Shown: positions 1-64,000 of the stretch, piece by piece
Numbering within the stretch: position 1 is the first letter of the stretch
Layout: every line of letters starts with the position of its first letter
Source of the DNA: Chrysiogenes arsenatis DSM 11915
GTDB taxonomy: Bacteria; Chrysiogenota; Chrysiogenetes; Chrysiogenales; Chrysiogenaceae
Assembly: GCF_000469585.1 (NCBI RefSeq)
Contig: NZ_AWNK01000005.1
Location: forward strand, 203,100 to 267,099
Direction: 5' to 3'
Length of the DNA: 64,000 bases
Program-made: the position numbers and the translations under genes
Notes under the pieces: generated by a model
What the model was told of the DNA's origin: nothing
The model's database searches: none
Seen by the model: the letters and a program-made list of their open reading frames with translations, nothing else

Positions 1-246
1 CCCTGTGATGCCAGGGAGCGTGGGAGAGCTTACGGTATCAAGTTCAGCAAGGACGCCAATATGGAGCGGGATCGGCGTATGGGAAAAGCGTATCCGATGC
101 TCACGCAATCGACCCGTTTTCCGATATTCTCGACGCAACTGTCGTGCCAGCTGAAGCTGATCGCTCCGGCTGGCCACATCGCAGCGTATCGGTTCGCTAT
201 TGCGGCTGTTCAACGTGGTAACGTGTCGTGACCGAAACCGTAACAT
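1..246 (-). CDS. Partial ORF at the left edge, function unknown
   Basis: A minus-strand frame stays open for 82 codons from an ATG at 244-246 to the window edge and is therefore truncated. It begins inside the 3' end of the DUF4139 gene. In-frame alternative starts are TTG at 211-213 and GTG at 175-177; none has a convincing Shine-Dalgarno. The translated part is rich in Arg and hydrophilic at first, and I recognise no family. It is listed because it continues past the preceding stop codon in the same direction as its neighbour, as the next gene of an operon would. It could also be a chance frame. Confidence 0.35.
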   Translation of the reverse strand, partial: MLRFRSRHVTTLNSRNSEPIRCDVASRSDQLQLARQLRREYRKTGRLREHRIRFSHTPIPLHIGVLAELDTVSSPTLPGITG

Positions 247-1621
247 CAGGCGGCAAGTCGATGAGGTAGCGCAGCTCCGACGCATGCGGCTGCTCCATAC
301 GGCACTGCGGCGCCAGCTTTTCGCAATCACTCGTGATCGTCAGTTTTTGCCCGACGGGCAATGGCACGCTGAGCGTCACGCTTCGCAACGAAACGTGACT
401 ATTGCGCAAGTCATAGCGAGCGGTAGTTGTCATGGTCTTTTGTGTGCGCACCATTTCGGTGCGGATCTCTTCGATGCGCACTCGGTTCTCTTCGCCAAGT
501 CGCAAGCTCAGCGTTTCGGCTGGTGGAGTATGCGGCAGCAGCAGTTCGCCACGCAAAAGCGTCGCGGTGTCGCGCGCCGTGCGGTACAAACGAACCGTCC
601 CTGCTGGGAGCAAGGGGAGATCTTTGTCCGTACCAAGTACGACGTCATGCTGCACGGGCAGTAGCCGTTTTCCTTCTCGGTATTGCGCGACTGGCATAGC
701 GGTTGCGCTCAGTTTTGTTTTGGTCGCGAGTGACGGAAGCATAAGAAACGGAAAGCGGCTGGTGCCGGGCGCGACATCGACCGCTCCTGGAAGGGTGAAA
801 AGGGTGTTCCCTTCGGCTTGATCAACAGCAGCTTGGCTTGATACAGCGGCGTCCAGCATCATGGGAGATGCGGCTTCGCTCGCCACGACACTGCGACTCG
901 CTACCATTGGGCGCGGCTGAGAGGCAAAAGGAGTATCTTGTGCCATGAAGGCAAGTTGCGCATTGCGATACCACTGGTCAGAAGGGTTCGTAACTTCAAG
1001 CCACCCCTGAAGATCGAGCGAGTTTTCTTTCCCCTCTTCCCATGTCGCCGTATAAAGGATTTGCCAATGTATACCCTGCATCTGCGCCAATAATTCGCCA
1101 CGATAGTTTCCCTCAGGAGCAGTGCCACTCCAGGTTGTTACCGGGTGTGGGTGCCAAAAGTCCGGCAGATCTTCAAGAACAATCCGTTCGGCACGAATAT
1201 CCTGCCGGAGTGTTCCGTCAGGCAAACGGATAAGAATCGGGTCGAGATCAAGCAAGCGGCCAACGCCAACAATTGCTTCGCCCTCGTTGGCACGAAAGCG
1301 GATCTCTTTGCCTAACAACCACTGGAGCGCTCGATGCTGCGTTGGCGCCATGTGAATAGTATGCTGATTGCTCATCTGCATCGCTGGCGGGAGAATAAGG
1401 TGAAAGCTTTCTGGAGCTAACGTGCGATCCGTGTCGTACCACTTGAACGTCCACTGACGAGAAGCGGGAACAGAAATGGCAATAGGGAAATTTGCCACAG
1501 AATTCTGCCCACGATAGAGCGTAATGGAAGCATTATCGGTTGGGCGAGAAACTTGCGACGCGGCTGGTAAAGCAAGCGAAAGGGCGCCAAGAAAGGCGCT
1601 CATGGAGCGTGAAAATTTCAT
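197..1621 (-). CDS. Exported DUF4139-type protein
   Basis: This encodes 474 aa from the ATG at 1619-1621, chosen because GGAGAG lies just upstream and the first residues (MKFSRSMSAFLGALSLAL) form a signal peptide cleaved near AAS. A longer frame upstream runs through the HU terminator and is unlikely. The mature part is rich in beta strand. Its middle has the pattern typical of DUF4139 proteins, a GIHW...Y segment followed by a tract like GWLEVTNPSDQWYRNAQLAF, and the C-terminus looks like a beta-sandwich of the same family. The biochemical role of these proteins is not established; export to the periplasm or surface is inferred from the signal peptide. It follows the HU gene on the same strand but beyond a strong terminator, so it needs its own promoter or read-through. 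Confidence 0.7.
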   Translation of the reverse strand: MKFSRSMSAFLGALSLALPAASQVSRPTDNASITLYRGQNSVANFPIAISVPASRQWTFKWYDTDRTLAPESFHLILPPAMQMSNQHTIHMAPTQHRALQWLLGKEIRFRANEGEAIVGVGRLLDLDPILIRLPDGTLRQDIRAERIVLEDLPDFWHPHPVTTWSGTAPEGNYRGELLAQMQGIHWQILYTATWEEGKENSLDLQGWLEVTNPSDQWYRNAQLAFMAQDTPFASQPRPMVASRSVVASEAASPMMLDAAVSSQAAVDQAEGNTLFTLPGAVDVAPGTSRFPFLMLPSLATKTKLSATAMPVAQYREGKRLLPVQHDVVLGTDKDLPLLPAGTVRLYRTARDTATLLRGELLLPHTPPAETLSLRLGEENRVRIEEIRTEMVRTQKTMTTTARYDLRNSHVSLRSVTLSVPLPVGQKLTITSDCEKLAPQCRMEQPHASELRYLIDLPPDVTVSVTTRYHVEQPQ

Positions 1622-1654
1622 ATATCTCTCCAAATAGTCGCGTTCCGGGGAAAT

Positions 1655-1682
1655 AAAAAAGCCCCCGACTCCGAGGGCTTTT
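1655..1682 (-). terminator. Intrinsic terminator of the HU gene
   Basis: Arms at 1657-1667 and 1672-1682 form an 11-bp stem (one G-T pair) around a 4-nt loop. On the minus strand the stem is followed by a run of Ts. It lies about 25 bp after the HU stop codon. Confidence 0.85.
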
Positions 1683-1705
1683 ACTGTTTTGTGATCTGCT
1701 GCCAA

Positions 1706-1993
1706 TTAGCTAGAAGCAGCGTCAACTTTTTCGCGCAACTCTTTACCTGGCTTGAAGTATGGTACCCGTTTAGAAGGAACGCTTACTTTATCGCCGGTTT
1801 TCGGGTTGCGACCTTCACGAGGGCCGCGTTCACGTGTCTTAAAGCTTCCAAATCCGCGAAGCTCGACTTTGTCACCCTCTTCCAATGCATCAATAATGCA
1901 CTCGAACAGGCTGTTTACTACAGCTTCTGCTTGTTTTTTACTCACAGAATCTACGCTGGCGCAAATTTTTTCAACCAGATCAGCCTTCGTCAT
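1706..1993 (-). CDS. HU/IHF-family DNA-binding protein
   Basis: A 95-aa nucleoid protein that binds and bends DNA as a dimer. The sequence carries the family hallmark: GFGSFKTRERGPREGRNP followed by KTGDKV and PYFKPGKELR, i.e. the beta-arm with its Asn-Pro tip. The N-terminal helices (MTKADLVEKI...KKQAEAVV) are also typical. Length matches HU and IHF subunits (90-100 aa). The ATG follows AGGAGGAAAG, a near-perfect Shine-Dalgarno. A promoter is visible at 2047-2075 and a terminator at 1655-1682, so the gene looks monocistronic. Assignment to HU rather than to an IHF subunit cannot be settled by eye. Confidence 0.95.
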   Translation of the reverse strand: MTKADLVEKICASVDSVSKKQAEAVVNSLFECIIDALEEGDKVELRGFGSFKTRERGPREGRNPKTGDKVSVPSKRVPYFKPGKELREKVDAASS

Positions 1994-2046
1994 CTTTCCT
2001 CCTTAGCTTATAGCTAAACCTTTTCATGACAATCAATTGCGAGTTC

Positions 2047-2075
2047 TAAGTACCACACCTCCCAAGGGTTGTCAA
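2047..2075 (-). promoter_or_regulatory. Sigma70-type promoter of the HU gene
   Basis: On the minus strand TTGACA (2070-2075) is separated by exactly 17 bp from TACTTA (2047-2052). The -10 is weak, but TG one base upstream makes it an extended -10. The start codon lies about 50 bp downstream. Confidence 0.55.
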
Positions 2076-2123
2076 GGGGGCGAAATAGCTATCTACTGTA
2101 ATTTTCTCTCGTTGCAAGAAAGC

Positions 2124-2155
2124 AAAAACCCGATGCAGAGTTGCTCCGCATCGGG
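2124..2155 (-). terminator. Intrinsic terminator after actP (first copy)
   Basis: On the minus strand CCCGATGC (2148-2155) pairs with GCATCGGG (2129-2136), followed by TTTTT. The loop can form a further 3-bp stem. It lies about 25 bp downstream of the symporter stop codon. Confidence 0.85.
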
Positions 2156-2179
2156 CGATAGAGAGTCGAGAAAAAACAA

Positions 2180-3868
2180 TCAGTGATCAGATGCCTTTGC
2201 GGCGCCAAATCCTGTCTCAGAACGAACCTTCTGAGCAAGATACAACGCTCTTTCATTCTTCGCATCTTGCGAGCGGTCAAGCAGAGAGAAAATCCAGATA
2301 CCAAGGAATGCTGCTGAAATTGAGAAGAGAGCAGGAGAAGCATACGGGAAAAGTGCTGTGGCGTTGCCAAGAACATCAACCCATACCGACTTTGAAAACA
2401 CTGTCAGCACAAGCGCGGCGATAAGACCAATGGCACCACCAGCAACAGCACCTTTCGTTGTGCAGTCCTTCCAAAGAACAGCCATGAACAGAACAGGGAA
2501 GTTGACCGATGCAGCAATGGCGAAGGCCAACGAAACCATGAAGGCGATGTTTTGACTTTCAAAGGCAATACCAAGCACAACTGACATAACACCAAGAACA
2601 AGAACCGTTCCGCGAGAAACCTTCAGTTCTGTAGCGCTGTCAACTTCACCCTTTTTAATAACCGTGGCAAAAATGTCGTGCGCGATAGCGGATGCACCAG
2701 AAAGGGCAAGACCAGCAACAACCGCCAAGATGGTAGCGAACGCTACGGCAGAAATAAAGCCCAAGAAGACGTTTCCGCCAACCGCTGTAGCCAAGTGCAC
2801 CGCAGCCATATTCGTGCCGCCGATGAGTTTGCCGCCGTCAGCAATCAATACGCCACCTTCAAGGAATTGCGGGTTCGTACCAACCATGACAATCGCGCCG
2901 AAGCCGATAATAAAGGTCAGAATATAGAAGTATCCAATCCATGTTGTCGCCCAAAACACCGACTTGCGAGCTTCTTTCGCATTCGGAACGGTAAAGAAAC
3001 GCATGAGAATATGCGGCAAACCAGCCGTACCGAGCATCAACGCCATACCAAATGAGATCGCCGAAATCGGATCGGTAATAAATCCACCAGGACCCATGAT
3101 CGAGTCACCTTTAGCATGCACATCAACCGCAGCACTAAAGAGAGCTTCAGGACTGAAGCCATAGTTATACATAACCATAAACGACATAAACGATGCGCCT
3201 GAAAGCAGTAATACCGCTTTGATAATTTGCACCCACGTTGTCGCCGTCATCCCACCAAAAAGCACGTAGATCATCATAAGCGAACCGACAAGAAGTACAG
3301 CGATGTGATAATCAAGCCCGAAAAGAAGCTGAATAAGCTTGCCAGCACCGACCATTTGCGCAATCAGGTAGAACACAACAACGACAATAGTTCCAAACGC
3401 CGCAAGGGTACGAATTGGCATCTGCTTGAAACGGTATGCCGCAACGTCTGCAAACGTGAATTTTCCGAGGTTTCTCAGTCTTTCAGCTATCAAGAAGAGG
3501 ATAACCGGCCAACCAACAAGGAAGCCTATAGAGTAGATCAAACCATCATATCCACTCACCATAACCGCAGCAGAAATCCCGAGAAAAGAGGCCGCTGACA
3601 TATAGTCACCAGCAATCGCAAGACCGTTTTGAAAACCGGTAATACCGCCACCAGCCGTATAAAAGTCGGCTGCTGATTTCGTTTTTCCAGCCGCCCATTT
3701 AGTAATAAAAAGCGTTCCAACAATAAACACGCCGAACATGGCGATAGCCGTCCAGTTTGTTTCGGCTTGAGCCACTTCACCCTGAAACGTCGCCTTTGCC
3801 AGCGCAAAACTCGCCGTACCCACTACGAGCAACAGAAGCCCGACAACGTGTGCAATAACTTTACTCAT
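2180..3868 (-). CDS. actP: Cation/acetate symporter (ActP type), first copy
   Basis: A 562-aa inner-membrane protein of the sodium:solute symporter family, close to the 550 aa usual for ActP. It has a hydrophobic N-terminal segment that could be a signal sequence, then about 13 membrane spans. Family signatures visible are [14 protein letters not shown], the first-core-helix motif [27 protein letters not shown] and a conserved [11 protein letters not shown] loop. By family it imports acetate or related short monocarboxylates with a cation. It sits 2 bp downstream of a DUF485 gene, the usual yjcH-actP arrangement, and is closed by a terminator. A second full copy lies at 8735-10396. Substrate is inferred; propionate, pyruvate or glycolate are possible. 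Confidence 0.9.
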
Positions 3869-3870
3869 AG

Positions 3871-4179
3871 TTATTTAACCTCTCTGAGAATTTCTTCGTT
3901 CAGCTCATCGAATTTGCCATTCGCGCGCAGAACATAGAAGCCCGTAATGAGGATGGTGAAAATAATAATTCCAATACCGATAGGTATTCCGATCGACATA
4001 ACTCCTGCACCAAGCTTGATCGCAAGGATGTCCTTCTTGAAAGCAATGACCATAATGAATCCGTAGTACACCGCAAGCATAATGAGCGTGAGCACAATGC
4101 CAAAACGGTTGCGCATGTCCACTAACTCTTTGTACTTGGGGTTTTTCTGAATTTTGGCGACGACTTCGCTCTCCAGCAT
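3871..4179 (-). CDS. DUF485 small membrane protein (YjcH type)
   Basis: A 102-aa protein with two membrane spans (around [19 protein letters not shown] and [17 protein letters not shown]). The DUF485 family is almost always encoded next to ActP symporters, and it is here, 2 bp ahead. I chose the ATG at 4177-4179 because AAGGAG lies 7 bp before it; the 22 extra codons upstream are not membrane-like and carry no better ribosome site. The function is not established; a role as an accessory subunit or stabiliser of the symporter is inference from constant linkage. Confidence 0.88.
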
Positions 4180-4286
4180 GTTGCACTCCTTCAGTTCCAA
4201 AAAAATTAATTGAGTGGGGCAGTCGTATCGTAGGACGAGTGACAAGGCACAAACCTTACTTAATAGGCTTCCCCAAAACGGGGCGG

Positions 4287-4315
4287 ATGCTAGGACACTA
4301 AATTCACACTGTCAA
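4287..4315 (-). promoter_or_regulatory. Sigma70-type promoter of the DUF485-actP operon
   Basis: On the minus strand a perfect TTGACA (4310-4315) is 17 bp from TAGCAT (4287-4292, 4 of 6). The start codon is about 100 bp downstream. Just after the expected start site is a small CCCC/GGGG hairpin. Confidence 0.6.
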
Positions 4316-4640
4316 TAAAAAAAAGCATCACTACCAAAACGTTGTTATTTTCACAGCTACGCAAATCAACTATAACTCATTATTAAATTGACAAATAGAT
4401 CATTAACGAGACAATGTTTTTAAAAATTCAAATCACCATTTGTTTCATAGGACATACTTAATGCGGCAAATAATGGCACAAGCACCATATCTTATTCTGC
4501 GCAAATAGGATAATCACCAGAAGTGAATTTTCGGACTTGTTTACTGTGCCACATGAGACTCGCAGCGAGTAAGACTGTTTCGCGCACTATCTTCAACATC
4601 AAACAAACATCGTTCTTCTCCACATAAAGACACGATAAAC

Positions 4641-4685
4641 ACAAAAACGCACGAAACAGATAAAATCTGTTTCGTGCGTTTTTGT
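4641..4685. terminator. Strong bidirectional terminator, perfect 21-bp stem
   Basis: Arms 4641-4661 and 4665-4685 are perfectly complementary around a 3-nt AAA loop. The stem ends in A and T runs, so either strand reads as a hairpin followed by Ts. It lies about 70 bp after the end of the minus-strand pair at 4753-5313 and very probably terminates that operon. Confidence 0.85.
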
Positions 4686-4752
4686 ACGTGCTGATTCGCA
4701 CTCTCTAAGAACAACGTTTCATCACGCGCCCACTACGGAGCCGACATCCGAA

Positions 4753-4989
4753 TCAAAGATAAAAAATATGGTAAATCACACGAAAAACAACGCCAAGGAG
4801 CATCAACGCAAAACCAACCCGATTAAGGATAAACTCATCCCGATTAAAAGCAATACGCGCTTCCCAGAACCGAAGTACCCCTTTGATATCGTCAGTGCGT
4901 TTGACATAAACAACCAGTGACGCCGCAACCAGCATCACACCAATCCCGAATGGGAGATATTGCAGAATCCACAAAGCCCAAGCCATCAT
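4753..4989 (-). CDS. Small membrane protein, function unknown
   Basis: A 78-aa protein with two predicted membrane spans: residues about 4-28 (ALWILQYLPFGIGVMLVAAS) and about 58-77 (VGFALMLLGVVFRVIYHIF). The 30-residue cytoplasmic or periplasmic loop between them is charged (RFWEARIAFNRDEF). The start is the first of two consecutive ATGs, preceded by AAAGGAGAGAGG. It starts 12 bp after the stop codon of the 103-aa gene and its ribosome site overlaps that stop, so the two are co-transcribed and probably co-translated. I recognise no family. Confidence 0.65.
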   Translation of the reverse strand: MMAWALWILQYLPFGIGVMLVAASLVVYVKRTDDIKGVLRFWEARIAFNRDEFILNRVGFALMLLGVVFRVIYHIFYL

Positions 4990-5001
4990 TGCCTCTCTCC
5001 T

Positions 5002-5313
5002 TTACCAATTACAGTGCTGCGTACCAGCATGGAGAACCGATTGTATTTTTTCAAGATCGCTTTTACTCCGAATGCGATGCGGCTCCATGGCATTGAGCGC
5101 CAATGTGGCACCAAGATGTTCAAAAACATACGCTGTAAGACATTGGCACTGCTCAATACTTGGTTGAGTATCGCCCTGTAGGCAACCGAGGAGAAATTTT
5201 TCTTGTGCCGTTTGCCGCTGCGACAGCGTGTATCCAATGAACATGCAGATCGACAGGAAAATAAGCCAGAAGCTCAGTCGCTGGGACGCGATAAATTTCT
5301 TAAAAAGATTCAT
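5002..5313 (-). CDS. Membrane-anchored small protein, function unknown
   Basis: A 103-aa protein with one N-terminal membrane span (residues about 14-31, SFWLIFLSICMFIGYTLS) after a positively charged start, so the remaining 70 residues are probably periplasmic. That domain contains four cysteines (CLQGD, QCQC and HC near the C-terminus), which could form disulfides or bind metal. GAGGTG precedes the ATG by 9 bp. It is the first gene of a two-gene unit with the 78-aa membrane protein. No family recognised. Confidence 0.65.
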   Translation of the reverse strand: MNLFKKFIASQRLSFWLIFLSICMFIGYTLSQRQTAQEKFLLGCLQGDTQPSIEQCQCLTAYVFEHLGATLALNAMEPHRIRSKSDLEKIQSVLHAGTQHCNW

Positions 5314-5390
5314 ATTTATTTACACCTCAACGTTTTGGACACTTTACTACATTGTGATCATGATTGTCACCATCAGTTCAAGGCAGACAT

Positions 5391-5418
5391 AAAAAAACCC
5401 CGGCGCACGGCCGGGGTT
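5391..5418 (-). terminator. Intrinsic terminator after the VC_2705-type symporter
   Basis: On the minus strand AACCCCGGC and GCCGGGGTT form a 9-bp GC-rich stem with a 5-nt loop, followed by seven Ts (5391-5397). It lies about 30 bp after the stop codon. Confidence 0.9.
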
Positions 5419-5446
5419 AAAGCAATGAGGAACGTGAGTGGTAATA

Positions 5447-7162
5447 TTAGTGGTGAGTCGCGGCGCCAGCACCTTTTGGGATACGGACATCCTCGATAAG
5501 ATCCTGAATATGCTGGGGAGGAGGAGCCGTCATACTGGATACGACGTAGGATGCAACAAAGTTGAAGAGCATACCAAGTGTACCAATACCTTCTGGTGAA
5601 ATACCGAACCACCAGATTGACGGGTCGGTATTCACAAAGCGACAGTAAACGATATAGGTAAAGGTGAAGCTCAGACCAACAACCATCCCAGCAATCGCGC
5701 CTTCTTTGTTCATCCGCTTCGAGAATACTCCCATGATAATGACAGGGAAGAACGATGCGGCAGCAAGACCGAAGGCGAAAGCAACAACCTGTGCCACGAA
5801 GCCCGGAGGATAAATCCCAAAGAGCCCGGCAACACACACCGCGAATGCCGCAGCAATACGCGCCGCAAGCAGTTCGGATTTTTCCGTCATCTTCCCTTTC
5901 ATCACAACCTTACCCAGAATGTCGTGAGCGAATGATGTCGAAATAACCAGTAGCAGACCGGCCGCAGTAGAAAGCGCCGCAGCCATACCGCCGGCAGCAA
6001 CCAGAGCAATAACCCAGTTTGGCAAGCCTGCCATTTCAGGAGTAGCCAGAACCATGATGTCGCGGTCAACCGAAACAGCATTTTCCTTAGCGCCACGGCT
6101 CATATCAAGGATAACCTTGCCATCAGCATTTGGCTGCATGTTGGTAACTTTAATCAGACCTGTCTTCTCCCATGTCTTAAACCATGCTGGAGCTTCGGCA
6201 TAGTCAACATTATGAACCGTTGCGATAATGTTCGAACGAGCAAACACCCCAACCGCCGGAGCAGTGGTGTAGAGCAATGCAATGAAGAAAAGAGCATAAC
6301 CAGCAGAGGTACGCGCATCAGCAACACGTGGAACCGTAAAGAAACGGACGATAACGTGTGGCAGACCAGCTGTACCAGCCATCAGTGCGACGGTGATAAA
6401 GAAGAGATCCAAGGTACTCTTGGTTCCTTCAGTGTACGCCTTGAAGCCAAGGTCAGTCAGAATGCCGTCAAGTCGATCAAGGAGGTACACGCCAGTATCC
6501 TGCCCTGTTACCGGATCAATAACCGTAGCACCCATGCCAGTTTGCGGCAGGAAGTGACCTGTCGTCATGATAGAAAGGAAGATCGCCGGAACCAGATACG
6601 CCGTGATCAGCACGCAATACTGTGCAACCTGTGTATACGTAATCCCCTTCATACCACCAAGAACAGCATAGAAGAAAACAATCAACATCCCGATGATAAC
6701 ACCGGTATTTACGTCAACCTGCAGGAAGCGCGAGAAAACGATACCAACGCCGCGCATCTGACCAGCAACGTACGTGAAGGAAATAAAGACCGTACAAATC
6801 GCCGCAACGACACGAGCCGTGTCAGAGTAATAGCGATCACCAACGAAGTCAGGTACAGTGAATTTACCGAATTTACGAAGATAAGGAGCAAGAAGCATCG
6901 CGAGCAGAACATAGCCGCCCGTCCAGCCCATAAGATACATCGAACCATCGTAACCAAGGAACGCAATCAAACCGGCCATCGATATGAATGAAGCGGCTGA
7001 CATCCAGTCAGCAGCGGTAGCCATCCCGTTCATGAAAGGGGGAACGCCGCCGCCCGCTACGTAGAAATCTTTCGTAGAGCCCGCTTTTGCCCATACGGCG
7101 ATGCCGATATAGAGGGCAAACGAGCCTCCAACGAAGAGATAAATGAGTGTTTGTAAATCCAT
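5447..7162 (-). CDS. Sodium:solute symporter, VC_2705 subfamily
   Basis: A 571-aa inner-membrane symporter related to, but distinct from, ActP. Family motifs are KDFYVAGGGVPPFMNG, TAADWMSAASFISM, MAGTAGLPHVIVRFFTVP and a STSFAHD loop. Compared with ActP it carries an insertion of about 60 residues between mid-protein membrane helices (KTGLIKVTNMQPNADGKVIL and neighbours), a feature of the VC_2705 group. It is 12 bp downstream of a DUF4212 gene, the standard small-subunit partner of this subfamily. GGGGGTAAGACT precedes the ATG. The substrate of the group is not firmly known; acetate or another monocarboxylate is the usual suggestion. Confidence 0.88.
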   Translation of the reverse strand: MDLQTLIYLFVGGSFALYIGIAVWAKAGSTKDFYVAGGGVPPFMNGMATAADWMSAASFISMAGLIAFLGYDGSMYLMGWTGGYVLLAMLLAPYLRKFGKFTVPDFVGDRYYSDTARVVAAICTVFISFTYVAGQMRGVGIVFSRFLQVDVNTGVIIGMLIVFFYAVLGGMKGITYTQVAQYCVLITAYLVPAIFLSIMTTGHFLPQTGMGATVIDPVTGQDTGVYLLDRLDGILTDLGFKAYTEGTKSTLDLFFITVALMAGTAGLPHVIVRFFTVPRVADARTSAGYALFFIALLYTTAPAVGVFARSNIIATVHNVDYAEAPAWFKTWEKTGLIKVTNMQPNADGKVILDMSRGAKENAVSVDRDIMVLATPEMAGLPNWVIALVAAGGMAAALSTAAGLLLVISTSFAHDILGKVVMKGKMTEKSELLAARIAAAFAVCVAGLFGIYPPGFVAQVVAFAFGLAAASFFPVIIMGVFSKRMNKEGAIAGMVVGLSFTFTYIVYCRFVNTDPSIWWFGISPEGIGTLGMLFNFVASYVVSSMTAPPPQHIQDLIEDVRIPKGAGAATHH

Positions 7163-7174
7163 AGTCTTACCCCC

Positions 7175-7465
7175 TTATTTCTTTTTCAGCGTAGGTTCTT
7201 CGCCGAGTCCATACTTTTCGTCGAGTTTCGCCATGCCACGGGCATACACGATAATCAATGCGAGAAATATGAAAATCGATCCCTGCTGCGCAAACCAGAA
7301 CCCAAGCTTCCATCCGAATACGCGGATAGCATTGAGTGGCTCAACGAGCAAAATGCCGAAGCCGTAAGAAACTACAAACCAGATGACCAACAGAATAGAG
7401 AGGAAACGAACGTTTTCCTTCCAATAATTCTGCGGGGTAAGCTCCAAATCTTTTCCATTTTCCAT
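7175..7465 (-). CDS. DUF4212 symporter small subunit
   Basis: A 96-aa protein with two membrane spans (about residues 20-42, LSILLVIWFVVSYGFGILLV, and 55-75, QQGSIFIFLALIIVYARG). The QNYWKENVRF start and the WKLGFWFAQQGS loop are typical of DUF4212, annotated as small subunit of sodium/solute symporters. It directly precedes its expected partner by 12 bp. GGTGG lies 5 bp before the ATG. It is reached from the promoter at 7899-7927 through a leader of about 425 nt that contains a small ORF. Confidence 0.88.
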   Translation of the reverse strand: MENGKDLELTPQNYWKENVRFLSILLVIWFVVSYGFGILLVEPLNAIRVFGWKLGFWFAQQGSIFIFLALIIVYARGMAKLDEKYGLGEEPTLKKK

Positions 7466-7514
7466 ACTACCACCTTCTTTCTAGGTATGTGACCCTGATA
7501 ATGAATGCGTCAAA

Positions 7515-7580
7515 CTAAAACGCCTGACCGGGAAATCGACTCCCGCACCAGAGACAATGGCCTTGCACTGCTTCGGCCAC
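7515..7580 (-). CDS. Candidate 21-aa leader peptide with a CxxC motif
   Basis: A GTG start (7578-7580) follows AAGGAGGTGA, a full-strength Shine-Dalgarno at 7-bp spacing. The frame runs 21 codons to a TAG at 7515-7517 and encodes a peptide with HCLWCGSRF in its middle. It lies 50 bp before the DUF4212 start, in the long leader of that operon. The ribosome site is stronger than those of most full genes here. Roles as a leader peptide coupling translation to downstream expression, or as a small metal-binding protein, are both possible. No homologue is known to me. Confidence 0.45.
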   Translation of the reverse strand: MAEAVQGHCLWCGSRFPGQAF

Positions 7581-7863
7581 GTGTTCACCTCCTTCACGCT
7601 GGTATCTCTCTGGCGGCCCCCCTGTGGAGAAACACCGAGACGCCGCAAAAAATAATAAATAATAGGAACCGGTTGCTCGCGTCGCACCTCCTGAACGGTT
7701 ACTTGATGTGCGTACTCCATCCCTTACTTATTCACTGAACAATAAGAAGAAATAGAACACTGTCACGGCTTAATGCAACTGCATTGATGCTCTTTAGGAG
7801 CGAGGAGAGCACCTGTGTCCGGCTTCATAATCTTGAGAAATGAAGCGCGACCGAAAACTCTCC

Positions 7864-7889
7864 ATCTAAAATGACATGTCATTCTAGAT
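7864..7889. promoter_or_regulatory. 26-bp palindrome, candidate operator
   Basis: A dyad centred between 7876 and 7877 with 12 of 13 positions paired; the inner 14 bp (AATGACATGTCATT) are perfect. It begins a few bases downstream of the expected transcription start of the promoter at 7899-7927, a classical repressor position. The regulator is unknown. Confidence 0.6.
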
Positions 7890-7898
7890 TTGACTGCA

Positions 7899-7927
7899 CA
7901 TATAGAGTGTTCGATTTCTGGTGTCAA
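7899..7927 (-). promoter_or_regulatory. Sigma70-type promoter of the DUF4212/symporter operon
   Basis: On the minus strand a perfect TTGACA (7922-7927) is 17 bp from TATATG (7899-7904, 4 of 6). The expected start near 7892 leaves a leader of about 425 nt before the DUF4212 ATG. Confidence 0.62.
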
Positions 7928-8235
7928 GAATCTTTTTTCTTAAATTCTTATAAACTCAGATTGTATACTGTACACACGAATTAAAACAGTGGTTAGTAAA
8001 TAATTCTAACAGGCGATAAGTTGCTGCATTTCTAGAGGCTCAACGCTTGTTTTTTTACTCACATAAAAATTACATAGGGAATGGTTTTGTGGCATCAGAA
8101 AGATTTACCAGTTATATCTTTGACGTAAATTTAATAGAACGGCGTTTTTGTGTTATTTTTCGCAATAGATTCATACGCCTTTGTCGCTGTCTTCACAACC
8201 GGAACAACCAACCAAAGCAAAACGAAGGAAATAAG

Positions 8236-8265
8236 TTGACAGCAGCCCAAGAAAGCGGACAGAAT
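8236..8265 (+). promoter_or_regulatory. Possible promoter of the second DUF485-actP operon
   Basis: TTGACA (8236-8241), 18 bp, CAGAAT (8260-8265, 4 of 6). The start codon is about 115 bp downstream. The -35 is consensus; the -10 and spacing are acceptable but not strong. Confidence 0.4.
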
Positions 8266-8378
8266 CAGTGCTTATTCAAGCAATACTACAGGTACAATTA
8301 CTGCCGCGCTTTTCTTACAACACGTGCGTTGGCGGCGGTGATGACGAACCATTTTAATGAACTTTCGGGTGGTGCACT

Positions 8379-8738
8379 ATGGATGACAAAACCGTCGACA
8401 TGATTCTCAACAATCCAACGTTCCTTGATCTCGTTCGCCGCCGTCGAAAGTTGACCGTAACCCTCACATTTTTAATGCTTGCGGCATATGGGCTTTTCCT
8501 GACAGGGATTGCATTCTTCCCAGACATTTTGGCAATACCTGTCCCATATCTCACGTACTCGGTAATCCCTATCGGCATACCAATTGCTATCGGAGTAATA
8601 TGTTTTGCCTTTGTTTTGACTGGCATCTATGTTGTATCAGCCAATCGCGACTTTGACACACAAACGCAAATCATCAAGCAAGCGACGTACGACTATCAGA
8701 GACTCTCGCACTCTGGCGATGAGGGGAGTCGCCCATGA
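8379..8738 (+). CDS. DUF485 small membrane protein, second copy
   Basis: A 119-aa protein with two membrane spans ([19 protein letters not shown] and [20 protein letters not shown]) and the DUF485 pattern [13 protein letters not shown]...PIGIPIAIG. It is a divergent paralogue of the copy at 3871-4179, with a longer charged C-terminal tail. GGGTGG lies about 6 bp before the ATG. Its last four bases (ATGA) overlap the start of the actP copy, so translation is coupled. The role is inferred from linkage, as an accessory protein of the symporter. Confidence 0.88.
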
Positions 8739-10396
8739 TACGCTCCACCCTTTCTTTCCTTCTTGGCGGATCGCTGCTTTGCCTCCCTCCACTCGCAGGG
8801 GCAACGATTACGTATGAAATTTCCCGCACCGGAACGGGCATCGTATCTCCATTGTTTTTCTTACTTTTTCTTGCCATCACGGGAGTAATCATTTATTTTT
8901 CTGCGAAACGGACGCGCACGGCAAAGGACTTTTACGCTGCGGGCGGAGGGATTTCGGCAGCGCAAAATGGCCTCGCCATTGCGGGCGACTACATGTCTGC
9001 CGCCTCTTTCCTTGGGATTACTGGGCTGATCTACCTCCATGGCTATGATGGATTCATCTATTCTGTGGGCTTTCTTGTGGGCTGGCCAATTATCCTTTTC
9101 CTGATTGCAGAGCAGTTACGCAACCTAGGCAAATACACGTTCGCCGATGTTGCCTCGTACCGCTTGCGGCAAAAACCAATACGGACACTTGCCGCTTTTG
9201 GCTCACTGGCGGTGGTGCTCTTCTACCTCATCGCGCAAATGATTGGCGGCGGCAAGCTGGTGCAAGTACTCTTTGGCATCCCGTATCCTATTGCGGTGGC
9301 TATCATTGGCGTCATTATGATGGTCTATGTTTCGTACGGCGGCATGCTCGCCACCACGTGGGTACAAATAATCAAGGCAATCTTATTGTTACTCGGCACA
9401 CTTTTTATTGCAGTCACCTCGATGTATCTCGTTGGATTCAGCTACGAAGATCTCTCCATCCGCGCTCTGCAAAACCACCGTACGGGGGCGGCAATTATGG
9501 CGCCAGGGAATTTCATCCAAGATCCAATCTCAGCTTTCTCACTTGGGATTGCGCTCATTTTCGGCGCAGCAGGCCTGCCACATATCCTCATGCGCTTCTT
9601 CACGGTAGCCGATGCCCGGCAAGCGCGCAAATCGGTACTGTATGCCACCGGCCTTATTGGCTTTTTTTATATCCTGACATTCACTATCGGCTTCGCCGCG
9701 ATTATCCATGTCTCGCGCAATACGAACTACCTGGATGATATGGGGCGGTTACTTGGTGGTGAAAACATGGTGGCTCTGCACCTTGCGCATGCTGTCGGGG
9801 GAGATGTCTTCCTAGGCTTTATCTCTGCGGTTGCATTTACCACCATTCTGGCGGTTGTTTCCGCCCTAACGCTGGCGGGAGCGAGCGCCATCTCTCATGA
9901 CCTCTACAATAACGTCTTCAAAAAAGGGACAGTTTCAGACTTCCAACTGATGTCAGTCAGTCGGCGCGCTGCCGTCGGTATTGGCGTCGTAGCGATTCTT
10001 CTGGCGTTGGCATTTGAAAATCAGAACATTGCCTTGATTGTCGGTATTGCTTTTGCTATTGCGGCGAGTGCAAACTTTCCAGTACTTATTATGTCCATGT
10101 TCTGGTCACGCTTGACAACACGCGGTGCGGTTATCGGTGGCGCCATGGGATTGGCGAGCGTACTTATACTCATTCTTGTCGGCCCCGTTGTGTGGCAAGG
10201 GGTTTTTGGCTTTTCCCAGCCGCTCTTTCCGTGGGAACATCCAGCGCTCTTTTCACTCCCCATAGCCTTTGCAGGAATATGGTTTTTTTCCATCACGGAC
10301 AAAAGTGAAGCGGCACGGCGCGAACATCAAGCATTCAAAGCCCAGTTTGTCCGGGCTCAGACGGGAATAGGTTCAGAAGGGGTAAAATACCTCTAG
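8735..10396 (+). CDS. actP: Cation/acetate symporter (ActP type), second copy
   Basis: A 553-aa sodium:solute symporter with the same signatures as the first copy: [42 protein letters not shown] and [13 protein letters not shown]. The N-terminus ([23 protein letters not shown]) looks like a cleavable signal peptide, as in many ActP proteins. It overlaps the DUF485 gene by 4 bp and is followed after 26 bp by the cNMP/DUF294 gene. That order, DUF485-actP-DUF294-exonuclease, is recurrent in proteobacteria and separates this locus from the simpler first copy. The two copies could differ in affinity, substrate or regulation, which sequence alone cannot tell. Confidence 0.9.
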
Positions 10397-10422
10397 GAGG
10401 CTTGCTGACACGAGGAGGATTC

Positions 10423-12261
10423 ATGTCACTAGAAACGCTTGATTACCGTACATTTTTTTCAAAAATTGAACCGTTCAACGCCTTGAACGAACAACGTTTC
10501 GATACCGTCATCGAAAGCCTCGACGTTCAATACTTTCGTCCGCAGGACGTTATCATGTCGCGTGGCACTGAACCGCAATACTACTTTATCATCGCCAAAG
10601 GGATGGTACAGGAAATAGATGACGAAGATCACTCCTTCTTCTACTCCGTACGCGACAGCTTTGATGCCGCTTCGCTCCTACAAGGGCGTGCCCGCAGCCA
10701 ATTTATCGCGGCAGAAGAGTCACTCTGCTTTGCGCTGAAAAAAGAGGTATTCCTCCAGCTGATCAAAAGCGATATTGCGTTTGAAAGCTACTTCCTGCAA
10801 AGCCTTTCCCAGAAGATGAATGCCTTGCTTGAGCGCAATTTAAATAAAGACGTCGCCTCATTTATGGCAACCCGCGTACGCGATTGCGTCATACATCAAC
10901 CGGTGATTGTGCCGCACACCATGACGATTGGTGAAGCAGTAGGGGTGATGAGCGCTCAGAAATCTGATTCGCTTATTGTCAGCTTCCCTGATGGCGGCGA
11001 GGGTTTAGTTACCAACACCGACTTGCGTGACAAAGTAATACTGAAAAACCGACCCTATTCCGAACCGATCGGCTATATCGTCGTAAAAAAGCTCATCACG
11101 ATTGACGAATCAGATTTCCTTTTTAATGCCCTTCTCACCCTTATAGAGCACTCCATAAAGCGCGTAATCGTGCAACGTAGCGGGAAAACCGTAGGCGTTT
11201 TAGAGCAAATCGACCTCCTGAGTTCCATTTCTTCCAAAGCACACCTGACGAATATGCAGATCCAAAAGGCGCAAAGTGTCGAAGAACTGCGCAACGCAAC
11301 AACCGACGTAGCTCATTTGATCCGCTCCTTACAACAACAAGGGGTAAAGGTGCGCCATATCACGAAGCTGCTTGGCGACTTGAATGGCAAAGTGTACAAA
11401 AAACTCTTTGAGCTGATTGCTCCGCCAGAGCTTATCGCAAACTCGGCGTTAATTATCCTTGGAAGCGAAGGGCGCAAAGAGCAGACCCTGCGCACCGATC
11501 AGGACAATGCGCTCATTCTTCGTGATGGATTCCATTTCCCTGAAATACAAGCGATCACCAAACAATTCACCGACTCGCTTATCTCATTTGGTTTCCCAGA
11601 ATGTCCAGGCGGGGTAATGGTGGTGAACCCTTTCTGGTGTAAACCACTTGCGGAGTACGAACACGAACTGCGCCGCTGGGTACACGAGCCAGGTGGTGAT
11701 AACGCCATGAACTTTGCCATTCTCATCGACGCTAGCTTTGTGGCTGGCGATAATTCGCTCTACACACAATTGCGCGAAATCATGAATCAGGTTATCCGTA
11801 ACGACCAGTTGTTCTTTGCCAATTTCGCGAAGAACGCATTACTGTTTGAAACCCCCCTTTCACTCTTCTCGGGATTCGTCACCGAAAAACGGGGCGACCA
11901 TGGAGAAGGGCTTGACATTAAAAAAGGGGCCATATTTCCGATTGTACACGGAATTCGTAGCCTGAGTTTAGAGCATGGTTGTGTCAGCACCAACACGATC
12001 GAGCGAATTAAAGAACTCAATGATGCCGGACACCTTGACACGCCCGTCGCTACCGAACTGATTGAATCACTCAGTTTTCTGCTCAATATGCGACTCAATG
12101 CTCACCTCGAAAAACATGAGCGCGGACAGGTAATTGATAATTATATTTGCCCGAAGAAACTCAGCAACTTCGAACGTGATCTGTTGCGCGATGTTTTCAA
12201 AATCGTTGATCGTTTTAAAAAATATATCACGCATCACTTTAAGATCAATGTGGTGCGCTGA
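10423..12261 (+). CDS. cNMP-binding/CBS/DUF294 nucleotidyltransferase-like protein
   Basis: A 612-aa soluble signalling protein. Domain order: cyclic-nucleotide-binding beta-barrel (about 10-130), a CBS pair (about 150-270), a DUF294 nucleotidyltransferase-like domain (about 290-440) and a DUF294 C-terminal helical domain (about 470-610). The nucleotidyltransferase motif is visible as LGSEGRKEQTLRTDQDNAL, the GSxGR...DxD pattern of GlnD-like enzymes, so catalysis is possible. I chose the ATG at 10423 because GAGGAGGATTC precedes it; an upstream start would add seven residues. It ends one base into the start of the exonuclease gene. In other bacteria this family sits beside actP and is thought to control or report on symporter activity; that role is inferred here. 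Confidence 0.87.
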   Translation: MSLETLDYRTFFSKIEPFNALNEQRFDTVIESLDVQYFRPQDVIMSRGTEPQYYFIIAKGMVQEIDDEDHSFFYSVRDSFDAASLLQGRARSQFIAAEESLCFALKKEVFLQLIKSDIAFESYFLQSLSQKMNALLERNLNKDVASFMATRVRDCVIHQPVIVPHTMTIGEAVGVMSAQKSDSLIVSFPDGGEGLVTNTDLRDKVILKNRPYSEPIGYIVVKKLITIDESDFLFNALLTLIEHSIKRVIVQRSGKTVGVLEQIDLLSSISSKAHLTNMQIQKAQSVEELRNATTDVAHLIRSLQQQGVKVRHITKLLGDLNGKVYKKLFELIAPPELIANSALIILGSEGRKEQTLRTDQDNALILRDGFHFPEIQAITKQFTDSLISFGFPECPGGVMVVNPFWCKPLAEYEHELRRWVHEPGGDNAMNFAILIDASFVAGDNSLYTQLREIMNQVIRNDQLFFANFAKNALLFETPLSLFSGFVTEKRGDHGEGLDIKKGAIFPIVHGIRSLSLEHGCVSTNTIERIKELNDAGHLDTPVATELIESLSFLLNMRLNAHLEKHERGQVIDNYICPKKLSNFERDLLRDVFKIVDRFKKYITHHFKINVVR

Positions 12262-12884
12262 TGTTTGATAAAATCAAAACCCACTTTAATCGCAAGCGCC
12301 TGAAAGACGAGCAATATGCTTTTCTTTTTGAGCCGTACACAGGCAATGAAGTGGTCTCTTTTGATTGCGAAACGACTGGACTGAACCCGAATGTCGACGA
12401 AATAATTTCGATTGGCGCCGTGAAGATCCGTGACAATACGGTGCTCATGAGTGAAAAACTGGAGCTTTTCCTTCATCCACGTCAGGAAATTAGCGCGGAA
12501 AGTATCCGCATTCACCATATCCTGACCTGTGACCTCGATGGCGGCGTCCACCAAGAAGAAGGAGTCAAACAATTTCTGCACTTTATCGGCAATCGCCCGT
12601 TGATCGGTTATTACTTAGAATTCGATGTTGCTATGATCAATAAAGTTATGAAACCTCTCCTCGGAATCAACTTGCCGAATAAACAAATAGAAGTTTCTGG
12701 CTTATACTATGATAAGAAAATCGCTATGATTCCCCAAGGAAATGTAGACCTTCGTTTTGACTCCATTATGACCGATCTTGGACTCCCTGCACTGGCAAAG
12801 CATAATGCTGTTGGCGATGCGGTAATGACCGCCCTGATGTACATCAAGTTACAGAAAGTTCGTTACCTTGATAAGGGACGGTAA
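12261..12884 (+). CDS. DEDDh 3'-5' exonuclease, DnaQ-like
   Basis: A 207-aa exonuclease of the DNA polymerase III epsilon superfamily. The three motifs are present: ExoI as FDCETTG (about residues 33-39), ExoII within LIGYYLEFDVAMIN, and ExoIII-epsilon as HNAVGDAVMT, giving the D-E-D-D and His residues of the DEDDh type. Length fits a stand-alone exonuclease domain without the polymerase-binding tail. Its ATG overlaps the TGA of the DUF294 gene by one base, so the two are coupled. Proteins of this kind accompany DUF294 genes in actP loci, which argues for a shared, still unclear function rather than a replicative proofreader. Confidence 0.87.
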   Translation: MFDKIKTHFNRKRLKDEQYAFLFEPYTGNEVVSFDCETTGLNPNVDEIISIGAVKIRDNTVLMSEKLELFLHPRQEISAESIRIHHILTCDLDGGVHQEEGVKQFLHFIGNRPLIGYYLEFDVAMINKVMKPLLGINLPNKQIEVSGLYYDKKIAMIPQGNVDLRFDSIMTDLGLPALAKHNAVGDAVMTALMYIKLQKVRYLDKGR

Positions 12885-13073
12885 TCGTAGCATTCAACAC
12901 TACCTTCACCGCGCAATTTGCCCCTTTCGTGAAGAATACCCTTTAGTTCTGGGTTGAGGAATGCTATACGTTTGGATGTTTCTGCTGAAAAATCAGTTGA
13001 GCGTTTCGTTGCATACAGTAGTGCATAGTGAATGGAACAACAAATAAATCGTTAAGGAATACGTATCAAAATC

Positions 13074-14771
13074 ATGAGACAGGATAAAAAAAAAGTTAGT
13101 AAAATTACGAGCAGCGAAAATGTGAAAGGGGTGAAGGTTACCCCGCTCGGCGGACTGGGAGAAATTGGCCTTAACCTCACTTGCTATGAAACCCGCCACA
13201 ATATGATTATTGTTGATTGCGGCCTGATGTTTCCGGAAGACACGCAGCTCGGTGTCGACATTGTCATTCCCGATATGAGTTATCTCGTCGCAAATATCAC
13301 CAAAGTGCAAGGGCTCTTCATTACCCACGGTCACGAAGATCACATCGGCGCCATCCCGTTTCTCGTCCGACACATTCCCGGACTGAAAATTTTTGGCACA
13401 AAACTCGTCATTGGATTCATTACTCACCGCTTGAAAGAACGTAATCTGGAAAATGCGGTTGAGTTAATTTGCGTCGCACCGGGAGATTGCGTCAGTGTCA
13501 ATGAATTTGACGTTGAATTTATCGGCGTGAATCACAGCATTGCCGATGCGTGTGCCTTAGCCATTTCGACGCCAAGTGGCGTGATTATTCACACCGGCGA
13601 CTTCAAGATCGACCATACGCCCGTTGACCATCAAGTGATCGACCTCGCGTCATTTGCCCGTTATGGCGACAACGGGGTGCTCGCTCTCTTTTCTGACTCG
13701 ACGAATGTGGAATCGGCTGGGTGCAGCCCGACGGAACGCGGCGTTGAAGCGGCACTGGACGATGAAATCAGTAAATGCAAAGGGAAAGTTGTCACCTCAA
13801 CATTCTCCTCAAATATCCACCGCATACAAACCCTGTTAAATATTGCCAAACGGCAAGGACGTAAGGTAGCCTTTGACGGACGCAGTATCGTTAACAACGC
13901 CCTTCTCGGGCGAGAGTTAGGCTACCTGACGTATAACGACGAAGATGTCGTCAGCATACGCGATGTGAAAGGGATGGCACCACAAAAGCTGCTGATTATC
14001 ACCACCGGCTCTCAAGGTGAACCGTATGCGGCATTGACCCGTATAGCGACAGATAACCACGCCAACATTAAGATTAAACAGGGCGATACGGTTATTTTCT
14101 CTTCAAAAACCATTCCAGGCAATGAGCGGAGTGTGTCGAAGCTGATCAATCAAATCTTCATGCGCGGAGCACGGGTTGTCTACGATAAGATGCGTATGGT
14201 TCACGCCTCTGGTCACGCCTACCAAGAAGAACTCAAAACCATGATCAATCTCGTTCGTCCGCACTACTTCATTCCCATTCATGGCGAATATCGTCACCTG
14301 CACCATCACGCTGAACTCGCAAAAGCGGTGGGAATTGCCGAGAACAACGTCTTTATCCTGCGTAACGGTCTGCCACTCCAATTTGACCAAACAGGAGCCA
14401 AGCTCCTTCCTGAAGTACAAAATGGCCGTGTCTTTATCGATGGTCGCGGCATGGAGGATGTTGAAGAGCCACTCCTGATGGATCGACGCTCCTTAGCCAG
14501 TGACGGCGTTGTCGTTGTTCATGTTGCCATTGGACAGCAGGATGGCGCGATTCTTGATGGCCCGCATATCATAACCTGCGGCTTTGAAATTGCCGCTCAT
14601 ATCCGCACCCAACTGGAGAAGGATGTATTGACATTCCTCCAAGAAGCGCCAACAGAAATGAAAGGGCAGTGGAATTTAATTAAACTAGAAGTGCGCAAAA
14701 CCCTGCGGCAATCGCTCAAAAAGCGAATTGACCGCAAGCCTATGGTCTTGCCAGTTATCGTGGAGATATAG
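13074..14771 (+). CDS. rnj: Ribonuclease J
   Basis: A 565-aa cytoplasmic ribonuclease with 5'-3' exo- and endonuclease activity in RNA maturation and decay. It is a beta-CASP metallo-beta-lactamase: the zinc motif HGHEDH is at residues 85-90, DxxH-type ligands follow (HTGDFKID), the beta-CASP domain carries TTGSQGEP, and a Met/Arg-rich helix leads to HGEYRHLHHH. The C-terminal domain is present, so the protein is full length. The annotated ATG is preceded by AAGGA at an unusually long distance (about 15 bp); no better in-frame start is seen. uppP begins 4 bp after its stop. Confidence 0.93.
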   Translation: MRQDKKKVSKITSSENVKGVKVTPLGGLGEIGLNLTCYETRHNMIIVDCGLMFPEDTQLGVDIVIPDMSYLVANITKVQGLFITHGHEDHIGAIPFLVRHIPGLKIFGTKLVIGFITHRLKERNLENAVELICVAPGDCVSVNEFDVEFIGVNHSIADACALAISTPSGVIIHTGDFKIDHTPVDHQVIDLASFARYGDNGVLALFSDSTNVESAGCSPTERGVEAALDDEISKCKGKVVTSTFSSNIHRIQTLLNIAKRQGRKVAFDGRSIVNNALLGRELGYLTYNDEDVVSIRDVKGMAPQKLLIITTGSQGEPYAALTRIATDNHANIKIKQGDTVIFSSKTIPGNERSVSKLINQIFMRGARVVYDKMRMVHASGHAYQEELKTMINLVRPHYFIPIHGEYRHLHHHAELAKAVGIAENNVFILRNGLPLQFDQTGAKLLPEVQNGRVFIDGRGMEDVEEPLLMDRRSLASDGVVVVHVAIGQQDGAILDGPHIITCGFEIAAHIRTQLEKDVLTFLQEAPTEMKGQWNLIKLEVRKTLRQSLKKRIDRKPMVLPVIVEI

Positions 14772-14775
14772 CGAC

Positions 14776-15591
14776 ATGACGATGGTAGAAGCGATCTTAC
14801 TCGGCATTCTTCAGGGGCTGGCAGAATTTCTCCCGATCAGCTCTTCGGGGCATTTGGTTATCGGGCAACACTACTTGGAAATCCAAGAGCCCGCATTGCT
14901 TTTTGACATCATGCTCCATGTCGGGACGCTGTTCGCCATTATGGTCTATTTCCGGGAAGAAATTTTCCGCCTGCTCTACGCCTGCGTAAGCCTTTTCGAG
15001 ACAAGCCTTTCAATACAAATGGACGAGTCGAAGCGGATGGTAGGCTTTATCATTGTCGCCTCGATCCCTACCGCTATCATTGGATTTACGTTTAAGGACA
15101 CGTTTGCCGCTCTTTTTGGGAACCTTACTTTTGTGGCGTCGATGTTGTACATAACGGCACTCCTAACGTGGGCCACAGATCGTATTGCGTGGGCTGACCA
15201 CGGTGTCGGAAAAATGAAACTCTGGCATGCGCTGGTGATCGGGATAGCACAAGGGTGCGCCATTACACCAGGGATTTCGCGTTCCGGTTCGACCATTTTC
15301 GCCGCAACATTGCTTGGCATAGACCGCCAGACCGCAGCTCGCTTCTCCTTCCTTATCAGCATACCGGCTATTTTAGGCGCGCTTGTCCTTGAACTGCGTG
15401 ACGTCGCCGAACTTCCCGACACGTCAACATGGATCATCTATGGAGCAGGAACGCTGGCCGCCTTTGTTACCGGCTTAGGCGCTATCTTTCTTGTGATGAA
15501 ACTCCTTACGGCACGAAAGTTTTACTGGTTTTCTCTCTATTGTGTCGTGTTGGCTTCTTTAGTGCTTTTGAGTGACGCCCTTGTGTCGTAA
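14776..15591 (+). CDS. uppP: Undecaprenyl-diphosphatase (BacA/UppP)
   Basis: A 271-aa integral membrane phosphatase that recycles undecaprenyl pyrophosphate to the monophosphate carrier used in peptidoglycan and polysaccharide export. Both signature regions are visible: EFLPISSSGHLVIG near the N-terminus and GISRSGSTIFAATLLGI in the second half, which together form the active site. Length is typical (265-280 aa) with about eight membrane spans. The ATG at 14776 follows GGAG by 10 bp; a second ATG two codons later is possible. It follows RNase J closely and precedes an FtsK-like membrane domain. Confidence 0.95.
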   Translation: MTMVEAILLGILQGLAEFLPISSSGHLVIGQHYLEIQEPALLFDIMLHVGTLFAIMVYFREEIFRLLYACVSLFETSLSIQMDESKRMVGFIIVASIPTAIIGFTFKDTFAALFGNLTFVASMLYITALLTWATDRIAWADHGVGKMKLWHALVIGIAQGCAITPGISRSGSTIFAATLLGIDRQTAARFSFLISIPAILGALVLELRDVAELPDTSTWIIYGAGTLAAFVTGLGAIFLVMKLLTARKFYWFSLYCVVLASLVLLSDALVS

Positions 15592-15597
15592 TGCCCT

Positions 15598-16410
15598 ATG
15601 AATGGTCGCCTGCTCCTCATCTTTGCACTGAGTTGTCTTGGTATTTATATTTCGTTAAGTCTTGGCACGTATCACAGCTATGATCCCACTTTTTCCAAAG
15701 CCTTTTTCCCCTACGTAGCGCGTGAAATTCAGAATGCAGGCGGTTACATTGGGGCAAACATTGCCGATATTCTGATCCATTTCTTTGGCGTTAACAGTTG
15801 GCTTATTCCGTTTGCGATTGGAATTATTATCTATCGTCTGGTTTTTCCTGGTGCCGCCACAGTTGTAGCAGGCGTGGTCAAGCGTAAAATCGGCCGTCGC
15901 ATTGTGGCTGTGATAGTCTTTTTCCTCTGCATCAGCGCTTTGACAGGAATAATTTTCCCAGCCGACCCCTTATATCCAGCCGAAGTGCATGCCGGCGGAT
16001 TGCTTGCAGAAGAGCTTACCAAGGCAGGCACGCTCTACTTAGGGCACACGGGTTCTCTTGTGGTACACTTCTTGCTAGGAATTTTTGCATTTCTCGTATT
16101 AATCGATTTTCCCAGCGGGTTTCAGAGAAAAACAGAAGCCGAACCTATCTCATGGCATAGTCTTGTTTGGGGGCGACTCAAAAAGCCATTTTATCGTCAA
16201 AAAGTTAAAAAAATTGAACAACAACAGCGCTACGAAGAAAGTTTACAGACCATAGAAAATATAGTGATGGACAATGATGAAAAGAGTGCTATATCTACGC
16301 CGCCACAAAACGCTATCCGAGACGAGAAAAAGCTTAACTCGCCAGTGGATAGGGACGATAAGCACAACGTCCCCCCAGCGCAAAAAACGGTAAAATCATA
16401 TATACGTTAA
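15598..16410 (+). CDS. Stand-alone FtsK N-terminal (4TM) domain-like protein
   Basis: A 270-aa membrane protein resembling the N-terminal anchor of FtsK: SLGTYHSYDPTFSK is like the SYxPxDPSWS tract after helix 1, and four hydrophobic spans follow (about 5-22, 60-85, 100-122 and 150-170), with GYIGANIADILIHFFG matching the family's GxxGAxxAdxl pattern. The remaining 95 residues are charged and disordered (KKIEQQQRYEES onward). There is no linker plus ATPase motor: no Walker A and no gamma domain. The stop codon is followed immediately by another small ORF and mnmA, so the motor is not encoded next door. It may be half of a split FtsK or an independent divisome protein. No clear Shine-Dalgarno precedes the ATG. 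Confidence 0.7.
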   Translation: MNGRLLLIFALSCLGIYISLSLGTYHSYDPTFSKAFFPYVAREIQNAGGYIGANIADILIHFFGVNSWLIPFAIGIIIYRLVFPGAATVVAGVVKRKIGRRIVAVIVFFLCISALTGIIFPADPLYPAEVHAGGLLAEELTKAGTLYLGHTGSLVVHFLLGIFAFLVLIDFPSGFQRKTEAEPISWHSLVWGRLKKPFYRQKVKKIEQQQRYEESLQTIENIVMDNDEKSAISTPPQNAIRDEKKLNSPVDRDDKHNVPPAQKTVKSYIR

Positions 16411-16423
16411 TTGGAGTTGCGCC

Positions 16424-16498
16424 ATGAAAATTGCGATTGTACTTTCCAGCCTTATGTACGCCTTAGTGCTGGCCTTGAATTGGAATGTTGGTTCCTAG
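16424..16498 (+). CDS. Candidate 24-aa membrane peptide
   Basis: An ATG at 16424 preceded by TTGGAG at 7-bp spacing opens a 24-codon frame: a short Lys-containing start followed by a nearly uninterrupted hydrophobic stretch (IAIVLSSLMYALVLAL) and a polar end, TAG at 16496. It lies 13 bp after the FtsK-like gene and 3 bp before the GTG start of mnmA, which itself lacks a clear ribosome site. Translational coupling into mnmA is a reasonable inference. It could also be a real one-span membrane peptide. No family recognised. Confidence 0.5.
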   Translation: MKIAIVLSSLMYALVLALNWNVGS

Positions 16499-16501
16499 TC
16501 A

Positions 16502-17593
16502 GTGAGTATCTTCTCTTCACACACTCCCCATGTCGGCGTTGCGCTGAGTGGCGGGGTTGACAGTTCCATGTCGGTTAAAGTGCTGCAACGCTATGGCTAC
16601 ACCGTTCAGGGGTATACCATGTCGCTTTGGAACCCCGACCAGCACAAGAAACAAACTATGCTCAACAATGCACGTCGTGTCGCCGATTTTCTCGGCATCG
16701 AACACCATATCATCGACCTTGAATCACCATTTCGTGAGGCCGTGGTTCACTATTTTCAGCGCGAATACCTCGCTGGCCGTACCCCGAATCCTTGCGTGCA
16801 ATGCAACCGACACATAAAGCTTGGCGCCTTTTTTAATGCCGTTCGCGCCAACGGAGGAACGCATTTAGCGACAGGGCACTACGCCCAAATCGTCACTTCC
16901 GATGACAATCTCCGCGTTGGCGTTTCAATGGCGGACGATCCGACCAAAGACCAATCCTATTTTCTCTACGCAGTAGAACGCGAAACGCTCCGTTCGCTCC
17001 TGTTTCCGCTGGCCAATGCGCATAAGTATAATATTAAAGCAGAAGCGCGCTCACTCGGCCTGTACAACGTTATCGACGAAAGCGAATCGCAAGAAATCTG
17101 TTTTGTCCCGAACGATGACTACCGTGCTCTTTTGCAAGAGCTCGGTGCCGTGAACATACCAGGATCTTTTTTGCATGCGTCAAGCGGGCGAGTCCTCGGT
17201 GAACACCAAGGAATTTGGAATTATACGGTAGGTCAGCGCAAAGGACTTGGTGTGAGCTACAGCGAACCGCTCTACGTTACATACATCGATCCAGCAACCA
17301 ATACCATCTATCTCGACACACTTGAACACCTTGCGACGAACGAAATCACCGTTGGCGAACTCCACTGGCAATATGGCTACCCACTCGATCTTCCGTTACG
17401 TGGCAGCGTGAAACTGCGCTACCGCTCCACCCCTTCCCCGTGCACTGTCGAGCATCACCCAAGCCGCGAAGGATATATACGGATCACCACCGACGAACCA
17501 GCCCTTGGAGCGGTCACGCCTGGACAAGCTGCCGTGGTCTACAATGAGGCGCGAGTCGTTGTCTGCGGTGGCACTATCGCACCGCGCGCGTAA
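16502..17593 (+). CDS. mnmA: tRNA-specific 2-thiouridylase MnmA
   Basis: A 363-aa cytoplasmic enzyme that uses ATP and a persulfide to make 2-thiouridine at position 34 of tRNAs for Lys, Glu and Gln. The PP-loop is seen as ALSGGVDSS (residues 14-22). The two catalytic cysteines are Cys98 in TPNPCVQCN and Cys200 in SQEICFV. GQRKGLGV and the C-terminal beta-barrel are also typical. Length matches the family. The start is GTG at 16502 with no obvious Shine-Dalgarno, right after the 24-aa ORF. glsA follows after 14 bp. Confidence 0.95.
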   Translation: MSIFSSHTPHVGVALSGGVDSSMSVKVLQRYGYTVQGYTMSLWNPDQHKKQTMLNNARRVADFLGIEHHIIDLESPFREAVVHYFQREYLAGRTPNPCVQCNRHIKLGAFFNAVRANGGTHLATGHYAQIVTSDDNLRVGVSMADDPTKDQSYFLYAVERETLRSLLFPLANAHKYNIKAEARSLGLYNVIDESESQEICFVPNDDYRALLQELGAVNIPGSFLHASSGRVLGEHQGIWNYTVGQRKGLGVSYSEPLYVTYIDPATNTIYLDTLEHLATNEITVGELHWQYGYPLDLPLRGSVKLRYRSTPSPCTVEHHPSREGYIRITTDEPALGAVTPGQAAVVYNEARVVVCGGTIAPRA

Positions 17594-17607
17594 GACATGG
17601 GCACGGC

Positions 17608-18525
17608 ATGATCAGCTGGCAACCAATTATCGACGATGTTGCCCGTGAAGTCTCACCGCACATTGGAAAAGGCAAAGTTGCCGCCTACATACCGGAGCTC
17701 GCGCGCGTTGATGCCAACCATTTTGGCATGGCATTGTGCACCCCTGATGGTCGCACCTACTGTGCGGGTGATGCCTCCATCCCGTTTTCCATCCAAAGTA
17801 TATCAAAAGTGTTCACCCTCACCCTCGCCTTGCAACTGGTGGGTGATGACGTCTGGAAACGACTTGGGCGCGAACCTTCAGGCAGTGCCTTCAATTCTCT
17901 TGTCCAGCTCGAACAAGAACGGGGCATTCCGCGCAATCCGTTTATTAACGCTGGTGCGCACGTTGTCACCGACATTATTCTCAGTCGATTACAAGACGCC
18001 AAGTTGAAAGTGCTCCATTTCGTCCGCGGCTTATGTAACAACAGCAGTGTTGTTTTTGACCTCGCCGTGGCGAGATCCGAACAGGCCACCGGGTTTCGCA
18101 ATTATGCCATGGCAAATTTCCTCAAAAGTTTTGGTAACCTGAATAACTCACCCGATGCGGTTCTTGATGCCTACTTCCACCATTGTTCAATGTCGATGAC
18201 CTGCGTTGATGTCGCACGCGCCTGCCTGTTCCTGTGCAATAGTGGCATCTTGCCTGAAAGCGGCGAATGCGTTGTTTCACCAGCCCTGACCAAACGGCTC
18301 AATGCGTTGATGCTGACGTGTGGCACGTATGACTCCGTTGGCGACTTTGCTTTCCGCGTCGGATTGCCCGCCAAAAGCGGTGTTGGTGGTGGCATTATTG
18401 CCGTGCTCCCCGGCCATTTTAGCGTCTGCGTCTGGTCTCCATGCCTGAACGAAAGCGGCAATTCGCTCGCTGGCACAGCGGCACTTGAACTACTCACCGA
18501 AAAATCGGGTCTTTCAATTTTCTGA
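17608..18525 (+). CDS. glsA: Glutaminase A
   Basis: A 305-aa enzyme that hydrolyses glutamine to glutamate and ammonia. It has the serine-lyase-like fold signature: the catalytic SxxK is Ser64-Ile-Ser-Lys67 in PFSIQSISKVF. The NPFINAGA motif, a Tyr within DSVGDFAFRVGLPAKSGVGGG and the SGxGGGI loop are also present. Length is normal (300-310 aa). It starts 14 bp after mnmA on the same strand and is followed, beyond a promoter, by a TAXI-type binding protein. Since several TAXI-TRAP systems take up glutamate or glutamine, the neighbourhood may reflect amino-acid use, but this is inference. Confidence 0.94.
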   Translation: MISWQPIIDDVAREVSPHIGKGKVAAYIPELARVDANHFGMALCTPDGRTYCAGDASIPFSIQSISKVFTLTLALQLVGDDVWKRLGREPSGSAFNSLVQLEQERGIPRNPFINAGAHVVTDIILSRLQDAKLKVLHFVRGLCNNSSVVFDLAVARSEQATGFRNYAMANFLKSFGNLNNSPDAVLDAYFHHCSMSMTCVDVARACLFLCNSGILPESGECVVSPALTKRLNALMLTCGTYDSVGDFAFRVGLPAKSGVGGGIIAVLPGHFSVCVWSPCLNESGNSLAGTAALELLTEKSGLSIF

Positions 18526-18567
18526 TACCATTTTTCCCTTCTAGGGCTTACGCACGCGCTTTGTGTA

Positions 18568-18596
18568 TTGACGGAGCACGCGCCCTGGCATACTAT
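18568..18596 (+). promoter_or_regulatory. Sigma70-type promoter of the TAXI binding-protein gene
   Basis: TTGACG (18568-18573, 5 of 6), 17 bp, TACTAT (18591-18596, 5 of 6). The ATG lies about 45 bp downstream of the predicted start. This is among the best promoter matches in the window. Confidence 0.7.
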
Positions 18597-18647
18597 TCCC
18601 TCAATAATGTTGTTCTATTGTATTCACCAAACCACATGGAGGAGCCT

Positions 18648-19646
18648 ATGAAGCTGACAAATTTCGTGTCGAAATCGTTGATCGCCGGAGTTGCCATTGC
18701 TGCGTCTCTCGTAACAGCACCCGCCGTTATGGCCCAAAAACCCGCGCAACAGCAATTCATTACGATTGGAACCGGAGGCGTAACTGGGGTGTACTATCCC
18801 GTCGGTGGTGCTATCTGCCGCTTGGTCAATGCAGGACGCGCCGAGCATGGAGTGCGGTGTACAGTAGAGTCAACCGGTGGTTCCATCTACAACCTGAACA
18901 GCATCCGTTCGAATGAACTTGACGTAGGGGTTGTACAATCTGATTGGCAGCACCATGCCTATCACGGCACTGACCGCTTTGCGGATCAGGGACCAAACAA
19001 GGAATTACGCGCTCTGTTTTCGATTCACCCAGAAGCCTTTACCGTTATTGCCAGAGCGGACGCCAAAGCAAAGAAATTTGCTGACTTGAAAGGGAAACGT
19101 GTCAGTATTGGTGATCCGGGCTCCGGACAGCGGGCTTCGATGGACGTATTACTTGGTGTTCTTGGATGGGATCATTCGGCATTCAGTGCGACGTTTGACC
19201 TCAAGGCCTCTGAACAATCCATCGCGCTGTGTAACAACCAGATTGATGCGATGGTTTATTTCGTTGGCCATCCAAACGGCTCAATTCAAGAAGCAACAAC
19301 GGCCTGCGACAGCGTTGTGATTGAAGTAGCGGGAGCGGCGGTTGAAAAAATGATTGCCGAGCGCCCTTACTATCGTACGGCCACCATTCCCGGCGGCATG
19401 TATCGTGGCAATGCCGATGATGTGAAAACCTTTGGCGTAGGCGCTCTGCTCGTCGGTTCAGCCAGCATGTCTGACGACGTTGCTTATGCACTTGTAAAGT
19501 CCGTATTTGAAGGACTTGACAACTTTAAGCGGCTCCATCCGGCACTTGGACATTTGACAAAAGAATCAATGGCATCTGATGCCATTACCATCCCACTGCA
19601 TCCTGGCGCATTACGCTACTTTAAGGAAGCTGGCTTGGTAAAGTAA
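18648..19646 (+). CDS. TAXI-family TRAP transporter solute-binding protein
   Basis: A 332-aa periplasmic binding protein. The ATG at 18648 is preceded by GGAGGAG and opens a signal peptide (MKLTNFVSKSLIAGVAIAAS, cleaved near VMAQ). The mature start, FITIGTGGVTGVYYPVGGAICR, is split around the family hallmark TGGVTGVYYP. STGGSIYNLNSI and GDPGSGQR are other typical binding-site segments. It supplies solute to a fused TRAP permease; the only such permease here is 15 kb away at 34928-37525. The substrate is unknown, with glutamate, glutamine or C4-dicarboxylates as family examples. The last 26 bp overlap convergently with rsmA. Confidence 0.92.
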   Translation: MKLTNFVSKSLIAGVAIAASLVTAPAVMAQKPAQQQFITIGTGGVTGVYYPVGGAICRLVNAGRAEHGVRCTVESTGGSIYNLNSIRSNELDVGVVQSDWQHHAYHGTDRFADQGPNKELRALFSIHPEAFTVIARADAKAKKFADLKGKRVSIGDPGSGQRASMDVLLGVLGWDHSAFSATFDLKASEQSIALCNNQIDAMVYFVGHPNGSIQEATTACDSVVIEVAGAAVEKMIAERPYYRTATIPGGMYRGNADDVKTFGVGALLVGSASMSDDVAYALVKSVFEGLDNFKRLHPALGHLTKESMASDAITIPLHPGALRYFKEAGLVK

Positions 19647-20460
19647 GCTCTCGTTGATAGAACTCCGCCAGCATCGCATATTGCTGGGGAGTAATGGTTT
19701 CTGCACGCACATCCGGGGAGACGCCAATCGCGGCGGCTCCCCGTTGCCATTCGGCAACAAACGGACTCCCTTTAAGCGCATTATTCATTGTTTTGCGTCG
19801 TTGCGAAAACCCTTGGCGTACTAATTGGCTCATAAATGCAAATGGCGGTAGCGTAACGTTGGTGCGCATGACCCCGCGTATCACCGTCGAGTCAATTTTG
19901 GGTGGTGGATAGAATGATTTTGGTCCAATCCGCTTAATCACGGGAGCCATCTCACAGTACAGTGCCATGTACACCGCCAACGGGCCGTAATCTTTGCCAC
20001 CAGGAGGTGCCAGCAAACGATCGGCCATCTCTTTTTGCAACATAACCGTAAAGGAAGCAATCTGAGTCTGACACTCCAGAAAACGGATTAACACCTGACT
20101 CGATATATTGTACGGCAGATTCGCCACAACATGGAGCGGCGTTGGAAAGGCGTCAAAAGGATAGCGCAACGCATCGCCGTGAAGAATCGAGACATGCGGC
20201 ATTTGCGCCAATTCGCTCGCTTCCAGTTCCGCAATCATATCGCGATCGGCATCAAGGGCGTATAGGGTTTTGACGCGCGAGGCAAGCAGGCGTGTCATGA
20301 CACCCAAGCCGGGGCCAATTTCCAATACCGCATCTTCACATGTCACGCGCGACCCATCGACAATCCGCTGCACCACTGACATATCAACCAGAAAATTCTG
20401 CCCAAAACGCTTCTTCGCGAAAAGCCCTGCATCGTGGAGCAATTGACGGGCGCTTTTCAT
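19621..20460 (-). CDS. rsmA: 16S rRNA dimethyladenosine transferase RsmA (KsgA)
   Basis: A 279-aa enzyme that dimethylates two adjacent adenosines near the 3' end of 16S rRNA late in 30S assembly. Motifs: KKRFGQNFL at the N-terminus, the SAM-binding EIGPGLGVMT, the acidic LDADRDM, and the catalytic NLPYNIS. FSQRRKTMNNAL in the C-terminal domain is also diagnostic. Length is normal. It is the last gene of a four-gene minus-strand unit (pdxA, HDOD, STAS-CheX, rsmA), 10 bp after its neighbour. Its 3' end overlaps the convergent TAXI gene by 26 bp with no terminator in between. Confidence 0.95.
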   Translation of the reverse strand: MKSARQLLHDAGLFAKKRFGQNFLVDMSVVQRIVDGSRVTCEDAVLEIGPGLGVMTRLLASRVKTLYALDADRDMIAELEASELAQMPHVSILHGDALRYPFDAFPTPLHVVANLPYNISSQVLIRFLECQTQIASFTVMLQKEMADRLLAPPGGKDYGPLAVYMALYCEMAPVIKRIGPKSFYPPPKIDSTVIRGVMRTNVTLPPFAFMSQLVRQGFSQRRKTMNNALKGSPFVAEWQRGAAAIGVSPDVRAETITPQQYAMLAEFYQRELTLPSQLP

Positions 20461-20470
20461 CGTTTATCCA

Positions 20471-21889
20471 TTAAAATACGCATATATCCATATTCCCCAT
20501 TGATGTCGATGTAAACGGAAGCCGAATAGACATTGAGATATTATACGAATCGCGAAAGACCTCTTCCGTAAGAATATGCGGCAAGGTAATGCGAAAGCGA
20601 ATGCGGCTTGGGGATTCGTAGGCATGTTTTTTGATCTTCCCCGCGACAATGTTCAACACTTCCATAAGGGCATCGTCAAACTCAGTTGCCGGAACCGTGC
20701 CGCCAACAAACTGCTGCGTCACATGATGCGCCGTTTTTTGCGCGATAGCGAGCAGGATCATGCCCGAAATATCACCATGAAAACCAATCGCCACTAATTT
20801 CCGACCACTGACAGCATCCACCAGATCGCGCCGGTTTTGACTTACTATCGGTTTTCCTTTCACAAAATCTATGCTGGTGATGGCCTTTAACGTATTGACA
20901 GTACCATAAATAAACGAGTTAAGATAATCAGTACACTTTGGCGAAGACATTAACGCGCGAATGTTATTTCGGTTCTGGTCGTACACCACTTCGGTTTCTT
21001 TTTCACCCGCCTGCTGAGCGTACGTTTTGCGAAACGATATCGCCATATCTTCGGTTTTAAAAAATTGCAGTTGAATAAACGGGTCGATATTTTCAATCAC
21101 GCGGCGCACGGCATCGGGACACTGAACGAGGCATAAATGCCCACCGCTCTTTTCCACATTTTCACACACCCATTTGAGGTGATTAAAACCATTCGTATTG
21201 ATGTGAATCACTTTTGAAAAGTTAAGCGCAATATGCTTATGGCCGATTTTGATATTCTCTACAACAAACTGGAAATCAATTTTTTCCTTGGCCGTAACAT
21301 CAAGCACCCCTTCTTCGATATATAGAAAAATAACCCCACTGCGATAAATATACTGTACCGCACCTTCACCAAGGCTGAGCGAGATATCGTTAATCGTCAG
21401 ATCATACTTTGGGCTCGCTTCGCCGCTGTTCGGCAACGAATTTTTCACATCATCCTGAAGGACAACCTGATACCCTTTGGACTTGAGATCAAGCGCAATA
21501 CTGTTGGCAGCGTACGCGTCAGTGGAAGTAATCAGGATATTCTTGACCTCGTCCACCGCCGATTCCTGCATAATGATAAGCGATTCATTTTCCGAAGGAT
21601 ATACGCTGATCGCGCTGACAAATTCATGCCCCATAATTCCCTTCATAAACGGTCCGCGCAGCGCGCATAAGCATACGTGGGAAAAGCGCTCCGCATAGCC
21701 GCGCATCGTCGCATCAATATGGGTAATCACATTGAAGTTCAGATACGCTACTTCCTGAAAATTAATCAAAAGTTTTGCTGTAGTAATGGAATCAAAAAGA
21801 TCGAAATTAAAGATTTCGCGGGCATTGTATTTATCTAAAAAACCGGTCGGATAGAGAATCGTAATATCGCCATGAGTTTTTTTCCGCAT
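20471..21889 (-). CDS. STAS / receiver-like / STAS / CheX multidomain regulator
   Basis: A 472-aa soluble protein. Residues 1-105 look like a STAS domain. Residues about 110-180 resemble a degenerate receiver (NILITSTDAYAANSIALDL with an alternating strand-helix pattern, but no clear phospho-acceptor). Residues about 185-305 look like a second STAS domain. Residues about 310-472 match the CheX/CheC phosphatase fold, with DDALMEVLNIVAGKIKK at about 400-416 carrying the E..N pair needed to dephosphorylate CheY-P. A Shine-Dalgarno (GGAGTAG) that overlaps the HDOD stop codon precedes the ATG. The likely role is phospho-relay or chemotaxis-type control. Domain calls besides CheX are moderate. Confidence 0.72.
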   Translation of the reverse strand: MRKKTHGDITILYPTGFLDKYNAREIFNFDLFDSITTAKLLINFQEVAYLNFNVITHIDATMRGYAERFSHVCLCALRGPFMKGIMGHEFVSAISVYPSENESLIIMQESAVDEVKNILITSTDAYAANSIALDLKSKGYQVVLQDDVKNSLPNSGEASPKYDLTINDISLSLGEGAVQYIYRSGVIFLYIEEGVLDVTAKEKIDFQFVVENIKIGHKHIALNFSKVIHINTNGFNHLKWVCENVEKSGGHLCLVQCPDAVRRVIENIDPFIQLQFFKTEDMAISFRKTYAQQAGEKETEVVYDQNRNNIRALMSSPKCTDYLNSFIYGTVNTLKAITSIDFVKGKPIVSQNRRDLVDAVSGRKLVAIGFHGDISGMILLAIAQKTAHHVTQQFVGGTVPATEFDDALMEVLNIVAGKIKKHAYESPSRIRFRITLPHILTEEVFRDSYNISMSIRLPFTSTSMGNMDICVF

Positions 21890-21892
21890 CCG

Positions 21893-22783
21893 CTACTCCA
21901 TCATCCCTAAGAACTCGGCAAGCATTGGTTCAACCGTGGTGCGGCACATTTCAAAAAACTGTTCCGTGGTTTTTTCGTCCATTGCGAGGAATTCCATCAC
22001 CTCATAGTGCATAGGATACGCCTGACGTTCAATATCGGCGAGCGTCCGTATCAACAATGAGTTCACCATCGCATCTGCAATGTGAATCACCGCAACCAGT
22101 TGCTTGGTAGCGAGTGCAACGTCTGGTACACCGAGCAAGGTCAAAGGATCGTGGTGATAACGCACTGCGCACTGTGTCGCGTCTGAAAATTCCCATTTGC
22201 GACAAATTTCGCTGCCAAGTTCCGCATGGGTAATGCCAAACAGGGTGCGCTCCGCTTCAGAAAAATGGAGTCCATCCTCGCAAATCATCTGTTTTAATTC
22301 TGATTGTTTCGGCTTCATAAAACCATTCAGGACAATCTTCCCCATATCGTGCATGAGCCCGGCGCTGTAGGCTTCGTTTGCGAGCTGAATTTTCAACAAA
22401 CGTGCCAGTTTTTCAGCAATAACCGCCGTTGCAATAGACTGCTTTACCAGCCCTTTCGCTTCCCCCTGAAAATTTGCGTACGCGCCGGAGAGCGTTTGTG
22501 CCGCAAAAAGGGAAAAAACCAGCTTTTCGACGAAATCTAGCCCAACAAGCGATATCGCTTGTTCGATAGAACGAATCTGCTGCTTCGCACCCACAGATGA
22601 GCTATTGGAAAGCTTCATAATACGGCCATAAATAACTGGATCTTCACGAACAATAGCGGCTACTTGGGCATGATCGGTATTCGGTCGCGCGATTTCGTCG
22701 CGCAGTCGGCGCAGGACGTCAGGAAGTGGTTCAAACTTATCGAGACGGGAGATAATTCGTTTGTCGAGAACCTTATCTAACAT
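21893..22783 (-). CDS. HDOD-domain signalling protein
   Basis: A 296-aa protein with an HDOD domain (about residues 15-215), a catalytically silent relative of HD phosphohydrolases found in two-component and c-di-GMP signalling. Visible segments: FEPLPDVLRRLRDEI, EDPVIYGRIMKLSNSS, GLDFVEKLVFSLF, GLMHDMGKIVLN and HAELGSEICRKWEF, which is the typical course of the fold. I chose the ATG at 22781-22783, 5 bp after GGAG; the longer frame upstream lies inside pdxA. It overlaps the end of pdxA by 11 bp and its stop is fused to the ribosome site of the STAS-CheX gene, so all three are coupled. Confidence 0.85.
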   Translation of the reverse strand: MLDKVLDKRIISRLDKFEPLPDVLRRLRDEIARPNTDHAQVAAIVREDPVIYGRIMKLSNSSSVGAKQQIRSIEQAISLVGLDFVEKLVFSLFAAQTLSGAYANFQGEAKGLVKQSIATAVIAEKLARLLKIQLANEAYSAGLMHDMGKIVLNGFMKPKQSELKQMICEDGLHFSEAERTLFGITHAELGSEICRKWEFSDATQCAVRYHHDPLTLLGVPDVALATKQLVAVIHIADAMVNSLLIRTLADIERQAYPMHYEVMEFLAMDEKTTEQFFEMCRTTVEPMLAEFLGMME

Positions 22784-23738
22784 AAACGCTCCTGCGATAC
22801 CGTATGATACGAATAGCATATTCTGTTGCTTGCAGCAGACTTTCATAGCGCGCGATCCCTTTTCCGGCAATGGGATACGCGGTGCCGTGATCAACGCTGG
22901 TGCGAATAATCGGAAGCCCAAGTGTAATATTGACCCCCATACCGAAAGCCGCCATTTTTACCGGAATCAACCCCTGATCGTGATACATACACACGACCGC
23001 ATCGTAGCATTTTTCTGCGGCAAGATGAGCAAAAAGTGAATCCGCAGGGAGCGGGCCAATGGTGTTTGTTCCATGAGCCGCATCAAAAGCCAGCACTGTT
23101 GGCGCAATAATGTGCTGCTCTTCGTTGCCGAAAATTCCGCCATCACTCCCATGCGGATTCAACGCGCAGACGGCGATGCGCGGATTCCTGATACCAATTT
23201 CCGCCATCCCAGCATAGGCATTCACCAGAGCGCGCTCTACCGTGGTCGGGGTAATCGCCGCAGCGACGTCCGCAAGAGCGATATGAGTCGTCGCAAGCAC
23301 AACACGAACATCGCCACCCACTAACATCATACTCTGCGTTGGCGATCCAGTATACTCGCCCAACATCTCGGTATGTCCGGCATAGTGATAGCCACCAAGA
23401 TGGAGTGCTTCCTTGTTCAGCGGCAAGGTTACGATGGCATCAATAGTATGCGCCATCGCTTGCTCAATGGCAGTAATCACAAATTCGGCACTCGCTTTAC
23501 CCGCCTGAGCACAGAGAGTCCCCGGTTGTGGCGTTACGGGCGACGAAGGTTCGATGATAGAGCAGGTAACCATGGGAAGGTTGAGGCGTGCCGCGTAGAA
23601 TTCCAAGGCCGCGCGATCGCCAATAACGATAGGTTGACAATGTTGACAAATAGACGGATAGGCTTTCAGGAAAATTTCTGGCCCAATGCCATTAACATCG
23701 CCCAGCGTGAACGCGATAGTGGGAAGCGTGTGGTGCAT
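22773..23738 (-). CDS. pdxA: 4-hydroxythreonine-4-phosphate dehydrogenase PdxA
   Basis: A 321-aa NAD-dependent, metal-requiring enzyme of pyridoxal 5'-phosphate synthesis (DXP-dependent route). Signatures: FTLGDVNGIGPEI at the N-terminus, GHTEMLGEYTG, ALNPHGSDGGIFGNEE, MYHDQGLIPVK and TSVDHGTAYPIAGKG, which hold the metal-binding histidines and substrate contacts. Length is normal for the family. It is the first gene of the unit running to rsmA, behind a good promoter at 23775-23802. In many proteobacteria pdxA is adjacent to rsmA; here the two are separated by two signalling genes. Confidence 0.95.
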   Translation of the reverse strand: MHHTLPTIAFTLGDVNGIGPEIFLKAYPSICQHCQPIVIGDRAALEFYAARLNLPMVTCSIIEPSSPVTPQPGTLCAQAGKASAEFVITAIEQAMAHTIDAIVTLPLNKEALHLGGYHYAGHTEMLGEYTGSPTQSMMLVGGDVRVVLATTHIALADVAAAITPTTVERALVNAYAGMAEIGIRNPRIAVCALNPHGSDGGIFGNEEQHIIAPTVLAFDAAHGTNTIGPLPADSLFAHLAAEKCYDAVVCMYHDQGLIPVKMAAFGMGVNITLGLPIIRTSVDHGTAYPIAGKGIARYESLLQATEYAIRIIRYRRSVYVR

Positions 23739-23774
23739 GAAAAACTCGCTCGTTACGAATGAAAAACTGCCGTG

Positions 23775-23802
23775 ATTATAGCGAGAAAAGTATTGGAAAC
23801 AA
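23775..23802 (-). promoter_or_regulatory. Promoter of the pdxA-HDOD-STAS/CheX-rsmA unit
   Basis: On the minus strand a perfect TATAAT (23775-23780) lies 16 bp after TTGTTT (23797-23802, 3 of 6). The pdxA ATG is about 35 bp downstream. Confidence 0.55.
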
Positions 23803-23878
23803 CCGATTTTTCAGCTGATTTTCGCTAGCCGCTCTGCTACTCTGTGACGAATTGAGACACATACGGGAGTATACACAT

Positions 23879-25168
23879 ATGATTGCCATGTTTTCGAGCG
23901 ATGCTGCCGAATTTCCAACGCACCTTAATCGTATTTTACAGCGCGGTGCCGAATTGGATCATGCCGTAGAAGATCGTGTTCGCGCTATCCTTCAGGATGT
24001 CAAAACAAATGGCGACGAGGCTCTACAACGCTATACACACATGTTTGACCATATTGACCTTGCGACGGTCGGTCTTCGCATTCCACAAGCACAGATTGAC
24101 GCTGCTTACCATGCGCTGCCCGAACCAGAACGTCTGGCATTAGAAAATGCCGCCGCTAACATTCGTGCCTTTCACGCCCGTCAAGTACGCCAAACATGGT
24201 TTGATCAAGATGCGCACGGCAATCTGACCGGCCAGCGTTTCTTACCACTCGAAGCCGTAGGAATCTACGTCCCTGGCGGGAAAGCCGCTTACCCGAGTAG
24301 CGTCCTGATGAACGCTCTGCCTGCGAAAGTTGCCGGTGTTCCGCGCGTCGCCATGGTCGTACCAACGCCACAGGGGATTTGGAATCCCGCTGTGCTGGCG
24401 GCTGCGAAGATTGCCGGTGTCGACGAAGTGTACCGCATTGGCGGCGCCCAAGCGGTCGCCGCACTCGCGTACGGCACCCCAACCATCTCTCGTGTCGATA
24501 AAATCGTCGGACCAGGCAACATTTATGTCGCCACCGCCAAGCGGATGGTATTCGGCACGGTTGATATCGATATGATCGCCGGCCCGAGCGAAATCCTCAT
24601 TATTGCCGATGAAAGTGCTAATCCGCGTCACTTGGCGATTGATTTACTCTCGCAAGCCGAACACGACGAGATGGCCTCGTCGATCCTTGTGACGCCATCT
24701 CACGCGCTCGCGACCGCCGTCGCAGCGGCGGTGGAAGACGAACTCCAACGGCTCCCACGCGCGGAAATTGCCCGCAAAAGTATTGATGACTATGGTGCCA
24801 TTATTACCGTGCCAGACATCAACACCGCCTGCGAACTTTCCAATCAAATCGCCCCTGAGCACTTAGAACTCGCCATCAATGATCCTTTTTCCATCCTGCA
24901 CCGCATAAAAAATGCCGGCGCGATCTTTATGGGGCACTTCACCCCTGAAGCCGTTGGCGACTACATTGCCGGCCCAAATCACGTACTCCCTACGGGCGGC
25001 ACGGCGCGCTTCTTCGGTCCGCTGGGGCTTGATGATTTTGTCAAACGCTCATCGATTATTGCCTATACGCCAGAAGGCTTGGCCGCCGTCGCCAAAGATG
25101 TTGCCACACTCACCGCTATGGAAGGGCTTGATGCCCACGGACTGAGCGTTAGCGCGCGCATTGTATGA
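23879..25168 (+). CDS. hisD: Histidinol dehydrogenase
   Basis: A 429-aa zinc enzyme that catalyses the last two steps of histidine synthesis, histidinol to histidine with two NAD. Family segments: FLPLEAVGIYVPGGKAAYPS, GGAQAVAALAYGT, KIVGPGNIYV, the binding loop AGPSEILIIAD, LSQAEHDEMA with the Gln and His zinc ligands, and APEHLEL with the catalytic Glu-His pair. I prefer the ATG at 23879 after GGGAG; an upstream TTG in the same frame would add nine residues. It stands alone among his genes in the window. Its last 4 bases overlap a possible longer start of the GGDEF-EAL gene. Confidence 0.96.
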   Translation: MIAMFSSDAAEFPTHLNRILQRGAELDHAVEDRVRAILQDVKTNGDEALQRYTHMFDHIDLATVGLRIPQAQIDAAYHALPEPERLALENAAANIRAFHARQVRQTWFDQDAHGNLTGQRFLPLEAVGIYVPGGKAAYPSSVLMNALPAKVAGVPRVAMVVPTPQGIWNPAVLAAAKIAGVDEVYRIGGAQAVAALAYGTPTISRVDKIVGPGNIYVATAKRMVFGTVDIDMIAGPSEILIIADESANPRHLAIDLLSQAEHDEMASSILVTPSHALATAVAAAVEDELQRLPRAEIARKSIDDYGAIITVPDINTACELSNQIAPEHLELAINDPFSILHRIKNAGAIFMGHFTPEAVGDYIAGPNHVLPTGGTARFFGPLGLDDFVKRSSIIAYTPEGLAAVAKDVATLTAMEGLDAHGLSVSARIV

Positions 25169-25215
25169 CAAAACAGCACTCGACTATCGATCCCACTACT
25201 CGGAGGGAGGGACGG

Positions 25216-27714
25216 ATGAAGTTTATCAAACCGCTTTTTTTTGTAGTCTCTTTTGCGGTTACCTGCTTGATGTTCTTCATCGTCTATATCGCCAGCGTCA
25301 ATTTTTTTGATCGCGTTATTGTGGCGCGTGAAAATCGTGCAGGACAGTCGCTCGAACAGCACATTACCCACGATTTGCGACGGCACTTAAACACCACGCC
25401 CGACTTTAATATGGAAGCCTATATTCGCGATTTACCCGCTACAAACTCTAGCGACCCTTTTTTTCAAGTCGCTCCCCTCAAGCAAGCTCCGGCAACGCTT
25501 TCTGATTACACTACAACCTATTCAGGCGACCTGCTCACCGTGCACGAACGGCAGGGCGAAGCATCATACGAATTGCTCTACCTTTTCCGCAAGGAAAGCG
25601 GTGCGTCGATTGCCGGTGTGCAGTTAACCCACAGAATTGCGCCTGTTTTGGCGGAAAGCAACCGTCAGTACTTTATACATCTACTCTACGCCTCTCCGAT
25701 CCCCATGGTTATCGCGTGGTTTTTAACCCACCTCTTTCTGCGTCGCCTGAAAAGATCACTCGGACAACTCAGTGACTCCATAGAGAAAGCCAATACACTC
25801 AAAGATATTAAAGAGCTGGAATTTAGTAATGTGAACCTCGGTTTGGTTGAGCTCAACGCCGTTTTTGATCAGTTTGTCTTCCTCTTTAGCCGCCTACGCA
25901 ATATCTCCATCGATAAAAGCGTGTTGGAATTCGAGATGCGGCTACTGGAAAAGTTTATTATCACCTCAGATGTCATCAAAGACTGGAAAGACTTTGTCCG
26001 GGCACTGCTGCTCGATATCAATACCATTATCGAAGCCTATGCTATGTTTACGATTTTCAAGATTGATGATGATATTTACGAAATAGAGGTCTTCTGGCGT
26101 GGTGTGCCCACAAATGAAACCAAAGATCTGCTCGAAAAATTTATTCGACAGCGGATTCGCGGCAACGAAGCCTATGCGCATACCATTCAGGTCGATATTA
26201 ACCACAACGTCTGCGACCAATCGCGTTGCCTCGTCCCCCTGAGCGCAGAAGATATCGAACTGCAAACAAAATCGCTTCTCCTCAATGCGCCAAAAATCGG
26301 CGGAACCGTTGGCATCGGAGTGCAGTCAGTGCCGGATCGCGACAACATTCGCACTATCGTAATTGAAAGCGTCCTGACCACACTTATCAACGTCGTTGGC
26401 TCTGCCAAAGCGCTCCACAAATACACCCAGGAAATCGAATACTACGCCACACGCGACCCACTGACTCACCTCTTTAATCAGCGCGTGTTCTGGGAAATGC
26501 TGCACTATGAAGTAAAACGGTCAGAACGACACAAAATACCGTTTTCACTGCTGGTGGTGGATTGCGATAACTTCAAGCACATCAATGATATGCACGGACA
26601 TCTCATTGGCGATAAGTTTTTGCAGCAATTTGCGAAGATCATCCGCACCGAACTGCGCAATGAAGATATTCTGGCACGGTATGGCGGCGACGAATTTGTT
26701 GCGATCTTGACCGGAGCCGACAATAATCAGGCCATTACGATTGCAAATCGCGTCAAGGAAGCGGTTGCCGAATATCGCCTGAGCATCGAAGATGCCAGTG
26801 CAGAAATCGCCACCACGGTATCGCTCGGTATAGCGACCTTCCCCGAACATGCCACCGAGGGGAAAGACCTTTTCTTGATTGCGGATAACATGATGTACCG
26901 CGCAAAATCTGAGGGGAAAAACTCCATCAAAACCCCAGGCGAAGAAGACATTATCGAAGCCTTCAAGCTGGCGGGAGAAAAAGTTTCCATCGTCATGGCA
27001 GCCCTGCGTGAGCGACGCGTCATCCCGTTCATGCAACCAATTCAGGTGACCGCCACCGGCGAAATCGCTATTCATGAATTGCTCATGCGGATCGACATCG
27101 ACAATAGCATGATGGTGGCTGGCGAATTCATCCACGTCGCCGAAAATATGGGGATCATTCACGAGCTTGACTTTATTCTCATGGAGAAGGCGTTTGAGAT
27201 TATCCAGCGCACAGGCTATACCGGAAAGCTCTTCGTGAATATCTCGCCACGGTCATTTGTGGTAGGCGAATTTTTACCGATTATGGTCCGCCTCACGCAA
27301 AAATATGCTATTGCGCGCGAGCAAATCGTCTTTGAAATTACCGAACGCGAGACGGTCAAAAACCTCAATGTTGTCGAAAAATTAGTAGGAGAGTTGAACC
27401 ATAAAGGGTTTAAGTTTGCCATCGACGACTTCGGTTCCGGATTCTCTTCGTTCCATTACCTCAAACGCTTTCCGATCGACTACCTGAAGATCGAAGGGGA
27501 GTTTATCTGCAATATGCACCGCGACCCGAAAGATCATGCCTTTGTAAAAAGTATCGTAACGCTCGCCAAGGAGCTGAATATTGAAACAGTTGCCGAATTT
27601 GTAGAAGATGAAACCACACTGCAACTCTGTTTGGCGCTTGGCATAGATTACGTGCAGGGCTACCATATTGGCCGCCCTGCACCACAGTTTACCCCAGAAA
27701 GAAGCACCACATGA
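25216..27714 (+). CDS. Membrane GGDEF-EAL c-di-GMP protein
   Basis: An 832-aa protein. A membrane span (about 5-28) is followed by a periplasmic region (about 30-155), a second span (about 160-178), a HAMP-like and a GAF-like stretch, a GGDEF domain and an EAL domain. The cyclase motif RYGGDEF (about 487-493) is intact. The EAL motif reads HELLM (about 617), so the usual Ala is Leu, but the metal and base residues remain (VNISP, FEITERE, DDFGSG, LKIEGEF, AEFVE, QGYHIGRP). Both synthesis and breakdown of c-di-GMP are therefore possible. I start it at the ATG at 25216 behind GGAGGGAGGG. It overlaps the next gene by 4 bp. Confidence 0.88.
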   Translation: MKFIKPLFFVVSFAVTCLMFFIVYIASVNFFDRVIVARENRAGQSLEQHITHDLRRHLNTTPDFNMEAYIRDLPATNSSDPFFQVAPLKQAPATLSDYTTTYSGDLLTVHERQGEASYELLYLFRKESGASIAGVQLTHRIAPVLAESNRQYFIHLLYASPIPMVIAWFLTHLFLRRLKRSLGQLSDSIEKANTLKDIKELEFSNVNLGLVELNAVFDQFVFLFSRLRNISIDKSVLEFEMRLLEKFIITSDVIKDWKDFVRALLLDINTIIEAYAMFTIFKIDDDIYEIEVFWRGVPTNETKDLLEKFIRQRIRGNEAYAHTIQVDINHNVCDQSRCLVPLSAEDIELQTKSLLLNAPKIGGTVGIGVQSVPDRDNIRTIVIESVLTTLINVVGSAKALHKYTQEIEYYATRDPLTHLFNQRVFWEMLHYEVKRSERHKIPFSLLVVDCDNFKHINDMHGHLIGDKFLQQFAKIIRTELRNEDILARYGGDEFVAILTGADNNQAITIANRVKEAVAEYRLSIEDASAEIATTVSLGIATFPEHATEGKDLFLIADNMMYRAKSEGKNSIKTPGEEDIIEAFKLAGEKVSIVMAALRERRVIPFMQPIQVTATGEIAIHELLMRIDIDNSMMVAGEFIHVAENMGIIHELDFILMEKAFEIIQRTGYTGKLFVNISPRSFVVGEFLPIMVRLTQKYAIAREQIVFEITERETVKNLNVVEKLVGELNHKGFKFAIDDFGSGFSSFHYLKRFPIDYLKIEGEFICNMHRDPKDHAFVKSIVTLAKELNIETVAEFVEDETTLQLCLALGIDYVQGYHIGRPAPQFTPERSTT

Positions 27715-29120
27715 AACAAGTAGATATTGCCATTATTGGTGCCGGTTCGGCTGGCCTAGGCGCGTTTAGTCAGGCCGTGCGCACCACAGAAAACATTGTC
27801 GTGATTCATGATGGCCCGCATGGCACCACGTGTGCCCGCGTCGGCTGCATGCCATCGAAAGTATTGATTCAAGTCGCAGAAGATTTCCATCGCCGCCACA
27901 CGTTCGCTTCACTCGGCATTCACGGCGCCGAAGCACTCCATGTCGATTCGGCCCAGGTCATGAACCACGTCCGTCAGCTCCGCGACCGCTTTGTGCGTGG
28001 TGTCCTTGGCGGAACTGTCAAGAAGATCGGCGACGAACGGTTGCTCACGGGTCGAGCCCGTTTTCTTGATGCGCATACGCTAGAAGTCAATGGCGAGCCT
28101 ATTCGTGCGAAAAAGATTATCATTGCCTCCGGCTCACGACCCATCATCCCCGCGGCATGGCGCTTATTTACCAAGCCGGTACTCACCAGTGATGAAATAT
28201 TTGAATTACCAAAACTCCCATCATCGATAGCGGTGATGGGAGTCGGTGTTATCGGCATAGAACTCGGGCAAGCGCTCAGCCGCCTTGGGGTTCATACAAC
28301 GGCCTTTGGCCGTTCGGGGCGCATTGCAGGGTTGAGTGATCCTGTCGTGAATCAAGTGGCCGTTGACACTCTTGGTAAAGAACTTACGCTCGTTTTTGCC
28401 AATGATGTTGTCGCCAGCGAAACCGGCGATGGCCGTTACCGGATTACGTGGAGCGGGGGCGACATTGTGGTCGACGCCATTTTGGCCGCTCAAGGACGCA
28501 CACCAAACGTGGATACTCTTGGTGTCGAAACTACGGGGATGGCACTCGACCCCAAAGGGGTTCCGCTGTTTGATCGTCACACGATGCAAATCAAAGGAGC
28601 CCCGCATATATTTTTGGCTGGCGATGTTCAAGGGGAATTGCCTATTCTGCACGAGGCAAGTGACGAAGGGAAAATTGCGGGCTATAATGCCGTCGCCAGT
28701 TCGCCAATGGCGTTTCGTCGCCGCACACCACTGGCAATCACGTTCTGCCACCCTGAAGTTGCCGTGGTCGGCTTACCGTGGAAAGCGCTTGAAACGCGCG
28801 GCGACGCCGTAGCGGTCGGGGAAGTTTCCTTTGCCGGACAGGGTCGTGCTTTGGTAATGTCTCGCAATCATGGCCATCTTCGTGTATATGGCGACGCCAA
28901 AAGTGGCGCGTTACTGGGAGCCGAACTGTGCTGCCCCGGCGGCGAACATTTAGCCCACCTCTTAGCATGGGCAATACAGGAAGAGAAAACCGTCTTCGAC
29001 GTTCTACGGTACCCATTTTACCACCCTGTGGTGGAGGAGGGGTTGCGCACCGCCTTGCGGGATCTCGGAGGGAAAATCGATCCGGTACAAGTCGGACTTG
29101 AGTTACGTTATAATGAATAA
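27711..29120 (+). CDS. Dihydrolipoamide-dehydrogenase-like flavoprotein disulfide reductase
   Basis: A 469-aa FAD- and NAD(P)-binding enzyme of the pyridine nucleotide-disulfide reductase family. Visible: FAD-binding IIGAGSAGLGAF (residues 8-19), redox cysteines Cys41 and Cys46 in GTTCARVGCMPSK, NAD-binding VMGVGVIGIELGQAL, the second FAD motif IFLAGDV, and a C-terminal dimerisation domain with FYHPVVEEGLRTAL where the usual motif is HPTxSE. The active-site His is thus kept but its surroundings differ, so a partner other than lipoyl-E2 is possible. No lipoate-dependent E1/E2 genes are nearby. Translation is coupled to the GGDEF-EAL gene by an ATGA overlap. Confidence 0.87.
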   Translation: MKQVDIAIIGAGSAGLGAFSQAVRTTENIVVIHDGPHGTTCARVGCMPSKVLIQVAEDFHRRHTFASLGIHGAEALHVDSAQVMNHVRQLRDRFVRGVLGGTVKKIGDERLLTGRARFLDAHTLEVNGEPIRAKKIIIASGSRPIIPAAWRLFTKPVLTSDEIFELPKLPSSIAVMGVGVIGIELGQALSRLGVHTTAFGRSGRIAGLSDPVVNQVAVDTLGKELTLVFANDVVASETGDGRYRITWSGGDIVVDAILAAQGRTPNVDTLGVETTGMALDPKGVPLFDRHTMQIKGAPHIFLAGDVQGELPILHEASDEGKIAGYNAVASSPMAFRRRTPLAITFCHPEVAVVGLPWKALETRGDAVAVGEVSFAGQGRALVMSRNHGHLRVYGDAKSGALLGAELCCPGGEHLAHLLAWAIQEEKTVFDVLRYPFYHPVVEEGLRTALRDLGGKIDPVQVGLELRYNE

Positions 29121-29138
29121 TACTACGGGGAGGAATGT

Positions 29139-29477
29139 GTGGGAGTTTCGGAGCTAATTGGGTATATTTTATTTGTCGCTATGATGGCACTAGCAGCTTT
29201 TTTGGTTCACACAAAAGACAAACAGATTGATGGCATTCGGCGCAAATTGGCCGATGCGGTAGCGGAGCGTAATCAGGCGGTCGATGCTGCCAATCGCTTG
29301 CAGGCAAAGTATGATGACGCAACGCAAAACAGTGCCGGTGCCGTCGCCAAACTCCAGCAGGAGTTGGCTCTCTATGACGAAATTGTCCGCACAGTGCTTC
29401 CAGAAGATAAATATAAAGTGGTAAAATACGCTCTCGATCAAAAATTGAGTCGGATGCGCAGCAAAGGGCTCGCGTAA
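29139..29477 (+). CDS. Small membrane-anchored coiled-coil protein
   Basis: A 112-aa protein with one N-terminal membrane span (about residues 5-23, ELIGYILFVAMMALAAFLV) and a charged, Ala/Gln-rich helix (about 28-85, e.g. KLADAVAERNQAVDAANR) that should form a coiled coil, then a basic end. It starts at GTG 29139 behind GGGGAGG. It lies 18 bp after the flavoprotein and 80 bp before mraY. The layout resembles small division or envelope proteins but I do not recognise a family; the linkage to mraY-murD-ftsW only suggests an envelope role. Confidence 0.6.
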   Translation: MGVSELIGYILFVAMMALAAFLVHTKDKQIDGIRRKLADAVAERNQAVDAANRLQAKYDDATQNSAGAVAKLQQELALYDEIVRTVLPEDKYKVVKYALDQKLSRMRSKGLA

Positions 29478-29559
29478 CGCTTGCCGAGACGGGATGCTGC
29501 GCTTTATGCTCCCAAACGTGTCCCCACGGTAGTATCGAACGAAAAGAGAAAGAAATTGC

Positions 29560-30633
29560 ATGCTGTATAATTTTTTGTATCCCCTCGCGGATACCTACGC
29601 GGTCTTCAATGTATTCAAATATATTACCTTTCGCGCCATCTATGCCGCGATCACGGCACTGTTGATTTGCTTTTTGCTCGGGCCAACCCTGATTGCCTGG
29701 CTGAAAAAATACCAGTTTGGGCAATTCATCCGCGACTGTGGCCCGGAAAGTCACCAGAGCAAAAAAGGAACCCCAACGATGGGAGGAATCCTGATTGTCG
29801 CCGCAACCGTTATTCCAACTATTTTATGGGCTGATATTACCAGCCTGTACGTGTGGCTCGTCGTGTTTGCGATGGTTGGTGCGGGTGGAATTGGACTCGC
29901 AGACGATCTGATGAAAATTAAAGGGAAAAACTCCAAAGGGCTGGCCGGACGCTATAAATTGCTCGGGCAAGCCGTAATTGCCATAATTATCGCCGTATCA
30001 CTCCTGCTTGTGGACTTCCCTTCCAACCTCGCTGTCCCTTTCTATAAGCGGTTATCGCTTGATCTTGGATTGATGTTTATTCCGTTTGTCATGGTGGTCA
30101 TTGCGGGGTCTTCCAATGCAGTCAACCTCACTGACGGGCTTGACGGGTTAGCCATTGGCGCGGTGATTATCTGTGCCGGAGCTATGGGAATCGTTGTCTA
30201 TATTACCGGCCACGCGCAATTCGCTCAATATCTGCATATCGCCTTTATTAAAGGGGCAGGTGAATTAACGATCTTTTTATTCGCCCTGTGTGGTGCAGGT
30301 CTGGGCTTTCTTTGGTATAATTCGCATCCAGCACAAATTTTTATGGGAGACGTTGGATCGCTTTCGATTGGCGCCAGCCTTGGAGCAGTCGCCGTTATCA
30401 CGAAACACGAAATTCTGCTGGCCATCATTGGTGGTATTTTTGTCATCGAAGCACTCAGTGTTATTCTACAAGTTGGCTCGTATAAATTGCGGAAGAAGCG
30501 AATTTTCAAAATGGCACCCATTCACCACCACTTTGAGTTGAGCGGACTCAGTGAATCAAAAGTTATCGTCCGCTTTTGGACGGTTGCGATAATTTTAGCC
30601 CTGGTAGGGCTGAGTACATTGAAATTGAGATAG
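29560..30633 (+). CDS. mraY: Phospho-N-acetylmuramoyl-pentapeptide transferase MraY
   Basis: A 357-aa integral membrane enzyme that makes lipid I from UDP-MurNAc-pentapeptide and undecaprenyl phosphate. Family motifs: [12 protein letters not shown], the aspartates of [41 protein letters not shown] and the [10 protein letters not shown] loop, with about ten membrane spans. Length is normal (about 360 aa). The ribosome site is poor (AGAGAAAG). It opens a partial dcw-type block (mraY-murD-ftsW) that lacks murE/murF upstream and murG downstream. Confidence 0.97.
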
Positions 30634-30642
30634 AGGTACATC

Positions 30643-31998
30643 GTGGAACACCGTGCTACAGGCACCGCGTTAATCTTGGGGGCAGGCGCCAGTGGATTAA
30701 GTGCCGCCCGTTTTCTCCGCTTTCAAGGGTATGAAGTCGTTATTGCCGATGATTTTTTTCAGGGTGAACTGCCGGAAAACGTTCAGGCTCGTCTTATTGC
30801 TGGCGCCGGGTCAATTGCACGTGAAGTGGTGGAGAACTACGATCTGATTGTGGCAAGTCCGGGGATTGATATCCGTCACTTCGACCAAGAGTTGACGAAC
30901 GATATCGAGCTTTTCTATCAAGAGTACGAAGGGAAAATCGTCGCCGTTACCGGCACAAACGGGAAATCGACCGTCACGAGCTGGATCGCACACGCCCTCA
31001 ATCGCAATGGAATAAAGGCAGTAGCGGCTGGCAATATCGGGACACCGCCACTCGATACATTACATGAATCGTATGAGGTCACGGTGATCGAACTTTCGAG
31101 TTTCCAGCTCGAAACCATCAGTACATTCCTGCCAAACATTTCGATTGTACTCAACATCACCGACGACCACCTTGACCGATATGATAATTTTGAACAATAT
31201 GCCAACACCAAATTCCGCATCGCCAAAAATCAGACAGAAGATGAATGGTTGATTGTGAATGGCGAAGATGAGTTTTCCGCTGCCTACCTCAAAGAGGGGA
31301 AAGTCGAAGCCAACGTTGTGCAATTTATTGCCGATCCGCGCCAGAAAACGCCAAACATTCTGGGATACGATGCGCGCGAAGTACGTGGTTTTGTCGACGG
31401 AAAACTCCTATCGCTGAACGCCAGCGATTCACCGCTACAGGGATTGCACAACATGGAAAATCTCTGCGCGGTGGCGGCGGCGCTTTCTTTGCTTGGACTC
31501 ACCGCAGAGCAAATCAAACACGGCATTGCTGAATTCCACTCTTTGCCACACCGGATGGCCAAGGTGCTTGAACACGATGGCGTCACCTATATTGACGACT
31601 CCAAAGGGACGAATATCGGTGCCATGATCAAGGGAATCCAAGGGCAGAAAAATATCATTCTGATTGCCGGCGGTCGCAATAAAGGATCCGATTTCCGCAC
31701 AGCGGCATCGGCAGTGGCGAAAAGTTGCAAACTCGTCATTGCGATTGGAGAATCAAAAGAATTGATCTACAAAGCGTTTTCACCCGTTGTCACCGTACTG
31801 ATTGCCGAAGATATGGCCGACGCGGTCTCGCTTGCCGCCGGGCAAGCGGTGCACGGCGATACCGTCATGCTCTGCCCAGGTTGCTCCAGCTTTGATATGT
31901 TTACCAGCTACTCACATCGCGGTGATGTCTTCAGCGAAGCGGTTCGCGCCCTTGCCGACCCGACGCAGAAGCCTCAGCGAGGTGGCCTGTTAACATAA
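30643..31998 (+). CDS. murD: UDP-N-acetylmuramoyl-L-alanine--D-glutamate ligase MurD
   Basis: A 451-aa cytoplasmic ATP-dependent ligase that adds D-Glu to UDP-MurNAc-L-Ala. Domains: Rossmann-type N-terminal (LILGAGASGLSAARFL), central ATP-binding with VAVTGTNGKSTVT as P-loop, LSSFQLE and ITDDHLDRY, then the C-terminal domain with HRMAKV, YIDDSKGTN and IAGGRNKGSDF. The start is GTG at 30643, 5 bp after AGAGGTA and 9 bp downstream of mraY. ftsW follows after 22 bp. Confidence 0.97.
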   Translation: MEHRATGTALILGAGASGLSAARFLRFQGYEVVIADDFFQGELPENVQARLIAGAGSIAREVVENYDLIVASPGIDIRHFDQELTNDIELFYQEYEGKIVAVTGTNGKSTVTSWIAHALNRNGIKAVAAGNIGTPPLDTLHESYEVTVIELSSFQLETISTFLPNISIVLNITDDHLDRYDNFEQYANTKFRIAKNQTEDEWLIVNGEDEFSAAYLKEGKVEANVVQFIADPRQKTPNILGYDAREVRGFVDGKLLSLNASDSPLQGLHNMENLCAVAAALSLLGLTAEQIKHGIAEFHSLPHRMAKVLEHDGVTYIDDSKGTNIGAMIKGIQGQKNIILIAGGRNKGSDFRTAASAVAKSCKLVIAIGESKELIYKAFSPVVTVLIAEDMADAVSLAAGQAVHGDTVMLCPGCSSFDMFTSYSHRGDVFSEAVRALADPTQKPQRGGLLT

Positions 31999-32020
31999 CC
32001 ACCAGACGCGGAGACGCGGA

Positions 32021-33151
32021 GTGCTGAAAGTCTCGCACCGCATTATCATCACCACACTCATCCTGTGCCTGATCGGGCTGGTGTTCGTCTGGAGCGCTTC
32101 CAGCATTACGGCGGCACGCGTACACGGCACGCCGCTATACTACGTGCAGAAGCAGTTTTTATGGCTCTGCATCGGGTTTGTCATGTTTACTATCTGCGCA
32201 AATCTTCCGCTGGATCGTTTGCGCCAATTTACCTTTCCGCTCTTGATGGTCGTCATCGCTCTGCTGATTGCCGTTTATTTTCAACGACCAATTAACGGTG
32301 CGTATCGTTGGCTTATTCTTGGCCCCATCTCGGTACAACCTTCGGAATTTGCCAAACTCGCACTGATTTTCTATGCGGCACATAAATACGCTCAAGCCCG
32401 CGAAATGGGTAAATCGGCGCGCGACACCCTACTCCCAATCTTAACCGTCGTTCTCGTACTGGTCGCGCTCATCTTTAACGAGCCGGATCGCGGTACGTCA
32501 GTCATCATCCTTTTGGTAATTTACGCTCTTTCGCTCCTGGCTGGGATTAAGAAAAAAAGCTTGCTCCTGTTACTGCTGGTCATCGTCCCATATGCCTATT
32601 TCGACTTTTTTATGAACCAAGGCTACCGTTTTGACCGTATTAATGTGTTTTTGAATCCCATGTCAGACCCTCTTGGAAAAGGGTATCAGGTGACACAGTC
32701 ATCGATTGCGATTGGGAGTGGTGGTATTTTCGGGGTTGGTATCGGCGAGGGGACACAGAAGATTTTTTACCTTCCAGAAGGGCATACCGACTTTATTTTT
32801 GCCGTTATTTGCGAAGAAACCGGCTTTATTGGCGCTGCCATTGTTATCTTTCTCTACATTGCCCTCATCTTGCAGATTATGAAAGTTGCCACCGAAGCGC
32901 GGTCGTACTTTCACACCTACTTAGTTTTTGGCCTTTCATACTTACTGACCGTACAGGTATTTATCAATATAGGCGTTGCCGTGGGAGCACTGCCGACAAA
33001 AGGATTAGCACTCCCGTTTCTTTCCTATGGAGGCTCCAGCATGCTCGCAGCCCTAACTCTTATTGGCTTAGTGGTAAATATCGCGAAGCAGAATGAAAAA
33101 GAAGCGCCCGCAACCACTGGAAGTCCCATACCAATAACGCCCTCATCGTGA
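32021..33151 (+). CDS. ftsW: SEDS peptidoglycan polymerase FtsW
   Basis: A 376-aa inner-membrane SEDS glycosyltransferase that polymerises lipid II at the septum. Visible: GLVFVWSASS at the first span, GAYRWLILGPISVQPSEFAKLAL, the catalytic-region NEPDRGTSVI, GYQVTQSSIAIGSGGIFGVG, LPEGHTDFIFAVICEE and GLALPFLSYGGSSM, with about ten spans. The start is GTG at 32021 with GGAG 7 bp upstream. FtsW rather than RodA is chosen from the murD context. The end overlaps the MATE gene by 4 bp (GTGA), so the exporter takes the place usually held by murG. Confidence 0.93.
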   Translation: MLKVSHRIIITTLILCLIGLVFVWSASSITAARVHGTPLYYVQKQFLWLCIGFVMFTICANLPLDRLRQFTFPLLMVVIALLIAVYFQRPINGAYRWLILGPISVQPSEFAKLALIFYAAHKYAQAREMGKSARDTLLPILTVVLVLVALIFNEPDRGTSVIILLVIYALSLLAGIKKKSLLLLLLVIVPYAYFDFFMNQGYRFDRINVFLNPMSDPLGKGYQVTQSSIAIGSGGIFGVGIGEGTQKIFYLPEGHTDFIFAVICEETGFIGAAIVIFLYIALILQIMKVATEARSYFHTYLVFGLSYLLTVQVFINIGVAVGALPTKGLALPFLSYGGSSMLAALTLIGLVVNIAKQNEKEAPATTGSPIPITPSS

Positions 33152-34581
33152 ACAACACGCCCGCCTACACCTCAAAATTCTCCCAGCGACCATGGCCACA
33201 CCTGCTCCGTGAATGGCGGGCGTTAGTGGGCGTTGCCTACCCGATCGTTCTTTCACAACTCGCCCAAGTTGCCATGGGGTTTGTGGATACTCTCATGGCA
33301 GGACGCGTCAGCCCAGACGACCTCGCGGCGGTAGCGATAGGCTTTAGCCTCTGGCTCCCCTTATTTTTATTGTGCGGCGGCATCCTTATGGCGCTGACAC
33401 CACTCGGCGCCCATGCCTGTGGCGCCAACGATAGCCGTGGCGTTGGCGCACTCGTACGTCAAGGGCTCTGGCTTGCGCTGTTATTGGGCTGCGCAGGGGC
33501 ATTTTTGCTGACTCAAGGCGTTGAAGTAATGCTCCTGATGGGAGCAGACCAAAACGTCATTTCGATTGCAAAAGGATACCTGCAGGGTGTGGCGTGGGGT
33601 TTTCCGGCTGCCATTATTTTTTGCGCCTTGCGAAGCTATAGCGAATCGCTCTCGTTGACACGACCTATCATGGTGACAAGTCTGGTTGGCTTAGCGATAA
33701 ATATCCCGCTCAACTACCTGTTGATTTATGGATATGGATGGATTCCCGCCTTTGGTGGCGCGGGCTGCGGCTACGCGACAGGGGTTGTGATGTGGATCAG
33801 CATGGCCGTGATGATAGGCATTACCCGCTGGTCACCCCGCTACCAATCAACATCACCATGGCAATGGGGGTGGCCTTCGCTGCGATCTATGGGAACTATT
33901 GTACAGCTCGGTTTACCGATTGGCATCGCCGTCTTTATTGAAACAACGATTTTTGCGGTTGTTGCTTTGCTGCTCGTTCCGCTCGGCTCAGTTGTCGTCG
34001 CTGGACATCAAATAGCCCTGAATTTTGCCTCGGTTCTGTTTACGCTCCCGTACAGTATAGGTTGCGCCATGACGGTACGCATTGGCAATGCGCTGGGTGC
34101 TGGCGAGCACATTGAAGCGCGATTCCGCGCGTTTGCGGGGATGATTCTGAGCAGTTCAGGAGCACTCGTCAGCGGAACGCTCACCCTGGTCGGAGCCGCA
34201 ACCATAGCGGCGCTCTATTCACCAGACAGTGCCGTGCGCGAGGTTGCCACAACCCTTCTTGTTTTTGCCGCCCTTTTTCAACTTTCGGACGCCACTCAGC
34301 TGGCAGCAGCAGGCGCCTTGCGCGGGTATAAAGATACCCGCGTGCCGATGTTTATCACCGTTCTTGCCTACTGGATTATTGGCTTGCCCCTCGGCATGAT
34401 ACTCGGAGTAACCTCATGGTGGCGCGAGCCGCTCGGTGCCTCCGGTTTATGGATAGGGCTTACCGCCGGGCTGAGTTGCGCGGCGGTGTTACTTACCCTT
34501 CGCTTGTACCGGATAGCGAACCACAAAGGGAACGTCTCACATTCCGGTAATACAACAATTTACTTCAAAGAAGACAGGTAA
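33148..34581 (+). CDS. MATE-family multidrug/solute exporter (NorM type)
   Basis: A 477-aa inner-membrane protein of the MATE family, about 12 spans in two repeats. The N-half carries PIVLSQLAQVAMGFVDTLMAGR and the C-half VQLGLPIGIAVFIETTIFAV, together with AGHQIALNFASVLFTLP, all typical of NorM. Such proteins export cationic compounds in exchange for sodium or protons. The start is GTG at 33148, overlapping ftsW, which ties it translationally to peptidoglycan genes; whether that is functional is unknown. The last 22 bp overlap convergently with the cytochrome gene. Confidence 0.92.
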   Translation: MNNTPAYTSKFSQRPWPHLLREWRALVGVAYPIVLSQLAQVAMGFVDTLMAGRVSPDDLAAVAIGFSLWLPLFLLCGGILMALTPLGAHACGANDSRGVGALVRQGLWLALLLGCAGAFLLTQGVEVMLLMGADQNVISIAKGYLQGVAWGFPAAIIFCALRSYSESLSLTRPIMVTSLVGLAINIPLNYLLIYGYGWIPAFGGAGCGYATGVVMWISMAVMIGITRWSPRYQSTSPWQWGWPSLRSMGTIVQLGLPIGIAVFIETTIFAVVALLLVPLGSVVVAGHQIALNFASVLFTLPYSIGCAMTVRIGNALGAGEHIEARFRAFAGMILSSSGALVSGTLTLVGAATIAALYSPDSAVREVATTLLVFAALFQLSDATQLAAAGALRGYKDTRVPMFITVLAYWIIGLPLGMILGVTSWWREPLGASGLWIGLTAGLSCAAVLLTLRLYRIANHKGNVSHSGNTTIYFKEDR

Positions 34582-34871
34582 ACTGAAAGATTTTCAATAT
34601 CGGCGTCAGAGAGGTTCGAAGCAACAGGCATCATCATGCCGCTGCGAGCCCCGATGGTCTGACCCATGCGATACTTCTTGAGCGCGGCTGCAAGCTGCTC
34701 GGCAGGTTGTCCACTCAACTTCGGCCCAACACCACCATTACCCGTTGAACCGTGACACCCCATACAACCGGAATACAACGCTTGACCAGCAGCAACATCT
34801 GCCGCCAAAGGCGTTAATGCGGAGACAAGGACAAACATAAAACTCGCCAAAAACACGACTGCGACACGCAT
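34560..34871 (-). CDS. Small monohaem cytochrome c, class I
   Basis: A 103-aa protein with a signal peptide (MRVAVVFLASFMFVLVSALT, cleavage near LAAD) and a single haem-attachment motif C36-M-G-C39-H40. The C-terminal part has a Met-rich loop (GMMMPVASNLS) that probably provides the axial Met, then a final helix (DIENLSVYLSSL). It acts in periplasmic electron transfer. GAGGTGATCT precedes the ATG. It lies 56 bp after the TRAP permease on the same strand; only a 6-bp hairpin (34894-34917) lies between, so co-transcription is possible though functionally unexplained. Confidence 0.92.
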   Translation of the reverse strand: MRVAVVFLASFMFVLVSALTPLAADVAAGQALYSGCMGCHGSTGNGGVGPKLSGQPAEQLAAALKKYRMGQTIGARSGMMMPVASNLSDADIENLSVYLSSLK

Positions 34872-34927
34872 AGATCACCTCATTATCTCATTTCGCTGAC
34901 AGAACTTTCTATCAGCGGTGATGCCAG

Positions 34928-37525
34928 TTACGCAGAAACCTTCTGCAATAGTACTGCCGATTGCTTACGCCGTTTTTGTCCGATACCTATTAATGCCATA
35001 AGGGTGAGCGCAGGAATGTACATCAAGTGTTTCGGCGGTTGCGGTTCTTCGCGTTCCACCGTTACAATTTCCCAGTCAAAGTCAAATCCCATCTGTTCAG
35101 CGATACTCCCGAAGGCCACCATGTCAACAAAGACTCGATCTTGTTCGATGTCCGTGCGCAGCGTCAGCCCTGCCTCTTTCAGACGAGCAATTCCAGTCGG
35201 ACGCTCCTCGCCGAGTGGCAATAAAACCGTTTTTTCGAAGGATTTGCCGTCAAACGTCACGCCAGCAACGCGCATCCGTATCGTTTCAAAGGGTTCTGTA
35301 TTTCGCGCCACTTCAGTAATTTGGATCGCCGGAAGTGGTGTCATTGGATGATAAATCATATCCATAAAGAATCCGGGGCGGAAGAGGGCGAACGTTACCA
35401 GAATCATCGCCGCTGATTCCCACAGTCTATTTCTAACCATCCAATATCCCTGCGTTGCCGAAGCAAACGTCAGCATTGCGGCCACTGCACCAAAAATAGT
35501 AAACATCAGCTCCCATACATTCGGAATATTCATCAGCAGAAGCTGCGTGTTGAAAATGAACATAAAAGGGAGAATGGCGGTACGCATATCGTAGGTAAAC
35601 CCCTGAATCCCGGTCGCAATAGGATCACTGCGGGAAATCGCCGCGGCAGCGTAGGCTGCCAGGCCAACGGGTGGCGTATCATCAGCGAGGATACCGAAAT
35701 AGAAGACAAAGAGGTGAACCGCAATCAGCGGCACAATCAGCCCATGCTGGGCGCCAAGAGCGACAATGACCGGAGCCATCAGGGTGGAAACGACAATATA
35801 GTTGGCCGTCGTTGGCAACCCCATCCCGAGAATCAAACTGATGACAGCCGTAAAGATCAGCATTACCATCAGGTTACCGCCGGAAATAAACTCGACAAAA
35901 TCGGTCATGACCAGTCCGATACCCGTCAGCGTCACCGTCCCGACCACAATCCCGGCAGCGGCGGTGGCGATACCAATACCAATCATGTTGCGCGATCCAC
36001 TCGTGAGGCCATTAATGAGTTCGCTACAACCTTGAAGTACCGCAGCCTGATAGTCACCTGTACGGCGGAAATACGCGAGTATCGGTCGTTGCGTGACGAG
36101 AATGAACATCAGAAACACCGTTGCCCAAAAAGCAGCCAGCCCGGGACTGAACCGTTCCACCATCAAACACCACACCAAGACAACGACGGGAAGCAGGAAA
36201 TGAAGCCCCGAAAGAAAAATCGGTTTGAAAGCGGGAACTTCAATCAACGATTCCACCGAAAGCTCTTCGCTGCTATCGGGATAGCCAGCGGCCACTTTCA
36301 AGAGGGCGATGTACACAATCCCAATCATTACGGCAAGAATCAGCGATGCCATCGGCCCAAAAACCTCGCGGGTCCAACCAACTCCGTAATAGACAATCAG
36401 CCCAAGGACACACAATCCAATAAAAGAACTAAGAAAGCCGATCAGCGTGCCCATGAATGTCGAACCACTATTGCGAGGCAGACCTTGCATATTCAATTTG
36501 ACCGCTTCAAGATGGACGATATAGACAAGGGCAATATACGAAATGAGCGCTGGAAGGAGCGCATGGCGAATAACTTCTAAATACGAAATCCCAACATATT
36601 CCACCATCAAGAAGGCCGCCGCACCCATAATGGGTGGCGTTAATTGCCCATTTGTCGAGGCGGCAACTTCAATCGCCCCTGCTTTTACGCCAGAAAATCC
36701 AACCCGTTTCATCAGTGGAATCGTAAACGTCCCCGTCGTGACAACATTGGCGATAGATGATCCTGAAATAATCCCGCTAAAGCCAGACGCCACCACCGCC
36801 GCTTTGGCCGGTCCGCCACGCATGTGACCCAATAGCGAAAAAGCTACCTTAATGAAATAGTTCCCCGCACCCGCCTTTTCCAGCAGGGCGCCAAAGAGCA
36901 CAAAGAGAAAGACAAAACTCGAAGAAACACCGATGGCAACACCAAAGACCCCTTCAGTAGTAAGCCATTGATGCGACATCGCCTTGGCAAGACTGGCACC
37001 ACGATGCGAAATTAACTCCGGCATGTACGGGCCACCAAACGTGTACGCTAAAAAGAAAAGCGCCACTATCATCAAAGGCGAGCCCAGAGCGCGCCTGGTC
37101 GCTTCCAGTAAGAGAATCATGCCGATGAGAGCGACAACTAAATCCTGAGTGATGGGCGCGCCGGAACGCGTTGCCAGCTCATCATAAAAAATAATTAAGT
37201 ATCCCGCGCATATCGCCCCGGTAAAGGCAAAGACCCAATCCAGCAGTGGAATGTGCTCTTTTGGAGACTTCTTGCGCATGGGGAACGCGGTAAAAGCGAG
37301 GAAAATGGCAAATGCAAGGTGGATAGCACGCCCTTCGGTCGTATTAAAGACACCTATCTGGAGCGCAAAAGGGAGTGGAGACGCATACCAAAGCTGAAAG
37401 AGCGCCCAGCAAAGGGTCACAACAAAAATCACTTTACCTGAAAGGCCCAAGGGATGACGCCCACCAGTTTCTGAACTCACCAGCTCATCGAGTTTTTCGG
37501 CTCCGGGTGGATTGGGATTACTCAT
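34928..37525 (-). CDS. Fused TRAP transporter permease (4TM/12TM) with DUF3394 tail
   Basis: An 865-aa protein joining the small (DctQ-like) and large (DctM-like) TRAP subunits, as usual for TAXI-type systems. The N-terminal region has about six spans. The DctM core carries FGALLEKAGAGNYFI, SGIISGSSIANVVTTGTF, NGQLTPPIMGAAAFLM and MGLPTTANYIV. The last 170 residues are mostly soluble (TEVARNTEPFETIRMRVAGV onward) with one final span, matching DUF3394. It needs a TAXI binding protein, and the one at 18648-19646 is the only candidate here. GGAGG lies 8 bp before the ATG. Substrate unknown. Confidence 0.92.
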   Translation of the reverse strand: MSNPNPPGAEKLDELVSSETGGRHPLGLSGKVIFVVTLCWALFQLWYASPLPFALQIGVFNTTEGRAIHLAFAIFLAFTAFPMRKKSPKEHIPLLDWVFAFTGAICAGYLIIFYDELATRSGAPITQDLVVALIGMILLLEATRRALGSPLMIVALFFLAYTFGGPYMPELISHRGASLAKAMSHQWLTTEGVFGVAIGVSSSFVFLFVLFGALLEKAGAGNYFIKVAFSLLGHMRGGPAKAAVVASGFSGIISGSSIANVVTTGTFTIPLMKRVGFSGVKAGAIEVAASTNGQLTPPIMGAAAFLMVEYVGISYLEVIRHALLPALISYIALVYIVHLEAVKLNMQGLPRNSGSTFMGTLIGFLSSFIGLCVLGLIVYYGVGWTREVFGPMASLILAVMIGIVYIALLKVAAGYPDSSEELSVESLIEVPAFKPIFLSGLHFLLPVVVLVWCLMVERFSPGLAAFWATVFLMFILVTQRPILAYFRRTGDYQAAVLQGCSELINGLTSGSRNMIGIGIATAAAGIVVGTVTLTGIGLVMTDFVEFISGGNLMVMLIFTAVISLILGMGLPTTANYIVVSTLMAPVIVALGAQHGLIVPLIAVHLFVFYFGILADDTPPVGLAAYAAAAISRSDPIATGIQGFTYDMRTAILPFMFIFNTQLLLMNIPNVWELMFTIFGAVAAMLTFASATQGYWMVRNRLWESAAMILVTFALFRPGFFMDMIYHPMTPLPAIQITEVARNTEPFETIRMRVAGVTFDGKSFEKTVLLPLGEERPTGIARLKEAGLTLRTDIEQDRVFVDMVAFGSIAEQMGFDFDWEIVTVEREEPQPPKHLMYIPALTLMALIGIGQKRRKQSAVLLQKVSA

Positions 37526-37716
37526 ACTTTATACCTCCGCGCACGACGTTTGTATCTTCCGCAATTATCACTAAAAAACGCAAAATTGCCAGCAGAAATC
37601 CGGTAGTATGCTGACCAATGCTGGGATTGAAACATTCGCAAATTTCACGATCCGTTGCACTGAATCTGGCGACATGATAAGTTGGCAAAAATTATATTAC
37701 TCTTGGGGGTATTGAC

Positions 37717-38787
37717 GTGAGTGATCGCAGCAAAGCACTTGACCTCGCCATGGCACAGATAGAAAAAGCTTACGGAAAAGGGAGTATTATGCGTTTGGGG
37801 TCAGATGAAATCCCCGCTATTCCCGTTATTTCCTCCGGCAATCTTGGCATTGATATCGCGCTCGGCGTGGGCGGTTATCCACTCGGACGGATCATTGAAA
37901 TTTACGGCCCTGAATCGAGTGGTAAAACCACCTTGGCATTGCACGCCGTTGCTGAATGCCAGAAAAAGGGTGGCACGGCAGCCTTTATCGATGCGGAACA
38001 TGCCTTTGACCAACTCTACGCACGTAAAATAGGGATTAATACCGAGCATCTGCTTGTCAGTCAGCCAGACTACGGCGAACAGGCTTTAGAAATTGCCGAC
38101 ACGCTGGTGCGGAGTGGCGCGGTGGATATTATTGTTATCGATTCGGTGGCAGCACTGGTTCCTAAAGCTGAACTGGAAGGCGATATGGGCGAAGCGACCA
38201 TGGGCGCGCAGGCGCGACTCATGTCACAAGCGTTGCGCAAACTGGCGGGTGTGATCAGCAAAACACACTGCATTGTGATTTTTATCAACCAGATTCGCTC
38301 AAAAATTGGCGTGATGTTTGGCAGCCCAGAAACAACGACCGGCGGAAATGCACTGAAATTTTATGCATCAATCCGCTTAGACGTGCGGCGCATCGGCGCG
38401 ATTAAAGATGGCACTGACGTGACGGGCAACCGCACCAAAGTCAAAGTCGTCAAAAACAAGGTGGCTCCGCCGTTCAAAGAAGTGGAGTTTGACATTACCT
38501 TTGGCGAAGGGGTCAGCAACATCGGCACACTGATTGATATGGCGACCGACCTTGACCTGCTGCAGAAAAGTGGCTCGTGGTATTCGTACAATGGTGAACG
38601 GATCGGCCAAGGGCGGGAAAACATTAAAACGTACTTCCGCGAGCACCCTGAAGCCGTGACCGATCTGGAATACAAGGTCAAAGTGAAGTCAGGGATTATT
38701 CCCGAAAAAGTGGAAGAGGTAAAACCTGAGACGAAGAAAGAAAGCAAAAAATCTGAAGATAAAAAGAAAGAGGAGGAGGTAGGATGA
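37717..38787 (+). CDS. recA: Recombinase RecA
   Basis: A 356-aa ATPase that forms filaments on single-stranded DNA for homologous recombination and SOS induction. Motifs: Walker [10 protein letters not shown], Walker [13 protein letters not shown], the MAW motif following, L1/L2 loop segments ([19 protein letters not shown] and [26 protein letters not shown]). The C-terminal tail is Lys/Glu-rich. It starts at GTG 37717 with GGGGGT 7 bp upstream. The final ATGA overlaps rplI, whose Shine-Dalgarno (GAGGAGGT) is inside the recA tail. I saw no clear LexA box in the 190 bp upstream. Confidence 0.98.
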
Positions 38788-39230
38788 AAGTAATTTTTTT
38801 ACAAAACGTCAAAGGCGTTGCCGATAAAGGGATGATAAAAGAAGTCTCTGACGGCTATGCGCGCAACTTCTTATTTAGCAAAAAACTTGCCGTGGAAGCC
38901 AACAGCGATAATATTGCGGCGCACGAAGAGGCGAAACGGTTGCAAGCCGAACATGAGGCACGCGAATTGGCCGATGCCCAAAGCATTGCCGCAAAAATGC
39001 AAGGGATGGGCGTACTCAATTTTAAACGCCCCTGCGGCGATAAAGGGAAACTGTTTGGCGCTGTGACCACAGCCGATATAGCGGACGAGTTTGGAAAAGT
39101 TGGCATCGAAGTGGATAAACGGAAGCTCAAGCTGCCTGAAAACATCAAAACACTCGGCAAGCACGTGGTACAGGTTCGCCTCCATCCTGAAGTAAAATTC
39201 GACATGGAAGTGCAGGTATTTGAAGAATAA
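38784..39230 (+). CDS. rplI: Ribosomal protein L9
   Basis: A 148-aa 50S protein. The N-terminal rRNA-binding domain reads [21 protein letters not shown] followed by [10 protein letters not shown] and a Lys-rich end (the first part is split here only by naming). A long central helix and a C-terminal domain with [13 protein letters not shown] and the [11 protein letters not shown] strand follow. Length is the standard 147-150 aa. It overlaps recA by 4 bp and is closed by a terminator 20 bp downstream, so recA-rplI is a two-gene unit. L9 is more often encoded with rpsF-rpsR or dnaB, so this pairing is unusual. Confidence 0.97.
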
Positions 39231-39252
39231 GCACTCTTGGTTCTGCGATAAT

Positions 39253-39289
39253 AAAAAAGCCCCGCCGGAATTTTCCAGCGGGGCTTTTT
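39253..39289. terminator. Bidirectional terminator between rplI and maeB
   Basis: AAAAAAGCCCCGC at 39253-39265 pairs with GCGGGGCTTTTT at 39278-39289; GGAA/TTCC inside extends the stem past one mismatch. A and T runs flank both sides, so it serves both convergent genes. Confidence 0.9.
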
Positions 39290-39302
39290 CGTGCTTTAAA
39301 AA

Positions 39303-41579
39303 TCAGTGTTTACCGTTTTTCAACATGGTGGCCTGAAGCCCTGCAAAAGCACTCAGGTTGAGGATGTCTTCGACCGATGAGCCACGCTCAAGGATGTGAA
39401 CGGATTGCTTGAGACCGACAAGAATCGGGCCGACCGCGTCGACTTCTGCCAAACGCATAAACAATTTGTACGCAATGTTAGCGGAGTTCAGGTCAGGGAA
39501 TATCAGAATATTCGGTTCGCCTTTCAGTCCGGAGAATGGGAAGATTTCGTCGCGCAGTTTGGTATTGAACGCGATGTTCGCTTGCATTTCCCCTTCAACT
39601 TCCAAGCCTGGCGCAAGCTTCTTTACCAACGCAGTAGCATTGGCAATTTTGCGTGGCGCGTCGTGCGGCGATGAGCCAAAGTTTGAGTACGAAAGCATCG
39701 CGACTTTTGGTTCGATGCCAAATTCTTTTACCAGCCCAGCAGTAGCAATAGCGATTTCAGCCAGTTGCTCTTCGGTTGGATTGGCATTGACCGTGGTATC
39801 AGCAAAGAACAGTGTGCGGTTTTTGAAAACCAACATGTAAATACCGGCAATCGACTTATGCGCCGTCGCCTGTTCGATACAGGTTAACACGGGGCGGATA
39901 GCAAATGGATATGGCAGTGTTTGACCGTACACCATACTGCTCGCATCGCCATTGCGTACCATCATAGCACCGTAGTATCCGGGGTTTTTCTGCACCAGCT
40001 CAAGAGCGTTATCAAGCGTTAACCCTTTACGCTGGCGCTGCTTGTAAAGCGATTGCGCGTATTCTTGCGCCTTGCCATTGTCGTGCATTGGGTCGATGAC
40101 ATCAACATTTGCGGCATCCATACCGTATTTCGCCATTTTCTGCTGAATAACATCAAGATTCCCCAAAAGAATTGGGCGCGCCAGCCCTTCTTCAATCACT
40201 TTTCCGGCAGCATGGATGATATTATCATCAGATCCTTCGGGGTAGACAATGCTGGTCTGATTTTTCTTCACTTGGTTGAAGATATAGCGCATGGCGGCTT
40301 TTGATTTTCCAAGGGTCGATTCCAACGTTTCACGATACGTATTCAGATCAGCAATCGGCTTGCGTGCGACGCCGGTTTCCATCGCAGCTTGAGCAACCGC
40401 TGGTGCAATCCGCAAGAGCGCGCGTGGGTCAAATGGTTTTGGAATGATATATTCTTTGCCATACTCAAAACGCTCAACACCGTACGCTTTCGTGACGGAA
40501 TCCGGCACTTCTTCTTTCGCCAGCGCGGCAATAGCTCTGACGGCAGCAATTTTCATTTCAGGGTTAATTTTGGTTGCGCGAACATCAAGCGCGCCGCGGA
40601 ACAAGAAAGGGAAGCACAAAACGTTATTGACTTGGTTCGGATAGTCACTGCGACCCGTCGCCATAATACAGTCAGGACGTGCCTCAACCGCATCGGGATA
40701 AGTGATTTCTGGCTCAGGATTGGCCATCGCAAAGATGATGGGGTTTGGCGCCATCGTTTTGACCATCTCTTTGGTCACGGCACCGGCTACGCTGACGCCA
40801 CAGAACAGATCCGCGCCGACCATCGCTTCTTCAAGCGTGCGACACTCGGTATCGTTGGCAAAGCGCTCTTTGTATTCGTTCATCGACTGGGTGCGCCCTT
40901 TGAAGATAACCCCTTTGGAGTCGCACATGATCAGGTTTTCTTTGCGGATGCCAAGGTCAACAAACAGTTGCGCGCACGCCATACCGGCTGCGCCAGCTCC
41001 GTTGAAAACAGCTTTCATTTGGCTGATATCTTTGCCGATAATTTCTACTGCGTTTACCAATGCCGCAGCAGAAATGATCGCCGTGCCGTGTTGGTCGTCG
41101 TGAAAAACTGGGATATCGAGCTTTGATTGCAGGGTTTCTTCGATGTAAAAGCAATCTGGTGCTGCAATATCTTCGAGGTTGATACCACCGAAAGTTGGAG
41201 AAATCATTTCGCAGAAGCGGACAATTTCATCCTTATCTTTGGAGTCGATTTCGATATCAAAAACGTCCACATCGGCAAACTTCTTGAACAGCGACCCTTT
41301 TCCTTCCATAACCGGCTTGCCAGCGATGGCGCCGATATCGCCAAGACCAAGAACCGCTGTGCCGTTTGAAATAACCGCAACCAGATTTCCTTTGGCAGTG
41401 TATTCGTAGGCCATATCAGGATTTTTGGCAATTTCTTCGCATGGGCGGGCAACGCCTGGGCTGTACGCGAGTGAAAGGTCTTTCTGGGTGCTGAAGGGTT
41501 TCGTAACGATTACTTCGATTTTCCCTTTACGGCCCATGCTGTGGTAGTCAAGCGACTGTTCGTAAATGTCTTTTGCCAT
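39303..41579 (-). CDS. maeB: NADP-dependent malic enzyme, MaeB type
   Basis: A 758-aa cytoplasmic enzyme that decarboxylates malate to pyruvate with NADP reduction; the same length as E. coli MaeB (759). The malic-enzyme half carries [60 protein letters not shown] and [10 protein letters not shown]. The C-terminal 320 residues form a phosphotransacetylase-like domain ([24 protein letters not shown]) that in MaeB is regulatory, probably sensing acetyl-CoA. It is the last gene after sucCD, across an intercistronic hairpin, and has its own ribosome site. It would link the TCA cycle to pyruvate and NADPH during growth on acetate. Confidence 0.96.
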
Positions 41580-41607
41580 AATGTCATGCCTCTCTTCGAT
41601 TTTAGTA

Positions 41608-41632
41608 GTGGGGCAGAAAAGCTCTGCCCCAC
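41608..41632. repeat. Intercistronic hairpin between sucD and maeB
   Basis: GTGGGGCAGA at 41608-41617 pairs perfectly with TCTGCCCCAC at 41623-41632 around a 5-nt loop. There is no T run, so it is a better candidate for mRNA stability or partial termination than for a full terminator. Confidence 0.7.
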
Positions 41633-41674
41633 CATTGGGTTGTGTGTATACAATATCAGGTCAGTGCGAGAGTT

Positions 41675-42595
41675 CTACCGTGTTCCTTCTTTGCATGCAT
41701 CAAGTAAGTCGACATCCAGCAGGAATTCCTCCATCAACCGACCAATTTCGACGATGGTATGCGCCACGCGCACTCCGGCACTTTGCATTGCTTCAATTTT
41801 GGAACTAGCTGACCCACTGTTGCCGCTTACGATGGCACCCGCATGTCCCATCCGTTTCCCTGGAGGAGCCGTCGCACCAGCAATAAAACCAACGACTGGT
41901 TTATGGCGCATGTTTTCGCCAATCCACTGCGCCGCTTTTTCTTCGTTCGAGCCGCCAATCTCGCCGATCATGACGATGGCAAGCGTCTCTTCATCCGCTG
42001 CAAAGCGTTTGATGACATCAAGATGGGTTAAACCATTGACTGGATCGCCACCAATCCCCACTACCGTGCTCTGCCCAAGGCCACGCAGCGAAAGCTGGTT
42101 GACCGCTTCGTACGTGAGTGTTCCCGAACGGGAAACAATGCCGATCCGTCCGCGTTTATGGATATAGGCCGGCATAATCCCCATCTTGCACTCGCCCGGT
42201 GTAATGATACCCGGGCAATTCGGGCCAATCAGTTTTGACGATGGACGCTTGCTGAGGAAGTATTTGACACGCACCATATCCAGAATAGGAATCCCTTCGG
42301 TAATACAGGCAATCACTTCAATTCCAGCATCAGCCGCTTCCATAATCGCATCGGCGGCATAGAGCGGCGGAACGTAAATCATAGATGCGTTGGCACCAGT
42401 TGCCCTGACCGACTCAACAACCGAGTTAAACACCGGCACGCGGCCATCCAGCACCGTCGTTCCCCCTTTGCCGGGCGTAATCCCGCCAACCACGTTGGTA
42501 CCGTATTTCAAAGCCATTTCGGTGTGGAATATCCCTTGGCTACCAGTAATCCCTTGGGTAATGAGTCGCGTATGTTTACCAACCAAAATACTCAT
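41675..42595 (-). CDS. sucD: Succinyl-CoA ligase, alpha subunit
   Basis: A 306-aa subunit of the TCA-cycle enzyme that interconverts succinyl-CoA and succinate with nucleotide phosphorylation. CoA-binding Rossmann domain: [30 protein letters not shown], and [17 protein letters not shown]. The phosphohistidine lies in [11 protein letters not shown]. The C-terminus (about 10 residues beyond LLDVDL) is slightly longer than in E. coli. Its ATG overlaps the sucC stop by 4 bp. No sucAB is present, so the enzyme may work in a branched or acetate-oriented cycle; that is inference. Confidence 0.96.
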
Positions 42596-43764
42596 GCCGC
42601 ACCCCCTTTGCCCGCTGCTTCAACGGCCATGCGCGCCGCCTCTTCTAATCCCGAAGCAACCGTCAGATTCAATTCAGATTCGCGGATGAGCTTCATCCCT
42701 TCTTCAACATTTGTCCCTTCCAGACGGACAATGACCGGAATTTTCAGATCCATTTCACGAACAGCTTCGATCACCCCTTGCGCGATGATGTCGCATTTCA
42801 TAATGCCACCAAAAATATTGATCAAAATCGAACGAACCTTGTCGTCGCGCAAGATAATGCGGAAAGCATGCGACACTTTTTCCGTATTCGCCCCGCCCCC
42901 AACATCCAAGAAGTTAGCCGGTGCGCCGCCGTAATGCTGAATCATATCCATCGTCGCCATTGCCAGTCCGGCACCGTTGACCATGCAACCGATGCTGCCG
43001 TCGAGCGCAATGTAGCTCAAGTTATAGCGCGAAGCTTCCACTTCGCGTTGATCTTCCTCGGCAAAGTCGCGCAGCTCTTGCACATCCGGGTGGCGCATTT
43101 GTGCGTTCTCATCAAAGTTTATTTTGGCATCAAGCGCGACTAATTTCCCATCGCCATTGATAATCAGCGGGTTTATTTCGACCTGCGAACAATCCTTTTC
43201 CACAAAAAGACGGTACAAGTTGCGCAGGATACTGGAAAACTGCCCTACGTGATCGCCAACTAAACCAAGAGCAAACGCCAGTTTGCGCGCTTGAAAATCA
43301 AGGATGCCAACCGAAGGCTCAACATGCTCAATCACGATTTTTTCGGGGTGGTGTTCAGCGACTTCTTCAATATTCACACCCCCTTCGCTGGAGGCAACAA
43401 CAGCAACTTTTTGTGCATCGCGGTCGATGATGATACTCAGGTAGAACTCTTTGACAATCTTCATCAACTCTTCGACGAGGATCTTGCGCACCTCTTTGGC
43501 CTGACCAGCCGTTTGTGCCGTGACAATCGGGGTGTTGAACATGTGCTCGGCGACTTCCTTCGCCTCTTTTGCACTCGACACCAGCTTAACACCGCCGCTC
43601 GCACCACGGTTCCCGGCGTGAATCTGTACCTTTAAGACCGCAGCACCACCGAGCTTGCGGGTGAGATCTTCCGCCTGCCAGTTCGTGTACGCAACCTTGC
43701 CACGCGGAACGGGAATCCCGTACTGCTCAAAAAGCTCTTTCCCCTGATACTCATGAATGTTCAT
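42592..43764 (-). CDS. sucC: Succinyl-CoA ligase, beta subunit
   Basis: A 390-aa partner of SucD with the ATP-grasp nucleotide-binding domain. Visible: [55 protein letters not shown] for the metal-binding region, and [13 protein letters not shown] plus [10 protein letters not shown] in the CoA-ligase domain. Length matches the bacterial subunit (about 388). AAGGAG lies 6 bp before the ATG. It is the first gene of sucC-sucD-maeB. A short GC-rich hairpin (43809-43824) lies in its leader. Confidence 0.96.
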
Positions 43765-44141
43765 GGCAACTCCTTGGGTTCATCATTGAAGGCATTAACA
43801 AACTTCCATCGGGGCGCACCCCGAACTGCGACGACAACAGCAGTTTACAAGAGAACGCCAAATGAAAGATAGCAACTTTGATGCGGTAAAAAGTATTTTT
43901 CGCGTGAAAGGTAGAAAATTGGGACTGTTTTGCCCTCCACTTCAATGAAAGTGATTGCAAGGAAATTGCGTTTCCCAGCCACACACTCATCCCACAATAT
44001 ATGATGACATACTTTTGGAATGCGGCAGCTGCCTTTTCCTGATTGTTTCATTGCCCGTCTTCACATTTTATGCTAGGAAGTGCGATCTTCACATGATCGG
44101 TAACACGTTATAAATCCTATAGTAAATGGCGAAAGGCGAAT
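43765..44141. other. Divergent intergenic region between sucC and the PLP pair
   Basis: About 375 bp between sucC (minus) and the first PLP enzyme (plus). A 6-bp GC-rich hairpin at 43809-43824 lies in the sucC leader. I found no confident -35/-10 pair on either strand, and the open frames at 43751-43990 and 43845-44051 have no family features. It should hold promoters for both directions. Confidence 0.5.
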
Positions 44142-45302
44142 ATGAAAACTCTTGCGCGTGCAACTCAGGCTATCCATATTGGTGTTGGGAAAGATTCTGC
44201 GACGGGGGCAATCAGCTACCCGATTTACCCGAGTGCCACGTACCGTCACCCTGGTGTCGGGCAAAGTACCGGTTTTGACTACAGCCGTTCCGGCAATCCG
44301 ACGCGGCAGACGCTCGAAGAGGGCCTAGCGGTGCTGGAAGGCGGCGTGCGCGGCCTAGCGTTTTCTTCAGGCATGGCGGCACTAACCACGTTATTCCTCC
44401 ACTTCCGCACGGGCGACCATATCATTGCCTCAGAAGACATTTACGGCGGCACCTATCGCTTGCTCACATTGGTATTGGGCAATCTTGGTCTGCACATCAG
44501 CTATGTGCCGACTTCTGACGTAGCGGCGGTGCAGGCGGCAATGCAGCCGAATACGCGGGCACTACTGGTGGAAACACCGGGGAATCCCCTGATGGGGATC
44601 AGCGATCTTGCGGCATTGGGAACGCTGTGCCGCAAGCATGAGTTGATGTTTATTGTCGATAATACCTTTATGACGCCAATGCTCCAGCGCCCTTTTGAGT
44701 TTGGTGCCGATGTTGTCGTACACAGTGCTACCAAGTACCTGGGTGGCCATAACGACGTCTGCGCTGGGGTGTTAGTGGCGCGGACGGCGGAACTTGGCGA
44801 GCGGCTGTATTTTCTGCAAAATTCGATTGGAGCCGTGCTCTCACCGCAGGATTGCTGGTTGCTTTTGCGCAGCCTAAAAACGCTGTCACTCCGCATGGAG
44901 CGCCACAACCAGAATGCCATGCAGATAGCTCAGTGGCTGGAAAAGCATCCAGCGGTAAAAGCTGTCCACTATCCGGGGCTTCCTTCGCACCCGCAACACG
45001 CGCTGGCGCAGTCGCAGGCCAGTGGTTTTGGCGGCATGCTCTCCTTCCGCGTCCGCTCGGCGCAGATGGCGCGAAAGGTACTGGAGCGGCTCACGCTGAT
45101 TAGTTTTGCCGAAAGTCTTGGCGGAGTAGAAACGCTGATGACATTGCCTGACATTCAGACGCACGGCGATATTCCGCGCGAACAGAAAGATCGGCTTGGC
45201 ATTGACGAATCGCTCTTGCGCCTTTCGGTGGGCATTGAAGATGTGGCCGATATTATCGCCGATCTCGAACAGGCGTTTGCTGCGGCGGAGCGTGATGCAT
45301 GA
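44142..45302 (+). CDS. Cys/Met-metabolism PLP enzyme (cystathionine synthase/lyase family), first
   Basis: A 386-aa pyridoxal-phosphate enzyme. The cofactor Lys is K198 in HSATKYLGGHND. Other family segments: YSRSGNPTRQTLEEGLA, FSSGMAALTT, YGGTYRL, ETPGNPL, DNTFMTP and the C-terminal ESLGGVETL. Members are cystathionine gamma-synthase, beta-lyase, gamma-lyase and O-acetylhomoserine sulfhydrylase; these cannot be separated reliably by eye. The start (ATG at 44142) is preceded by AAAGGCGA. It overlaps a paralogue by 4 bp, suggesting a synthase/lyase pair acting in sequence in transsulfuration. Confidence 0.92.
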   Translation: MKTLARATQAIHIGVGKDSATGAISYPIYPSATYRHPGVGQSTGFDYSRSGNPTRQTLEEGLAVLEGGVRGLAFSSGMAALTTLFLHFRTGDHIIASEDIYGGTYRLLTLVLGNLGLHISYVPTSDVAAVQAAMQPNTRALLVETPGNPLMGISDLAALGTLCRKHELMFIVDNTFMTPMLQRPFEFGADVVVHSATKYLGGHNDVCAGVLVARTAELGERLYFLQNSIGAVLSPQDCWLLLRSLKTLSLRMERHNQNAMQIAQWLEKHPAVKAVHYPGLPSHPQHALAQSQASGFGGMLSFRVRSAQMARKVLERLTLISFAESLGGVETLMTLPDIQTHGDIPREQKDRLGIDESLLRLSVGIEDVADIIADLEQAFAAAERDA

Positions 45303-46447
45303 ACAATCATCACACATATCAACCGGCAACCATGCTCGTGCATCAGGCCATGGATCGCGACCCGCACACCGGCGCCTCCGCCGTGCCGATCTATCAGGCA
45401 TCGACCTATCATCACACCGCCGGAGAGTCAGGCGACTATGATTACGCCCGCAGTGGTAACCCATCGCGCCAGAATGTGGAAGAGACCATTGCCATGCTGG
45501 AAGGTGGCGTACAGGGATTTGCCTACAGTTCGGGGATGGCCGCCATCGGCAGTGCGCTGGCGCTGTTGCACAGCGGTGACCATCTGATTGTCCCCAGCGA
45601 TCTGTACGGTGGAACATACCGCTATGTCACCGCCATTCTCCCCGACCAAGGGATCAATGCGAGCTTCGTCGATACGTCAGACATCAATGCCATCGCAGCC
45701 GCACTGCGCCCAAATACGCGCGGCATCTTACTGGAAACACCGTCGAATCCCCTCTTTACGATTGCCGATATCCGCGCCGTCGCCGAACTGGCTCGCTCCA
45801 AGGGGATTCTGACCTTTATCGACAATACGTTTATGACGCCACTGCTCCAGCGTCCACTGGATCTGGGCATTGATGTGGTGATTCATAGTGCGACGAAATT
45901 CTTAGGCGGCCACAGTGACCTATTGGCGGGATTGGTAACAACGGCTGATCCACACTTAGCAAAGCTGCTCAAGCGTTTCCAGAATTCATTTGGTGCAGTA
46001 CTCGCTCCCTTCGACAGCTTTTTGCTGGCACGGGGGATGAAAACTTTGAAGCTCCGGCTGGAGTGCGCGCAACGCAATGCCATGGAACTGGCACAGCGCC
46101 TTCAGCAGCATCCGCAGGTCGCGCGCGTGATGTATCCGGGGTTGCCAGACTTTGCTGCACGATCGCGTCATGAATCGCAAGCGAGCGGTGCCGGAGCAGT
46201 GCTGGCCTTTGATCTGAAAAATGAATCGCTGATCAAGCCATTCCTCAGCCGTTTGCAGTTGCCGATTATCGCCCCCAGCCTTGGTGGAGTCGAAACAATC
46301 GTCACCCATTGCTGGACGATGTCGCACGCCGCCATTCCCGCAGCCGTCAAAGATACCATGGGGATCACGCCGACCCTCATGCGCCTGAGCGCGGGAATTG
46401 AGGATATGGAAGATTTGTGGCAGGATTTGGATCGCTCCTTGGCGTGA
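45299..46447 (+). CDS. Cys/Met-metabolism PLP enzyme, second (tandem paralogue)
   Basis: A 382-aa paralogue of the preceding gene, sharing order and most motifs: ARSGNPSRQNVEETIA, YSSGMAAIGS, YGGTYRYVT, ETPSNPLF, IDNTFMTPLLQRPLDLG and the PLP Lys K200 in HSATKFLGGHSD. PSLGGVETIV appears near the C-terminus. Sequence is clearly diverged from the first copy, so different reactions are likely. Candidates are cystathionine beta-lyase, gamma-lyase or synthase. It starts within the last codon of its neighbour (ATGA). No further gene follows on this strand; a repeat-bearing intergenic region comes next. Confidence 0.92.
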   Translation: MNNHHTYQPATMLVHQAMDRDPHTGASAVPIYQASTYHHTAGESGDYDYARSGNPSRQNVEETIAMLEGGVQGFAYSSGMAAIGSALALLHSGDHLIVPSDLYGGTYRYVTAILPDQGINASFVDTSDINAIAAALRPNTRGILLETPSNPLFTIADIRAVAELARSKGILTFIDNTFMTPLLQRPLDLGIDVVIHSATKFLGGHSDLLAGLVTTADPHLAKLLKRFQNSFGAVLAPFDSFLLARGMKTLKLRLECAQRNAMELAQRLQQHPQVARVMYPGLPDFAARSRHESQASGAGAVLAFDLKNESLIKPFLSRLQLPIIAPSLGGVETIVTHCWTMSHAAIPAAVKDTMGITPTLMRLSAGIEDMEDLWQDLDRSLA

Positions 46448-46493
46448 TTGAGTATTTCACCCAGTTACTATCACTCTTCAGCCCTTTCCGCAC

Positions 46494-46547
46494 GTCATCT
46501 CGAACGCATGTGAGAGATCTAAGATTTCTCGCTTCGCTCGAAATGAC
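46494..46547. repeat. Dispersed imperfect palindrome, copy 1
   Basis: Begins GTCATCTCGAACG and ends CGCTCGAAATGAC; the two ends pair at 11 of 13 positions, and the middle (GAGATCTAAGATTTCTCG) is largely shared with a second copy at 63026-63078. It behaves like a REP- or MITE-type element. Confidence 0.75.
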
Positions 46548-46670
46548 ACGGGAATGCTTCTGTCTGCAAAAACAGTCAGGCACAACAGCCTTGATCGCCC
46601 GTTGCTGATAAGGTTGAACGTTGAACCTGCGCTTTACGCTTCCCCTTGCTGGTGTACTGATCATCATGGT

Positions 46671-46736
46671 TTTGTGGAGCGTGCAAGCGCTATAAAAAAC
46701 TTTGTGGAGCGTGAAACGGAAAATAGGCTCCACAAA
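46671..46736. repeat. Short direct and inverted repeats of TTTGTGGAGC
   Basis: Direct copies at 46671-46680 and 46701-46710 (both extended by GTG) and an inverted copy GCTCCACAAA at 46727-46736. The second and third can form a 10-bp stem. Confidence 0.65.
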
Positions 46737-46802
46737 CTGCGTTGTAGCGCCCAGACGCGCCACAAATGCTTAGAGTAGGGATATCACCCTAACCCTCGCA
46801 CC

Positions 46803-47381
46803 TCAGCGCGGGGATTGGGGATGTCCGGGATTTGCGGCAGGGCCTGGAGTGCTCCCGACGTCGTTGACGACAAACGTCTCTTTGAAAAGTCGATCCATAA
46901 TCAGGGCAACGACGATAAAAACCGGAAGGGTGAACAGGCTGCGCAGCAAAGAAAACTCCAGCCCTAAGAAACTGATTTCAAAGCCCAGCATGGGGAGCTT
47001 GATGGTGGCAAAGGCGCCAATGTACACAAATATATTGCGGACACTGGTGCCTTTTTTCCACATCAGGTACACCATGGGAAAAGCGGCGTAGAGCGGCCCC
47101 GCTTGAAGCATGGCAAGAATAATCATCCAGAATATGGATGCCACGCCTGCTTCACTCCCCGTATGTCGCTGCACAAATTCGCGCGGCACCCACACGTCCA
47201 TCAGCCCGATCAGCAGGAACACTGCCGGCAACACGGACAGCATTTCCGCAAGGGCATCGACGTAGTGGTGTGCCACACGCACTCCCCCTGCCCACTGCAT
47301 GGGAACGGCAAGGAGCACGACGGCAAGGAACGATGCAATAAATAATAAATTCTTCTTATGTCGCTTCCAATACGGTTTCAT
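46803..47381 (-). CDS. Half-size permease, second of a pair (UPF0718/ArsP-like)
   Basis: A 192-aa membrane protein with about five spans. I chose the ATG at 47379-47381, which overlaps the upstream stop by 2 bp; the longer frame starts inside the neighbour. Segments such as LSVLPAVFLLIGLMDVWVP, MLQAGPLYAAFPMVYLMWKKG and YIGAFATIKLPMLGFEISFL are reminiscent of the second half of DUF318/COG0701 permeases, which also have a P-x-Y/A loop repeated in both halves. The C-terminal 15 residues are polar. With its neighbour it would form one full-size permease. Substrate unknown; family assignment is moderate. Confidence 0.65.
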   Translation of the reverse strand: MKPYWKRHKKNLLFIASFLAVVLLAVPMQWAGGVRVAHHYVDALAEMLSVLPAVFLLIGLMDVWVPREFVQRHTGSEAGVASIFWMIILAMLQAGPLYAAFPMVYLMWKKGTSVRNIFVYIGAFATIKLPMLGFEISFLGLEFSLLRSLFTLPVFIVVALIMDRLFKETFVVNDVGSTPGPAANPGHPQSPR

Positions 47382-47854
47382 AGCATTCCCCACGCAACAG
47401 TCATAGCGACACCGATAAAGAGCGCACCGACAAAACTTAAACCGTTCCTGATAAGGGCAACTTTCCAACCAAAGTATTTACTTTCCAGCGGGAGCGTTAC
47501 GACGCCAACCATCATCAGCGTTGTGATAAAGACGGCTACGATAGGATATGCAACCCCGTTTTTCAGCAAAAGATCGGCCATAGGGAAAGCCACAAACCCG
47601 GGCACCATCGCTATCGCACCCAACAAAGCGGCACCGAAATAGGCCAGAACGCCGGGATTTTCCCCTAACAGTTGTTCAATATCGGACGGAGAAATAAAGG
47701 CCAGAAATATCGCGACGAGTGCCAAAATGGCAACGAGCGGCGGGAGAAGGTTGAGAAACATTTTGCTGCCAATGCGAAAGGCAAGCACGGTACGTTGCCG
47801 ATCAACAACAGCGCTAACGATAAAAAGCAAAGTCGTTACTATGAGTAATGTCAT
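47378..47854 (-). CDS. Half-size permease, first of a pair (UPF0718/ArsP-like)
   Basis: A 158-aa protein with about four or five membrane spans, including FLNLLPPLVAILALVAIFLAF and AALLGAIAMVPGFVAFPMADLL. The VPGFVAFPMADLLLKNGV loop, followed by FITTLMMVGVVTLPLE, resembles a DUF318 half and parallels the GPLYAAFPMVYLMWKKG loop of the next gene, so the two may descend from one duplicated unit. AGGATG lies 5 bp before the ATG. Stop and next start overlap, so both are made together. Related pairs occur in other anaerobes as separate small permease genes. Confidence 0.65.
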   Translation of the reverse strand: MTLLIVTTLLFIVSAVVDRQRTVLAFRIGSKMFLNLLPPLVAILALVAIFLAFISPSDIEQLLGENPGVLAYFGAALLGAIAMVPGFVAFPMADLLLKNGVAYPIVAVFITTLMMVGVVTLPLESKYFGWKVALIRNGLSFVGALFIGVAMTVAWGML

Positions 47855-48020
47855 AAATCATCCTGAAGTGTACTGATATGGGGTCGGCAAACGCAGTATG
47901 TTTCAGCAAGCCGCCACGACCATGCACTTACTCCAAGTCGAAAAACTATTCAACTAAAAACCATAATAATATTCAACGAGATTTTACCAATGAGCGTAAG
48001 GGAGATCGACAAAGCGCGAC

Positions 48021-49055
48021 TCATTCTTCATCGGGATAGCGCTCGTGAATACTCCAAAATGCGGCTTCTTGCCGCTCAAATGCAGCAACGATATCGGGAT
48101 CAAAATGCTTACAAGATTCTTCACAAATAATGGCACGGCATTTTTCGCGAGGAAATGGTGGTTTGTAGCAACGACGTGAACTCAGCGCGTCATACACATC
48201 AGCTAGCGCCACAATGCGAGCCGTCAAGGGGATGTTGCTCCGTGCCAGTCGCTGCGGGTAGCCGCTGCCATCATATTTTTCATGATGGTAGAGGACGATA
48301 TCGCGCGCCATACGCAGGAACTCGGAGCCAATTTCATTGTACGCATCATCAATGATGGAGCCACCGATAGTGGAATGCGTCTGCATGATCGTAAATTCTT
48401 CGTCGGTCAATTTTCCTGGCTTATTTAAGATGGCATCAGGAATGCCAACTTTGCCAATATCGTGCAGGGAAGAGAGCGAAAATAGGTTGGAAATAACGGA
48501 AGGAGAAAGCTCGTCACCATACCCATGCCGCGCGAGGTCTTCGGCAATAAGGCGCGTGTAATGCTGCACGCGCTCGATATGAAAACCCGTTTCGGGGCTG
48601 CGGTAATCAGTCAATTTCGCCATCAGGAAGATAAGTCGCTCCTGACTCTGAATGCGAAACAACCGTTCGGCTGCCTCTAGCCGAACGCGCATCTCTTCTG
48701 GGTGATACGGCTTGATGAGAAAGTCATTCGCCCCTAACGTAATGGCGCGAATAACATTATCCTTCTCCGTCAGGGAACTAAGAACCGTGATATGGGTATA
48801 TTTTGATTCGTGTCGTCGAATTTCTTGTACCAACTCAAAGCCATTCATGTTGGGCATTTCAAGATCGGTGATGACAACGCGGGGTTGTACGGCACAGAAT
48901 TTTTCAAGCGCCTGTACGCCATCTTCGGCACTGATGACGGTGTAACCAAAAGAAGCGAGGTGTTTTTCCAGAATTCTTCGTTGAACCCGTGAATCTTCCG
49001 CAATAAGGATTGTCGTTCCAGAAACGCCGTGTGTTGTTGCACTCTCGGATATCAT
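48021..49055 (-). CDS. Response regulator with HD-GYP c-di-GMP phosphodiesterase domain
   Basis: A 344-aa protein. The receiver domain (about 14-130) has its acidic pair in LIAEDSRV, the phospho-acceptor Asp64 in VVITDLEMPNMNG and the late Lys in IKPYHPEE. The HD-GYP domain (about 155-330) has ETGFHIERVQHY, LHDIGKVGIPD, HHEKYDGSGYP and ADVYDALSSRR, so the catalytic HD and GYP residues are intact. It should hydrolyse c-di-GMP under control of an unknown histidine kinase; no kinase gene is nearby. A promoter and two palindromes lie upstream. Confidence 0.93.
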   Translation of the reverse strand: MISESATTHGVSGTTILIAEDSRVQRRILEKHLASFGYTVISAEDGVQALEKFCAVQPRVVITDLEMPNMNGFELVQEIRRHESKYTHITVLSSLTEKDNVIRAITLGANDFLIKPYHPEEMRVRLEAAERLFRIQSQERLIFLMAKLTDYRSPETGFHIERVQHYTRLIAEDLARHGYGDELSPSVISNLFSLSSLHDIGKVGIPDAILNKPGKLTDEEFTIMQTHSTIGGSIIDDAYNEIGSEFLRMARDIVLYHHEKYDGSGYPQRLARSNIPLTARIVALADVYDALSSRRCYKPPFPREKCRAIICEESCKHFDPDIVAAFERQEAAFWSIHERYPDEE

Positions 49056-49092
49056 CCCGTAGTTCCACCTTTAACGATATTTCACGTCTTAG

Positions 49093-49132
49093 GTACTGGC
49101 CAGTACTGCACTAAATTGTCACCTCGCGAGGT
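49093..49132. promoter_or_regulatory. Two perfect palindromes in the HD-GYP leader
   Basis: GTACTGGCCAGTAC at 49093-49106 (14 bp) and ACCTCGCGAGGT at 49121-49132 (12 bp), 14 bp apart, between the predicted promoter and the start codon. Both are perfect dyads of the size of repressor operators. Confidence 0.5.
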
Positions 49133-49147
49133 AATGAAACGAGGTGA

Positions 49148-49176
49148 AATCTAGCACAATTAAGAGTCCCAGTAAA
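49148..49176 (-). promoter_or_regulatory. Predicted promoter of the HD-GYP gene
   Basis: On the minus strand TTTACT (49171-49176, 4 of 6), 17 bp, TAGATT (49148-49153, 4 of 6) with an extended -10 TG. The start codon is about 95 bp downstream. Confidence 0.45.
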
Positions 49177-49191
49177 AGGTTAATGTGGAAA

Positions 49192-52100
49192 TTATCGCGC
49201 ACCGCCATACGTCATCCGGTATGCAATGGGAATCAAGAGCAAGCTAAACGCCGTTGACGCCGTAATGCCAAAGATAAACGCCCAGGCTAATCCCGAAAAA
49301 ATCGGATCGAGCACGATCACCCATGCGCCGAACATGGCCGCGAGTGCCGTGAGCAAAATCGGACGCATCCGCACTTGAGCGGCGTGGCGAATGGCGTTGT
49401 CGATATCGCCCCCCTCTTCCGTGCGGTATTTCTCCATAAAGTCAATCAGAATAATGCCGTTCCGCACCACAATACCTGCGAGCGCAATAATTCCAATAAA
49501 CGCCGTAGCGGTAAAAAAGACCGGCATGTGAATATCACCAATCTGCTGCCCGAACAAGATATTCAACAACCAGAATCCCGGCAGAATACCAACAAGGGTA
49601 AAAGGAATCGCAATAATCATAATGGCAGGCAACAGCAACACGCCTGTCTGCGCCACCAGCAAAACGTAAATACCCACTACGGCACCAAGGAACGCTAACC
49701 CCATATCGCGGAAAGCATCAACCGTGATTTTTGTTTCCCCTTCGCCCAACCAGTTGACTTCGTATCCCGCCGGAATCTTCCCTTCCAGCTCGCGGTTAAT
49801 CGCCAAAACGGCATCGACGGGACTAATACCAACCGACTCGGCAGTCACAAAGTAAACCTGCCGCATATCTTTCCGGTGGATGGGTGGCGTCACCTCGCTC
49901 TGGATGACACGCACAATCGAACCGAGTGGCACGCCGGGTTTAACCTGAATCCCCAGAGCTTTTTCCAGCGAACTCTGGTCGGGATCGCCAAGGCGCAGCA
50001 CAATCGGCAACGATTCCAGCTTGTGATCGACGTGAATCACCCCCACAGGCAGACCACGATGGATAAAAGAATCGGTAATCTGTGCCACAGTCGCGCTGGT
50101 GATTCCCGCTTCTGCCGCACGCAAACGGTCGATTTCCAGCACGATTTGCGGCTGCATCTCAGTCGAATAGTTGTCAATATCGGCCACGCCGGGCACCGCC
50201 GCAAAGGCGTTTTCGACGATTTGCCCAACCGCGGCAATATCGGCATAGGTGGCCGTCGGCGAGCCATACACTTCGGCAACCACACTGGCCATCACAGGTG
50301 GCCCCGGAGGCATTTCGACAATTTTCGAGCGGACACCATAGTGCGACGAAAGCCGTTCCACCTCACGGCGGATATCAAGGGCAATCGTATGCGACGCGAT
50401 CCGTTCCTGCTTCGGTGTCAAATTGAGGCGGATTTCCGCCATGTTGCTTGCGGAGCGCATATAGTATTTGCGCACCAAGCCGTTAAAGTCTATCGGACTA
50501 TTAACGCCCGCATATATCTGTGCCGAACGGACGTATTCGCGCTGCGTCAGCGCCGTCGCAATTGCGTTGGTGGCATTCCATGTCCGTTCCAGTGTAAAGG
50601 ACTCTGGTGCATCAATCACAATCAAAAGTTCGTTTTTATTGTCAAAGGGGAGCATTTTGAATGGCACTTTTCCAGTTGGAATCAGCAACACAGACGCCGC
50701 AAATGCGATCAGTGATCCGACAATGAGTCCCCAGCGACGTCCGGAAGATGCCAGGAAAAAATCCAGCGTGGCCACATATTTCCGTTCCATCCAGCCAGGC
50801 GCGTGATGCCCCGCAGTGGTTGCGGATTGGCCGCTCGTGACCGTGGCACTCGGTGTCTTTAACAGTCGCGCACACGCCCATGGTGTAATCGTGACGGCCA
50901 CCACCAACGACCAGAACATGGCGATGGGAATATTGACGGGCATTGGTCGCATGTAAGGCCCCATCATGCCAGTGACAAAGTAGAGCGGAATGAACGATAC
51001 CACCACGGCAATCGTCGCCACCAACGTCGGATTAAAAATTTCGGTGATCGCACCAACAATCGTTACCGTCTTTTGTTGCTGCGGGTAGAGCCCAAGATGG
51101 CGGCTGATGTTTTCGACGCCGACAATCGGATCGTCGACGAGCAAGCCCAGCGACAAGATGAGCGCAAACAACGTGACACGATTGATCGTAAAGCCCAGCA
51201 TATAATCGAGAATGAGCGTCAGAGCCAGCGTAATAGGAACGGCCATCGCCACAATCAGCGATTCGCGCCACCCCAGCGTAAAGGCGAGCAGCCCCACGAT
51301 GGTGGCAATAGCGATCAACAAATGCTTGACCAACTCATTAACTTTTTCATCCGCCGTTTCGCCGTAGTTGCGACTGACAATCACCTCCACGCCATCGGGA
51401 ATCACTTCGCCCCGCAGCCGCTCCATGGTGGCCAGTAATTCCTGGGCGACCGTCACCGCATTTGCGCCTTTCACTTTGGCGGCACTGATAGTCGCCATTT
51501 CGCGCACATCACCCGCTTCGACATGGTGAACGTACTGCGTCCGTGGGCTGAAACTCCGTTCGACCGTCGCAATATCACCCAAGCGGAACAGGTCGCCCCG
51601 TTGGTTGGGAATCGCAACGCTCGCGAGTTCGTCGATAGCTTCATAGCGATTGCCCACTTCGACGACTGCGTTGTTGCCACGGTAATCCATTGATCCCGCG
51701 CGAATATACACTCCACTGCCCGCAATCCAGTCGATAAGGTCGCCCAGACCCATTTGCATGCTACTGAGTTTGGCAATATCAATCGTGACGCGCACCTCTT
51801 CTGTGCGCCCACCCGTCACTTCCACTTTGGTGGCATGCGGGACGGCGTTCAAACGCAGTGCTGCCTCCTGCGCGATGAGGCGCAATTGGTCGGCGGTATA
51901 ACGCTCGCTAACCAGATTAAAAACAACGATGGGAACATCGTCGATCGAAACCGGCTTGACAATCCACCCCGTCACAATCGGCGGAACGGCATCGCGGTTG
52001 GAATCGAGTTCGTTGTAAAGGCGAATCAGCGCTTTTTCGAGATCGGTATCCACTTTATAACGAATGGTCACCATCGCCATTTCGGGCTGTGTAGCGGAAT

Positions 52101-52368
52101 AAATATGCTCCACATCCTGAATGCGCCGCAGTTTCTTTTCGAGCGGAATCGTCACCAAGCGCTCCATTTCAGCGACGGTCGCCCCCGGTGCCTGAATCAA
52201 AATATCCGCCATTGGAACAACAATTTGTGGCTCTTCTTCACGGGGCGTTGCCAAAAGCGCAATCGCACCACAAGCGAATGCTACCAAAATAAACAGGATC
52301 GAAAGTTTCGACACGACGAACTGGCGCACCGTCGCCGCCAGCCATCCGGTTTGGGTAGGAAGTGACAT
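49192..52368 (-). CDS. RND-family efflux pump, inner-membrane subunit
   Basis: A 1058-aa proton-driven exporter of the AcrB/HAE superfamily. The first span region and GATVAEMERLVTIPLEKKL open the porter domain; TM4 carries the proton-relay aspartates in LGLLVDDPIVGVENI. The second half repeats the pattern (FRDMGLAFLGAVVGIY, IIALAGIVVRNGIILIDF and RMRPILLTALAAMFG). Length is that of a complete pump. It lies 3 bp after an adaptor gene on the same strand and has GGAGGAG before its ATG. No outer-membrane TolC-type gene is adjacent. Substrate class (drug versus metal) cannot be fixed; the sequence looks more like the hydrophobe/cation-type RND group found in many environmental bacteria. Confidence 0.93.
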   Translation of the reverse strand: MSLPTQTGWLAATVRQFVVSKLSILFILVAFACGAIALLATPREEEPQIVVPMADILIQAPGATVAEMERLVTIPLEKKLRRIQDVEHIYSATQPEMAMVTIRYKVDTDLEKALIRLYNELDSNRDAVPPIVTGWIVKPVSIDDVPIVVFNLVSERYTADQLRLIAQEAALRLNAVPHATKVEVTGGRTEEVRVTIDIAKLSSMQMGLGDLIDWIAGSGVYIRAGSMDYRGNNAVVEVGNRYEAIDELASVAIPNQRGDLFRLGDIATVERSFSPRTQYVHHVEAGDVREMATISAAKVKGANAVTVAQELLATMERLRGEVIPDGVEVIVSRNYGETADEKVNELVKHLLIAIATIVGLLAFTLGWRESLIVAMAVPITLALTLILDYMLGFTINRVTLFALILSLGLLVDDPIVGVENISRHLGLYPQQQKTVTIVGAITEIFNPTLVATIAVVVSFIPLYFVTGMMGPYMRPMPVNIPIAMFWSLVVAVTITPWACARLLKTPSATVTSGQSATTAGHHAPGWMERKYVATLDFFLASSGRRWGLIVGSLIAFAASVLLIPTGKVPFKMLPFDNKNELLIVIDAPESFTLERTWNATNAIATALTQREYVRSAQIYAGVNSPIDFNGLVRKYYMRSASNMAEIRLNLTPKQERIASHTIALDIRREVERLSSHYGVRSKIVEMPPGPPVMASVVAEVYGSPTATYADIAAVGQIVENAFAAVPGVADIDNYSTEMQPQIVLEIDRLRAAEAGITSATVAQITDSFIHRGLPVGVIHVDHKLESLPIVLRLGDPDQSSLEKALGIQVKPGVPLGSIVRVIQSEVTPPIHRKDMRQVYFVTAESVGISPVDAVLAINRELEGKIPAGYEVNWLGEGETKITVDAFRDMGLAFLGAVVGIYVLLVAQTGVLLLPAIMIIAIPFTLVGILPGFWLLNILFGQQIGDIHMPVFFTATAFIGIIALAGIVVRNGIILIDFMEKYRTEEGGDIDNAIRHAAQVRMRPILLTALAAMFGAWVIVLDPIFSGLAWAFIFGITASTAFSLLLIPIAYRMTYGGAR

Positions 52369-52371
52369 GAC

Positions 52372-53343
52372 TTACTCCTCCGGGCGGATGACAACATCAC
52401 CCGCTTCTAAGCCGGAAAGCACCTGCACCATACCGTCATGCGTCATGCCCGTTTTGACGATACCGAGCGATGGAGCTTCGCCCCCAGCCAGATACACCCG
52501 CTGGAGCTGCCCCAAAGGGAAGAGAAAAGAAGCCGGAATCGCGGGTGAAAAAACGCGCCCCGCCACCACTTGTACCGTCACCACCATTCCTGGAATCAGT
52601 TCGCGGGGATTTTCTAATACCGCGCGCGCCGTGCGGGTGCCGTATTCAACATTGGGTGTCACCCCAACAACCGAACCGTAGGAAGCACCAATAGATACGG
52701 GCATCCCCGCTTCAATCCCAATATCCTGCGGATAGACAAACTCGACCACTAATGACCCGAGGGCGCGCATGTCGACGATAGCGCTGCCGGGCTGCAGCAG
52801 TTCACCCTGTTCAATGTAGCGCTTCCCGATGATCCCATCGAACGGCGCGCGTATCTGAGTGAATGTCTGTTGCTCCTGAGCTGAAGCCAACGCCGCACGA
52901 GCGGAAGAAAGCTGCCCTAATGCACTTTGATAGGTGGAGCGGGCATTATCTAACGAATGACGAGCGATGACGCCACCGCTGAACAGCGAATCAGCTCGCG
53001 CCAGATCAAGCCGTGCCTTTTCCACCTGAGCCTCCGCACTCCGTACCTGCCCTTCGGCACTGCGCACCGCTTCGCGCGGGAGCTTGTCATCAAGCTGCAC
53101 AAGCATATCGCCCTGCTTTTTTTGTGCCCCAAATTCGAGCGCAAACGATTCGACCCGCCCCGTCAGGCGATTGCGAATCGTCATGTCGGCCAGCGATTTC
53201 ACTTTGCCGGGATAGTACGCGTGCAGGGGAAATTCATGGAGAGTCACATCGAACGATTCCGTGGTATCAGCAGAAAAGGCCGTAAGCGGCGCAGTGACAG
53301 CGACAAAAAGGGCAACCAGCAGGGCACGAGTAAGAGAACACAT
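52372..53343 (-). CDS. RND efflux periplasmic adaptor (MFP/HlyD-like)
   Basis: A 323-aa periplasmic protein with a signal peptide (MCSLTRALLVALFVAVTAP, cleaved near FSAD). Order: beta-barrel and lipoyl half (GRVESFALEFGAQKKQGDML), alpha-helical hairpin (about 90-155, KARLDLARADSLF and SARAALASAQEQQT), lipoyl half with IRAPFDGIIGKRYIEQGELL, then the membrane-proximal domain. It links the pump to an outer-membrane channel. The start follows GGAGG. It is the first gene of the MFP-RND pair. Confidence 0.92.
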   Translation of the reverse strand: MCSLTRALLVALFVAVTAPLTAFSADTTESFDVTLHEFPLHAYYPGKVKSLADMTIRNRLTGRVESFALEFGAQKKQGDMLVQLDDKLPREAVRSAEGQVRSAEAQVEKARLDLARADSLFSGGVIARHSLDNARSTYQSALGQLSSARAALASAQEQQTFTQIRAPFDGIIGKRYIEQGELLQPGSAIVDMRALGSLVVEFVYPQDIGIEAGMPVSIGASYGSVVGVTPNVEYGTRTARAVLENPRELIPGMVVTVQVVAGRVFSPAIPASFLFPLGQLQRVYLAGGEAPSLGIVKTGMTHDGMVQVLSGLEAGDVVIRPEE

Positions 53344-53435
53344 CGGAAACCTCCTCCATTGAATATGGCTACATTTCCATTTAGTCTATCTTTGTGCAGA
53401 GTAGTGCCCCGAAAGCCAGAGTGCAAGAGAGAATT

Positions 53436-54185
53436 TTAGCCGTGATGATGGTGCGGGATTTGATGCGGCACGAGCGAATGTGGCTTTTCCTGCCCATGCG
53501 CCTGCATCAGTTCGGCATTGCCCAGAATGGTGGCAGCGGCACCATCCGCCATAACTTTCCCGGCGTCGATCAAAACAACGCGAGGACACACTTCTAGGAT
53601 CAATTCCAGATCGTGCGAAGCGATCAACATGGCGTGTGGCGCGTGTTGCAAGAGACCAATCAGCTGACGGCGTGAACGCATATCCAGACTGGCGCTTGGT
53701 TCATCATAAAGCACGAGTTGCGGCTCCATCGCTAAGGCGCCCGCAATAGCAACCATCCGCTTTTGCCCTTCCGAAAGATGGTGCACCGCTTTCGCCGCGA
53801 GGTGAGCCGTACTGGTAATCTGTAACGCGCGCTCAACCCGTTGCCGCGCGGCTTCAGGTGCCAGACCCATGTTACTTGGACCAAATTCCACATCTTCCCA
53901 CACCGTTGGGCAGAAAAGCTGGTCATCCGAATGCTGAAAAATCAATGCGAGATCAGAGTTGAATTTTCCTGCCATCAGCGGTTTTCCCTGAAATTGCAGT
54001 ATTCCCTTTTGCGGTGCCAGCACACCGCTGGCCAGCAAGAAGAGCGTGCTCTTTCCTGCCCCATTCGGGCCGATGATACCGACTTTTTCCCCTTCGTGAA
54101 CAGTAAGGGAAAAATCGCCGACAGCATCAGGTGTATCGGGGTAGGAAAAGCTGACGTGGGAAAAGTGAAGGAGCGGATGTTTCAT
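53436..54185 (-). CDS. cbiO: ECF-type ABC transporter ATPase (CbiO-like)
   Basis: A 249-aa ATPase. Walker A GPNGAGKST, Q-loop IFQHSDDQLF, signature LSEGQKRMVAIAGALA, Walker B LVLYDEPSASLD and the switch His in LIASHDLELI are all present. The HSDDQLFCPTVWEDVEFGPSN stretch is split here but is characteristic of ECF/CbiO ATPases. The C-terminus ends in PHHHHG, a likely metal-binding tail. I chose the ATG at 54183-54185, 2 bp after cbiQ. By family it powers cobalt or nickel uptake with CbiQ and a CbiM-type substrate component, which is not in this window. Confidence 0.88.
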   Translation of the reverse strand: MKHPLLHFSHVSFSYPDTPDAVGDFSLTVHEGEKVGIIGPNGAGKSTLFLLASGVLAPQKGILQFQGKPLMAGKFNSDLALIFQHSDDQLFCPTVWEDVEFGPSNMGLAPEAARQRVERALQITSTAHLAAKAVHHLSEGQKRMVAIAGALAMEPQLVLYDEPSASLDMRSRRQLIGLLQHAPHAMLIASHDLELILEVCPRVVLIDAGKVMADGAAATILGNAELMQAHGQEKPHSLVPHQIPHHHHG

Positions 54186-54187
54186 AC

Positions 54188-54946
54188 TTATTGCCCTAAA
54201 AAGAATTGCAAGGCGGTAATACCCACACAACAAAAAGCTATAGCGCTTAACTCCTTCGAAAGAGCCAACGTTGACGTCCGCACATTGACCGGTTTCTGGG
54301 TCTCCAACGTGTAGCCGCGCAAAATCATTGCATGATATACCCGCTCTGAGCGCTCATAGCTGCGCAAGCACAGTGAACCCCACACCCACGCAAGCGTCTT
54401 GAGCGAACGCGGACGCATGATCGTTGTATGGTGCCCACGCAGACGAATAGCCGTATTCATCTGTTGACTATCACGTGCAATAACCGCCATATAACGCAAC
54501 ACCAGCCCCGCCATGTCCGCCATGACAACAGGCAACCCCAGCGAGCGCATCGCTTGAATCGTCTGGTGGATTGGCGTGGTGCCGAGGAAAGCCAGAATGA
54601 CAATCATAATCGCATAAAAGCGGAGCGTTATCAGCAGAGCCGCACTCAACCCCTCGCGATAGACTTCAAGCCCCAGAATGGAAACCAGTGGTGTGGTTCC
54701 GCCAGCAAAAGGGAGAAACAACACCATCGCAATAACCATAATCGAAGGGAGCTTTAAACGCTGCAAAAGGGTTTTTACAGTGACCTCTGCCATCCAAGCA
54801 CAGAGTGCCGCGAATCCAAGAAGAGCGGGAAGCAGTAGTATATTCGTAACAAAGGAAAAGGTGAACGCCAGACAAAACGCAGCCAGTACCTTATTGCGTG
54901 GATGCCAGTGGTGAAGGGCGAAAATATGCGGTGGAGTCTGGCTCAT
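54188..54946 (-). CDS. cbiQ: ECF transporter transmembrane subunit (CbiQ-like)
   Basis: A 252-aa protein with about five spans. The two coupling-helix motifs of the T component are visible, AMRSLGLP and AMILRGY. N-terminal HHWHPRNKVLAAF is the family's usual start. I chose the ATG at 54944-54946; GAGG lies about 12 bp upstream, and a GTG 20 codons earlier is a possible alternative. It starts 68 bp after the ketosynthase-like gene and runs into cbiO. It could belong to the transcription unit of the ketosynthase genes without being functionally related. Confidence 0.86.
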   Translation of the reverse strand: MSQTPPHIFALHHWHPRNKVLAAFCLAFTFSFVTNILLLPALLGFAALCAWMAEVTVKTLLQRLKLPSIMVIAMVLFLPFAGGTTPLVSILGLEVYREGLSAALLITLRFYAIMIVILAFLGTTPIHQTIQAMRSLGLPVVMADMAGLVLRYMAVIARDSQQMNTAIRLRGHHTTIMRPRSLKTLAWVWGSLCLRSYERSERVYHAMILRGYTLETQKPVNVRTSTLALSKELSAIAFCCVGITALQFFLGQ

Positions 54947-55014
54947 GAGTGTTACATTCCTCGCAATACATAAAAATATTGGCCGACAGCAAGGAAGCGC
55001 TCGCACAGCAAGCC

Positions 55015-56055
55015 CTAGCGATTCACCGTTATCAATGCCCCCTGCTTTTGCGCATCAAACTTCAAACAATGAATCTTGTCAACACCTTCTATTGTATCTC
55101 CACCATTACCCGCTAATTCGCCTAGCAAGGCCGATGGATAAAAGTATCTACGGCTAAGACTTACGAGCGCTGCCGTCATATCAAACGCCTGAGCAGTCGG
55201 AAAACTCCCATAACAATGAGTGTAAGACGCTATTAAATCGGCTTTTATATCGTAACACATCCGTTCGCACCACGCATGCCCATCGCGCCCGACAATCAGT
55301 GGAACGCATGAAAGTTCTTCCGTCAGCGGCGCTTTCCCGAACCGCACTTCTTTTACAAACCCATGCTGAGCACTCTCACCGTTTGTCAGGAGATAAAAAG
55401 CCGTCCCTTCACCGGGATAGGTATACGTTGGCAGCTTTGAGCATGGGTCACCAAGATCAAAATACCGTTGCCAGCAGTAGCCCAGCTCGGGACAGAACTC
55501 ATCAACACTGCCGACTAACACGGCGTCAACAACGCCTTGCGCAAGCCACTCTTGTGCCGTACGCAAAGCAACCGCAAAGCTCATTTCAAACTGGCTGACA
55601 CTGAGGTTTGGGCCGTGAATCTGGTGCAGGATGCTAATATTTGCTGCCGCCGCATTGTGTACTGAGTAGGAAAAATGCGTGGGCGAAGTGAATTTATCGC
55701 CACCTTTAAGATAGGAATCAAGAAAGGCGAACGTGGTGCCCATTGGGCCATAGCCACTGGCGATAATTAGGCCAATACGGCTTCTATCAGAAGGAACCAT
55801 GGTGCCTGCATCTTCCAGTGCCAGACTCGCACCGAGTAGAGCGAGTTGCGAAAAATGATCGACTCGTCGCAAGCTCCGGCGCGGGAAAAATTTTTCCAGC
55901 GGCTCAAGGCTCACCAAAGCAGCCGGAATATCGCGCCCATAAGCCATAACGGTTTGCGCTACGGGCTCCCTTTTTTGCAGAGCCGTTTCCAGCGCGTCTA
56001 ACCCGCATCCAAAGCCACCAGCGATTCCAATGCCTTGTATCGCGCACCCCATCAC
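55015..56055 (-). CDS. Ketosynthase-like protein without catalytic Cys (chain-length-factor type)
   Basis: A 346-aa thiolase-fold protein resembling the KS-beta/chain length factor class. Recognisable parts: LGASLALEDAG, RIGLIIASGYGPMGTT, SPTHFSYSVHNAAAANI and GNGGDTIEGV. The nucleophilic Cys of KSs (NACSSG in the neighbour) is replaced: the aligned segment is LSVSQFEMSFAVAL, with Glu157 in that place. The HGTGT motif is also missing; a His remains in THCYG. It should therefore be a non-condensing partner of the KS encoded just upstream (4-bp overlap). It lies 68 bp before cbiQ. Confidence 0.75.
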   Translation of the reverse strand: MMGCAIQGIGIAGGFGCGLDALETALQKREPVAQTVMAYGRDIPAALVSLEPLEKFFPRRSLRRVDHFSQLALLGASLALEDAGTMVPSDRSRIGLIIASGYGPMGTTFAFLDSYLKGGDKFTSPTHFSYSVHNAAAANISILHQIHGPNLSVSQFEMSFAVALRTAQEWLAQGVVDAVLVGSVDEFCPELGYCWQRYFDLGDPCSKLPTYTYPGEGTAFYLLTNGESAQHGFVKEVRFGKAPLTEELSCVPLIVGRDGHAWCERMCYDIKADLIASYTHCYGSFPTAQAFDMTAALVSLSRRYFYPSALLGELAGNGGDTIEGVDKIHCLKFDAQKQGALITVNR

Positions 56056-57236
56056 GCTTCTCCTTTACGAAAAATAACGACCGTATTATTGCCACCAAAG
56101 GCCAGCGATTGCGAGAGGGCATACTCGCCGGAAATTTCCCTTGGCTGCGCAATCGGATGACACGGAAATGTCGGATCAGGGTCGCTCCAGCCACAGCTCG
56201 CAGGGATTGCACCACGATTGAGGCAAGCAATGGTGAGTGCGGCTTCAATAGCTCCCGCGGCGCCCAACGTGTGTCCCGTCATCCCTTTCGTGGAAAAAAA
56301 TGGCACATCTGGAAGTTGTTCGGCAAGGACACGCGTTTCCACACGATCATTATCTGGAGTGCCCGTACCGTGAGCATTGACAAAAGAAATTTGCGAAGCG
56401 TTTAATGAGGCCTGTTGTAGGGCTACCGCAAGCGCTTGTTTTAGCCCACGCCCTTCTGGATGCGGCGCTGTCAGGTGATGCGCATCGCACGCTGAGCCAT
56501 ATCCTGCCAGAAAGCCATGCAGCGTGGCACCACGCCGCCGAGCCAGCGACTCGGATTCCAGCATCACCATAGCCGCTCCTTCGCCCAAATTCAGCCCTTT
56601 GCGATTCGCATCAAACGGCATTACCGGCAAATCAGCGGTTATCATCAAGGAAATAAAACCATTATAGGTGACGCGACTCAACTCATCCGCACCACCCGCC
56701 AGCACCACATCGCATAAGCCTGAACGGAGCCAGCTTGCTCCCACGCCGATAGCATCTGCTCCGGAAGAACACGCATTGACAATGGTTTGACAAGGGCCAC
56801 TCAGCCCCAACTCGCGTGCCACCACCTGTGCGGGGTTGCTCCGCAGAAACCGATCAATCGCAGACATAGAAGGATGGCCGCTTTCCAAGAGTTGCTGATA
56901 GAACTCTTCGCTGTTCATGGCACTGCCAACTGTTGTGCCAATACATACGCCGACGCGCAAACCTTTGAGGTCGTCCAAAGCCCAGCCGCTACTCATAACC
57001 GCTTCCGTGGCGCTGTGCAATGCCAGCGCCGCCGTACGCAAATAGTAGTCGCCTTGCGGTGGTGTAAAATCAACTTCAAAAACTGGATACGGCGTCAAGT
57101 GCTCCGTACGAAAAAGGCTTGGTGGAGCGGGAAGGATGCGATCACCAAATAGCGTTTCGGCGCACTGCGCCATGGTATTACCCAAAGAACAGATACACCC
57201 CATGGCCGTAATAACAACGCGAGAGGGCTCTTTCAT
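56052..57236 (-). CDS. Beta-ketoacyl-ACP synthase (FabF-like), intact active site
   Basis: A 394-aa condensing enzyme that extends an acyl-ACP by decarboxylative condensation with malonyl-ACP. The catalytic triad is complete: Cys156 in NACSSGA, His289 in NAHGTGTP and His322 in GHTLGAAGA. MPFDANRKGLNLGEGAAMV is the usual FabF loop. Length is slightly below FabF (410). It overlaps the ACP gene upstream and the Cys-less KS-like gene downstream by 4 bp each. It is not next to fabD, fabG or plsX, which argues for a dedicated rather than housekeeping function. Confidence 0.92.
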   Translation of the reverse strand: MKEPSRVVITAMGCICSLGNTMAQCAETLFGDRILPAPPSLFRTEHLTPYPVFEVDFTPPQGDYYLRTAALALHSATEAVMSSGWALDDLKGLRVGVCIGTTVGSAMNSEEFYQQLLESGHPSMSAIDRFLRSNPAQVVARELGLSGPCQTIVNACSSGADAIGVGASWLRSGLCDVVLAGGADELSRVTYNGFISLMITADLPVMPFDANRKGLNLGEGAAMVMLESESLARRRGATLHGFLAGYGSACDAHHLTAPHPEGRGLKQALAVALQQASLNASQISFVNAHGTGTPDNDRVETRVLAEQLPDVPFFSTKGMTGHTLGAAGAIEAALTIACLNRGAIPASCGWSDPDPTFPCHPIAQPREISGEYALSQSLAFGGNNTVVIFRKGEA

Positions 57237-57487
57237 TGCGCCTGCTTTGACTCAATAAAGGCGGCTAAGCTTGCGACTGATTGCAGCGCCGGGCGACCTT
57301 CTTCCATATCCTTGATTTCTACCCCAAAATGTTTCTGTACCAAGACGACGAGCTCGACCGCATCTAAAGAATCAAGCCCTAAGCCTTCACCGAAAAGGGG
57401 CATATCGTCCTGAATATCTTCCGGAGTAAAATCTTCGAGGTTTAAGTCACGAATAAGGACTTCTTTGATTTTTTCTTTGATGCTCAT
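57233..57487 (-). CDS. Acyl carrier protein, first copy
   Basis: An 84-aa ACP. The phosphopantetheine Ser is Ser40 in GLGLDSLDAVEL, followed by VQKHFGVEI, the typical helix II-III region. The ATG at 57485-57487 follows AAAAGGAG; a longer frame upstream adds eight residues. It is the first gene of ACP-KS-KS-like and its stop overlaps the KS start. It is less like the housekeeping AcpP (no DxEIxDEDAE region) and more like ACPs of specialised KS clusters. Confidence 0.9.
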   Translation of the reverse strand: MSIKEKIKEVLIRDLNLEDFTPEDIQDDMPLFGEGLGLDSLDAVELVVLVQKHFGVEIKDMEEGRPALQSVASLAAFIESKQAQ

Positions 57488-57558
57488 GCTTACTCCTTTT
57501 ACTCTCAACAAATATCGTGATTTCTAAGTGCCAACTGTCTGTGTACGCTCATTACCGG

Positions 57559-57587
57559 TTGCTCTCAAACGGCAGAAACCATATCAT
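57559..57587 (+). promoter_or_regulatory. Possible promoter of the BtrH/ABC operon
   Basis: TTGCTC (57559-57564, 3 of 6), 17 bp, TATCAT (57582-57587, 5 of 6), in the divergent region between the ACP gene (minus) and the plus-strand operon. The preferred start codon is about 50 bp downstream of the predicted start. Confidence 0.42.
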
Positions 57588-57644
57588 AGTTGCGAAAAAC
57601 ATGCGGTGATAATGTTTGAATTTTTCGGAGGAGTTTTCCCTTTC

Positions 57645-58073
57645 ATGATCGAATCTGAAGTACCCCAGCACGATGCCCTTTTTGGGCAATGGCGGGAAAT
57701 TATGTATGCCTTAAACGCTCAAGGGGAATACGTCCTTGTCCCCTCGGCAGGCTGGGATCCCGCGAACTTTGCCAATGCCCAAGCGTGGGAAGCCGTTGCA
57801 GAACGCATCGAAGCCGCACTTCAGGCAGTACAGCAGCAAAAAAGCAGCGTCCTTGCTTATCACATGGCGTGCAACCAAATGGATGTTGCGCTCCTTGCCA
57901 GCTACAGCGGATTTTCCCGCTGGCGCGTTCGCTGGCATTTGCGCCCTAACGTCTGGAAGTCCTTAAATGCTCAAATAAAGGGACGCTATGCTGCCCTTTT
58001 TCGCATGACACCTGAAGCGCTGGAACAACTCCCACACAAACCAACACCCAGTACCGGTCGGCACCATGAATAA
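57645..58073 (+). CDS. Conserved-looking 142-aa protein of the acyl cluster, function unknown
   Basis: A 142-aa soluble protein with no recognised family. It has a Trp-rich core (GQWREIM, GWDPANFANAQAWEAVAE, FSRWRVRWHLRPNVWKSL) and is predicted mostly helical, with a His/Pro-rich end. I prefer the ATG at 57645, 12 bp after GGAGGAG; an ATG at 57612 in the same frame is the alternative and would add 11 residues. It overlaps the BtrH-like gene by 8 bp, so it is the first gene of the plus-strand operon and is probably part of the same system. The C-terminal RWRVRWH..P and R..AL stretches could bind an acidic partner such as an ACP; that is speculation. Confidence 0.65.
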   Translation: MIESEVPQHDALFGQWREIMYALNAQGEYVLVPSAGWDPANFANAQAWEAVAERIEAALQAVQQQKSSVLAYHMACNQMDVALLASYSGFSRWRVRWHLRPNVWKSLNAQIKGRYAALFRMTPEALEQLPHKPTPSTGRHHE

Positions 58074-59082
58074 ACCCGTAACCGAAATTCCTTTCGTTCA
58101 TCGGCATGCGGCTCATTGCGAAAGTGGCGTGAGCGCCAATCTCTTTGCTTATGGTGGCTTTCCTATTTCGGAGGCGATGGCTTTTGGCATTGGCGGTGGA
58201 CTGTTTTTTGCCTACCTTCCGTTTATCCGCATCGACCATCTGCCGCTCGTTACCTTTCGCAAAGAGCCGGGCGGCATTCTGCGCCAAGCTGCCAAACGCC
58301 TTGGAATGTCGGTGCAGTCACAACATTTTCGCACCCCAGAAAAAGCATCACAGGCTTTAGATACTTTACTGGAACAGGGAATACCCGTGGGACTGCAAAC
58401 CGGCGTCTACTGGCTTCCATATTTTCCTCCGGCGCTGCGTTTCCATTTTAATGCTCACAATCTGGTGGTGTATGGGCGGCAAGGCGACGACTACCTGATT
58501 AGCGACCCAGTGTTGGATCAACCCGTGATCTGCCATCGGCACGATTTGGAACGGGCGCGCTTTGCCCGTGGCGCGTTGGCACCAAAAGGAAGGATGTACT
58601 GGATTCCCTCCTATCCGCAAACGATTAACCTCCCCAGTGCCATTCGTGAGGGGATTCGCGAAGTCGCTAACCGCATGACACGCCCTTTTCTGCCAATTGC
58701 TGGAACGCGCGGGATCCGCTTCTTGGCGTACCGACTGGAAAAATGGCCTGAGCGACTGGGCGAAAAGAGCGCCCGCCGTCATCTCGGCCATCTCATCCGC
58801 ATGCAAGAAGAGATCGGCACTGGTGGCGGGGGCTTCCGTTTTATCTACGCGGCATTCTTATGCGAATCCGCTTCTATTCTTGAACGGACTGACTTGGAGC
58901 GCTTATCCGATGACCTCACGCTGATTGGTGACCGCTGGCGCGACCTAGCCGTACTGGGGACAAAACTCTGCAAAGGGCGTGCAGAAGCAGGGGCAACTTG
59001 GCATGAACTCGGTGATTTGCTCCGTGAATGCGCGGATCGTGAACAAGTCCTCTTTACCGCACTGCGAAGACTCACGCTATGA
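58066..59082 (+). CDS. BtrH-like acyltransferase with DUF4872 C-terminal region
   Basis: A 338-aa protein. Residues 10-150 resemble the BtrH N-terminal domain, a papain-like fold: Cys18 in AHCESGVSANLF, His131 in FNAHNLVVYG and Asp147 in YLISDPV give a plausible Cys-His-Asp triad. The remaining 190 residues match the DUF4872 region that often follows. BtrH of butirosin synthesis moves an acyl group from an ACP to an amino acceptor, so acyl transfer from one of the two ACPs here is a reasonable inference. The gene overlaps the 142-aa ORF by 8 bp and the ABC ATPase by 4 bp. Confidence 0.75.
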   Translation: MNKPVTEIPFVHRHAAHCESGVSANLFAYGGFPISEAMAFGIGGGLFFAYLPFIRIDHLPLVTFRKEPGGILRQAAKRLGMSVQSQHFRTPEKASQALDTLLEQGIPVGLQTGVYWLPYFPPALRFHFNAHNLVVYGRQGDDYLISDPVLDQPVICHRHDLERARFARGALAPKGRMYWIPSYPQTINLPSAIREGIREVANRMTRPFLPIAGTRGIRFLAYRLEKWPERLGEKSARRHLGHLIRMQEEIGTGGGGFRFIYAAFLCESASILERTDLERLSDDLTLIGDRWRDLAVLGTKLCKGRAEAGATWHELGDLLRECADREQVLFTALRRLTL

Positions 59083-59840
59083 GTGCGGCTCGCCGTGGTA
59101 CGGTGCGTGTTTCAGAGGTCGCATTCCGTTATCCCAACACCCCATTACCCGTCCTAAACGGCCTAAATTTTGAAATTGCTGCGGGCGAAATTTTCGGCAT
59201 TCTTGGGCCAAACGGTGCCGGTAAAACAACGTTGCTCTCGCTGCTGTGCACCCTTCGCCTCCCGCAACACGGCGTGGTGGAAGTCGCTGGGTATGATGCC
59301 AGGCGCGATGCACCGCTCATTCGACCGCACATTGGCTACGTGCCGCAGGATATCGCCCTTTATCCAAACCTTACCATTCTGGAAAATATGCATTACTTTG
59401 GCACCCTCGCTGGTGTGCCGACCAAATCACTGCCGCAGCGTATTGCTGCCGCGCTTCAGGCCGTTGGTTTAGAAGAGCCACAGCATCGCCTTGTCCGGAA
59501 TTGCTCTGGCGGCATGAAGCGACGGGCGAATATTGCCGTAAGTTTGCTGCATCAGCCAGCGATTTTGATTCTTGATGAACCAACCGTCGGGGTCGACCCA
59601 CAATCGCGCGCCCTTATTCTGCACTCGCTGGCAAAGCTCGGAGAGCAAGGGACAACTATTTTGTACACCACGCATTACATGGAAGAAGCGCAACAACTCT
59701 GTCAGCGGGTAATGATTATGGATCACGGTAAAAGCATTGCGTGCGGCTCACCCGAAGCGCTCATCCGTGAGCACAACGGTGCTACAAGTCTTGAAGACGT
59801 TTTCCTACAACGAACCGGTCGTGGATTACGGGAGGCATAG
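59079..59840 (+). CDS. ABC transporter ATPase (ABC-2 type exporter)
   Basis: A 253-aa ATPase with Walker A GPNGAGKTT, signature CSGGMKRRANIAVSL, Walker B ILILDEPTVGVDP and the switch His in TTHYMEEAQQL. The close match to drug/polysaccharide exporter ATPases (DrrA/NodI type) and the partner permease indicate export. It overlaps the BtrH-like gene by 4 bp and the permease start by 1 bp, so all are co-translated. Confidence 0.93.
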   Translation: MSAARRGTVRVSEVAFRYPNTPLPVLNGLNFEIAAGEIFGILGPNGAGKTTLLSLLCTLRLPQHGVVEVAGYDARRDAPLIRPHIGYVPQDIALYPNLTILENMHYFGTLAGVPTKSLPQRIAAALQAVGLEEPQHRLVRNCSGGMKRRANIAVSLLHQPAILILDEPTVGVDPQSRALILHSLAKLGEQGTTILYTTHYMEEAQQLCQRVMIMDHGKSIACGSPEALIREHNGATSLEDVFLQRTGRGLREA

Positions 59841-61105
59841 TGGCACCATTCTGGGCGACGTTTTACAAAGAGTTTCTGCTGCTGCGCCGTGATCGTGCGG
59901 GTCTACTCACCCTGTTTGTGATGCCAACGGTTTTGGTAATCATTGTGGCTCTCGTGCAAAACAACATCCTTGAAAGCAGCGGGAGTGAGGGTCTGAAAAT
60001 TGCGTATCTCGATCAAGACCTTGATCTTCAAGAAAACACTCTTGGCAGCCGCATCCGGCAGGAATTGCAAAATGCTGGATTGGAGCTGGTTGCTCCTTTG
60101 CAAAACGACGTCGCAACGTTGCGGCAACACGTTGCGACTGGCCAATATCCGTTGGGAGTGGTCATTCCTGCTGGAATCAGCGCCAAGCTGCGGGATCAGG
60201 CACGCCTTAGTGCTAGGGCGCTTTTTGATGGCAATGTGTCAGCGCAGGAAGTTGCCGTACCGCTGAGCGTGGAACTCTATTTCGACCCTACCGTACAGGG
60301 AGCACTCCGTTCGTCGATCGTCAATGCGCTGCGACTTGCTACGTTTGCTGTGGAAACGGAATACCGCTGGGATGCACTGGCGCAGTTATGGCAACAGCAG
60401 AACTTGCAGATGCTCCCCGCAACGCTTAACCCGCAGCCAACCCTCCGCGTTGTCGAACACACCTCCAGTGTTGCGGCAAAAAACATCCCACCCACCGCCG
60501 TGCAGCATAACGTCCCCGCGTGGGCGCTCTTCGGCATGTTTTTCAGCGCGTTGCCACTCGCAGGAACACTTTTGAATGAACGCCAAAACGGCACACTCCA
60601 ACGGCTCCGCACCTTTGCGCTTTCGCCATTGTGGTTGTTGAGTGGTAAAATCGCAGCGTATTTTGCGGTTTGTCTTTTGCAGTTTGGCATCATTCTTTTG
60701 GTCGGCACGTTGCTTTTACCTCTGCTGGGAACCCCAGCATTGGAAATCACCGGAAATAAAGCAGCCATTGTAGCACTGGTGGCTTGTGCCGCCTTAGCCG
60801 CGACTGGCTTTGGCATTCTACTTGGTACGTTTGCCACCACGTATGAACAGGTTTCGACTGTGGGATCGGTCACTATTGTCATCGCCGCTGCCCTCGGAGG
60901 CATTATGGTGCCAACCTTTATGATGCCGGAAGCCATGCAGACACTCAGCCAGTTTTCTCCCCTTGCGTGGGGACTCGATGGATTTATGCACCTATTCGTG
61001 CGTGGGGGATCGTGGAGCGACATTGCGCTGAATGGCATATCGCTGCTGGCATTTTTTGTGATTGCACTTGGCTTGTCGTGGTTGCATTCAGCACAACGAA
61101 AATAA
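59840..61105 (+). CDS. ABC-2 type transporter permease
   Basis: A 421-aa protein with the ABC-2 layout: one N-terminal span (LLTLFVMPTVLVIIVALV), a large extracytoplasmic domain of about 200 residues (45-240), then five spans from ALFGMFFSALPLAGTLLNE to the C-terminus (including GGIMVPTFMMPEAM and SPLAWGLDGFMHLF). This is the YhfK/YbhS-like arrangement. It starts at GTG 59840, sharing a base with the ATPase stop. It probably exports the product of the cluster; the compound is unknown. Confidence 0.9.
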   Translation: MAPFWATFYKEFLLLRRDRAGLLTLFVMPTVLVIIVALVQNNILESSGSEGLKIAYLDQDLDLQENTLGSRIRQELQNAGLELVAPLQNDVATLRQHVATGQYPLGVVIPAGISAKLRDQARLSARALFDGNVSAQEVAVPLSVELYFDPTVQGALRSSIVNALRLATFAVETEYRWDALAQLWQQQNLQMLPATLNPQPTLRVVEHTSSVAAKNIPPTAVQHNVPAWALFGMFFSALPLAGTLLNERQNGTLQRLRTFALSPLWLLSGKIAAYFAVCLLQFGIILLVGTLLLPLLGTPALEITGNKAAIVALVACAALAATGFGILLGTFATTYEQVSTVGSVTIVIAAALGGIMVPTFMMPEAMQTLSQFSPLAWGLDGFMHLFVRGGSWSDIALNGISLLAFFVIALGLSWLHSAQRK

Positions 61106-61133
61106 AAAATCACGCTTTTGAAAGGAAAAAATA

Positions 61134-61397
61134 ATGACCGATTTTGCACTGGAACAAGAACTAGCGGCAAAGATTATCGAAATGTGCCACGTCTTCGAAC
61201 CGCCAGCCACGATAAACTACGACAAACCACTGATCGGACCCGAATCAATATTTGGCCTTGATTCACTCGACGCCGTCGAAGTGCTTGTCAGCGTGCAACG
61301 CGATTATGGAGTGCGTATCACGCAAGAAGAGGCACGCGACGCCCTCCGTTCACTGCATGTGCTGGCGGAATACATACGATCAAATCGACCCGAATAG
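61134..61397 (+). CDS. Acyl carrier protein, second copy
   Basis: An 87-aa ACP with Ser44 in FGLDSLDAVEVLVSVQ as phosphopantetheine site; VSVQRDYGVRI follows as helix II-III. It is only distantly similar to the first ACP outside the motif, and its N-terminus is longer (MTDFALEQELAAKIIEM). GAAAGG lies 8 bp before the ATG. It is the last gene of the plus-strand operon, 28 bp after the permease. Two distinct ACPs suggest separate starter/extender or carrier/delivery roles. Confidence 0.9.
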   Translation: MTDFALEQELAAKIIEMCHVFEPPATINYDKPLIGPESIFGLDSLDAVEVLVSVQRDYGVRITQEEARDALRSLHVLAEYIRSNRPE

Positions 61398-61432
61398 AAT
61401 ATGTTTTCGTTATTTTCTGCCTGAGAGTCTGA

Positions 61433-62602
61433 TCATTGACTTGGCAGTTCCGTGCCACGGCTCATGATCTTGATATAGTCGGCATAGCTGAATACACGGT
61501 TGCGTTTTTGAGCCGTTAATTCCTTCACAATGCCAAGATGCCCCAAATGGCTTAGCGCCTTATTGACGGTCGCTGGCGTGAGGCCAGTCTTTTTCACCAA
61601 CGAAACTGAAGTGGCAATAGGGTGCTCGATGAGTGCTTGGTACACACACAAAGTCGATGGCGTTGCCCGTCCAAGCCCCTTGACTTTCTCACGATCTTGA
61701 CTTGACAGGTCGAGAAGCTGCTGCGCCGTTTCGACCGCCTGAGTGGCGGTGACAATAACCGCCTCGGCAAAGAAATCAAGCCACGCCTCCCAGTCGCCCA
61801 CCAAACGTACATTATTGAGCAACTCATAGTAGTATTGACGGTGCGCTTTGAAATAAAGGCTGAGATACAGCATCGGCTCCCGCAACACCTTCTGCTCGCA
61901 CAGCAAAAGCGTTATAAGCAAACGCCCCAGACGGCCATTGCCATCCAGAAATGGGTGAATCGTCTCGAACTGCACATGGGCAAGCGCCGCTTTAAGCAGC
62001 ACAGGCGTCGGTTCCGGCTGATCATGCAGAAAAAGCTCCAGCTTGCCCATACACTCCAGCACTTCATGCGCTGGAGGCGGAACAAAGGCGGCATTGCCAG
62101 GCCGTGTGCCACCGATCCAGTTTTGACTGCGCCGAAACTCACCCGGTGTCAGACCGCTCCCGCGCCCTTTCGCTAAAAGTACACCGTGAATCTCGCGGAG
62201 CAGCCGGAGCGAAAGCGGTAATCCTTTTTCCAGTAATCCCAGACCGTGCTCAAGAGCAGCAACATAGTTGCTGACCTCGCGCACATCGTCGAGCGGAACA
62301 CCCGGTTCCTGATCTAACTCAAAAAGCAACAAGTCTGATAGCGACGACTGTGTCCCTTCTATCATCGAAGAAAGCACCGCTTCTTTGCGAACGTACATGT
62401 AAATAAAGAGCGAAGTATCTGGCAACAATGCTGAAACACTATCCAAGCGCCCAAGCGATAGCAACGCTTGATCGAACTTGTTGCGTAGCTCAGGTGTCCA
62501 GTTTATAGGCGGACATGGTGGCAGCGGTGCCGGCACAAAAGCCTGCGCTTTCTCGCCAACAGTCGATATGGTCACATACTTCCCTTGGAGTTTCCGCTTC
62601 AT
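61433..62602 (-). CDS. Fic-domain protein (AMP-transferase type) with winged-helix tail
   Basis: A 389-aa protein. The catalytic motif HPFLDGNGRLGR (residues 216-227) is complete, so AMPylation or a related nucleotidyl transfer is possible. An inhibitory helix with the (S/T)xxxE(G/N) pattern is visible as S78-SMI-E82-G83 at the N-terminal side, i.e. class II autoinhibition. The last 80 residues look like a winged helix (SVSLVKKTGLTPATVNKALSHL), suggesting DNA binding and autoregulation. It is convergent with the ACP operon, 35 bp apart. An AT-rich region lies upstream. No antitoxin-like neighbour is seen. Confidence 0.9.
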   Translation of the reverse strand: MKRKLQGKYVTISTVGEKAQAFVPAPLPPCPPINWTPELRNKFDQALLSLGRLDSVSALLPDTSLFIYMYVRKEAVLSSMIEGTQSSLSDLLLFELDQEPGVPLDDVREVSNYVAALEHGLGLLEKGLPLSLRLLREIHGVLLAKGRGSGLTPGEFRRSQNWIGGTRPGNAAFVPPPAHEVLECMGKLELFLHDQPEPTPVLLKAALAHVQFETIHPFLDGNGRLGRLLITLLLCEQKVLREPMLYLSLYFKAHRQYYYELLNNVRLVGDWEAWLDFFAEAVIVTATQAVETAQQLLDLSSQDREKVKGLGRATPSTLCVYQALIEHPIATSVSLVKKTGLTPATVNKALSHLGHLGIVKELTAQKRNRVFSYADYIKIMSRGTELPSQ

Positions 62603-62916
62603 CCAGCCCCCGAACCTATAATAAGAATCTTGCTTAATTTATCTTTATTGACTTTCATAAATTAAAGGTCGAGGCAATTAAAATCAAGATGATATATTAT
62701 GAGCCTAGCATCGTTGGCTTTAAGGGACTCCGAGTTAAAATACTTGAAGCAACAAACTTTAATATTACTTACCAAATCATCAACGACTTCAATGATTGAC
62801 GGCATGATCTGAAAATCTGTTCTGTGCGATTATGCTGACACATGACGAACAGAAGGTACGCTTTCCCTCGGTAAGCTTTTGCCCCTGCAGTGCGCGGCCT
62901 GCTCTCAGCACCACCC

Positions 62917-62948
62917 TGTCGCTACGCGACACCCCTTCAAAAGAGGGG
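62917..62948. repeat. Two adjacent short hairpins
   Basis: TGTCGC-TAC-GCGACA at 62917-62931, then CCCCT (62932-62936) and AGGGG (62944-62948) around a 7-nt loop. They lie next to other repeats and are probably part of a composite element. Confidence 0.55.
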
Positions 62949-63025
62949 AATAAAGCGCGAGGGAACTTTTCTTTGGTTCTTGCAGCTAACTTCAAAGTTG
63001 CCGTGAAGCGTTGCTGTTTTCACCC

Positions 63026-63078
63026 GTCATCTCGAACGGAGTAAGAGACCTGAGATCTCTCGCTTCGCTCGAAATGAC
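63026..63078. repeat. Dispersed imperfect palindrome, copy 2
   Basis: Same ends as copy 1 at 46494-46547: GTCATCTCGAACG and CGCTTCGCTCGAAATGAC; the centre differs (GAGTAAGAGACCTGAGATC). Both are intergenic and in the same orientation. Confidence 0.75.
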
Positions 63079-63119
63079 AAGAGTTCGTGTTTATTATTAC
63101 CGCTGAGGGTGGCAGAGCG

Positions 63120-63143
63120 CTTTCTTTTGGTGCCAAAAGAAAG
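63120..63143. repeat. Perfect 24-bp palindrome
   Basis: CTTTCTTTTGG at 63120-63130 and CCAAAAGAAAG at 63133-63143 are perfect complements around TG. It lies 15 bp past the stop codon of the BamE-like gene (minus strand), but without a T run downstream. Confidence 0.75.
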
Positions 63144-63157
63144 AACAAAAATCACTC

Positions 63158-63910
63158 CTATGGATACCCGGTTTCATTCGGGTTTTCGGTCACTTCAAGC
63201 ACACGCCATACCGATGTGTACGCGTTCTCTTGTGAAAAGACGATGCGCCCTTTTCCGGTGTACAGTGCCACTTGTCGCACGGTATCTCCGCCTTTAAAAT
63301 TAAATGGAATAAACGCTTTTCCTGTTTGATGAGCAAAGGTTGACGATGGCTGTCCGATAAGGGCGTTTACCTCATCCATGCTCATGCCAACGCGAATATC
63401 GGAAAATGATGCCCCTTTTGAGTCGCTATTTGCCGGAGCTTTTTGCGGTTTTGGCTTCGCGGTCTCATTGTTCCCTTTGCGATACTTTTCGAGATTCACG
63501 CTCCCCGCGACAAATTTTTTGCCCGTAGCTTGCGGCATATTCTTTGCTGCTTTGCCGCAATGACTTTTGATGTTGCGTTCGACATCGCCATTGGCCACTT
63601 GACTCAAAAGTTCCGTGTAGCGTCCATTGCCGGAATTGCCAATCGCCTTACACAGCCAAGCTACCGCGTCGGTTTCGCTGCGCCCTGCGGCAATTTGATA
63701 GCGCTGCACCAGCACTTCGGCGGCCACATCAAGTACCTCCTCGTTGCGCATTCCGGTTTTGTAAATGCTTTCGGCAGCACTACGGATTGAAGCGGCTCCC
63801 CCCTGAGTCAACTGATCGACATAGCGCTGTTCGACGGCATCAAGCGCGAATGTTGTGGTACTGCCAAGCAAGCAAAAAGCACTGACAGAAACAAGAAACC
63901 CTTTCTTCAT
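63158..63910 (-). CDS. Exported protein with C-terminal BamE/SmpA-like domain
   Basis: A 250-aa protein with a signal peptide (about residues 1-22, MKKGFLVSVSAFCLLGSTTT, no lipobox Cys at the cleavage site). Residues 25-125 form a helical, HEAT-like stretch with two Cys (WLCKAIGNSG, KSHCGKAA). A Lys/Pro-rich linker (KPKPQKAPANSDSKG) leads to a BamE/SmpA-like fold with FSDIRVGMSMDEVNALIGQP and a two-strand end. The family holds outer-membrane assembly lipoproteins, but the missing lipobox and added N-terminal domain make this a different protein. AAGGAGGG lies before the ATG. Role unknown. Confidence 0.75.
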   Translation of the reverse strand: MKKGFLVSVSAFCLLGSTTTFALDAVEQRYVDQLTQGGAASIRSAAESIYKTGMRNEEVLDVAAEVLVQRYQIAAGRSETDAVAWLCKAIGNSGNGRYTELLSQVANGDVERNIKSHCGKAAKNMPQATGKKFVAGSVNLEKYRKGNNETAKPKPQKAPANSDSKGASFSDIRVGMSMDEVNALIGQPSSTFAHQTGKAFIPFNFKGGDTVRQVALYTGKGRIVFSQENAYTSVWRVLEVTENPNETGYP

Positions 63911-64000
63911 AATCCCTCCTTCGAAATTTGCGACACAATACCAATTCTTGCCAATCTACGCTACGGTAAGTTGCATATAGCACATGGAGAATCTCCCGCT

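Follow-up and report, generated by a model that had tools for sequence, protein, structure and literature searches.

A likely dialkylresorcinol arm of a split flexirubin-like aryl-polyene-ester cluster in Chrysiogenes arsenatis, with a B12-radical-SAM gene in the place of DarA

Aryl-polyene ester pigments combine a polyene with a dialkylresorcinol (DAR). The darB and darA genes yield DAR, and flexirubin is lost in a darB mutant (PMC3992019); CHDs are intermediates of the DAR pathway (PMC4414361), and an ester bond joins the polyene to the DAR (PMC3949708). Among the closest described systems is that of Azoarcus sp. BH72, where the dar and arc genes specify arcuflavin, a xanthomonadin-dialkylresorcinol hybrid (PMC3949708). 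Beside darA and darB, its DAR arm encodes a hypothetical protein (darD), a BtrH-like protein (darE), an ATPase (darF), a permease (darI), an acyl carrier protein (ACP, darC) and a ketosynthase (KS, darJ), the same set that is found in C. arsenatis (PMC3949708 Table 1). As in C. arsenatis, this arm is split from the polyene genes and a toxin-antitoxin pair lies inside the locus (PMC3949708). The NCBIfam names DarG and DarH, which we use throughout, correspond to Azoarcus darD and darE, not to Azoarcus darG and darH.

The locus lies near the end of the window, that is, the whole stretch of 64,000 nucleotides analyzed here. The initial annotation described eight genes as a compact divergent cluster, and a check of open reading frames located all eight with the coordinates, strands and order that it gave. 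These genes and their neighbors are as follows.

55015..56055, minus strand: KS-like protein without the active-site Cys (N-domain of PF00109 only)
56052..57236, minus strand: intact beta-ketoacyl-ACP synthase (PF00109 and PF02801; position of Azoarcus darJ)
57233..57487, minus strand: acyl carrier protein (PF00550; PRK09184, 73.9 bits, cut-off 70; position of Azoarcus darC)
57645..58073, plus strand: DarG-family protein, 142 aa (NF053536 DarG_fam, 128 bits, cut-off 70)
58066..59082, plus strand: DarH, BtrH-type carrier-protein-dependent acyltransferase (NF053550 DarH, 458 bits, cut-off 300)
59079..59840, plus strand: ABC-2 exporter ATPase (PF00005, 116.6 bits; position of Azoarcus darF)
59840..61105, plus strand: ABC-2 exporter permease (PF12698, 120 bits; position of Azoarcus darI; conserved neighbor)
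61134..61397, plus strand: second acyl carrier protein (PF00550, 27.0 bits, cut-off 20.8)
61433..62602, minus strand: Fic/DOC-family gene (PF02661 and PF13784), between the two halves of the putative pigment locus
63956..64000, minus strand: 3' end of a DarB/StlD-type ketosynthase gene (full gene C3:267055-268212, 385 aa)
C3:268227-269699, outside the window: DarB-linked B12-radical-SAM gene, after the DarB gene

The minus-strand trio is joined by a 4-bp overlap at each junction; on the plus strand, the 142-aa frame overlaps the BtrH-like gene by 8 bp, the latter overlaps the ATPase gene by 4 bp, and the ATPase gene overlaps the permease gene by 1 bp, followed by a 28-bp gap before the second ACP gene. 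All the domains claimed by the initial annotation scored above the Pfam gathering cut-offs, except that no Pfam family was recognized in the 142-aa protein. The KS is intact as proposed, with its C156/H289/K317/H322 set invariant across 62 sequences, and its best NCBIfam match, PRK09185, falls below cut-off. Its KS-like neighbor indeed lacks the active-site Cys, and the His as well, in the alignment; it is a predicted chain-length-factor (CLF)-like partner of the adjoining KS, with a syntenic homolog (43%) in Geothermobacter. Both ACPs retain the GLDSLD serine. The phosphopantetheine Ser of the minus-strand ACP is invariant in 70 sequences, and Geothermobacter and Desulfobulbus each have a homolog of the second ACP at the corresponding position. 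Scans for promoters and terminators gave chance-level results only, and no repeats were found flanking the module.

In the 52 related loci whose flanks reach 7.5 kb or more on both sides of DarH, DarG, a KS and an ACP each occur in 51 and the two ABC genes together in 50, with the ATPase gene conserved directly 3' of DarH. The association of the eight genes is far from chance, and the neighborhoods of related loci bear out the idea of a system that recurs across unrelated phyla. With DarG_fam and DarH both above cut-off and the order conserved, the locus contains the DarG-DarH-ABC-ABC-ACP-KS module. Its 142-aa protein, initially considered unknown, thus has a family, DarG.

At the end of the window, 2.6 kb from the eight genes, stands DarB. 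It matches the StlD/DarB model NF005293 at 568 bits (cut-off 450), its best PDB match is StlD (5gk0, 437 bits), and C128/H305/N334/N340 are invariant in 67 sequences. The noted absence of a ketoreductase (KR), dehydratases and the like is accurate for the window but not for the contig, where an aryl-polyene set lies 15-28 kb past the eight genes: KR, two dehydratases, KS-CLF, an aromatic amino acid lyase, a ligase, MMPL and LolA. The content is ape-like, with a KS and CLF-like partner, KR, dehydratases, ACP, acyltransferase, LolA and an MMPL exporter; the FabA-like match exceeds its cut-off (30.4 against 23), and the ApeI and ApeP Pfam models fall slightly short (27.2 against 28.5 and 23.5 against 27). 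Similarly, no phosphopantetheinyl transferase is encoded at the locus, as initially stated, but two genes elsewhere in the genome (contigs C5 and C7) could serve.

Comparison with other genomes places the two halves together. The Flavobacterium and Chitinophaga flexirubin loci all contain DarB-DarG-DarH-ABC-ABC with ACP-KS-CLF, the Flavobacterium locus further holding TAL, KR, KS, ACP, TE and LolA; the C. arsenatis DarH shares only 46-53% identity with theirs. In Geothermobacter (L070), Desulfobulbus (L083) and Desulfosarcina (L080), the DarG-DarH-ABC-ABC module accompanies DarB and a linked radical SAM gene, with neither the split nor the Fic or MqsRA insertions of C. arsenatis, and we found no paper describing these loci. 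Geothermobacter carries nearly the same gene set in a single contiguous, collinear supercluster, with no Fic gene in the corresponding place; this cluster has no lyase and no FlxY, which counts against the overall reading proposed below. The Fic/DOC gene of C. arsenatis is probably not a member of the pigment locus.

Because of the Geothermobacter supercluster, the Flavobacterium and Chitinophaga loci and the Azoarcus dar cluster, the eight genes very likely represent the resorcinol-type arm of a split flexirubin/arcuflavin-like aryl-polyene-ester cluster. On this view they form the half of a known type of pigment cluster that makes the headgroup and handles joining and export. The whole cluster here would span about 34 kb (window position 55015 to C3:292545), with an inversion having rearranged it and Fic and MqsRA genes having entered as insertions. 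The initial annotation had contrasted the genes with aryl-polyene and flexirubin clusters, and had named a reductive gene set nearby in relatives as evidence against its own reading; a full reductive set is there in relatives, and in the C. arsenatis genome too. The cluster is not canonical flexirubin, because the narrower DarB 'exception' model (463 bits, cut-off 550), NF053545 flexirubin_DarG (120, cut-off 170) and the FlxA (480, cut-off 700), FlxB (300, cut-off 340) and FlxY (419, cut-off 520) equivalogs all score below cut-off. FlxA, FlxB, FlxY and DarG are nonetheless homologous to their flexirubin counterparts. The polyene starter differs from that of Azoarcus, which uses 3-hydroxybenzoate made via chorismatase (PMC3949708), whereas C. 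arsenatis has the lyase and an FlxY-like ligase.

In the pathway that we propose, an aryl polyene would be built on a carrier protein by the lyase, the FlxY-like ligase, KS-CLF, KR, the two dehydratases and ACP, while the KS, CLF-like protein and ACP of the eight-gene locus would supply acyl chains, two of which DarB/StlD would join head-to-head into a 2,5-dialkyl-cyclohexane-1,3-dione. DarA, which usually aromatizes this intermediate to dialkylresorcinol, is missing, and the B12-radical-SAM enzyme adjoining DarB would act on the ring instead. DarH, via Cys18/His131/Asp147, would then transfer the polyenoyl group from its carrier protein to a ring hydroxyl as an ester. The ABC-2 exporter would act together with MMPL and LolA to move this product to the envelope. 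For C. arsenatis we infer all of these steps from sequence, including the roles of DarH and the ABC proteins and, above all, the radical-SAM step; work by others on relatives covers the DarB ring step (heterologous expression of DarAB and a darB mutant) and the ester linkage. With the exact chemistry of the radical-SAM ring step set aside, we have good confidence in the explanation as a whole.

DarH consists of BtrH_N (PF14399, 162.9 bits, cut-off 29.7) and DUF4872, which confirms the BtrH-like assignment, and C18, H131 and D147 are invariant in 82 sequences. A sequence search against the PDB gave no match; a fold search with the AF2 model (pLDDT 92) identified AziU3/U2, CtaG and CcbD as the closest folds, matched over the whole length at only 10-17% identity. 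AziU3, CtaG and CcbD are BtrH-like condensing enzymes that depend on a carrier protein. The spacing of the DarH triad is equivalent to that of C11/H128/D144 in CtaG, for which mutants are named in PDB titles. CcbD and CtaG are amide-forming, in contrast to the ester formation proposed for DarH, which we consider the fairly probable activity: transfer of the polyene from the carrier protein onto the ring. The suggested sequence of building, loading, transfer and export is probably right for DarH and the ABC-2 exporter.

The new part is the missing DarA with a B12-radical-SAM gene in its place, the reverse of Azoarcus, whose published table lists darA but no radical SAM gene (PMC3949708). Profile A2 detected no DarA anywhere in the C. 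arsenatis genome, whereas two flexirubin genomes and another genome (G383) gave 427-477 bits. Among 68 DarB-bearing loci, DarA is present without a linked radical SAM gene in 54, an adjoining B12-radical-SAM gene is present without DarA in 13 (from 12 genomes, mostly Desulfobacterota), and no locus has both. In the flexirubin loci with DarB, DarA adjoins in all but one short contig and a linked radical SAM gene in none. C. arsenatis follows the radical-SAM pattern, and the relatives that share it are mostly anaerobic. The DarB-linked subfamily is distinct: two DarB genomes score 762 and 720 bits, and none of the others among 385 exceeds 324 bits. Two points count against the overall reading. 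The division coincides with one branch (100/100) separating Bacteroidota from mainly Desulfobacterota, and is therefore a single evolutionary event; and five related loci (L071, L074, L075, L076 and L103) have DarH and fairly long flanks with no DarB nearby.

The mutual exclusion tentatively suggests that the radical SAM enzyme stands in for DarA as an aromatase. An alternative that may equally hold is that it is a C-methyltransferase, so that the product would be a methylated cyclohexanedione or its polyene enol ester, with no aromatization. Most characterized B12-radical-SAM enzymes are methyltransferases; the nearest NCBIfam model is HpnR, a hopanoid C-3 methylase, for which 169 bits fall well short of the cut-off of 650, and the methyltransferases TsrM and TokK are among the nearest solved relatives, although the non-methylating AprD4 and OxsB are similarly near. 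A DarB without DarA need not have a replacement, because plasmids of Prevotella and Bacteroides (plasmid collection) carry DarB-like ketosynthase genes with neither DarA nor a radical SAM gene alongside. Against methylation, the exclusion of DarA is strict at the same DarB-side position, for which replacement is simpler than an added methylation. In the open-licence literature we found no report that connects a radical SAM enzyme with dialkylresorcinol biosynthesis; two matches were set aside because, going by their titles and abstracts, they concern cyanobacterial alkylation.

A ladderane- or polyunsaturated-hydrocarbon-type lipid cluster, with the Dar-like genes as accessories, is unlikely. 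Such a role was proposed for similar clusters in Kuenenia and Desulfotalea that combine FASII, radical-SAM and phytoene-desaturase genes; K. stuttgartiensis, D. psychrophila, Geobacter and Pelobacter were all reported to have clusters of this kind (Rattray 2009, PMC2649909). In common with C. arsenatis, the Kuenenia and Desulfotalea clusters contain FASII paralogs, radical SAM enzymes, phytoene-desaturase-like proteins, a phenylacetyl-CoA-ligase-like protein and a glycosyltransferase; the available text describes no DAR arm, leaves the product unsolved and reports no ladderanes from D. psychrophila, which has a similar cluster (PMC2649909). The C. arsenatis cluster does contain a TIGR04072 rSAM_ladder_B12 match (620.8 bits, cut-off 360), two further B12 proteins and a CrtI-like oxidoreductase, and ladderane-type radical SAM genes are what it has in addition to the Azoarcus set. 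However, the CrtI-type matches are weak, and the lyase, FlxY-like ligase, LolA, MMPL, DarB, DarG and DarH indicate an aryl-polyene ester. We also rejected celluxanthene, an arylpolyene that anaerobes make with an iterative type I PKS and for which no resorcinol or radical SAM genes are mentioned.

We reject as highly improbable the original proposal of a stand-alone, undescribed system making and exporting a short beta-keto acyl product with help from fatty-acid synthase, which drew on the compactness of the eight genes and the lack of reductive genes within the window, given the proximity of DarB, the polyene set on the same contig, the single Geothermobacter supercluster and the dar cluster with a matching gene set published in 2014 (PMC3949708).

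Under the aryl-polyene ester reading, what had been an unknown acyl system becomes a specific pathway open to testing, and flexirubin/arcuflavin-type chemistry would reach beyond Bacteroidota and Proteobacteria to Desulfobacterota and a small phylum. The DAR pathway gains a candidate ring-finishing enzyme independent of DarA. Radical-SAM genes long filed as ladderane would be linked to aryl-polyene ester pigments, altering the reading of many anaerobe clusters. It is conceivable, and we put it forward with reserve, that in anaerobes DarA has been replaced by a distinct B12-radical-SAM subfamily with new radical chemistry on the ring, and that many 'ladderane' clusters are aryl-polyene ester pigment clusters.

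The AF2 model of DarG (pLDDT 87) yielded no match below E 0.001 in the fold search; its C-terminal part is weakly HTH-like, and the likeness to HppE and SinR serves as a lead only.

The eight divergent ORFs at window positions 55015-61397 (minus strand: an ACP, a ketosynthase (KS) and a KS-like protein; plus strand: a 142-aa protein, a BtrH-like protein, an ABC ATPase, a permease and a second ACP) belong to an aryl-polyene/dialkylresorcinol (DAR) ester pigment cluster, a kind already known. Positions, strands, overlaps and a 28-bp gap are all as initially annotated, and Pfam confirmed the domains; the start of the minus-operon ACP is best set at 57487, and about 157 bp (57488-57644) separate the operons. 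Alignment bore out that the KS is intact, with its catalytic residues present, and that the KS-like protein lacks the active-site Cys; its His is absent too. The 142-aa protein, previously considered unknown, falls in the DarG family (NCBIfam, 128 bits, cut-off 70), and the BtrH-like protein is DarH (458 bits, cut-off 300), both of them dialkylresorcinol/flexirubin proteins by their NCBIfam names. The surrounding features are as follows.

Window 49192-53343: RND-type efflux pump (1058 aa) and membrane-fusion-like partner, upstream of the ORFs, from translation only
Window 53436-55006: CbiO/CbiQ cobalt ECF transporter genes, ending just ahead of the ORFs
Window 61433-62602: Fic/DOC gene, between the halves of the pigment locus
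Contig 267055-268212: DarB/StlD-family ketosynthase, of which only the 3' end falls inside the window (its final 45 bp)
Contig 269679-270376: MqsR/MqsA toxin-antitoxin pair, between the halves
Contig 271,630-292,545, minus strand: polyene-half genes

The polyene half came to light through a ketosynthase search of the whole genome, which found further ketosynthases on this contig; positions 264000-310000 were retrieved for annotation. Its order is lipid-A-like acyltransferase, GT2, two B12-radical-SAM proteins (one TIGR04072, 620 bits, cut-off 360), B12-binding protein, CLF-like protein, KS, thioesterase, dehydratase, MMPL, LolA, second dehydratase, aromatic amino acid lyase, FlxY-like ligase, acyltransferase, ACP, KS, CrtI-like oxidoreductase, KS and KR. 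The reported absence of KR and dehydratase is thus true only within the window, as both lie beyond it on the same contig. Two phosphopantetheinyl transferases are encoded elsewhere in the genome. At contig 273705-277812 (9706-13813 of L013, the stretch fetched from 264000) three B12-binding proteins stand in a row. Two are radical SAM proteins. The last of the three (12509-13813) carries a B12 domain, gives no clear radical-SAM match in Pfam and shares 74% identity with its Geothermobacter homologue.

A DarH alignment scanned against 84,980 species genomes returned at least 538 related places, of which the best 80 were retained. Of the loci, 52 extend at least 7.5 kb to either side of DarH; DarG occurs in 51 of these, the pair of ABC genes in 50, KS in 51, ACP in 51 and DarB in all 52 at a loose threshold, a stricter criterion excluding at least L116, a locus of Bacteroidales MAG12. 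Geothermobacter hydrogeniphilus has everything but the lyase and FlxY in one uninterrupted stretch (KR-KS-CrtI-KS-ACP-AT-DH-LolA-MMPL-DH-TE-KS-CLF-B12-rSAM-rSAM-GT2-acyltransferase-ACP-KS-CLF-DarG-DarH-ABC-ABC-ACP), and DarB with its radical SAM gene follows the last ACP on the opposite strand; the window's genome, in contrast, has the DAR block inverted and set apart by the Fic and MqsRA genes. Loci of the flexirubin-producing genera Chitinophaga (C. filiformis, C. pinensis) and Flavobacterium share the module, as does the published dar cluster of Azoarcus BH72 (PMC3949708, Table 1), which likewise holds a toxin-antitoxin-like pair (PMC3949708). Given the DarG, DarH and DarB identities, the polyene half and the Azoarcus cluster, the initial proposal of an undescribed stand-alone system does not hold.

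What sets this cluster apart is that DarA, the flavodoxin-like aromatase, is absent and that B12-radical-SAM enzymes of two sorts, DarB-linked and ladderane-type, are present; no description of such a variant was found in the open-licence papers searched. Its DarB scores 568 bits against the family model (cut-off 450) and 437 bits against the solved StlD structure, with Cys128, His305 and Asn334/Asn340 invariant across 67 homologues. DarA stands beside DarB in 54 loci, none with the B12-radical-SAM gene (rSAM); in 13 loci, from 12 distinct genomes (L066 and L085 share a contig), rSAM directly adjoins DarB without DarA; and one short contig with DarB has neither. No DarB locus has both. The DarA profile found no match in the window's genome, Geothermobacter, Desulfobulbus rhabdoformis, Desulfosarcina cetonica and four others, and matched weakly in four rSAM-type genomes (three at 66-77 bits, one at 21); true DarA scores 427-477 bits. 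CX3CX2C is kept in 13/13 aligned rSAM sequences. In a search of 385 genomes, the two DarB genomes without DarA scored 762 and 720 bits and the remainder at most 324, delineating the DarB-linked rSAM, by sequence score, as a sharply separate subfamily. A single branch (support 100/100) divides the two types in the DarB tree; since this split largely coincides with that between phyla, it counts as one event.

C. pinensis DarA and DarB yield dialkylresorcinol in a heterologous host, and an F. johnsoniae darB mutant lacks flexirubin (PMC3992019); in flexirubins an ester bond joins a polyene to a resorcinol, a structure proposed for arcuflavin as well (PMC3949708). The predicted fold of DarH (pLDDT 92, high confidence) resembles AziU3/U2, CtaG and CcbD, the last solved together with its carrier protein, and Cys18/His131/Asp147 match CtaG C11/H128/D144 in spacing. 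DarH would transfer the polyenoyl chain from its ACP to the ring hydroxyl, and the ABC-2 pair would export or flip the ester. C-methylation by rSAM is a close rival to replacement of DarA. B12-radical-SAM relatives of solved structure that methylate (TsrM, TokK) and ones that do not (AprD4, OxsB) lie at broadly similar distances from rSAM. We prefer the reading that rSAM stands in for DarA. The several B12 enzymes of the locus would fit with a nearby supply of cobalt, but the CbiO/CbiQ adjacency may be coincidence.

L116 lacks DarB; in the position of DarA-DarB, close to DarG-DarH-ABC, it carries a TIGR04072-like radical SAM gene (7767-9149, 35% identity). Another DarH (37%) in this locus adjoins an ACP, and L116 is possibly a third variant. 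On plasmids of Prevotella nigrescens (L166) and Bacteroides ovatus (L168), genes for DarB-like ketosynthases stand alone: a regulator-like gene precedes each, and neither DarA nor the radical SAM gene lies nearby.

Among 51 genomes of this small phylum, DarH and an above-cut-off TIGR04072 protein are confined to the window's genome (2.83 Mb, 22 contigs). The nearest relatives of its DarH, among the best 80 of at least 538 places, are mostly Desulfobacterota, which suggests horizontal transfer. The same genome holds a separate type I PKS-like locus on another contig (C7, 52902-92594). Three large ORFs (2150-2647 aa) there contain ketosynthase domains, and a gene with a PPTase domain lies close by.
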